From Fidelibacterota bacterium (GTDB lineage: Bacteria > Fidelibacterota > UBA8477): DNA of 35,664 nt. Below, in pieces: positions 1 to 35,664 of this stretch. Under the pieces are notes generated by a model. The model saw only the letters and a list, made by a program, of their open reading frames with translations. It ran no database searches and had not been told where the DNA came from. The translations under genes were made by a program, and so were the position numbers. The stretch is taken from the NCBI GenBank assembly GCA_021734045.1, contig JAIPJR010000022.1:1-35664 (forward strand), read 5' to 3'. Within the stretch, counting starts at the first letter, position 1, and every line of letters starts with the position of its first letter.

Positions 1-122
1 CCGAAGGGTTGAACTCAAGAATTCAGCAACTAAAGTCCGTCGCCAGAGGGTTCAGAAGTTTTGAAAACTATCGGACAGCTATCCTCTTCCATCTCGGTGG
101 GTTGGACATGATTCCACACTAA
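1..122 (+). CDS. ISL3-family transposase, C-terminal fragment
   Basis: The frame starting at base 3 is open from the window edge to the TAA at 120-122 and encodes 39 residues. It begins EGLNSRIQQLK and continues ARGFRSFENYRTAI and FHLGGLDM. This pattern matches the end of ISL3-family (IS204/IS1001/IS1096/IS1165) DDE transposases, where the Glu of EGLN is the last catalytic acidic residue. The rest of the transposase lies to the left of the window. The stop codon is followed after one base by a GC-rich terminal repeat, the usual compact arrangement at an IS right end. The family call is from recalled motif similarity; only the C-terminus is visible. Confidence 0.8.
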   Translation, partial: EGLNSRIQQLKSVARGFRSFENYRTAILFHLGGLDMIPH

Positions 123-123
123 T

Positions 124-135
124 GCCGGAAGAGCC
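124..135 (+). repeat. Predicted right terminal inverted repeat of the IS
   Basis: The sequence is GCCGGAAGAGCC, whose reverse complement GGCTCTTCCGGC has the GGCTCTT start expected of ISL3-type ends. It lies one base after the transposase stop. The matching left repeat cannot be seen, so the exact boundary is inferred from where LamG coding sequence resumes. Confidence 0.6.
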
Positions 136-3100
136 TATTATCAACAGATGATGGCGGTTGGGATCGTAGCATTTGGGTTTTAGAAAATACAAGCCAATTG
201 ATTATCGGGTACGGGACTAATGGCTGGATCCCGGGAGTGACACTTACGACGGATACCTGGCATCATATCGCCGTTGTTTATAAACCGGATAATGTTTTAT
301 TCTATTTCAATGGCGAACAGTTCAGTTTGGGAGCTGCTCCGGTGGAACAAGGTACGACACTAAACCTGCGAATCGGGTCAGCGATTTGGGGGCAATGTTT
401 TCAAGGATCAATTGATGAGGTGCGCATCTGGAATGATGAGCGCACTCAAACTGAAATTCAGACTCATTATGGGTCACTGGCTGGCAATGAAGATAATCTG
501 GTGGCTTACTGGCGGTTCGATGAAAACAGCGGCACCACAGCCGGTGATGCCACTGGACATAGCTACACCGGCACGCTGGTAAATGCTCCCACTTGGGTCA
601 CTTCTTCGGGCGCTGCGGTGTCTGCTCCGGTATTTTCTGCTTCGCCGTCCAGTCACGATTTTGGGGATGTGCTCATTGGTGAATCCGCTCAACAAAATAT
701 TACCATCGCCAATACAGGTGGTGGTGTTTTGAACATCTCAGCCGTGTCAACTCCTGGCGCAGCCTATTCAGTTTCACCGGGCAGCGCCAATATTCCTGCC
801 GGTAGCAATCAGGTTTTTTCACTCACCTTTACACCGACGACATCCGGTGCACAGAACGGGAATCTGTCCTTTACTGACAATACCGGCACAAATAATGTCG
901 CCATCACTGGTTCGGGAGTGTTTGAAGCCCAGGCAGGAGCGGAGAAAGCCCTGACTTTTAATGCCGCCAACAGTCAGTATCTCGTAATTCCTGATGCGTT
1001 TCAACCCACAGCTTATACCATGGAAATGTGGGTCAAACCGTCCACCGGGACAGCTGAGAATCTGTTTATGCGGACGAACAGCTCTGATCCCCTGTCTTTC
1101 TATTCGCAGCAGTTGTACATCAATAGTGATGGGCATTTCAGCCACTACATCTTTGATGGTAATTCCCGATATGTAACCAGCAGTACAACGGCGGAAGCCG
1201 GTACCTGGTATCATATCGCTATCTCGGCAGCAAACGATGGGCTCATGCATTTATATATCAACGGGCTTGAAGAAGGTACGCCCCAGTCCATTGTTACCAT
1301 GCAGGGAAATTTGGACCAGTACCGTATCAGCGCTGCAACAAAAGCGGGTCTGATCGGCTATTTTACGGGCGAGGTGGACGAGGTTCGACTGTGGAATACG
1401 CTCAGAACAGCCACTCAGCTCCAGGCTAATTACGGGTCTCTGACCGGCTCGGAAGCGGGATTGGTGGGCTATTGGCGCTGTGATGAGGGCAGTGGTTCGA
1501 CCATAGGAGATGGAACCGGAAACAACCACGCCGCTACATTGGTTAATGCACCCACCTGGGCCAATTCAACTGCACCGGTTGCCGCACCAGTCTACCAGAC
1601 CAGTTCGAGCACTGTGGCTGTTGGAAATGTGACTGTGAATACCAGTGGTGATGCAACAGTCACCCTTACCAATGCTGGGGGCGGATTTTTATCTATCGCA
1701 GCTCTTGTCAGCGATAACGCACTCTTTACGGTCTCACCAACTTCTGCCAATATTGCTACGGGAGCCGATCAGATAATTACCGTTAATTTCGCACCAACAA
1801 CCCATGGGAGCGAATCCGGAACTCTCACTCTGACGCATAATCCCAATAGCACAACAAATACTATCTCTCTGACCGGCACTGGGCAACAGGCGGTATTCAG
1901 TGCCAGTACATCCAACCTGGATTTCGGGAATGCCCAGGTCAATGCCAGTAGTGAACAGACAGTCACAGTCACAAATAACGGGAATATCACCCTGTCTATC
2001 AGCGATATTACCTGCAATCCGTCTGAATATGCCATTTCTCCAACGACGGCAGAAATTACTGCCGGCAACGACCAGGTCTTTACGGTGACCTTAACGCCGA
2101 CCGCTACCGGTGCCGTCCCGGGGACAATCACATTTACCGATAACGCCCTGGATTCACCCCAGGCAATCACGGTAACCGGTACCGGCGTGGAACTCTACGG
2201 ATCAGGAACTGAAGGCGATCCCTACCAGATCGGTTGTTTGAATGATCTTCTTTTCCTGAGTAATACCACTAATAGTGATTACTGGAGTGCACATTTTATT
2301 CAGACTGGCGATATTGATGCTTCAAGTACAGCCACATTGAACAGTAGCACTGGATTTATACCGATTGGAAACATATATCCCCATTTTAGCGGTGTTTTTA
2401 ATGGCGGAGGCCATATCATAAATGACCTGTATATCAATCGCAGTGGGACCGATTATCAGGGATTATTCGGAAAAACTAGTGGTGCAATTATTAAAAATTT
2501 AAACCTTACCAACGTTTCGATAACTGGCAAAGCTTGGGTTGGAGCCCTGGTAGCTGACAATGGTTATGGATCTGCCACCTCCATTGAAAACTGTTCCAGC
2601 TCCGGGAGTGTTACTGGAAATGGGGAAGCTATTGGAGGTTTGGTTGGAAAGAATGGATCGGGTTCTACAATTTCCACCAGTTTCAGTAGCTGTTCGACAA
2701 CAATGTTGGGTGCCAACTGGAGTTGTGGTGGTCTGGTGGGGCACAATCCCTCGTCCAATGTGATTAATAGTTATGCTACAGGAACCGTTACAGGTACGAA
2801 TGCTGTGGGGGGATTGATAGGGAATAACACAAGTGGTATTGTGACCAATTGTTTCAGTACCGGAGCAGTTTCCGGTACGGGATCTTATATCGGCGGTCTC
2901 ATTGGCGGTTTCAGTTACCAGGTGAATAACTGTTTTTGGGATACGCTTTCATCCGGACAATTAACCAGCAACGGTGGCTCCGGCATAACCACGGGAGAAA
3001 TGCAAATTCGATCAACCTTTACAAATGCTGGTTGGGATTTTAAGGATGCTGGCACGAATGATATTTGGAATATGGGTAACAGCCGGAACAGCGGCTACCC

Positions 3101-6100
3101 CTATCTGGATTGGCAATATCCATCTGATCCGGTCATCGAATTGGCCACACTGACTACCACGGCAGCCAGTGAAATTACAACCACTTCTGTTACGACCGGG
3201 GGTGAAGTCACCAACAATGTCAGTGGCGAAGCAGTCACCGAACGGGGTATTTGCTGGGAGACAGCCTCAAATCCTGAAACGACCGATTCCTATATATCAA
3301 TCGGTTCAGGCGTCGGGTCTTTCAGCTCGTCCATTACTGAATTATCTGCCGGGACAGGTTACCATGTACGGGCTTATGCCATTAATCTGGCCGGAACCGC
3401 CTATGGTGATGATATCAGTTTTACGACGTTCCTGGAACCGACCGTAACCACCCAGGCCGTGAGTGACATTGCCAGCACGACTGCGACCGGTAATGGAACC
3501 ATAACGGTTTTGGGCGTCCCAAATCCAACCCAACACGGTATGGTGTGGGGAACAGAAGAGAATCCGACATTTCTAGCCGGGAGTTTAAATGGGGCGCCGG
3601 CAGCACCTATCCAGCCAGCTTCAACAAAAAAGTCCAAACTGAATAAAGCGGTACAGGGTACTCAAATGACCGTTACATCCGTAACGCTTGCAACATCTGA
3701 TCGAACCGAAGAGGGCGAGGCGACCTCGACAGGGGCTTTCACATCCGTAATGACCGGGTTATTACCCAATACGACTTACCATGTACGCACTTACGCTACC
3801 AATTCTGTTGCAACGGTATATGGTAGCGATGTTACCTTCACCACATTACCCAGCCTGCCCACCGTCACCACACAGGCAGTCTCTGACATTGGGATTACTA
3901 CGGCCACGGGGAACGGCAACATAACCGACCTGGGCGTCCCTGATCCCACTCAACATGGGATTTGCTGGAGTACTTCCTCAACACCAACTGTTGCTGATGA
4001 TACAACCGCCAGTGGCACTGTCTTGGCAACGGGCGTATTCACCAGTGCCCTCACAGGTTTGATTTCCAACACGACCTATTATGTTCGCGCCTATGCCACC
4101 AACACCGCTGGCACAGCCTATGGGAATGAGGTCAGCTTTACCACGCTCCCGACTCTGGCAACGGTGACAACCGGGACGGTAAGTGAAATCACACAGACGA
4201 CCGCGACCGGGAATGGCAATGTCACCGATGTGGGCATTCCTGACCCAACCCAACACGGGTTTTGCTGGAGCATTTCCACTAGTCCGACCGTTGCTGATGA
4301 TACAACCGCCAATGGTCCCGTATCGGCGACAGGTGCATTTACCGGCGAGCTCACAGGCTTGGCATCCTATGAGACCTATTATGTGCGCGCTTATGTAACC
4401 AATACCGCCGGTACGGCTTATGGTGATCAAGTCAGTTTCACCACCTTGCCAACCGCTCCAACGGTAACTACCCAGGCGGTTAGCGACATTTCCATTATCA
4501 CAGCCACCGGGAATGGTGCCGTCACTGGTTTGGGTGTGCCTAATCCCACCCAACATGGTATTTGTTGGAGCACCAGCAGCGCTCCAACAGTCGCTGACAG
4601 TAAATCTGAGGAAGGTGCAGCCACCAGTACAGGTGCGTTTACCACCGCCATTACCGGATTGTCAGGATTGAGCACCTATTATGTACGTGCTTATGCCACC
4701 AATGCGGCAGGAACCGTCTATGGCAATGAAGTGAGCTTTTCCACCAGTGCCGATGAGCCGACCACACCGGCCTCCGAGATTGTTTTCAGCGATCCTGACA
4801 AAGGAAAAGCCACCATTTCCTGGACCAATGGCAACGGTAGTAAACGTGCTGTATTCCTGAAGCAGGCCAGTTCCGGTTCGGTTGAACCTGTTGATCATAC
4901 AACCTATACGGCCAATAGTGCCTTCGGATCAGGTACGCAAATCGGGACGACCGGCTGGTACTGTGTTTACAACGGCACCGGTACGACAGTTGACATCACC
5001 GGTTTGACGCAGCTCAGCACCTACTGCGCCATGGTGTTCGAATACAACGGTGCCGGAGGTGGTGAAAATTATTCGGTTACTACCGCGACGAATAATCCGG
5101 CCAGCTACACCTTACCGAACTTTGCAGAGGAGACTGGTCTTGCCATGACGCAAAACAGCCAAAGCAAAGCAGCCTGGGGCGATATGGACAATGATGGTGA
5201 CCTGGATGTGGTTGTGATGGGTATGAACGGCGCAGAATTATATCAAAATAATAATGACCAGACCTTCACCAAGTTATCCGGCCATGGTTTAAGCAACTAC
5301 TATGGTAGCCCTTTACAGTGGGAAGATTTTGATCACGATGGTTACCTCGACCTTTTCATGACGACAGGTAATTACATGTTGATTTACCGAAATCTCCACG
5401 ATAACACATTCACCCAAGTCGTTAATTTTCGCACATCAACGGACTATTATCAAATCCTTGCTTTTGTAGATGATTACAATCGGGATAGCTATCCCGACAT
5501 CCTGGTTGTTGGCAGCGATGGGACCTATTACACAAAACTCTATAAAAATAACGGAGACTGGACGTTTACGGCTCAGGCTGATATCGTATTTGATCAGTTG
5601 CGATATGGTACTGCAGCCTGGGGCGATTATGATAATGACGGCTACGATGACTTGTTCATGACCGGGGTTACGGCTGAAAATGGCTACACTGCAAAACTCT
5701 ACAAAAACATCGGCGGCGCTGATTTTGTCGCTCAAACCGATGGTATGCCCTGGATACCGGTCCAGCAAGGCACGGCGGCCTGGGGTGACTACAACAATGA
5801 CGGTTACCTGGATCTGGTTGTCGTTGGCTACAATATGATTAGCGGCGTTGGCTATGTTCCCGGTAAACTCTATAAAAACAATGGTGACAATACCTTTACG
5901 GATCAATCCGGTATTGTATTTCCCAGTCTGACTTATCCCGCCGTTGCCTGGGGTGATTATAATTCCGATGGTCTGGCCGATTTGGTCATGAACGGTCGGA
6001 ACAATAGTTGGGGTGTCCAGTCGAATTTGTTTACAAACAATGGTGATAACACCTTCTCGGAAGCCACAGACGGTCAACTCCCCGGTGCCTACAAGGGGTC

Positions 6101-8606
6101 GATGACCTGGAATGATTATGATAATGACGGTGATTTGGATTTGTTCGTTACCGGTGACGCCACCACCTCTTCCTATACCGGAATAGACAAATTGTATGAA
6201 AACATTGGTGGCTCGCCCAATACACCACCCTCGGCTCCAACCAACTTGCAGGTCTCTGTTACAGACAAGATCACCTTCTCATGGAACAAAGCAACCGACA
6301 CGGAGACCAGCCAGAATGGGTTAAACTATAATGTTTTCATCGGTACCGGTGCCACAAATGGCAATACACTTTCACCCTCAGCCGATATCAGTTCAGGAAA
6401 ACGACGGATCGTCAGGTCGGGTAATGTGGGATCCGGGACCAGTTATACGATCAATGAACTTGCCGGTGGTGATTTCTATTGGGGCGTCCAGGCGATCGAC
6501 GCCGGCCATGCCGGAGGTCCCTTTGCCAGCGGTACTTTCTCCAATATTGGTCCAGCATCCAATATCAGTGTCACGGATAATCGCCTTGATCGAATGACCA
6601 TTCACTGGTCCAACGGGGTTAACGGTGAAAACCGGATGGTGTTTGTGAAGGAAGGCCTTACCGGCTCACCGCTACCCGTCAATGGCTCCACCTATACCGC
6701 CAACGCTGCCTTAGGTCAAGGCGCTCAGATTGGCTCAAGTGGGTGGTATTGCGTCTATGCCGGTAGTGGAGATAGTGTAATGGTAACTGGTGTGACACCG
6801 ACCACGACCTACCGGATTGCGGTGATTGAATACGCCGGGGTGGATGAAAACCGGTATTACCTCTCACGCTCAGTTCCTGGAAATCCGCGTAATCGCTTTC
6901 CGGTTGTGGGGGGATCAGGGAATGCGCTGACTTTTGATGGGACGGATGATTACATCTCCGCCGCACCGGATGTGCCCAGCGGGACTGAACCATTTACCGT
7001 GGAAGCCTGGGTGAAAACCGAACAGACTCAGAGTCGGACGATTGTCGGTTGGGGCAATAGCAGTAATCGAAATACCTATAATTTCGGTTTTTCTACGGCA
7101 AGCATTTCGGGAACATGGAATAATATTGGGTTTGGATACGATCTGGGATACTATGCCCCCGGTATGGTTGTTTCCGGAAAATGGACACATGTCGCTTACA
7201 GCTTCGATGGTTCAACGCCACTTAAATTATATGTGAATGGCGTGCTCATCGGACAGTTGTTTTCGATGGGGACATCCTATGAGGGGAATACGAACTTTAA
7301 TGTCGGCGCAAGATATTCTTCCTCAATGGAATCGTTTTTTGATGGGTCGGTCGATGCCCTCCGCATCTGGGATGAGGGGCGGACTCAGGACCAGATCAAG
7401 GCGGACATGTGCCGGAAACTGAAATCAACTGATGACAGTCATCTTATCGTCTGTTACAATTTCGATCAGGCATCGAACAGTACGGAGTTGTATTGTGATA
7501 ACCCGGTCAATGACGGGACATTAAACAACTTTGATACGGCAAATGCCTGGACGAAATCCGGCGCTTTGATGGGAGCACATCCTGCGGTTGTCCAAAACAC
7601 AACACCGACACAGATTGGGAATACGGGTCAGAGCGTGAATGTGACACTAACCAACACACCGAACGCTTCAAATTACCTGCATGTCTATTACGACACCAAC
7701 GGGTTAGGTCCCGTCACCACTGCAGATGTTGGCAGCTGGCCGGAGGGAGTCGTAAAACGGGCAGATATTATTTGGGGTGTCCACGAGATCGGGGATGTAA
7801 CCGCCAATCTGACCATCGACTACAGCCAGGTAGCGGGGATCAATAGCCCTGACCTGGTCCGTCTGATCAAACGACCGGATGGTTGTTCGGGCTGGATCGA
7901 TGTCACTTCTGATTTCACGCATAATTTGGTAGATCGGACCTTTGCCAAACTAGGCAATACCAGCTTCAGCGAATTCAGCCTGGGCACAATGGCAGGGGAC
8001 AACAGCCTGCCGGTTCAACTCTCATCCTTTACCGCTGAAAATACGGGTGGTGGGGTTAACCTCAAATGGACCACCGAAAGCGAAATTGAGAATCTGGGGT
8101 ATCTCTTAGAGCGACAGTCATTACAGGATTCAATTTGGACCTTGGTTGCTGATTATGAATCCAATGAGGGGCTTGTGGGTCAGGGGTCAACCAATGATCA
8201 AACACAGTACGATTATTATGACGGGTCGGTTCAATCCGGAACGACCTACAGGTATCGGTTGAGTGATGTTGATTACCAGGGAAATGTGAAGCAACATCCG
8301 GTGATCGAAATAACGGCGACCGCGGCAGAGATTCAACTTCCGACTGAGTTTGCATTGCGGAATATCTATCCCAATCCCTTCAATCCTACTGCTACAGTGG
8401 ATTTTGCGTTGCCGGAGCCGGCGGAAGTCTCCATCGTGATCTATAACATCCTGGGACAACAGGTCACAACACTGGTTAACACCCAACTTCCGGCGGGCTA
8501 TCATAAGGTGCGGTGGCACGGCGAAAATGCGGCAGCCGGGATCTATTTCTGCCGGATGCAGGTAGCTAATTTCTCACAAACCCGAAAGATCCTGCTACTC
8601 AAGTAA
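136..8606 (+). CDS. Giant T9SS-exported LamG/ASH/GLUG/fn3/VCBS surface protein, 5' end cut off by IS
   Basis: The frame is open from the IS boundary to TAA at 8604-8606. LamG coding is already recognisable before the only upstream start-like codon, a TTG at 198 (DDGGWDRSIWV at about 147-179), so 198 is not the natural start. Modules by base position: partial LamG 136-560; ASH/choice-of-anchor-D 630-915; LamG 940-1575; two ASH domains 1590-2190; GLUG-type repeats 2200-3120; five fn3-like repeats 3140-4755; a GWYCVY-containing fn3-like module 4760-5112; about seven FG-GAP/VCBS repeats with DxDNDG calcium motifs 5118-6210; fn3-like modules 6220-6900, including a second GWYCVY copy; LamG 6915-7560; and a T9SS sorting tail from about 8349 (YPNPFNPT, ending KILLLK). 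The likely role is cell-surface adhesion or binding of glycan or protein; the ligand is unknown. The IS probably inactivates it or leaves a truncated product without a signal peptide. Confidence 0.85.
3861..4754 (+). repeat. In-frame tandem repeat, 300-bp unit (fn3-like modules)
   Basis: Three consecutive units start at 3861, 4161 and 4461 with an exact 300-bp period. Each opens with TVTT and carries a PTQHG(I/F)CWS motif and a YYVRAY(A/V)TN motif. An earlier unit at 3441 is related but 120 bp longer, and a more diverged one starts near 3147. The repeat is coding, not a CRISPR or satellite. Confidence 0.85.
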
Positions 8607-9016
8607 CCAGCAGGAAGTACTACGGGCGCATCTGTTGCGTGGTTTTGGCGTGACAAGTAAACTGGTCTCTTGTTAGGAATTCTTTCCAGCCTTGAGATAG
8701 CTTGCTTGCCACGCTTGACCTTAAACATGCCAGCTTAAGTCAGCGTTATTCCGAGAAAATTTACCTCCCCAGACCTTGCTTAATCGTTGTGAAGGATGGC
8801 AGTTTGCAGCAATTCAATCCGTTGAGAGCCGTGCGAATTATCTGCATGCTGACACATCGCTAAATAGCTGGTCACGCTGCTGTCTGTCTGAATGATATGC
8901 GACGCTGTAATCCAGGGAATTGAATGCGCATTTGGTGAATTTTTTGCTATGTTGCCACAAGTAGCCGGCAAAATGACAGGTAAGGATTAAAACCGTCATC
9001 AGGAGGGAAGAGAGCA
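8607..9016. other. Intergenic region, 410 bp, no gene seen
   Basis: No frame with coding character, no RNA gene and no clear terminator or promoter could be recognised. The only functional signal is the ribosome binding site AGGAGG at 9001-9006 belonging to the next gene. Confidence 0.5.
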
Positions 9017-9877
9017 ATGGATTGGGTATTGGCAATTCGGTCAGAGTGGTTGACACCTGTTTTTCAGGGCTTCAGCCTGTTGGGAGAGGAATACTTTTTT
9101 CTGCTGGCGCTGCCTTTGGGGTATTGGTTGTGGCAGCGGGATGCCATGGGACGGGTGGGCGCCGTGCTGTTATTCACCACGGTGCTGAACGCATTCATTA
9201 AGGAAATATTTCAGATCCCACGACCGGATATTGAGCATCTCATGACGGCGGATGGCTGGTCATTTCCCAGCGGTCATGCCCAAACGGCCATGGTTTTATG
9301 GGGCTGGCTGGCGTGGGAGATTCAGCGGCGCTGGGCGTACTGGACTGCCGGTGTGCTGATTGTGGGAATCGCGGCATCACGGGTGTATCTGGGTGTGCAT
9401 TATCCACAGGATGTCATTGGCGGGATTCTGATTGGCTTACTGACCCTGGTGGCATTTTACTATATCCTTAAAGCCCAACCAAAAATCTGGCTCACCATCG
9501 GACCCTCGCGCCAGACCTTTTTCTTCCTGTTTCTCTTACTGGGCTGGTTCATGTTTTTCCCCCACGATGTCCCGGATAATGCCCTGAAGGGCGGGGCGGC
9601 ACTGATTGGCTTCTGGGGCGGCGTTTTACACGAGCGCCGGTATGTGGCCAGTGTGGCATCGGCGAAATTGCCCATGAGTTTGCTGAAAATTATGGTGGGG
9701 CTCATCGGCATTGCCTTTTGTGTGTTTGGACTGAAGGTCATTTTTACTTCAATTGGCTATCAGACCGATATGGCCCGGTTTCTGCGGTATCTGCTGACCG
9801 GCGCCTGGATTGGCTGGGGACTGCCGTGGCTGGCGATACAATTTGGCTGGGAGGAAACACGCCATCGCAAACATTGA
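9017..9877 (+). CDS. PAP2-family membrane phosphatase
   Basis: This is a 286-residue multi-spanning membrane protein of the phosphatidic acid phosphatase type 2 superfamily, which removes phosphate from lipid phosphates such as phosphatidate or undecaprenyl diphosphate. All three motifs are present: KEIFQIPRP (K62 to P70, the KX6RP motif), PSGH (84-87, with the catalytic-pair His) and SRVYLGVHYPQD (121-132, nucleophile His128 and Asp132). Hydrophobic segments flank the motifs, and four or so more follow in the C-terminal half, making it longer than minimal family members. The start is set by AGGAGG at 9001-9006, ten bases before ATG 9017. It stands alone between two surface-protein genes. The true substrate cannot be read from the sequence; undecaprenyl-PP recycling or lipid turnover are both possible. 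Confidence 0.9.
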   Translation: MDWVLAIRSEWLTPVFQGFSLLGEEYFFLLALPLGYWLWQRDAMGRVGAVLLFTTVLNAFIKEIFQIPRPDIEHLMTADGWSFPSGHAQTAMVLWGWLAWEIQRRWAYWTAGVLIVGIAASRVYLGVHYPQDVIGGILIGLLTLVAFYYILKAQPKIWLTIGPSRQTFFFLFLLLGWFMFFPHDVPDNALKGGAALIGFWGGVLHERRYVASVASAKLPMSLLKIMVGLIGIAFCVFGLKVIFTSIGYQTDMARFLRYLLTGAWIGWGLPWLAIQFGWEETRHRKH

Positions 9878-10046
9878 TATACATAAACCCGGGCATAATT
9901 TCGTGCAGGTCGTAACGAAATCGACTTTTGCTAAACGTCGTCTTCAGGTGTATTTTTCAGGTTGCTGATGCAAATGAGGTTTTACACAAATTTATTCCCT
10001 GGGATCACCCGCCAAATTTACCGGGGTATCATCATAAAATTTTCAA

Positions 10047-10088
10047 CGCGCCGGATGGTTCAACCCACTGCCCGGCGTCTTTTTGTTT
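10047..10088 (+). terminator. GC hairpin with T-tract between PAP2 gene and the surface operon
   Basis: CGCCGG at 10049-10054 pairs with CCGGCG at 10072-10077 across a 17-base loop, followed by TCTTTTTGTTT. This fits a weak rho-independent terminator. It lies only about 25 bases upstream of the start codon at 10110, so it may end the PAP2 transcript or act as a leader hairpin of the next operon. Confidence 0.45.
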
Positions 10089-10109
10089 AATCATAGGAGT
10101 ATATTTATT

Positions 10110-12704
10110 ATGAAGTTGCGAATATTGCTGACGGCCTTACTATCGGTGGGAATCCTGAACGCACAGTTATTTTTCAATGAAATTGACTACGATCAGCCCG
10201 GCACTGATTCAGGTGAATTCTTTGAATTAGCGGGACCGGCCGGCACCTATAACAATGTTGTGGTGAATCTTGTTAACGGTAACGGTGGCGCACCTTACGC
10301 CCCCAGTCCAATCGATCTGGGTACAATTACTTTGACCGATGAGGTGGGCGGTTATGGTTTTTATGTGGTCGGTGTATCATCCGTCCCAAATGTGGATCAT
10401 ACCCCCAGCGGTTTTACCATTCAAAACGGCGCGCCGGACGGCATTCAAGTGTCTGTTAACGGTGTCATTACGGACGCCGTTTCCTATGAAGGAGCCATGA
10501 ATGATCTGGATGGCAACCCCATGGAGGTAGGAACACCGGACGATACCTATTATGAAGGTGCGGAAGGTCAATCCATCGGTCGCCTGGGACTGGATAATTC
10601 ACCCTGGGTGGTGATGAACATTTCCCCCGGTGCCATCAATGAAGGGCAATCCCTGGATCCCGGCGCCAATTTCCCACCCACAGCCAATGCCGGGCCGGAT
10701 CAAACAGCTGATTCCGGCGACACGGTGACATTGGACGGCAGTGCCAGCGCCGATAGTGACGGCGAAGTTGTGGCTTATGCCTGGACCCAGACGGCGGGAC
10801 CCGCTGTAACGCTGAGTGCAACCGACGCAGCGGTGGTAACCTTCACCGTGCCCGATGTGGAGGAGACCACAACCTTTACATTTGAGCTGACCGTAACCGA
10901 TGATGGTGATGAAACCGACACGGATGACGTGAATGTTACGGTGCATATTGTTACCGATTTAACCATCGGTGAAGCGCGGCAAGTGGCCTTGGGCTCGATC
11001 GTCCGGGTAACAGGCGTGGTCAATAGCATTAACTGGGTCAGCACCACGGAATTCAATATCCAGGACGCCACCGGCGGCATTTCGCTTTATTATACTGGCG
11101 GTACCCTGCCGCTGGCCATGGGCGACTCTGTGCGGGTCACGGGAGAAATCGATGAATACAACGGCAAGCTGGAGATCATTCCGGCTGCCGAAAGTGATGT
11201 CATTGTGCTGGCCAGCAATGTGGCACTGCCTGAACCGGCGCTGCTCACCATCGCGCAGTTGAATGCCAACGGTGAGGATTACGAAAGTCAGCTCATCCGG
11301 ATTAACAATCTATCTAACACCGGCAGCGGTGATTCCTGGCCCTCTACCGGTTCCGATGCCAATCTAAACATGACAGATAACGATTCCGATGTAGGGGTCA
11401 TGCGCATTGACAAGGAGACCAATATTGATGGTTCCGTGGAACCGGCCTGGCCGGCGGATGTGATCGGTATTGTGACTGAATATAACGGTACCTACCAGAT
11501 CCTGCCCCGCATGCTCACCGACCTGCTGGTGGAATCCAATGCGCCCACCTTTGAAAATCTAGCTGTCTCACCCGACTGGGTTACGAGCCAGAATGAGATT
11601 GAAATCAGCGTAGATATGATTCCACCGGATGAGGAAACCAATGTCGTTACCGCCAATATCCTTTACGGTACGGACGGGACATTTCTCAACAGCGCTGAAA
11701 TGTGGTTGGATCAGGGTAATTCCTGGATGGGCATTATCCCGGCCCAGAGTGCCAACAGCAAATTGCAGTTCAAATTCGAAACCACGGATAATAATGACCT
11801 GGTGAGTTCATCCGCCATTTTCACGCAGATGATCGCGTCTGCCACGCCAGTGGATATTGCTGATATTCAGGCGAATCCGGTGGAAGGTGCGATTTATACA
11901 ATTACCGGTTTGGTGACCATCGGCTCCGGCATTCTCCAGAACGGTGTCACCAACGCCTACATTCAGGACGAATCGAGCCGGGGGATCAATCTCTATTATC
12001 CGGAAGATGTGAGCATTTCCCGCGGTGATGAGTTGAATGCGGTTGGTGAAATCGCATTCTACGGCAGCCGGGTGGAATTGGCCTATTTTAATTATCAGGT
12101 CATCTCAACCGGAAATGACCTCCCCGCACCCGCTCAGGTGAGCGTGGGTGAGGCTAATAGCGCTGACTGGGAAGGGACCTGGATACAGTTCGAAGGTGAA
12201 GTGGTAGACCAATACACAGCCGGTGGCGGCAGCACATTCTTCATCAGGGGTGGGACTGACACCACCACTGTACGCATCTGGGAGTCCACCGGCATTGATA
12301 TGTCCGGCTTGACCAATGGTACCACCTGGCGTTTTTCCGGAGTGGGCAGCGAATACAGCGGGACTTACCAGTTGCTGGTGGGGTACGAAGAGGATATGGT
12401 GCTCCTCACAGCCATCGAGCCTGAAGCTGGCATTGTTCCGGCTGAATTTGCTCTGAATGCACCCTACCCCAATCCCTTTAATCCCAGCACGACCATCGGT
12501 TTTGTTCTACCGGTGCAGAGTGACTATACCCTGGTGGTCTATGACCTGCGTGGGCGGTTGGTGTCAACATTGGCTGAAGGTACCGCACCAGCGGGTGAAT
12601 ATTCACTGCAATGGCAGGCGGATGGTATGGCGTCGGGAATTTACTTTGTGAAATTGACGACCCCGTCTTTCACCAAAACCCAAAAAGTAATGCTGTTGAA
12701 ATAA
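10110..12704 (+). CDS. Secreted lamin-tail/PKD/OB-fold protein with T9SS sorting tail
   Basis: The start is ATG 10110, preceded by AGGAG at 10095-10099, and gives 864 residues with the signal peptide MKLRILLTALLSVGILNAQ. Modules in order: lamin-tail domain about 20-185 (opening FFNEIDYDQPG, a typical LTD start); PKD domain about 189-280 (ANAGPDQTADSG, LDGSAS); OB-fold-like segments about 282-369 and 373-476 (VRVTGVV, FNIQD, GDSVRVTGEI); an Ig-like segment about 480-576; two more OB-like segments about 579-768; and a T9SS tail from about 776 (YPNPFNPST, ending KVMLLK). LTD plus OB folds are accessory parts of ExeM/NucH-type extracellular nucleases, but no catalytic domain is present here. It is first in a co-directional run reaching 23083. 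Expected location is the cell surface or medium. Nucleic-acid binding is an inference. Confidence 0.85.
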   Translation: MKLRILLTALLSVGILNAQLFFNEIDYDQPGTDSGEFFELAGPAGTYNNVVVNLVNGNGGAPYAPSPIDLGTITLTDEVGGYGFYVVGVSSVPNVDHTPSGFTIQNGAPDGIQVSVNGVITDAVSYEGAMNDLDGNPMEVGTPDDTYYEGAEGQSIGRLGLDNSPWVVMNISPGAINEGQSLDPGANFPPTANAGPDQTADSGDTVTLDGSASADSDGEVVAYAWTQTAGPAVTLSATDAAVVTFTVPDVEETTTFTFELTVTDDGDETDTDDVNVTVHIVTDLTIGEARQVALGSIVRVTGVVNSINWVSTTEFNIQDATGGISLYYTGGTLPLAMGDSVRVTGEIDEYNGKLEIIPAAESDVIVLASNVALPEPALLTIAQLNANGEDYESQLIRINNLSNTGSGDSWPSTGSDANLNMTDNDSDVGVMRIDKETNIDGSVEPAWPADVIGIVTEYNGTYQILPRMLTDLLVESNAPTFENLAVSPDWVTSQNEIEISVDMIPPDEETNVVTANILYGTDGTFLNSAEMWLDQGNSWMGIIPAQSANSKLQFKFETTDNNDLVSSSAIFTQMIASATPVDIADIQANPVEGAIYTITGLVTIGSGILQNGVTNAYIQDESSRGINLYYPEDVSISRGDELNAVGEIAFYGSRVELAYFNYQVISTGNDLPAPAQVSVGEANSADWEGTWIQFEGEVVDQYTAGGGSTFFIRGGTDTTTVRIWESTGIDMSGLTNGTTWRFSGVGSEYSGTYQLLVGYEEDMVLLTAIEPEAGIVPAEFALNAPYPNPFNPSTTIGFVLPVQSDYTLVVYDLRGRLVSTLAEGTAPAGEYSLQWQADGMASGIYFVKLTTPSFTKTQKVMLLK

Positions 12705-12778
12705 TGTCCTTTCATCCGGCGTCCGATTTGAACTCCCGGGCGCCGGGTGACGACACCTGAATTGACAGGAAGTATAAT

Positions 12779-14773
12779 TTGAAACGAAAAATCATCACCC
12801 TTGTAACCCTGGTTTTGGCCGGGTTGCCGTTGGGACTTATGGCGCAGATCGATCATCTGGTATTTGCCGAGGTGGTTCTGCAACCCTCTGACGGTGAGTA
12901 TGTGCGCATCGAAAATCCCACCAACCAAACGGTGAATCTGAGCAATTATTATCTCACCGACGCCACCGATCAGACCAATAGTAAATTTTACTATAACCTG
13001 CCATCCGGCGCAGATTATTGGTCCGGTGGATCAACCGATTTCATCGCCCGTTTTCCGAATCAGGGTTTGGCGCCAGGTGCGTCTTTGGTTGTAGGTCTCA
13101 GCACTGCCAGCCGCTACCAGAGTGCCTATGGCATCTTGCCGGATTTGGCGCTTAAAGAGGATTTGCTGCCGGCCGTGACTGGCGAGACAACCATCGGAGG
13201 CGCCCCCTATGGATTTCTGGGAAATGCCAGCGAGACACTGGTTTTGTTCGCCTGGGATGGCAGCAGCGCGGTGGTGCAGGATGTGGATTACCTCATCTGG
13301 GGAAATACCGATTTCGCGGTGGATAAAACCGGAGTTGGCAGTTACCTGCCCGACACGCCTATTGCCAATCAATCTGCAGCGCCCATTCATCTGGATGGTG
13401 AGAAACTCATTCGTGCCGCCAATAACGAAGGTGCGGAAGTTTCAAGCGGCGGGAACGGCATTACCGGACATGATGAAACCAGTGAAGATCTGGCCAATAC
13501 CTGGGTGGTAACCACGCTTGCGGTAACCAAGCCGGTGATTTCCAATATCCAGTCTTCACCAGCGAATCCGCCGCCATCCGATCCCATCACTGTTTCCGCC
13601 ACCGTGGTGGATACCAGCGGTTTGGCAGCAGTGACACTTTATTACATTTTTGCCGGAGATACTTCGACGCTGGCCATGACCAATTCCGGTGGCGATACCT
13701 ATTCTGTCCAGATCCCGGCCATTGGTGCTGAAGGGCAGTTGGGATTCTATATCCTGGCCACCAATACCAGCAACATTTCCACGAAAAGTAATACCAACGG
13801 CATTACGATTGCCGAGCCACCGGAAGCCCTGACCATCGGGACGGTGCGGCAGAATATTGATGACTATGTTGGCCAGAATGTCACCTTCAACGCGGTGGTG
13901 ACCATCGGTTCCGGCGTGATTCGGACAGACCGCACCAGTATGTACATCCAGGATGGTTCGGGATTTGGCATTAATCTGAATCAGGCTGGATTGTTAAACC
14001 CGCCGCTGGTACGCGGTGATTCGGTGCAGGTCACCGGTGTGGTGGATGTGTATGTGAGTTCGTCCACCGGAGACGAGACGGTGCAGCTTTCCAGCTTTAC
14101 CTACACGCTTCTGGCGCAGAACCGACCCATTCCATTGGTGCGGAGTATTGATGTCACTCAGTTGAATACATTGGTCTATGAAGGGTCATTCGTGAAAATG
14201 TCCGGCGTGATCACCAGCCGAAGTGATAACATTGGCGGGGGCTCCAACATCATCCTTGAAGATGCCACCGGCGCCACAACTGTGCGGGTGTGGGATACCA
14301 CCAATATGCTGGATGATCCCACGGCCGACAGTCTGCTACAGGTGGGCATGATTGTGGAAATCGGCGGTGTGGGCAGCAGCTACCGGGCAGAAGGCCAATT
14401 ATTGGCCGCCTATCCGGAGGATGTGCGTGAAAAGCCGGAAGGCGAAGCCGGTACCGGCGCCACAACATTAAAAGTGCGTCCCTACCCGTTTGTCCCTCAG
14501 TTGGGGGAGCGCATCCAGTACACCTACAGTTTTCCAGCCTACTCCCGGATTACCCTGAGAATATTTGACGTCTCCGGTCGTTATGTGATAACGCTGTTCG
14601 ATGATTTCAGACCCTTGGCGTTGGAGAAAACCGAGTATTGGAATGGCCGTGATGCCACAAACGCCATTGTCCCGGCGGGGACATACATCATGCATTTGGA
14701 AACTGTTAATCGCAATACCGGCGAGCGGGCTTCTGACATGGCGCCGGTGGTTATTGGAACGAGGTTGAAATGA
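12779..14773 (+). CDS. Secreted lamin-tail/OB-fold protein with variant FlgD-like C-terminus
   Basis: The start is TTG 12779, supported by AGGA at 12767-12770 and an immediate signal peptide (MKRKIITLVTLVLAGLPLGL, then MAQ); the product has 664 residues. A lamin-tail domain covers about 27-225 (HLVFAEVVLQPSDGEYVRIE), an Ig-like region about 250-345, two OB-fold-like segments about 350-553 (TFNAVVTIGSG, MYIQDGSG, GDSVQVTGVV), and a FlgD-Ig/sorting-like domain about 560-664 (LRIFDVSGRYV, VPAGTYIMHL). The C-terminal module lacks the NPFNP box and ends GTRLK, unlike the tails of the neighbouring cargos. It is a paralogue in architecture of the preceding gene, 74 bases upstream. Its stop codon overlaps the next start (ATGA), indicating translational coupling to the PorV/PorQ-like barrel. 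The function is inferred as surface nucleic-acid or nucleotide binding and is not proven. Confidence 0.8.
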   Translation: MKRKIITLVTLVLAGLPLGLMAQIDHLVFAEVVLQPSDGEYVRIENPTNQTVNLSNYYLTDATDQTNSKFYYNLPSGADYWSGGSTDFIARFPNQGLAPGASLVVGLSTASRYQSAYGILPDLALKEDLLPAVTGETTIGGAPYGFLGNASETLVLFAWDGSSAVVQDVDYLIWGNTDFAVDKTGVGSYLPDTPIANQSAAPIHLDGEKLIRAANNEGAEVSSGGNGITGHDETSEDLANTWVVTTLAVTKPVISNIQSSPANPPPSDPITVSATVVDTSGLAAVTLYYIFAGDTSTLAMTNSGGDTYSVQIPAIGAEGQLGFYILATNTSNISTKSNTNGITIAEPPEALTIGTVRQNIDDYVGQNVTFNAVVTIGSGVIRTDRTSMYIQDGSGFGINLNQAGLLNPPLVRGDSVQVTGVVDVYVSSSTGDETVQLSSFTYTLLAQNRPIPLVRSIDVTQLNTLVYEGSFVKMSGVITSRSDNIGGGSNIILEDATGATTVRVWDTTNMLDDPTADSLLQVGMIVEIGGVGSSYRAEGQLLAAYPEDVREKPEGEAGTGATTLKVRPYPFVPQLGERIQYTYSFPAYSRITLRIFDVSGRYVITLFDDFRPLALEKTEYWNGRDATNAIVPAGTYIMHLETVNRNTGERASDMAPVVIGTRLK

Positions 14774-15657
14774 GACGGGTAACGATATTGCTGTTCATGG
14801 TGACAGGACTGGCCTGGTCTCAAGTGACCACCGATGTGATGTATAAAACCGCTCGCTCCACAGCGCTGGCGGCTTCTGACATTGCCCATGTGACGGGTGG
14901 GAATGCCCTGTTTACCAATCCCGCCGCGCTGGTGGATGTGGATCGCCGGTCTGTGGTAGCGGGATATCAAAATCTCTTCGGCCAAAGCTGGCTGCCCTAT
15001 ACGATTTTTGGACTTTCGTCCCAACTACCGGGTGTGTGGGGAACGGTAGGATTCTCTTTGGAGAGCAGCGGTGTTTCCTACCAGGATACCAGTTTATCCA
15101 ATGAACTGGCGGTGGGTTTTAGTCATGGATTTTACCTCATGCAGGACCGTTTATCCGCTCTGGCGGTGGGTTACACGGTAAAGTACTACGCACTGGATCT
15201 GGGACGCTCGGCAGGCTATGCCGGTACCGGATCAGGCGGAATGGAACTGGGTAGCGGATCGGCCATCGGTGTGGACATTGCCCTGCGGGCGAACCTTTCA
15301 CAGCGTCACTGGGGTGCGGTGGTGGTGAAAAATGTTAATCAACCACAGCTGGGTCTGAACAGCGCCAAGGTGGATCTGCCCCGGGAAATTCAGGCGGGCA
15401 TCGGCTACACCCCGTATAATCGCGTCTGGACGACATTCTCGTTGGTGAGCAGCGTGGGGCACGATACCCAATTCCACGCGGGCCTGGAATATGGCATCAG
15501 CGATATGTTCAGTCTGCTTACCGGCATTCAATCCAGCCCCAACCGGGTTGGTTTGGGATTCAATGCCCACTTGGTGGGATTTGACCTGGGCTATGGCTTG
15601 TTAACACATCCGGTACTGCCCATGACCCATCAATTCACCCTTCAATATCGATTCTGA
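14770..15657 (+). CDS. PorV/PorQ-like outer-membrane beta-barrel
   Basis: This 295-residue protein has a signal peptide (MRRVTILLFMVTGLAWSQ) followed by alternating amphipathic segments and a C-terminal aromatic residue (TLQYRF), as expected for an outer-membrane barrel. The early ARSTALAASDIAHVTGGNALFTNPAAL stretch (not quoted in full as one motif elsewhere) contains the NP-A-L element typical of the UPF0164/PorV/PorQ group. In T9SS bacteria PorV shuttles and anchors cargo, and PorQ belongs to the attachment complex. The start overlaps the previous stop by ATGA, so it is co-translated with a secreted lamin-tail protein, suggesting a dedicated export or anchoring partner. Family level is fairly sure; the exact subfamily is not. 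Confidence 0.7.
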   Translation: MRRVTILLFMVTGLAWSQVTTDVMYKTARSTALAASDIAHVTGGNALFTNPAALVDVDRRSVVAGYQNLFGQSWLPYTIFGLSSQLPGVWGTVGFSLESSGVSYQDTSLSNELAVGFSHGFYLMQDRLSALAVGYTVKYYALDLGRSAGYAGTGSGGMELGSGSAIGVDIALRANLSQRHWGAVVVKNVNQPQLGLNSAKVDLPREIQAGIGYTPYNRVWTTFSLVSSVGHDTQFHAGLEYGISDMFSLLTGIQSSPNRVGLGFNAHLVGFDLGYGLLTHPVLPMTHQFTLQYRF

Positions 15658-15669
15658 GATCGTTAGCGC

Positions 15670-18162
15670 ATGTTTATTCAACCCAAGCAAATCATGATTA
15701 AAGTACTGCTGCTGACCGGTCTTCTGACGGCGGTGAGTTGGGCGGCTGTAGCGCACCGGGTGGACATTAATAATGCCTCCCTGGATGAGATTATGGAACT
15801 GCCCATTACCACTCAACAGGCCCAGGCGTTATATGACCGGGTCTATTATCAGGGCCCCTTCCTCAGTCTATATGAAATTTCCCTGGTCGAGTCGATCGAC
15901 GCGGAGACACTGGAGCGTTTAAAACCGCTGATTGTGATTCGTCCCCTGGTGGTTACCGGAGAGAAATCACGCCTGCAGGACACCTATCGCAAGGTGGAGC
16001 AGTGGAGCAGTCTGGAAGGCGCCAACGAGGGCTTGATCGAAGTCTGGCTGGACCGCCTGGCCGAACCGATTAATGTGAATCGGGCCACCTATGATGATCT
16101 CACAGCGTTGCAAAATGTGAGTCCTATCGATGCAGTGGCGGTTTTGAAATTACAGGACGAAATCAATATCGGCAGCCAGCGTGCCCTCCGCAGTGCCATC
16201 GGGCTATCCTATTACGGCTATCGCAATCTTCGTGATTTCGTCCGGTATTATGACCCGGATGAATCGGGCAAGGTGCATTACTGGTATAACATGACCCTGA
16301 ATACAGCACCGCCCGCCGGCGGCTCCGCTGAAGAGGGTGATGTGGTGGTTCTGCTGCGGAATTATCCGCCGGCTGTGCGCCACAAGTTTCTGATCACGTA
16401 CGGTCAGCATGTGAATTTTGGCATGTCTTACCACCGCCAGTTAGCCGAAAAAAACCAATATGTAAACGATGGTGATTTCAAAATTCCTGACGGGAAATGG
16501 GCTTTCACACTGAAGGATTATCGCTGGGGACCACTTTCCATGGAGCGACTGGTGGCTGGAAATTTCAGCGCCACCTTCGGGCAGGGCGTGGTCATGGAGA
16601 CCACCGACTATTTTTCGCCGCGCCGGGATGGCTACGGCTGGTCCAAGCGCGTTCCGGGCATTTTTGCCGATCTTTCCGGCACCCGCAGCTATGCGTTGCG
16701 CGGATTAGGATTACAAATGCGGCTGTTAAACAAGCTGCGTTTGATCGGCTTTTTATCAAAAAATTCCCGCGACGCGGTCTTGAATCCGTCCGGTGAAGAT
16801 TTCACCACCATTATCAATATGGATTCACGCCAACCCTACGGCTGGTACGGACTCTTGCCGCAGAACCTCATGAACAGCGTGAATGAAGTGACCTACGGCG
16901 GGAATCTCCAGTTCACTTTCTGGCCCGGGACTTACCTGGGATTTACTTCCTACGAAAGCCTGTATGATAAAGAATTACGCCCCGATCCCGCCGCATCTAT
17001 TATTGATCCGGCTCAAGCCGGACGCTACCTGACCACCATTGGTAACACAGCCGACACGGAAATTGCGGCCATGTATGCATCCAGCGCTTCCTCACCGCTG
17101 TGGGACGCTGCCAGAGCCAACCGGCGGATTCAGGGGATTGAATTCAGTACGGTTATCCGGAATATGGCGCTTCAGGGCGAATGGGCCGTGCTGGATAGTG
17201 ATTATGACATGTTCAGCGTGAAGACCGATCCCCAGGCGCTGGTGGTGAATGCCTTTGTTCAGTTTGACAATTTTAATCTGCTGGTGTTGTATCGCGATTA
17301 TGATTTGGCATTCGACAACCCCTATCAGCGCTCTTTTTCCAATTACCAACGCTACAAAGGCTCCATCCTGGAGGATTTGTTCTATCTCCAGGATCCCATT
17401 TTCGGATCACTTTTTTCCAATGCAGCTCAGCCCCAGGCCGAGCGCGGCTGGTTCATCTCCAGCCGCTATCAGATGCATCGGGATGTGGTGGCGAATTTGG
17501 ATTTTGATACCTGGACCCGGGCGGCTGACGGTGCACGGTATTTTCGTACCGTCGCCCGGCTGGAATACCGGTTCGCGTTTAACTACCGCCTCCGAATCCG
17601 GCAAAAATGGCAACAGCGGGGTGATTTTGACTACCTGAGTGCTTCGCCGTTCGATTCCCGCGAAACCCGGGTGGATTTCCAATTCCGTCTCTCCGATTAC
17701 GACAACCTGTCGCTCATCTATGCCAATTCTTTCACGCGTTTCTCCCAGCGCAGGCGGCTCACCGTTGACCTGGGGTCTGGTGGTGACAGCTATTCCATGG
17801 TAGGCAATGCCGGTGCACCCAGTGAAGCCCTGGGCTTTACCGCGACACATAATTTCACCGATCGCTTCAAAGTCCTGGGGTCGGCTCTGGTGTATAAGGG
17901 CTTTTTCTGGAATTTTGAGGACACGGATTTTCGCATTTTCGATTCCCCGGTGCACAGCCTGCACTGGTGGGTGACAGCGTTCAGTCGGATTGGTGATAAC
18001 TGGGCTGTACGGCTGAAGGTGTCCCACGAGGCCGGAGCGCCGGTGACTAATTATGCCTTTTCACCCGAAGGCTCCACTGCTTATACCCGGTTATTGTGGG
18101 AAAATATTACTTCACGGGCGGAGGCGAATCATGTCCGTCTGCAAATTGATTATGCTTTTTAA
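15670..18162 (+). CDS. Helix-hairpin-helix (ComEA-like) protein with predicted outer-membrane barrel
   Basis: The protein has 830 residues from ATG 15670. An in-frame ATG at 15694 (MIKVLLLTGLLTAVSWA) is an equally plausible start for the signal peptide, and neither has a clear ribosome binding site. Two HhH modules follow: VDINNASLDEIMELP, continuing to about residue 95, and INVNRATYDDLTAL at about 136-195. These resemble the DNA-binding HhH of ComEA. The remaining 600 or so residues are rich in alternating hydrophobic and aromatic strands and end LQIDYAF, as in an outer-membrane barrel. Similar long HhH-barrel proteins occur in T9SS bacteria without a known function. Position within the nuclease-rich operon suggests DNA binding at the outer membrane; this is inference. 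Confidence 0.75.
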   Translation: MFIQPKQIMIKVLLLTGLLTAVSWAAVAHRVDINNASLDEIMELPITTQQAQALYDRVYYQGPFLSLYEISLVESIDAETLERLKPLIVIRPLVVTGEKSRLQDTYRKVEQWSSLEGANEGLIEVWLDRLAEPINVNRATYDDLTALQNVSPIDAVAVLKLQDEINIGSQRALRSAIGLSYYGYRNLRDFVRYYDPDESGKVHYWYNMTLNTAPPAGGSAEEGDVVVLLRNYPPAVRHKFLITYGQHVNFGMSYHRQLAEKNQYVNDGDFKIPDGKWAFTLKDYRWGPLSMERLVAGNFSATFGQGVVMETTDYFSPRRDGYGWSKRVPGIFADLSGTRSYALRGLGLQMRLLNKLRLIGFLSKNSRDAVLNPSGEDFTTIINMDSRQPYGWYGLLPQNLMNSVNEVTYGGNLQFTFWPGTYLGFTSYESLYDKELRPDPAASIIDPAQAGRYLTTIGNTADTEIAAMYASSASSPLWDAARANRRIQGIEFSTVIRNMALQGEWAVLDSDYDMFSVKTDPQALVVNAFVQFDNFNLLVLYRDYDLAFDNPYQRSFSNYQRYKGSILEDLFYLQDPIFGSLFSNAAQPQAERGWFISSRYQMHRDVVANLDFDTWTRAADGARYFRTVARLEYRFAFNYRLRIRQKWQQRGDFDYLSASPFDSRETRVDFQFRLSDYDNLSLIYANSFTRFSQRRRLTVDLGSGGDSYSMVGNAGAPSEALGFTATHNFTDRFKVLGSALVYKGFFWNFEDTDFRIFDSPVHSLHWWVTAFSRIGDNWAVRLKVSHEAGAPVTNYAFSPEGSTAYTRLLWENITSRAEANHVRLQIDYAF

Positions 18163-18195
18163 TTCAAGATGCCCATGCATAAAGGTGGCAATACG

Positions 18196-19530
18196 ATGAG
18201 AAAATGGATTTTACAGTGGATATCCCTGAGTTTGACGCTGGGGTTGGTTTTTACCGGTACCGTCCGGAGCCAGTCCTGGTTCAATGCCAATGTGACGGGC
18301 CAAACCTGGCAGGGGAACGCCCGGGCCATGGCGCTGGGTCATGTTGGAACGGCAGAAGCCTTTGGTGTGATGAATCTTTTCACCAATCCGGCCCTGCTGG
18401 CAGAGAAACCCGGCTTACGGCTGGAGGCTACTTCTAACAGCAGCCATCGCCTGGAATCACGCGCCTACCCTGCTATTGATCAATTCGGTGATGTGGTGAC
18501 GGATAATATCTATAATATCACCGAATCCTGGCAGACACTGTACAACGCCGGTGGCCTCTGGTCATCCGGTCATGTGGCACTGGCAGTGGGTACTGCGCCC
18601 TACTGGTCACCTTTTTTCCGCTACAGCGAAGATGTTCGGGGAAATTTAACCTCTTCCAATTACAACCGTGATCCCCTGGTGGGCAGTTTTCAATGGGATC
18701 GGTCGGGAGTGGTTCAGGAAACAGCGTTTGGAATGGGTGCCGCTTACAAAAATCTCAAAACCGGTGTTTCATTTGGTCTGTTGACCGGTCGGAATTTGAA
18801 TGTGACGAAAGGGACAGTAGTCATTACACCAGACGCGGCTTTGGATACGGACACCACAAACGTAACGGCTTATGATTATAAGCTGGATAAGGCGACGATT
18901 CTTTATCGCATCGGGGTGAGTTATAATGTGAACCCTCGCTTCCGGATTGCCTGGAACTATGAAAGCGGCACGGAAATGACATTCTCAACAGCGATTGAAA
19001 TGCCTTATTTCCCACAGACGGCGGCGACGCCCGGCTATCTAATATCCGATACGACACTTAGTTATACCCAGACACGCCCCGGCAGAATGTCGCTGGGCGT
19101 CCGCATGCAACCTCGGAATTTATTGCGCACCCGTGCCTATTTTGAGGTGGCTTACCAGGACTGGAGTCAATTCAAATCCTCCTACCCTGATTCCATCAAT
19201 GGTGAATCTGAAATGACCACACCATTCTCCGAAACCACCACTTTCCGTGGCGGCGTGGAACATGAGTTATTCAATAGTTTGCCGGTGCGGGTGGGATTTA
19301 TTTACGCTGGTTCACCACTGGTAAAAAGCCTGGCCCAGACCTGGATCACCATGGGCTCGGGTTACACTTATGGCAACCTGGTTGTGGATGTGGCCATGGA
19401 ATTCGGCATGGTGGATTACGCCTACCCCGATCTATTTGTAGCCACCGGCCAGACCTATCACGGTGAAGAGACCGTGCACGAGACCACCACCAAATTTGCG
19501 CTGTCATTGGCGTATGTCTTCAATCGCTAA
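18196..19530 (+). CDS. Outer-membrane beta-barrel protein (PorV/OmpP1-like)
   Basis: Start ATG 18196 is chosen over ATG 18169 because AAAGGTGG at 18181-18188 is well spaced and the product begins with a clean signal peptide (MRKWILQWISLSLTLGLVF). The 444-residue product contains GNARAMALGHVGTAEAFG and then NLFTNPALLAEKPG, the N-terminal pattern of UPF0164/PorV or FadL-like barrels, followed by strand-like repeats to LSLAYVFNR. It is the second barrel of this type in the run, 33 bases after the HhH-barrel gene and 16 bases before the metallophosphatase-nuclease gene. The likely role is cargo anchoring or transport of small hydrophobic or nucleotide products; the sequence does not decide. Confidence 0.7.
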   Translation: MRKWILQWISLSLTLGLVFTGTVRSQSWFNANVTGQTWQGNARAMALGHVGTAEAFGVMNLFTNPALLAEKPGLRLEATSNSSHRLESRAYPAIDQFGDVVTDNIYNITESWQTLYNAGGLWSSGHVALAVGTAPYWSPFFRYSEDVRGNLTSSNYNRDPLVGSFQWDRSGVVQETAFGMGAAYKNLKTGVSFGLLTGRNLNVTKGTVVITPDAALDTDTTNVTAYDYKLDKATILYRIGVSYNVNPRFRIAWNYESGTEMTFSTAIEMPYFPQTAATPGYLISDTTLSYTQTRPGRMSLGVRMQPRNLLRTRAYFEVAYQDWSQFKSSYPDSINGESEMTTPFSETTTFRGGVEHELFNSLPVRVGFIYAGSPLVKSLAQTWITMGSGYTYGNLVVDVAMEFGMVDYAYPDLFVATGQTYHGEETVHETTTKFALSLAYVFNR

Positions 19531-19546
19531 CGGAATCGGCAGCCCC

Positions 19547-21565
19547 ATGAGAAAATCCTCCCCGTTTAAAACCCGCCCACACCGTATTTTGCCCGCCCTT
19601 TTCATCTGGGGTTTATTGGGAAGCTCACTGGTAGCCCAACCGGTGCTCTATCCACCCAATTTTGAAAACGACGACTATGACAAGCTCCATATTCTGTTTA
19701 CCAATGACCTGCACGGCGCCATTGACATGAGCAAAGCCTGGTTCATGAATCCCGAATATCCGCCTGATCTGGGTGGTGGTGCCAGCATGTACACCTATGT
19801 GCAGAACATCCGCGACGAAGCCGAGGCAGAAGGAGCCGGAGTTCTTTTGGTGGACGCGGGGAATTTTTACCAGGGAACGCCGTTAGGGATATCCGATTCG
19901 GGTCGCACCATCCTCCATTGGATGAACATGATGCAATACGATGCCGTGGCATTGGGGACATACGAATTCATGTTTGGTGTGGAGAATGTCCGTCAGCTGG
20001 CAAAATCCGCCAAATTCCCGTTTTTATCCGGCAATATTATTCAAACGAGCACCGGGCGTCCGGTTGATTTCGCCACCCCCGGAAGAATCCTCAATTTCAA
20101 TGGCGTTAAAATCGGACTTTTCGGACTCACCACATCCGCCACACCGGAATTATTGGCGCCGGAAAAAACCCGCGGACTTCGGTTTCAAAATTCTCTGGAG
20201 GTTGCCGAAAAACTCATTACCGACTTGAAAAAACAGGGTGCCACGGTCATTCTGAGTCTGGCCCATTTGGGTGTGCCGTATGGACGCGAACGGGCATTTG
20301 ATGAATTTATGGAGTCCACGGTTGAGGAAGAATTCCATACCGCGCCTGTCAATTCGCTCCAATTGGCGCATCTGATTCCCGGTATTGATGCCGTTTTTTC
20401 AGGACACATCACCGCCGGCTACAATTATCCCTGGGAGGATCCGGATACCCACACGCTGGTTTTTCAGGGCTATGGCAATGGCAGCAATATTGGGCATGTG
20501 ACCCTTTACATTCACAAAGAAACAAAAACGCTGGCCGGTTACAGTCTGCCCACCAAGCGGGGCGGTCTGGTCACGCTCTCCACCGATGATGTGGTTCCCA
20601 ATGAAGCGGTTGCCCGGCAGGTCGGTAAACTGGCCGAACAAGCCAATCAGGCCACCTGGGCGATTCCCGATTACCAGAAGAAGCTGGAAACCATCCGCAA
20701 TATCAGACCGTTAAGTCCAGGTGCTCTGGACACCATTCCCGGCCGTCCGCTCCAGAATAAGTTTCCCATCCCCCGGTTCAACCGTTGGGCTGAATTGGAA
20801 GCCATGACCTGGAATATGGAGCATTTTCCCAAAGAAATGGACCTCACCATCAGCACGGCTTCTGAAGTTTTGCACGAAATTGGTGCCGACATTTATGCCG
20901 TCCAGGAGATCGGGAATATCGCTGCGTTCATGGATCTGATGGCTTCACTGCCTCAGTACGGTTACGTCCTGACCCAGCAATCCTCATTTTATGATCAGGC
21001 GATTCTCTACCGGAAGGATGTTCTGACGCCCCTGATGGCTGCCGAGCCCTTTGCGGAGATGGATTATAATTTTGCCGGACGACCCCCTTTGCGGGCTGAT
21101 TTTGTCTGGCGTTTTGGTAAAAAAGAGATGGTGGTAACGGTCGTGAATATCCACATGAAATGCTGTGGAGACGGGCTAAACCGGCGGAAAAAAGCCGCGG
21201 TGGAACTCCATACCTATCTGAATCATCTGGTAGATAATGGTCTGGAAAATATCATCGTACTGGGTGATTGGAACGATGATGTGACCGATGTGGGACAAGA
21301 ACAATCCTTCCCAGTGTTTCTGGGTGATACGGAAAATTACCGGTTTGCCACGCTGCAAATCGCCCGGGATCCGGAGCAGGCGTCCTATCCCACCTGGCCC
21401 AGTTTTCTGGATCATATTTTAATCAGCAAAGCGCTTTTCCCGGCCTTTGAGGAGGGCGGATTTATCCGGACTTTGCCCATCGAAACCTGGTTTGGAAGCT
21501 GGGAAAATTATGAGTACCTGGTGTCGGATCACCGGCCGGTGTTGATTCGAATACCGGTGAGATAG
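19547..21565 (+). CDS. Degenerate 5'-nucleotidase-type metallophosphatase fused to EEP nuclease
   Basis: The start ATG 19547 follows the previous stop by 16 bases and opens a signal peptide ending SLVAQ; the product has 672 residues. The N-terminal half (about 45-345) has the UshA/5'-nucleotidase fold signatures, but several are altered. TNDLHG (52-57) keeps Asp54 and His56, and AHLG keeps His240. However DAGD is DAGN (Asn106), GNHEFD is GTYEFM (137-142) and GHSH/GHSQ is GHIT (286-289), so the dinuclear metal site and catalytic His/Asp pair are mostly lost. The C-terminal half (about 418-672) is an endonuclease/exonuclease/phosphatase domain with its key residues intact: Asn423 in TWNMEHF, Glu454 in QEIG, NIHMK, GDWND, LDHILIS and SDHRP (His662). 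Phosphodiesterase or nuclease activity on extracellular DNA, RNA or other phosphoesters is likely. Confidence 0.85.
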   Translation: MRKSSPFKTRPHRILPALFIWGLLGSSLVAQPVLYPPNFENDDYDKLHILFTNDLHGAIDMSKAWFMNPEYPPDLGGGASMYTYVQNIRDEAEAEGAGVLLVDAGNFYQGTPLGISDSGRTILHWMNMMQYDAVALGTYEFMFGVENVRQLAKSAKFPFLSGNIIQTSTGRPVDFATPGRILNFNGVKIGLFGLTTSATPELLAPEKTRGLRFQNSLEVAEKLITDLKKQGATVILSLAHLGVPYGRERAFDEFMESTVEEEFHTAPVNSLQLAHLIPGIDAVFSGHITAGYNYPWEDPDTHTLVFQGYGNGSNIGHVTLYIHKETKTLAGYSLPTKRGGLVTLSTDDVVPNEAVARQVGKLAEQANQATWAIPDYQKKLETIRNIRPLSPGALDTIPGRPLQNKFPIPRFNRWAELEAMTWNMEHFPKEMDLTISTASEVLHEIGADIYAVQEIGNIAAFMDLMASLPQYGYVLTQQSSFYDQAILYRKDVLTPLMAAEPFAEMDYNFAGRPPLRADFVWRFGKKEMVVTVVNIHMKCCGDGLNRRKKAAVELHTYLNHLVDNGLENIIVLGDWNDDVTDVGQEQSFPVFLGDTENYRFATLQIARDPEQASYPTWPSFLDHILISKALFPAFEEGGFIRTLPIETWFGSWENYEYLVSDHRPVLIRIPVR

Positions 21566-21620
21566 GCTCTCATTCCGGCCGCCTGGTGTTTGAAATACGG
21601 TAGTGAATAATTAGCAATAG

Positions 21621-22529
21621 ATGAAAAAACGGTTTATCAAAAATATCCTGCTACTGGCAGTCCTCATGCAGGTATGGTTGGGTGGTTGTGCCGAACCGGT
21701 TCCCTCCAATCATTCCTTTTCGCTTCCCACGGTGAACGGCGAAGAGACATTGGAGGTAATTACCTGGAACCTGCGTTATTTCCCCCAGAATGGTGTGGAG
21801 GAGGTAAACCGCGTGATTATGCTGCTGGATTCGTTAAATGCCGATGTGGTCTGCCTGCAGGAGATCGATCAGATGAGCCAGCTTGTCCGTGTTGCCAATG
21901 CATTGCCCCAGTATGACCTGATCCAGTCCATCCGTACCGATTATCTCATGCTGGGCATTTTGTACAAACCGGATTTACTTGTGCCGTTGGATACCAGTGA
22001 ATTATTCCCGGACGAAAGCTATACCTTCGCCGGTCGATTCCCGCTACAGGTCAAATTTGCCAGGCAAATGGACAGCCTGGCGTATCATTTTACCGTCATC
22101 AACATGCACCTGAAAGCCATGGGTGACGCCGCCAGCATCCAGCGTCGCCATAATGCCACCACCCTGCTGCACGACTACTTGTTAACGACCATTGACAGCA
22201 CAGCCGATACCAACATTGTGGTCGTGGGGGATTGGAATGATGACCTGTCCACCAGCAGTGCTACCACAAGTTTTACGGCATTCATGAATGACACGGAAAA
22301 TTTTTACTTCACCACCTGGGATCTGGCCTGGGCGGAAACAGATGCGGAGGATTCCTATCCCGGTTGGTCCAGTTTCCTTGATCATATTCTTATCAGCCGG
22401 GCGCTGTTTGATGAAAATGAAACGGCCACCACCCGTACGCTGAAGCTGGACGATTATCTCAGCGATTATTTTTCGCTGGTTTCGGATCACCGACCAGTGA
22501 TGTTGCGCTTTGTACCGCTTCCGGATTAA
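21621..22529 (+). CDS. EEP-family nuclease/phosphodiesterase lipoprotein
   Basis: This 302-residue protein has a lipoprotein signal (hydrophobic run, then LGGC with Cys23), so it should be attached to the inner or outer membrane on the periplasmic or surface side. The rest is a single endonuclease/exonuclease/phosphatase domain with every expected motif: TWNLRYF, QEID, NMHLK, GDWND, LDHILIS and SDHRPV. It closely parallels the C-terminal half of the preceding gene, down to shared phrases such as YTFAGR versus YNFAGR, DTENF/DTENY and YPGWSSF versus YPTWPSF, so the pair looks like a duplication with or without the phosphatase module. No good ribosome binding site is visible before ATG 21621. 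DNase, RNase or phospholipid-type substrates cannot be separated by sequence. Confidence 0.85.
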   Translation: MKKRFIKNILLLAVLMQVWLGGCAEPVPSNHSFSLPTVNGEETLEVITWNLRYFPQNGVEEVNRVIMLLDSLNADVVCLQEIDQMSQLVRVANALPQYDLIQSIRTDYLMLGILYKPDLLVPLDTSELFPDESYTFAGRFPLQVKFARQMDSLAYHFTVINMHLKAMGDAASIQRRHNATTLLHDYLLTTIDSTADTNIVVVGDWNDDLSTSSATTSFTAFMNDTENFYFTTWDLAWAETDAEDSYPGWSSFLDHILISRALFDENETATTRTLKLDDYLSDYFSLVSDHRPVMLRFVPLPD

Positions 22530-22549
22530 CGATTCTAATTCCTTTATCA

Positions 22550-23083
22550 ATGATTATTGTTGCTTCACAGAATCCGGTGAAAATCGCTGCCACCCGTGGC
22601 GCATTTGAACGGGCATTTCCCGGCCGGGATTTTTCCGTTGAAGGCGTGCGTGTAGCCTCCGGTGTATCCAGCCAACCGCGGACCGATGCTGAGACACGGC
22701 TGGGTGCCTGGAATCGGGCACAGGCTGCTCACGACGCCCGGCCGGAGGGCGAGTTTTCCGTAGGCCTTGAGGGTGGTGTGGAACGGATTAAGGGTCATTG
22801 GGAAGCTTTTGCCTGGATTGTGATTCTGGATAAAAAGGGTAAAACCGGCCAGGGCCGCACCGGCACGTTTATTCTGCCTGACGCGATTGGTAAATTGCTA
22901 GATATGGGCATGGAGTTGGGTGAAGCGGATGACCGGGTCTTCAACCAGGTCAATTCCAAGCAGAATGCCGGCGCGGTAGGTATCCTCACCAAAGGGCTGA
23001 TGGATCGCGCTACATACTACGAACCGGCGGTGCTGTTCGCCCTGATTCCCTGGCTGATGCCGGCATATTACCCGACGGATTAG
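22550..23083 (+). CDS. yjjX: YjjX-family inosine/xanthosine triphosphatase
   Basis: This 177-residue protein begins MIIVASQNPVKIAATRGAF and contains SQPRTDAET and SVGLEGGVE, all typical of the YjjX/DUF84 family. Members hydrolyse non-canonical ITP/XTP (and more generally damaged purine NTPs) to monophosphates plus PPi in the cytoplasm. The length matches the family. The start lies 20 bases after the EEP lipoprotein stop, so it is probably the last gene of the run. A nucleotide-cleaning enzyme downstream of surface nucleases fits a nucleotide-salvage theme, but it may simply be a co-transcribed housekeeping gene. Confidence 0.85.
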   Translation: MIIVASQNPVKIAATRGAFERAFPGRDFSVEGVRVASGVSSQPRTDAETRLGAWNRAQAAHDARPEGEFSVGLEGGVERIKGHWEAFAWIVILDKKGKTGQGRTGTFILPDAIGKLLDMGMELGEADDRVFNQVNSKQNAGAVGILTKGLMDRATYYEPAVLFALIPWLMPAYYPTD

Positions 23084-23106
23084 CGTTGGTCGGATTTTTC
23101 ATGAAT

Positions 23107-23126
23107 TAAAGCTTGTTTCAGCTTTA
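23107..23126. other. Small perfect hairpin after yjjX
   Basis: TAAAGCT (23107-23113) and AGCTTTA (23120-23126) form a 7-bp perfect stem with a 6-base loop. No T-tract follows on either strand, so it is at best a weak terminator or an mRNA 3'-end structure. Confidence 0.3.
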
Positions 23127-23261
23127 GATACGTCCCATTATTGCCTGCTTTCGGATGCTTTCAACAGAGGTGCTGATCGGCAGATGGATGGGGATGCTGG
23201 TTGTGTACGTGATTCTACAAACGCAAAAATATATCCGGCCTTGTAATCGAAGGTACCTGCA

Positions 23262-25394
23262 ATGAGTCTGGTACCTATTCTGCTTATCTCGGTTTTGCTG
23301 CAATTTGCTGCGGCAATTGTGTCGCTGACACTCATCCGGGTAACGGGCTGGAATCGCGCCTGGGTCCTCATTTCCCTGGCCAATTTGCTCATGGCTTTCC
23401 GCCGGTTTATAGCATTGTTGAATGAGATGGAGAATCCGGTCGCAACTACCGGTGAATTTATCATGGAAACCATCGGTCTGGCCATCACCATTATCATGCT
23501 GTTGGGGCTCAGCTATGTCGTACCACTTTTTCGGAAAATCCGATCAGATCAGGCGGAACTCGGCCAGACCAAAGCACACTACCAGGCGCTGGTGGACCAG
23601 GCGACAGATGGTATCGTGGTTACGGATGCGGAAGGTCAGTTAATAACCGTGAATCCGGAAGCCTGCAAGATGCTGGGCTACAGCCGGGAGGAAATGCTCC
23701 ACCTGAATCTCAACGCTATTTTCGACATATACCGATCGGTAAAGGGCTTGCCCTGGCAGGATTTAAAAACGGGCAGCCCCATCCTCACGGAGCGGGATTT
23801 GTTACACCGGGATGGTCATACGGTTCCTGTAGAAATCAGTGCCAAGCGCCTGGAGAATGGGAATATTCAGGCCTTTATCCGGGACATTTCTCAGCGCAGG
23901 CAGGCAGAAGAGAGTCTGCGGGAGAGCGAGATCAAGCACCGGCAGCTCATGAACAGCATCCGTACACCCATCATCAGTGTGAAAAGCGATGATACCATCT
24001 ATTACTGTAATCATGCTTTTGCCTCATTTTTTCAGAAGAAAATATCCGACCTGGAGGGCCGGCCTCTCACCGACGTGATTCCGGAAATTGACGATACATT
24101 CTCCTACAAATCCCGTCAGGATGTGATTGAAAATGCTAAACCTAAATCATTTGAAACCTGGTACGGGAAACGGCATTACCGGGTAAATCTTTTTCCGGCT
24201 CAATGGGGTCTGCTGGCGATTATTGAGGATACAACTGAAAGTAAACAAATGCAGGAGGAGCTGGCAGAAATTCACCGCATGGAATCGGTTGGGCGGTTGG
24301 CTGGTGGTATTGCCCATGACATCAACAATTTACTTACACCCATTATGGGTTATTCCGAGTTGTTGAAACGAACGGAGGGCGTTCCCCGCAATGCATTTAG
24401 ACATCTGGATACCATTTATCAGGCCGGCAACAGGGCGCAGCAGCTCATTAATCAACTGCTGGCTTACGGACGGAAACAAATTCTGCGGCCACAAAATGTG
24501 GATTTGAATAAGCAGGTCAGGGAGATGGAACCGGCGATTCGCCAAGTCCTACGGGAAGATATTGCTTTAAAGTTTAAGCCCGGATCTGTACCGGGTGCGG
24601 TTCATTTTGATCCGGTGAGTCTGCGGCAAATTGTTCTGAATCTGGCCAGCAATGCCCGCGATGCCATGCCCCGAGGGGGCACATTGACCTTGGAGACAGG
24701 CGTGATGAATCGACCGGAACACGCGGGCAATCACAACCATTTGGCTTCAGGCCGGTACGCGACACTCAGTATCACAGACACGGGTGTGGGAATGGATGCG
24801 GCGGCACTAAAGCACTTGTTTGAGCCCTTCTATTCCACCAAAAGCCGCTCCCCCAGTCAGGGAATGGGCTTGTCAAGCGCCCACGGTCTCATGCGGCAAC
24901 AAAATGGTGATATCATCTGCAGTAGCACACCCAATGTTGGGACGACCTTTACGCTTTACCTACCCCTGGCAGAGGTGTCGCCAGAACCTGCGGAAAAACC
25001 TGAGCCCGCCCCGACAAAACAGACCGAAAGGCTTAATGTATTAATCGCCGAGGATGATGCGCTGACCCGCAATTTGGTTCGGGATATTTTAGCGGGTCGG
25101 GATTACAACGTCCTTCTCGCGGTGGACGCCGAAGAAGCACTTGAGATTGTGAATAAGACCGATCAGCAGCTGGATTTACTCATCACCGATGTGGTCATGC
25201 CGCAGATGAATGGTCGGCAATTATGGGATAAGCTGGCGAAAAAGCACACCGGACTGCGAGTGGTCTTTATTTCAGGGTATGCCAGTCAGGTGGTTGCCGA
25301 ATATAAAATCCCGCAGGATGCCATTATTCTGGCGAAACCATTCTCCATTCACGATTTTCTGGCAGCCGTGGACCGGGCGCTGGTGAACAGATAG
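23262..25394 (+). CDS. Membrane hybrid histidine kinase (PAS-PAS-HisKA-HATPase-REC)
   Basis: This 710-residue protein starts with about three transmembrane segments within residues 1-90. Two PAS domains follow (about 101-215, with TDGIVVTDAEG, and about 225-330). HisKA carries the phospho-accepting His352 in GGIAHDINN, the ATPase domain has NLASNARDAMP, DTGVGM and GMGLSSAHG, and a C-terminal receiver has acidic EDD, phospho-acceptor Asp643 in LITDVVMP, and AKPF. A proline-rich linker (EPAEKPEPAP) separates kinase and receiver. The H-box reads HDINN rather than the commoner HDFNN. No output-domain response regulator is adjacent, so phosphotransfer to a distant partner is expected. The stop is only 6 bases from that of the convergent thioesterase gene. 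The sensed signal is unknown. Confidence 0.92.
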   Translation: MSLVPILLISVLLQFAAAIVSLTLIRVTGWNRAWVLISLANLLMAFRRFIALLNEMENPVATTGEFIMETIGLAITIIMLLGLSYVVPLFRKIRSDQAELGQTKAHYQALVDQATDGIVVTDAEGQLITVNPEACKMLGYSREEMLHLNLNAIFDIYRSVKGLPWQDLKTGSPILTERDLLHRDGHTVPVEISAKRLENGNIQAFIRDISQRRQAEESLRESEIKHRQLMNSIRTPIISVKSDDTIYYCNHAFASFFQKKISDLEGRPLTDVIPEIDDTFSYKSRQDVIENAKPKSFETWYGKRHYRVNLFPAQWGLLAIIEDTTESKQMQEELAEIHRMESVGRLAGGIAHDINNLLTPIMGYSELLKRTEGVPRNAFRHLDTIYQAGNRAQQLINQLLAYGRKQILRPQNVDLNKQVREMEPAIRQVLREDIALKFKPGSVPGAVHFDPVSLRQIVLNLASNARDAMPRGGTLTLETGVMNRPEHAGNHNHLASGRYATLSITDTGVGMDAAALKHLFEPFYSTKSRSPSQGMGLSSAHGLMRQQNGDIICSSTPNVGTTFTLYLPLAEVSPEPAEKPEPAPTKQTERLNVLIAEDDALTRNLVRDILAGRDYNVLLAVDAEEALEIVNKTDQQLDLLITDVVMPQMNGRQLWDKLAKKHTGLRVVFISGYASQVVAEYKIPQDAIILAKPFSIHDFLAAVDRALVNR

Positions 25395-25400
25395 TCTATT

Positions 25401-25883
25401 TTAATCCCGATTTTTTAAGGACAAGGTTAATGTCATTTCGGCAACCGGAATGGCTTCGCCATTCTCTTCAACCGTTGCTGAAATTCGTACCGGTAAATTG
25501 ACCCGTTCGTCATGGTTTAATGCTTCCAGAACGGCGTTCTGGATGGCGGGTCCGTCTTTACAGGTAAAGGTTACCGCCGACTCGGCGCGTCGCAGAAAAT
25601 CGGCGGTAAAGTCCTTGAATACCGGTGCCATGTTAAGCTTCTGTCCCCGGATAAGATTCATGGCGATAAGCCCGCCCGCCAGGTCTGCACCAATGGTAAA
25701 CACACCGATGTACATGGCGTTCAGGTGGTTGCGGGTTCGCCGTCGCAGCTTGATCTGCACCGCGCAGCGATCGGGCGTGATTTCCAATACCCGGGGACGA
25801 CAGTAGGCTAACATGGGGATTTTTGTCTTCCCGAAATACCACACATACAGCGTCGCCCGCTGTTCCGGTGAAAGTAGCGCCAT
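25401..25883 (-). CDS. Hotdog-fold thioesterase-like protein (DUF4442 type)
   Basis: This 160-residue protein resembles DUF4442/PaaI-like hotdog proteins: an N-terminal helix, RTRNHLNAMYIGVFTIGADL (the helix that inserts in the hotdog sheet) and a following strand-rich half. The family includes acyl-CoA thioesterases, but the active residues vary and the substrate is unknown. It begins 35 bases after the fumC stop on the same strand and is probably co-transcribed with it. It converges on the histidine kinase gene with 6 bases between stop codons and no clear terminator. Confidence 0.75.
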   Translation of the reverse strand: MALLSPEQRATLYVWYFGKTKIPMLAYCRPRVLEITPDRCAVQIKLRRRTRNHLNAMYIGVFTIGADLAGGLIAMNLIRGQKLNMAPVFKDFTADFLRRAESAVTFTCKDGPAIQNAVLEALNHDERVNLPVRISATVEENGEAIPVAEMTLTLSLKNRD

Positions 25884-25918
25884 TTTTATCCCGAATTTCC
25901 CGACTTACACATGCATCA

Positions 25919-27310
25919 TCACGCGTGGGGTTTGGTCATCTTCTCCGGTTTTACAATAGCGTCGAATTCCTCACCGGTCAACAGGTCCAGTGCAATGGCA
26001 GCTTCCCGCAGGGTGATGCCTTCGTTGTGCGCTTTTTTTGCCACCTTCGCCGCGTTGTCATACCCGATTTTGGGATTAAGGGCAGTCACCAGCATGAGTG
26101 AATGTTCCAGGTAATAACGAATTACCGGCTCATTGGGCTCGATTCCCACTACGCAATTCTGGTTGAAAGAATTCATGGCATCGGCCAGCAGGCGAGTGGA
26201 ATTCAGGAAATTGTGAATGATGAGTGGTTTGAACACATTCAGCTCAAAATTCCCTGATGCGCCGCCCACATTAACGGCCACATCATTTCCCATGACCTGG
26301 GCGCAAACCATGGTTATGGCTTCCGACTGGGTGGGGTTGACTTTCCCGGGCATGATGGATGACCCCGGTTCGTTGGCCGGGAGGATGAGTTCACCAATAC
26401 CGCAGCGTGGTCCCGATGCCAGCCAGCGAATATCGTTGGCGATTTTCATCAACGATGCTGCCAGGGTTTTTAATGCACCGTGGGCAAAGACAAGGGCATC
26501 GTGAGCTGCCAGCGCTTCAAACTTATTGGGTGCGCTCCGGAAGGGTAAACCGGTGATTTTGGCGATCTGAGTCGCAGCCTTCTCGGCGAATTCGGGATGT
26601 GTATTCAGGCCGGTACCAACAGCCGTTCCGCCCAGCGCCAGGTCATACAGTCCGTCCAGGGCCGCATTAATCCTGGTTTCCGCCATTTTTAGTTGTTCCA
26701 CATATCCGGAAAACTCCTGCCCCAGCGTGAGGGGTACCGCGTCCATCAGATGCGTCCGGCCGATTTTAGTAATGCTCGCGAAGTCGCGGGCCTTGGTTTC
26801 GAAGGATTTTCGCAGCTCAATAACCGCTGGCAGTAGATGGTGTACCCACTGTTCCGCTGCGGCGATGTGCATGGCGGTGGGGAAGGTGTCATTGGAAGAC
26901 TGGGCTTTGTTCACATCGTCATTGGGATGAACCGGTTTTTTGCTGCCCATCAATCCGCCGGCCAACTCAATGGCGCGGTTGGCAATGACTTCATTGGAAT
27001 TCATATTGGTCTGGGTTCCGCTGCCGGTCTGCCACACCACCAGAGGGAAATGAGCGTCCAGTTTACCGTCAATCACCTCCTGCGCGGCAGTCTCAATCCA
27101 CTGTGCCTTATCTGCCGGGAGTGATCCCAATGCCTGATTTGTGCGGGCGGCAGCCAGTTTGAGAACCCCCAATGCGCGGATCATTTCACGGGGGAAATGG
27201 TCAAAGCCAATTTTGAAATTTTTCAGCGAACGGGCGGTCTGGGCGCCATAATATCTGTCTTCCGGTACCTGGATTTCACCCATGCTGTCTGTTTCTACAC
27301 GATACTTCAT
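25919..27310 (-). CDS. fumC: Fumarate hydratase, class II
   Basis: This 463-residue protein is a full-length class II fumarase, which interconverts fumarate and malate in the TCA cycle in the cytoplasm without an Fe-S cluster. Evidence includes the superfamily signature [11 protein letters not shown] (near residue 317, with the catalytic Ser), GRTHLMDA (His near 188), [12 protein letters not shown] and [17 protein letters not shown]. The [20 protein letters not shown] start is typical of FumC rather than aspartase. The start is set by AGGAGG (27315-27320) four bases ahead of ATG. The next gene downstream on the strand is the DUF4442 protein. Confidence 0.96.
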
Positions 27311-27370
27311 AAGCCCTCCTGTTTAGGCTGATGCCTTAAGCTTTGTTAAACTACAATAAAATTATGCTCA

Positions 27371-27652
27371 TTAGATGGATTTGAATTTATCCAATGCCTT
27401 TGAAAAGGCTTTTCCAAAGTCTTCCAGACCCTTTTCCAGCTCTTCCAAACCCGCTTCACTACCTTTTTTGACTTTTTCGATGCGTCCGGCCAGGTCCCGG
27501 CGCCTCTCTTCCAAGCGATTCAATTCCTCCTGGTACTTGCGTTGTGAAGTAGCCTCTGCGAGGTCAGCTTTGGCTTTCAGTTCATCGATCTTTTTATCCC
27601 AGAGCCTGATCTGCTCCTGAGCTTTGTCCAGGACCCTGTTTTTTTGTGGCAT
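27371..27652 (-). CDS. Small coiled-coil protein (Sll1863 stress-family-like)
   Basis: The true start is ATG 27652-27650 (MPQKNRVLDKAQ), set by a strong AGGAGG at 27659-27664; an upstream in-frame start at 27712 lacks this. The 93-residue product is highly charged and almost entirely helical in character, with heptad-like leucines through about residue 65 and a short amphipathic tail. It resembles coiled-coil proteins of the cyanobacterial Sll1863 stress-response group in length and composition, but no enzymatic motif is visible. It has no signal peptide, so it should be cytoplasmic. It is divergent from dinB across about 115 bases and lies 60 bases upstream of fumC. Confidence 0.7.
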   Translation of the reverse strand: MPQKNRVLDKAQEQIRLWDKKIDELKAKADLAEATSQRKYQEELNRLEERRRDLAGRIEKVKKGSEAGLEELEKGLEDFGKAFSKALDKFKSI

Positions 27653-27767
27653 TGATAACCTCCTGTTTTGGAAAAATGTTCGCCATTCAGCCAGTATGTG
27701 AATGATGTGCAAAATAAATACCGGAAGTGTTCTTTGAAATTATCATCCGCATTTGAATATTCAGAAT

Positions 27768-28838
27768 ATGGAGACACCGCGGGCGATTGTACACTTCGAT
27801 TTAGACGCGTTTTACTGCTCGGTAGAATTGCTGCGACATCCGGAATTAAAGGAAAAACCTCTGGTGGTGGGTGGGCGTGCGGAACAGCGCGGCGTGGTGG
27901 CGGCAGCTTCTTACAAAGCCCGTGAATACGGCATTCATTCGGCCATGTCCATGTATCGCGCCCAGCAATTGTGCAGGGAATTGGTCATTTTACCTATGCA
28001 GCGGAACCACTACCAAATGTACTCCCGGATTATCATGGGCATTTTACAATCTGCCGCACCCAAAATCGAACCGGTGAGTATTGATGAGGCTTATCTGGAT
28101 TTTACACCGACTGTGCATGAATGGCATGATGTGCTGGAGCGTGTGAAGGACATTCAGTTGCGAATCCGGCGGGATCTGGGGCTGCCCAATTCGGTGGGCA
28201 TTGCGACCAATAAAATGGTGGCCAAGATTGCATCCGATTTTAACAAGCCCAATGGGTTTACGGTGGTGGAGCCGGGTCGTGAAACGGAATTTCTGGCGCC
28301 ACTGGCAGTCAGTAAAATACCAGGCATTGGTCCCAAAATGACGCAGCGTCTGCAGACCCTTGGCATTGAGCGGGTGAAGGATTTGGCGCAAGTTCCGGTA
28401 GAAGACTTGACGCAGCAATTCGGGAAATGGGGCCGTGGCATGGCCGAATGGGCCAGGGGCATTGACAACCGGCCGGTTGAGAGTGTGCGGGAAGCCAAAT
28501 CAATGAGTCAGGAGCGTACCTTCAGCCGGGACGTTCACGATCCGGAAGAACTGGATGCCTGGTTAGACCGCATGAGTACAGAACTTGGGACACAACTGCG
28601 TAAAGAGGGATTAATGGCATTCACAATTCAGATCAAAATCCGTTACCCGGACTTCACCACGTTCACACGGCAAATGACGTTGGGATCGGCAACTGCCGAA
28701 CCGGCCATGATTCGCCATTCCGCCCGGATTCTGCTGGGTCGGATTTGGGAGCCTGGTACACCGGTGCGCTTACTGGGTGTGGGTTGTCGCAATTTTACCA
28801 ACGGCGTAGGTCAGCTTAATCTGCCCGGACTGCAGTAG
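27768..28838 (+). CDS. dinB: DNA polymerase IV (Y family)
   Basis: The product has 356 residues from ATG 27768 (METPRAIVHFDLDAFY); a TTG 15 bases upstream is a less likely start. It is a full-length Y-family translesion polymerase: DLDAFYCSVE and SIDEAYLDF supply the catalytic acidic residues, YKAREYGIHSAM belongs to the fingers, GIATNKMVAKIASDFNKP to the palm, and PGIGPKM to the thumb HhH. The little-finger domain ends with QLNLPGL, which resembles a beta-clamp binding motif (QLxLx). No convincing LexA box was seen upstream, so SOS control is not shown. It is divergent from the coiled-coil gene. Confidence 0.95.
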   Translation: METPRAIVHFDLDAFYCSVELLRHPELKEKPLVVGGRAEQRGVVAAASYKAREYGIHSAMSMYRAQQLCRELVILPMQRNHYQMYSRIIMGILQSAAPKIEPVSIDEAYLDFTPTVHEWHDVLERVKDIQLRIRRDLGLPNSVGIATNKMVAKIASDFNKPNGFTVVEPGRETEFLAPLAVSKIPGIGPKMTQRLQTLGIERVKDLAQVPVEDLTQQFGKWGRGMAEWARGIDNRPVESVREAKSMSQERTFSRDVHDPEELDAWLDRMSTELGTQLRKEGLMAFTIQIKIRYPDFTTFTRQMTLGSATAEPAMIRHSARILLGRIWEPGTPVRLLGVGCRNFTNGVGQLNLPGLQ

Positions 28839-28869
28839 TTGTTTGCAGGGCTAATTTCAGCACGGGATT

Positions 28870-28903
28870 AAAAAAAACGGCAGCCTGGAAAAGACTGCCG
28901 TTT
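28870..28903 (-). terminator. Rho-independent terminator
   Basis: AAACGGCAG (28875-28883) and CTGCCGTTT (28895-28903) form a perfect 9-bp stem with an 11-base loop. Read on the minus strand the stem ends in a run of eight T residues (28870-28877), so it terminates the TPR regulator gene. It lies between convergent genes and may also act, more weakly, on dinB. Confidence 0.85.
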
Positions 28904-28942
28904 GATGATTAACGTGTGATATCAACCAGGATTTTATATGAA

Positions 28943-30496
28943 TTAATCCCGCTTGAATGTCTCATACTTGTTACTCTCATCGGTCACCGCTTTGGTTTTG
29001 GCGATAACCATGGGGTAACTCAGATCCAGAATTTCCGATAATCTGGTTTTGCGGTAGCCATAGGCGGCATAGAGATATTGCATAAGGTCTCTTTCAAACT
29101 GCTTATTTACCTCTTTCCAGGTTTTATCTGCCTCGAATTGCAGATATTGCTGGAGACCTTCCTGGTAGTGCTCCGGGTTGAACACAAAATCCTTCTGCCG
29201 TTTTGTCGGGAAGCGAAAACCACGCTTGGAAAGACGATCTCTTAATGAATAAAAGGTCGTGGTGGGCATATCCAGGTGGGCAATCAACTTCTCGCCGCGT
29301 CCGGTATACCGGAAGTGGAAGAGGACCAGGTTGTAGTGAAAGATATCCACGATTTTGCGCCAGGTTTTGCCAAGGGCGAATTCGAAATGAGACTCGTGCG
29401 GCAGATAGGTGGCTGTTGGCTGTGTCGAGGGTCGTTCCCGCAGATAGGCAACGAGTGTTTCCATGAGTTTCAGGCGATTTCCCGTGAGGGGCAGACCGTG
29501 AGCGGCGTACAGGCTGAGTTCTTTGAAACCCAGATCGTAGTAGTAGCCCGCTTTTTCGGGTTCACCCAGGTAATCCTTATGCACATCACCGAGAAAATGA
29601 TATTCGGGTGCCAGCCTGCTGACCACCTGGTTTTTCCGGGAAATTTCCAATGCCTGCTCCACATACTCGGCGGCAGCGGGATATTGTTCGCTGTTGAAAA
29701 ACAGAAGGGCCAGATTTTCGAGTGCCAGCGCTTTCATGTGGTGGCTGGGGGTGGTGTTGGAGACTTTTTCCAAGATGTCACGCGCCTGATCCGCATGTTT
29801 CTGCAACAGCGCTGAGTAGCCCTGGGTATTTTGAATTTGCCAGGTTAAAAAGGCATATCCGTGTTCTTTCGCCTGAGTTAAAGCGCGATTATAGTACGCG
29901 GCGGAGACTTTATACTTTTCTGCAATATCTGCCAGTGTCCCCAGACGATGGAGTGCCAGCGTCGCGTAAGCGGTCATGCCCATTTCAGACAAATCAACCA
30001 CCTTCTGCTCCAGCTTGGCGTAGGCAGCTTTCCGGTTTGGTTTAATGGTATAAGCAAAGCGTTCAATCTCGGCCATTGCCTTCAGCGGACCGGGGTTGGC
30101 TAGTTTATAAGCGTGCTGGAAATAGGCGTGGGCTGCCTCATGGTGTTCTAACCGGTTTTCAAAAACACCCTTTTCAAAAAGCACAAATCCCAGCACATTC
30201 GCCTTGGCTTCGGAGGGTAAACGGTAAAAGCGTGATTCCGCCTGGTAAATGGCTTCCTGCAACAATGCATGGGCGGCCAGAAAATTACCTTCCGCAGAAT
30301 AAAAGTCGGCCTTCAGCGCTTGCAATACCGGTCGTGTCATGTGAGTGACACCCTCAGTCCGTTCCGGATTCCCCAATGTTTTTGCTGTGATGTTAAAATC
30401 CCACAGACCCAATTGCTCGAGATACTCGGCATAAAAGGTCGTGTGCATATCCACCACCGCTTTATCCGGATGTAATAATGTTACTGCATCTTCCAT
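28943..30496 (-). CDS. TPR-repeat regulator with two C-terminal Fis-like HTH segments
   Basis: This 517-residue soluble protein has no signal peptide or membrane segment. About residues 50-345 are helical TPR-like repeats (for example AYFQHAYKLANPGP, SAAYYNRALTQAKEHGYAF, AAEYVEQALEISRKN). Two C-terminal segments resemble the Fis/NtrC-type helix-turn-helix: about 375-425 (FHYNLVLFHFRYTGRGEKLI, then MPTTTFYSLRDRL) and about 453-510 (FERDLMQYLYAAYGYRKTRL, then SEILDLSYPMVI). In Fis-type domains the second helix pair reads like TRAAEILGISRxTLYxKL. I infer a DNA-binding regulator with TPR signal or partner sensing; it has no AAA+ or receiver domain. A 7-bp dyad (30519-30542) sits just upstream and an intrinsic terminator just downstream, so the gene is monocistronic. 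The target may include the neighbouring iorAB genes. Confidence 0.7.
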   Translation of the reverse strand: MEDAVTLLHPDKAVVDMHTTFYAEYLEQLGLWDFNITAKTLGNPERTEGVTHMTRPVLQALKADFYSAEGNFLAAHALLQEAIYQAESRFYRLPSEAKANVLGFVLFEKGVFENRLEHHEAAHAYFQHAYKLANPGPLKAMAEIERFAYTIKPNRKAAYAKLEQKVVDLSEMGMTAYATLALHRLGTLADIAEKYKVSAAYYNRALTQAKEHGYAFLTWQIQNTQGYSALLQKHADQARDILEKVSNTTPSHHMKALALENLALLFFNSEQYPAAAEYVEQALEISRKNQVVSRLAPEYHFLGDVHKDYLGEPEKAGYYYDLGFKELSLYAAHGLPLTGNRLKLMETLVAYLRERPSTQPTATYLPHESHFEFALGKTWRKIVDIFHYNLVLFHFRYTGRGEKLIAHLDMPTTTFYSLRDRLSKRGFRFPTKRQKDFVFNPEHYQEGLQQYLQFEADKTWKEVNKQFERDLMQYLYAAYGYRKTRLSEILDLSYPMVIAKTKAVTDESNKYETFKRD

Positions 30497-30813
30497 GAGA
30501 TTTTTCTCTTTCCCTTTGTGTTGTTAAAAAATTCCAACAACAGTTTTTGTTTCACCGCGACCATCCCCATCCGATTGTCACAAATTGGAAACGGTTTAAT
30601 TTAATAGTAATTCAAGACTTTGCTAATGGAAGTATGGATAGAGTATCAATCGTTTCGCTATTTGATGCGGTTAGACAGCCGCGGCGGATGAAAATCATTT
30701 ATTCCCGCTGTTAATTCCGAAATATCCACGCTTTTAGGGCGTAGATGAAGGTTTACTTCCGTTAAGAAACCGAGAAAGTTCCTGTTCAGTTATTTGTTGT
30801 CATCCCCCGTGGG
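30497..30813. other. Intergenic region upstream of the TPR regulator, AT-rich
   Basis: These 317 bases lie between two minus-strand genes and should hold the regulator promoter. They contain the TGTTGTT dyad described separately and an AT-rich stretch at about 30596-30625, but no confident -35/-10 pair. No reading frame looks coding and no RNA gene was recognised. No clear terminator for iorB was found. Confidence 0.4.
30519..30542. promoter_or_regulatory. Operator-like dyad upstream of the TPR regulator
   Basis: TGTTGTT (30519-30525) and AACAACA (30536-30542) are perfect inverted 7-mers separated by ten AT-rich bases. They lie 22-45 bases upstream of the start codon of the minus-strand regulator, where a repressor or autoregulator would act. 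A leader hairpin is an alternative. Confidence 0.45.
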
Positions 30814-32910
30814 CTATGCCAGGGGCTGCGGAATGGGCAGGCGGTAGATGCGGTTCCCGGTTAAGCGGGCGATGGCATTCACCAAAGCCGGTGGTGTAGG
30901 GGGAACCGGTGGCTCGCCAATTCCGGTCGGTTTTTCCGTGCTTTTTACGATATGGGTATGAATAACCGGGGAGTCTGCCATGGTTAAGAGCCGGTAGTTG
31001 TGGAAATTTGACTGCTGCACCCGGCCATTTTTCAGGGAAATTTCCCCATATAGTGCTGCGGTAAGTGCCAGGGTAACGCCGCCCTCCACTTGGGCGGCCA
31101 CACCATCAGGATTGATAACCGTACCACAATCCACTGCACAGTCCATCCGGTGGATTTTCAGATTACTTTGGGCATCCAGACTAACCTCGGCCACCACCGC
31201 CGCCCAGCTGTAGTAGGAAAAGTGCACCGCTACGCCCTGTGCGTGACCCGTGGGTAACGATTTTCCCCAGCCGGCTTTTTCTGCCACCAGGTCGACTACC
31301 CCTAAATGCCGGGGATGGTGTTTCAAGAGTTTTCGACGGTATTCCACCGGATCCATCCCGGCCTCTTCTGCCAGTTCATCAATCCAGCATTCATTCACAA
31401 AAGCGGTCTGGGTGTGGGCCACCGATCGCCAGGCACCCACGGGGACAGGAATTTCCGCCGCCGCGTAATCAATACGCTGGTTCGGAATGTCATAAGCCAG
31501 TTCCGCTGCCCCGCCGGTGTAGAGGCCGTGCCAGGGAACCGGACCAGAAACCCGGTGCGTCCAAACGGTTGGGAAGCCGTCTTTCCCCAAAGCCCCTTCT
31601 ACCCGATGAACCGAAGCGGGCCGGTAAAAGCCATTCTGGATATCTTCGTCACGGGTGCGAATCACCTTCACCGGTGCATCCACCTGTTGCGCCACTGCCA
31701 CCGCATCAGCAACGAAGTCAGCCTGAAGCCGACGTCCAAACCCGCCGCCCATCCGGTCGGTGTAGACATGAATTTGGGCATCGTCAAAACCGGTAATTTC
31801 CTGCGTTACCCGGAAGGCGGCTCCGGGATTTTGTGTGGGCGCCCAGACTTCACACACATCATTGTGGATGAAAGCCGTACAATTCATGGGTTCCATCGGT
31901 GCATGATCCAGATAGGGCAATTCGAAGGTGGCCTGGAATACTTGATTCGCCTTGCGTCGTGCGGTGTCAGGATTGCCATCCTGACGCAGCGTCTCTTTTG
32001 GTGAGTCGAGATTTTTGTGCAATTCAGCGGAAATCGCCTTTGAATCCAGCTTGGCATTGTCACCCAAATCCCAGTCGATTTTCAGCTGGCGGCGTCCCTG
32101 AATAGCACTCCAGGTATCCCGGGCCACCACGGCAATACTGGTCGGGATTTCAAAAACCTTTTCCACACCTTCTAATTGACGTGCTTGGGAAGCATCGTAA
32201 CTCGCCACCTTGCCGCCTAACACGGGCGAGCGGCTAATCACAACGGTGCGCATGTTGGATTCCTGCCGGTCCCAGCCAAAATCCAGACTGCCATCCACCT
32301 TGAAGGCCGTGTCGATGCTTTTCAGCGAACGGCCGATAATCTTGAAATCCTTCGGATCCTTCAGGGGCGCGTTTTCAGGAACTGGTACATCAGTCGTCGC
32401 GGGGACCAATTCACCGTAGGAGAGCTTTTTCCCCGTAGGCGAATGAATGATCTGATTGTTTTCCGCGCGACATTCCGTCCGCGGCACACCCCAGGTGTGG
32501 GCTGCAGCGGTAATGAGCATTTCCCGGGCTGTGGCTCCGGCTTTCCGCAGGGCATCATAGTTGGTTCGAACACTTTTTGAGCCACCGGTGGTCTGATTGC
32601 CATAGGCTTCATTCAAATGTCCCTGGGTCACCTTGACTTTGGACCAGTCGGCTTCCAGCTCATCAGCCAGAATCATGGGTAGCGCTGTCCAGACCTTCTG
32701 ACCCATTTCACTGCGGGGCATGTAAACGGTGATGGTGTCATCGCTGGTGATTTTTACCCAGGCATTGGGCTCGAAAACAGCGTCTTCCAGATTAGTCTCA
32801 CCATTTTTCGCACACGCCCAGGGCGCGGCAAATCCCAAAATCAGCGCGGAGCTGCCCATGCCGGTGAGTTTGATAAATTGACGGCGGGTAACAGAGGTAA
32901 AGGCAGCCAT
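30814..32910 (-). CDS. Molybdopterin-binding subunit of an IorB-type xanthine dehydrogenase-family oxidoreductase
   Basis: Start ATG 32910 is fixed by AAGGAG at 32918-32923 and by the Tat signal that follows (TRRQFIKLTGMGSSALILGF); longer in-frame starts would run into the upstream gene. The 698-residue product belongs to the xanthine oxidase family, isoquinoline 1-oxidoreductase beta / aldehyde dehydrogenase type, which hydroxylates N-heterocycles or oxidises aldehydes in the periplasm using Mo-cytosine-dinucleotide cofactor. GGGFGRR is a cofactor-binding element, and GIGEPPVPP near the C-terminus carries the conserved catalytic Glu. It is paired with the [2Fe-2S] subunit one base upstream. 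There is no FAD subunit, as usual for this group, so a cytochrome acceptor is likely. The substrate is unknown, and no XdhC-type maturation gene lies in the window. Confidence 0.88.
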   Translation of the reverse strand: MAAFTSVTRRQFIKLTGMGSSALILGFAAPWACAKNGETNLEDAVFEPNAWVKITSDDTITVYMPRSEMGQKVWTALPMILADELEADWSKVKVTQGHLNEAYGNQTTGGSKSVRTNYDALRKAGATAREMLITAAAHTWGVPRTECRAENNQIIHSPTGKKLSYGELVPATTDVPVPENAPLKDPKDFKIIGRSLKSIDTAFKVDGSLDFGWDRQESNMRTVVISRSPVLGGKVASYDASQARQLEGVEKVFEIPTSIAVVARDTWSAIQGRRQLKIDWDLGDNAKLDSKAISAELHKNLDSPKETLRQDGNPDTARRKANQVFQATFELPYLDHAPMEPMNCTAFIHNDVCEVWAPTQNPGAAFRVTQEITGFDDAQIHVYTDRMGGGFGRRLQADFVADAVAVAQQVDAPVKVIRTRDEDIQNGFYRPASVHRVEGALGKDGFPTVWTHRVSGPVPWHGLYTGGAAELAYDIPNQRIDYAAAEIPVPVGAWRSVAHTQTAFVNECWIDELAEEAGMDPVEYRRKLLKHHPRHLGVVDLVAEKAGWGKSLPTGHAQGVAVHFSYYSWAAVVAEVSLDAQSNLKIHRMDCAVDCGTVINPDGVAAQVEGGVTLALTAALYGEISLKNGRVQQSNFHNYRLLTMADSPVIHTHIVKSTEKPTGIGEPPVPPTPPALVNAIARLTGNRIYRLPIPQPLA

Positions 32911-32911
32911 T

Positions 32912-33370
32912 TTATAACTCCTTTGCGGCTTTATGGATGGCATTTCGGATTCGCTGGTAGGTGCCACATCGGCATAACGCGCCATCCATCGCGGTATCAA
33001 TCTCTTCATCGGTGGGATTGGGATGTTCCGCCAATAATTCAGCTGCCGTCATGATCTGTCCCGGTTGACAATAGCCGCACTGGGGTACATCATCATCAAT
33101 CCAGGCTTTCTGCAGGGGATGCAGACCCTCTTTTCCCAAGCCTTCAATGGTAGTCACCGCTTTCCCGGCTACAGCAGAAACGGGCGTAATGCAGGAGCGG
33201 GTAGCTTTTCCGTCCAGATGCACCGTACAGCATCCGCAAATGCCCATGCCACAACTGTATTTGGTTCCGGTGAGTTGCAGATGGTCGCGAAGTACCCATA
33301 ATAGAGGTGTGTCAGGATCCACCCGCACCGATGTGCTTTTGCCATTCACTTTGAATTTTATCTGAGCCAT
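32912..33370 (-). CDS. [2Fe-2S] subunit of IorA-type oxidoreductase
   Basis: This 152-residue protein has the two-cluster architecture of xanthine dehydrogenase small subunits. A plant-ferredoxin-type cluster is bound by CGMGICGCC plus a later Cys (RSC), and an alpha-helical cluster by CGYCQPG and CRCGTY. It passes electrons from the molybdenum subunit encoded just downstream. It has no signal peptide and would be carried across the membrane with the Tat-signal partner after assembly. The stop TAA is one base from the next ATG, and its last codons (Lys-Glu) double as the ribosome binding site of that gene. A GGGGGT sequence precedes its own ATG. Confidence 0.93.
32918..32923 (-). promoter_or_regulatory. 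Ribosome binding site of the Mo subunit, inside the small-subunit gene
   Basis: AAGGAG on the minus strand is formed by the penultimate Lys-Glu codons of the [2Fe-2S] subunit, seven bases before ATG 32910. It fixes the start of the large subunit and implies translational coupling of the two subunits. Confidence 0.8.
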
Positions 33371-33404
33371 GCTACCCCCGGTATATGATGATTGGTTGCC
33401 GGCT

Positions 33405-33429
33405 GATTACGGTCATCGTGACCATAATC
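33405..33429. promoter_or_regulatory. 25-bp operator-like inverted repeat upstream of the oxidoreductase genes
   Basis: GATTACGGTCA (33405-33415) and TGACCATAATC (33419-33429) are inverted 11-mers with one mismatch around a TCG centre. The dyad lies 35-59 bases upstream of the [2Fe-2S] subunit start, in the position of a transcription-factor site for iorAB. The bound factor is unknown. Confidence 0.55.
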
Positions 33430-33693
33430 GGAGCAATGTTATTGAAAAAATATGTCCAAGTTTAGCCGTAAAATGGCCGAACGCCAAGCGGATTAGAAAT
33501 TGAACATATCTTCTGTCCTGTAAACCATGAACACCGCGATTTTGAATCAAAGTGTGCAGCGCGGCGATAACGATACGGGACTTGAATGACCGTTATATTG
33601 AGTAAAAATAAACCCTAATTCCCAACCTTACTGCCGGGTGTAATTGACCGATTGAGAAGGAACAATTTTTGCGAAGCTGAGGGGTGGAAAAAT

Positions 33694-33700
33694 GGAGGAG
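33694..33700 (+). promoter_or_regulatory. Ribosome binding site deciding the start of the DUF6544-like gene
   Basis: GGAGGAG lies nine bases before ATG 33710. It overlaps the codons that would follow the alternative ATG at 33692, which argues that 33710 is the real start. Confidence 0.7.
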
Positions 33701-33709
33701 AAAGACCGT

Positions 33710-34474
33710 ATGCGAAAAATAATCCGATTCCTTACTCTGCTGGTGCTTACAGTGAGCTTACTGGCTCAAAATGAGACACCGGTTATCACCGAAGTTGATA
33801 TGGAACCCTTGCCGGCCCCGGTGAAGCGCTATTTACGCTACACCAAAACCGTGGGGAAGCCCTTTGTAAAACGAGTGGAATTGACCCAATCAGGTCAGAT
33901 GAAATTAAAACGAAACGCAGACTGGATTCCGCTAAAAGCGAAACAATGGTATAGCATTCCGGAGGTTGCATTTGAGTGGCGGGGCTGGGTGAAAGCAGCG
34001 CCGCTGTTCCATGTGAAAGCCACAGATTTTTACGATGATGGCGTGGGGTCATTGAAAATCCGGCTTTGGGGGTTTATTCCCATGGGAACGGCGGAAGGTC
34101 CGGAAATTTCCGAAGGGGAACTGATGCGATTCCTGAGTGAAATCATCTGGTTTCCACCTGCAATGTTGGGCGAGAATATCACTTGGGCAGCGATAAATGA
34201 TACTGCGGCGCGGGCCACAATCTCTGATGGTGAATTGGAAGTGAGCGGTGATTTTCATTTTGGTCCGGACGGCCGGTTTACCGCCTTCACGGCTCAGCGC
34301 TACGCCGACAGGGGTGACGGTGAATTCCAATTAGCAGACTGGTACGCCCCGGTGTCTGAGTATGAAGATTTCAACGACTGGTACCTGCCATCGCAAGGGT
34401 CAGCCGTCTGGTTGTTTGAAGACGGCGATTACGAATATATCCGGTTAAAGATTGAGGCGATTACTTTGGAATGA
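33710..34474 (+). CDS. Secreted protein resembling DUF6544 (DUF6920) family
   Basis: The start ATG 33710 follows GGAGGAG at 33694-33700 and gives 254 residues with a signal peptide (MRKIIRFLTLLVLTVSLLAQ). The mature part opens with LPAPVKRYLRYTKTVGKP, the pattern I associate with DUF6544-type proteins, and continues with GQMKLKRNADWIPLKAKQWY and PEVAFEWRGWV. The family has no established function; lipid-binding or periplasmic roles are guesses. The gene stands alone, divergent from the oxidoreductase pair and followed by repeat-rich non-coding DNA. It has no lipobox and no T9SS tail. Confidence 0.7.
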   Translation: MRKIIRFLTLLVLTVSLLAQNETPVITEVDMEPLPAPVKRYLRYTKTVGKPFVKRVELTQSGQMKLKRNADWIPLKAKQWYSIPEVAFEWRGWVKAAPLFHVKATDFYDDGVGSLKIRLWGFIPMGTAEGPEISEGELMRFLSEIIWFPPAMLGENITWAAINDTAARATISDGELEVSGDFHFGPDGRFTAFTAQRYADRGDGEFQLADWYAPVSEYEDFNDWYLPSQGSAVWLFEDGDYEYIRLKIEAITLE

Positions 34475-34554
34475 GAACTGTTTGGGGAAAGAAATCCCGA
34501 TTGGGTACAAACCGATCGTTCCGAATTATTTTGTCATCATCAATTTTTAAGTCT

Positions 34555-34564
34555 GGCTAAAGCC
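34555..34564. repeat. REP-like palindrome core
   Basis: GGCTAAAGCC is an inverted repeat of the same type as the GGGACT-TT-AGTCCC and GGGCT-TC-AGCCC elements found 600 bases downstream. It is followed by CGTCCC. It may be a decayed member of the same family. Confidence 0.35.
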
Positions 34565-34573
34565 CGTCCCAAT

Positions 34574-34635
34574 CGACTAAATCCCAAATCTCAGGCATCA
34601 AATTCCAAACAATTTCCAATCATCAATGACCGAAA
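34574..34635. repeat. Low-complexity CAAATCCCAA-type stretch, copy 1
   Basis: The sequence is rich in AAATCCCAAATC, AAATTCCAAAC and similar units and ends with ATCAATGACCGAAACAGG. A second copy with the same ending (ATCAATGACCGAAACGGG) occurs at about 34886-34950, so the two are imperfect direct repeats. Confidence 0.5.
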
Positions 34636-34786
34636 CAGGGTGAAGGAGGCAGGAGGATGGAAAAAATCTTTTGCCGGCAGGATCTCCGGCGACGGCAGGA
34701 TTTGATTTTTCACACCCTTCAATTCCTGAATGGGAACATCGAATGAATCAAATGCAACCAAATGGTTTTAGCTGGCAGAAAGTCAA

Positions 34787-34857
34787 AACCCCGACGGGGT
34801 TCATCATTTATCCCGAGAGATACCTGGTGCTACGGATAGAAAACACCTACGGTGTTT
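34787..34857. repeat. Paired-hairpin interspersed-type repeat
   Basis: AACCCCG-A-CGGGGTT (34787-34801) and AAACACC-TAC-GGTGTTT (34841-34857) are two perfect hairpins 39 bases apart. This paired form, with an ACCCCG/CGGGGT first arm, resembles dispersed repeats I recall from Bacteroidota-related genomes. The copy number cannot be judged from one window. Confidence 0.6.
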
Positions 34858-34885
34858 ATACGCGGGAATGGGATGCGAAAAAACA

Positions 34886-34950
34886 CAAATCCCAATCACC
34901 AAATCTCAAACAAATCCTAAATCGCAAGGATCAATGACCGAAACGGGCTC
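34886..34950. repeat. Low-complexity CAAATCCCAA-type stretch, copy 2
   Basis: Contains CCCAATCACCAAATCTCAAA and AAATCCTAAATC units and ends ATCAATGACCGAAACGGG, matching copy 1 near 34574-34635 apart from one base in the ending. Confidence 0.5.
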
Positions 34951-35037
34951 AGAGTGGATTAGCAGAATTTCGGCAGGGAGTTCAAGGTTTGGAAGGGGAT
35001 CAATTTTTGGAACCACCGGCATTCCCAACCCCTCTTT

Positions 35038-35064
35038 TTTTCTCCGCTTGGAAAGGGGAGAAAA
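35038..35064. repeat. Inverted repeat TTTTCTCC/GGAGAAAA
   Basis: TTTTCTCC (35038-35045) and GGAGAAAA (35057-35064) are perfect 8-bp arms with an 11-base loop. It could be a decayed repeat element; it has no obvious gene to terminate. Confidence 0.4.
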
Positions 35065-35119
35065 CTTGAGCGCATCGTGGCTCAGCTGGAAAGCTCGTGG
35101 CAATGGAAAAATTCCGTAG

Positions 35120-35174
35120 CTCCGGGCTTCAGCCCGGAGTGTGTATTACAGTCAATGATCGGGACTTTAGTCCC
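35120..35174. repeat. Paired REP-like elements
   Basis: CTCCGGGCT-TC-AGCCCGGAG (35120-35139) is a perfect 9-bp stem with a 2-base loop. After a 21-base spacer, GGGACT-TT-AGTCCC (35161-35174) is a second perfect stem with a 2-base loop. Tight GGGCTTCAGCCC-type palindromes in pairs are characteristic of REP/BIME elements mobilised by RAYT-type transposases, none of which is encoded in this window. Confidence 0.65.
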
Positions 35175-35250
35175 TCATCATAGATCAACAATCGGCACAA
35201 AAGTCCGTGGCGACGAAATTCCCAGGTAAAATTCGGGTGCCATCTAAAAG

Positions 35251-35284
35251 AAAGAGGCTGCCTTTGGGGACAGCCTCTTTTATT
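35251..35284. terminator. Bidirectional rho-independent terminator
   Basis: AAAGAGGCTG (35251-35260) and CAGCCTCTTT (35271-35280) form a perfect 10-bp stem with a 10-base loop. It lies 37 bases past the stop of the minus-strand T9SS cargo gene. T-rich sequence flanks it on both strands (TTTCTTTT on the minus strand). Confidence 0.8.
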
Positions 35285-35316
35285 GCTTCTTTGGGTTTTC
35301 TTGATCGGACGAAGGA

Positions 35317-35664
35317 TTACTTCATCAGAATCATCTTGTGGGTCTGACTGAACCCGTTCACCTCGAGCCGGGCGAAATAAACACCGGTACTCATTTGTTG
35401 TCCCGTGTCATTTTGACCCCGCCAGACGACGGACTGGTACCCGGCCGGCAGGTGACGGTTTACCAGGGTCCGGATCGGTTTACCCTGAACATCGTAAATC
35501 ACCAACTTTACAATACCAGCTTCCGGCAGTCCGAAACGGATGGAAGTGGATGGATTGAAGGGGTTGGGATAATTCTGACTAAAGCCGTATTCAGCGGGAA
35601 TCCCATCTGGTATGTTCTGAGCCAATTCCTTGTTAAGGGGTCCAGTCCAAATTAAGACATCATC
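35317..35664 (-). CDS. T9SS cargo protein, C-terminal part (runs off the window)
   Basis: The frame is open from the right window edge to the stop at 35317-35319, and the visible part is 115 residues. It begins DDVLIWTGPLNKE, so the TTG at 35625 is not a real start. It contains a complete T9SS type A sorting domain: NYPNPFNPSTSIRFGLPEAG, VKLVIYDVQGKPIRTLV, HLPAGYQSVVW and TGVYFARL, ending KMILMK. The function of the missing upstream part is unknown. A strong terminator follows at 35251-35280. Confidence 0.9.
   Translation of the reverse strand, partial: DDVLIWTGPLNKELAQNIPDGIPAEYGFSQNYPNPFNPSTSIRFGLPEAGIVKLVIYDVQGKPIRTLVNRHLPAGYQSVVWRGQNDTGQQMSTGVYFARLEVNGFSQTHKMILMK

Follow-up and report, generated by a model that had tools for sequence, protein, structure and literature searches.

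Gene content of the locus

The locus raises the question of what an operon does in the cell envelope when it places surface proteins, outer-membrane barrels and phosphoesterases side by side. It belongs to Candidatus Neomarinimicrobiota, uncultured marine bacteria that are widespread. Large amounts of phosphorus and nitrogen are present as dissolved DNA, and to our knowledge the way in which pieces of nucleic acid used as food cross the outer membrane of Gram-negative bacteria is poorly known. The operon supplies named genes for studying the passage of nucleic acids across this membrane.

In the window, that is, the whole 35,664-nucleotide stretch of DNA analysed here, the genes named by an earlier sequence-only reading were all present at the positions given there, closely packed in one co-directional run (Table 1). 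The start of gF was set at 19547, picked for the signal peptide, within an open frame that begins at 19463. Promoter and terminator scans of the locus gave counts not above those of shuffled sequence.

Table 1. Genes of the run, their positions in the window and their predicted products
Gene	Position	Strand	Predicted product
gA	10110..12704	+	Surface protein: LTD-like N-terminus, PKD, DUF5689/OB-type domains, type A T9SS sorting tail
gB	12779..14773	+	LTD, Ig-like, tandem OB and FlgD/PorU-like C-terminal domain; core gene
gC	14770..15657	+	PorV/PorQ-family-like outer-membrane barrel; core gene
gD	15670..18162	+	Two ComEA-like HhH repeats (residues 29-92, 129-192), then outer-membrane barrel (residues 199-830); core gene
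gE	18169..19530	+	FadL/OmpP1-family outer-membrane barrel with PorV kinship; core gene
gF	19547..21565	+	Signal peptide; UshA-type metallophosphoesterase with broken site (~19682-20581); fused intact EEP (~20804-21532)
gG	21621..22529	+	EEP phosphodiesterase/nuclease, lipoprotein-type
YjjX (inosine/xanthosine triphosphatase)	22550..23083	+	Outside the system

Conservation of the gene order

Seven of the eight genes (gA-gG, without YjjX) make up an operon that is conserved within Candidatus Neomarinimicrobiota, and the core gB-gC-gD-gE, encoding the LTD/OB surface protein, the PorV-like barrel, the HhH-barrel and the FadL-like barrel, is syntenic into Calditrichota. Among 80 gD loci, a left neighbour was on the contig in 77 and was gC in 76 of them; a right neighbour was on the contig in 77 and was gE in 74 of them; the median gap was 2 bases. 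The gC-gD-gE arrangement is beyond chance, and the synteny that the sequence-only reading had proposed as a check is kept across relatives. For YjjX, which had been taken as the end of the system, the window and one close relative (G001) were the only cases in which it adjoins the cassette; it was rejected as a member, being absent from that place in G002 and the other relatives. In one Calditrichota clade, gB-gE are kept with no enzyme alongside.

A PAP2 gene was observed upstream of the operon, kept in conserved gene order. The genes flanking the Calditrichota loci (sigma-54 activator, kinase, MazG and homoserine dehydrogenase) were set aside as having no functional link. The PNP_UDP_1 gene 3' of the 5'-nucleotidase at locus L099 was likewise not used as evidence: the nearest named families, which it matched with low scores, were hopanoid-associated phosphorylase and futalosine hydrolase, and similarly placed genes in L095, L097, L098 and L101 cluster apart from it, the one that was scanned (L095) having no informative family match. 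No account of this combination of genes turned up in the literature searches.

Surface proteins gA and gB

In Pfam searches, gA matched Por_Secre_tail (35.9 bits), DUF5689 (47.8 bits) and the OB family PF01336 (29.0 bits, cut-off 27). Its window copy had no Pfam LTD match; among 19 homologues, LTD was found in 13 and the T9SS tail in all. The C-terminal sorting domain, together with a type IX secretion system in the source genome (PorU match, E 4e-209), marks gA as T9SS cargo. gB matched LTD (41.2 bits, cut-off 34.3) and, slightly below the cut-off of 27, PF01336 (25.8 bits), which 24 of 26 homologues also match. In the AlphaFold model of gB (pLDDT 86.8), residues 454-554 align to known OB domains with Z of 11-13, indicating that this OB-like segment is predicted to adopt an OB fold, the lack of which the earlier reading had named as a refutation. 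The C-terminus of gB weakly resembles that of PorU.

Outer-membrane barrels gC, gD and gE

The two PorV/OmpP1-like barrels proposed earlier were recovered at different strength. gC matched PorV_fam (NF033709) over its full length at 47.1 bits, below the cut-off of 90, and its profile reached PorV (6h3i_F) only at E 0.02; it is treated here as a distant PorV/PorQ relative. gE exceeded the cut-off for Toluene_X/FadL (PF03349; 34.6 bits, cut-off 29.7), and its profile matches TbuX/TodX/FadL as well as PorV.

The ComEA-like HhH protein with a predicted barrel was also borne out: gD matched Pfam HHH_3 at 41.5 bits, and its model (pLDDT 80.9, pTM 0.77) has helices at the N-terminus and then about 25 strands, forming a large barrel that aligns with porins and usher pores. 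Generic barrels and Ig repeats dominated the Foldseek matches of gD and gB, and they gave the gD barrel no specific relative that could be named. Against the ComEA family TIGR01259, gD scored 25.2 bits, below the cut-off of 152. DNA binding by its HhH part was not supported: across 102 homologues, the DNA-contact GxG was found at the four hairpins in only 0, 2, 0 and 0 sequences, and the loop equivalent to the ComEA lysine pair is mostly acidic or polar (E/D/Q/S).

Phosphoesterases gF and gG

The N-terminal half of gF is a UshA-type metallophosphoesterase (108 bits to UshA; aligned to UshA/CD73 structures) with GN and GTYE in place of the metal and catalytic motifs GD and GNH[DE], indicating a broken site. 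The 5_nucleotid_C domain, present in sister-family gF, was absent from the window gF in Pfam, EEP replacing the C-terminal domain of the UshA-type 5'-nucleotidase. Both EEP domains exceeded the PF03372 cut-off of 24.5 bits (gF 38.9, gG 47.9) and keep the catalytic N, E, D-x-N and D-H residues; the earlier reading had reported the two EEP proteins but not the UshA-type domain of gF.

The metallophosphoesterase site is broken in each of the 54 EEP fusions, which come from about 38 genomes, and intact in all 16 distinct Neomarinimicrobiota 5'-nucleotidase sequences in the same slot. In sister families, the slot holds an ordinary complete 5'-nucleotidase with GD and GNH[DE] motifs; several Calditrichota 5'-nucleotidases in it have broken sites, an unrelated e(P4)-family 5'-nucleotidase occupies it in two separate lineages, and separate EEP genes were also found beside the barrel set. 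Judged from these alignments, the gF series is a clean natural case in which the slot is kept, the catalytic domain is exchanged and the old domain is now a predicted pseudoenzyme.

In profile comparison, the best match for EEP was the structure of an EEP-domain protein (3e-8), followed by DNase I/gamma (~1e-5) and, more weakly, sphingomyelinase C (2e-4). Action on substrates such as sphingomyelin had been named as evidence against a nuclease, and the EEP domains appear nearer to DNases. A single-sequence search of gG against the PDB gave no match. The window gG carries a lipobox-like LGGC, and of its 22 homologues at least 14 have a lipobox. No T9SS sorting tail was matched on gF or gG at E 0.1, so that both are probably periplasmic or lipoproteins. 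Of the T9SS-anchored assembly predicted earlier, the secretion system in the genome is supported and the anchoring of gF and gG is not.

Proposed function and alternatives

That unrelated nucleotide- or DNA-cutting enzymes were taken up repeatedly beside one deeply conserved barrel set points to a machine, so far undescribed, which would take hold of extracellular nucleic acids or nucleotides and break them down. Processing of such material is proposed because unrelated enzymes were recruited beside the same barrels, and nucleotides are indicated since true 5'-nucleotidases fill the same slot in sister families. We hold, with slightly more confidence than doubt, that this is an envelope operon whose products catch nucleic acids or nucleotides on the cell surface, pass them through the outer membrane and cleave them for phosphate and nucleosides. 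In the mechanism that we infer, gA, and probably gB, would leave the cell by type IX secretion and stay attached to its surface, with the PorV-like gC as the probable anchor and gE as a possible one, and their OB domains would bind the polymer. gD would form a wide passage through the outer membrane; its periplasmic HhH part would not hook DNA but would connect to a partner as an adaptor. Cleavage by the EEP domains of gF and gG would take place within or close to the periplasm, and gF may retain its dead 5'-nucleotidase half for docking or ligand binding.

This reading is supported by the enzyme exchange in the slot, the nearness of EEP to DNases, the tandem OB of gB, the gD barrel with its periplasmic helical domain, the presence of T9SS and a CNT nucleoside transporter in the source genome, and the Izemoplasmatales loci described below. 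It is also supported by genome UBA2242 (locus L137), which carries the cassette with an intact 5'-nucleotidase; Guaymas enrichments fed with DNA yielded Marinisomatota of the UBA2242 class, which had purine and pyrimidine degradation genes (PMC8630151). Against it stand the enzyme-free Calditrichota clade, the gD HhH without DNA-contact hairpins and the occurrence of CNT regardless of the cassette. CNT is found in 139 of 150 genomes, with or without the cassette, and its co-occurrence is therefore uninformative and was dropped as evidence. Since one Calditrichota clade has no enzyme and several Calditrichota 5'-nucleotidases in the slot have broken sites, the core may have a different or wider job. 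More tentatively, and with less than even confidence, gB-gC-gD-gE could be the central part of a so far undescribed machine for import through the outer membrane, consisting of the ~25-strand gD barrel with tethered periplasmic (HhH)2, two FadL/PorV-type barrels and OB-fold surface proteins as feeders. It would have stayed in place while its phosphoesterase was swapped between three or more unrelated families, in one case via EEP grafted on a dead 5'-nucleotidase.

The core without an enzyme would also fit a general surface-assembly or adhesion module, in which gC and gE shuttle or anchor the T9SS proteins gA and gB, gD is a platform and the phosphoesterases are passengers. For type B cargo, shuttles of the PorV family and the T9SS proteins that they serve are frequently encoded side by side and act in pairs (PMC12618676), the C-terminus of gB is like that of PorU, and Ig and PKD domains are frequent in adhesins. 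Passengers, however, would not account for the repeated uptake of same-class enzymes here, and the OB pair in gB also speaks against such a module, which we regard as unlikely.

Natural-transformation DNA uptake, with the OB proteins binding DNA, the gD barrel and ComEA-like domain pulling it into the periplasm, EEP trimming it and ComEC importing one strand, is quite improbable. It draws on Riemerella anatipestifer, where a DUF5689 protein, its outer-membrane operon partner and an HhH protein are each essential (PMC8459023), on DUF5689 in gA, on ComEC in the source genome and on the union of barrel and ComEA-like fold in gD. The gD hairpins without GxG and the mainly acidic or polar loop argue against it, comparable changes in Vibrio ComEA abolishing uptake (PMC3879209). 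ComEC is equally present in relatives with and without the cassette and was rejected as a discriminating marker, 5'-nucleotidases have no role in transformation, and Pfam gave no TonB-receptor or CarboxypepD_reg match, hence no Riemerella-type partner, in the operon.

The EEP and UshA families include enzymes for phospholipid, phosphosugar, UDP-sugar and inositol phosphate-type substrates. Such a non-nucleic phosphoester, which the FadL-like gE, the conserved PAP2 gene and the sphingomyelinase C match would favour, is very doubtful as the substrate, since DNases and an EEP-domain protein outscore sphingomyelinase, gB has OB folds and both alternative slot enzymes are of 5'-nucleotidase families.

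Comparison with known systems

Read as a system for nucleic-acid capture and cleavage, the operon has a working outline similar to that of the SusCD-type systems of Bacteroidota, in which a surface catcher, an outer-membrane passage and a degrading enzyme lie in one operon, but it has no SusC, SusD or TonB-receptor homologue. The N-terminal half of gF is homologous to UshA/ecto-5'-nucleotidase, of which sister-family gF is a complete member, whereas the window gF lacks the catalytic motifs and 5_nucleotid_C.

With ExeM/Xds/NucH of Shewanella and Vibrio, which degrade extracellular DNA, the operon shares LTD, OB-type and EEP domains; of these, ExeM can do without LTD but requires the OB-type and EEP parts (PMC6085458). 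Here the domains are on separate chains, EEP sits on a dead 5'-nucleotidase and barrels lie alongside. The best operon-protein scores to ExeM/NucH (NF033681) were 23-36 bits against a cut-off of 300, and 'split ExeM/NucH parts', as the genes had been called, is a loose label, gF being of other origin.

The HhH fold is shared with ComEA and with ComEA-derived DNase domains (Thioalkalivibrio DNase, in which HhH and EEP are also joined (PMC4777378), and EEPD1, which the gD profile matches), but in gD it is fused to a barrel and the DNA-contact hairpins are missing. RA0C_RS04920/04915/02645 of Riemerella anatipestifer likewise comprise DUF5689 surface, outer-membrane and HhH proteins (PMC8459023), whereas here the barrel is of another type, HhH is fused to it and nucleotidase/EEP enzymes are added. 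In the DNA-degradation loci of Izemoplasmatales, nucleases, nucleotidases and an LTD/OB nucleic-acid-binding protein are also together in one locus with transporter genes; the transporters are of the ABC type there (PMC8289736), and outer-membrane barrels are found here.

Organization and conservation of the operon

All eight genes were found where the sequence-only reading had placed them, on a single strand with small gaps or overlaps. They comprise the seven genes gA-gG and the YjjX gene gH. A lamin-tail domain (LTD) was matched in 13 of 19 homologues of gA and 25 of 26 homologues of gB, and an OB domain in 24 of the 26 gB homologues. The PAP2-family phosphatase gene lies beside the cassette across the order of the window, not in other families.

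Genes of the operon, the adjoining YjjX gene and the two features upstream
Feature	Position	Strand	Pfam/NCBIfam matches	Other features
Large protein, upstream of operon	198-8606			2802 residues, T9SS-tailed; ASPM/Hydin-type Ig, FG-GAP, three LamG-like domains
PAP2-family phosphatase, upstream of gA	9017-9877			
gA	10110-12704	+	PKD, DUF5689, OB, T9SS sorting tail	
gB	12779-14773	+	LTD, OB	
gC	14770-15657	+	PorV kinship	
gD	15670-18162	+	HhH	
gE	18169-19530	+	FadL/OmpP1	
gF	19547-21565	+	EEP	N-terminal UshA-type metallophosphoesterase domain
gG	21621-22529	+	EEP	predicted lipoprotein
gH (YjjX)	22550-23083	+	inosine/xanthosine triphosphatase	

The operon is real and widely conserved and, as far as the present literature searches reach, undescribed. 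The window's closest kin belong to Candidatus Neomarinimicrobiota, and the gA-gG order was kept in the genus, in the order (about 17 genomes, a few contigs ending early) and in genome G028, while five genomes from two other families kept gA-gE followed by a shorter gF. A gD profile scanned over about 85,000 species genomes returned 80 loci, most of which belong to Neomarinimicrobiota or Calditrichota and one of which lies on a Zixiibacteriota contig. The synteny that the sequence-only reading had proposed to check was recovered around gD in this set: among loci with the neighbour on the contig, gC was the left neighbour of gD in 76 of 77, gE the right neighbour in 74 of 77, and gB or gA second to the left in 69 of 73, all co-directional, with a median gap of 2 bases. 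By our own count, a strong gD is present in about 80 of the 245 genomes of the phylum. YjjX, which had been counted as the end of the system, follows gG by 21 bases in the window and is considered a local neighbour rather than a part of it, since it adjoins the cassette in the window and genome G001 only.

At L133:9887-13558 (Caldithrix sp. RBG_13_44_9, a Calditrichota-type contig), gD and gE lie in one 1224-residue frame, which is either a fusion hinting at cooperating barrels or an assembly artefact. Three contigs titled Flavobacteriales or Caldisericaceae (L115, L141 and L118) carry the cassette, and the gD tree places them among Neomarinimicrobiota or Calditrichota, so the titles are probably wrong. 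At L069:8181-11903 and about 10 other loci in a sister family, a Reg_prop/Y_Y_Y and HisKA_2 sensor kinase, a type typical of nutrient regulation in Bacteroidota, is convergent to the cassette.

Enzymes following the barrel core

The best evidence for the substrate is the presence of unrelated nucleotide-cleaving enzymes at one place, the slot after gE. The EEP domain that the sequence-only reading assigned to gF was retained, and an N-terminal half overlooked there was recognized as a UshA-type metallophosphoesterase (108 bits to UshA) that aligns with the UshA and CD73 structures. This half has lost two active-site motifs (metal-bridging GD to GN, GNH[DE] to GTYE), and the EEP domain occupies the place of the usual 5'-nucleotidase C-terminal domain, which gF lacks. 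In the sister families f6 and f9, gE is followed by a complete 5'-nucleotidase with PF02872 present and motifs intact. Across all loci, the metallophosphoesterase was broken in every EEP fusion (54 proteins from about 38 distinct genomes, some represented twice); distinct Neomarinimicrobiota nucleotidases were all intact (16/16), and 5 of 9 Calditrichota nucleotidases in the slot were broken. A third type of enzyme, from the unrelated e(P4) lipoprotein 5'-nucleotidase family, lies between gE and gF or replaces gF at L104/L106 and L125/L131, which stand apart on the gD tree. On this quick tree, which carries modest weight, slot states required only few changes, 6 in total versus a mean of 28 with shuffled labels, the Calditrichota loci without any enzyme formed one group, and the pattern is consistent with one enzyme swap inside Neomarinimicrobiota.

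The Calditrichota 5'-nucleotidase homologues after gE at L113, L118, L120, L129 and L134 keep 5_nucleotid_C; their metallophosphoesterase motifs are broken, which may reflect an independent loss of catalysis there. Many loci have a second EEP gene, and in genome G039 a 5'-nucleotidase is followed by an EEP gene. The second EEP protein at L104:16661-18280 holds LTD, dockerin and EEP in a single chain, closer to the ExeM arrangement.

All 29 EEP sequences, or nearly all, keep the catalytic residues, and the profile built from them matched an EEP-domain protein structure (3e-8), DNase I and DNase gamma (~1e-5) and sphingomyelinase C (2e-4). As the DNases match better than sphingomyelinase C, a nuclease function is favoured for these domains, though not proven, in agreement with the sequence-only reading. 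T9SS anchoring of both EEP enzymes, implied there by a T9SS-anchored assembly, was not supported: gG is a predicted lipoprotein, and gF has a signal-peptide-like start, with no lipobox in 57 gF sequences and no T9SS sorting tail by Pfam/NCBIfam, so that both are probably not T9SS-anchored, unlike gA.

Predicted structures and the HhH domain

In the predicted gB model (pLDDT 86.8), residues 454-554 form an OB domain that matches anticodon-binding OB domains and those of RPA and PolD with Z of 11-13, while region 360-552 aligns to tandem-OB HIN domains. The sequence-only reading would have been refuted by OB-like segments without an OB fold; the model decides this test in favour of the fold. The gD model (pLDDT 80.9, pTM 0.77) is helical up to about residue 190, after which about 25 strands form one barrel. 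Usher pores gave its longest alignments (362-380 residues, rmsd 4-5), porins reached similar Z, and no specific relative of the barrel could be named from the structure alignments.

The HhH domain of gD is ComEA-like by sequence, with two repeats. At its four hairpins GxG was found in 0, 2, 0 and 0 of 102 homologues, and the loop that carries a lysine pair in ComEA is instead mainly acidic or polar. With Vibrio ComEA, uptake is lost or strongly impaired when Val or Glu replaces the hairpin glycine or when the lysines are changed (PMC3879209). These features make DNA binding by gD in the manner of ComEA unlikely, and we infer that the domain is an adaptor.

Proposed function and genomic context

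The best reading, held with moderate confidence, is that the operon captures nucleic acids or nucleotides from outside the cell and digests them. The chief reservation concerns the barrel core (gB-gE), which may not be dedicated to this task, since one clade retains it without an adjoining enzyme. A less likely alternative is a role in transformation, supported mainly by Riemerella, where transformation requires an HhH protein as well as a DUF5689 protein and the outer-membrane partner that shares its operon (PMC8459023).

The genome of the window encodes a full PorU, a CNT nucleoside transporter and ComEC; the latter two did not separate genomes that have the cassette from those that lack it. 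Among the Guaymas Basin enrichments, DNA-fed cultures, along with others, yielded UBA2242-class Marinisomatota with purine and pyrimidine degradation genes (PMC8630151). In the genome UBA2242 itself (L137) the cassette is present and its 5'-nucleotidase is intact.
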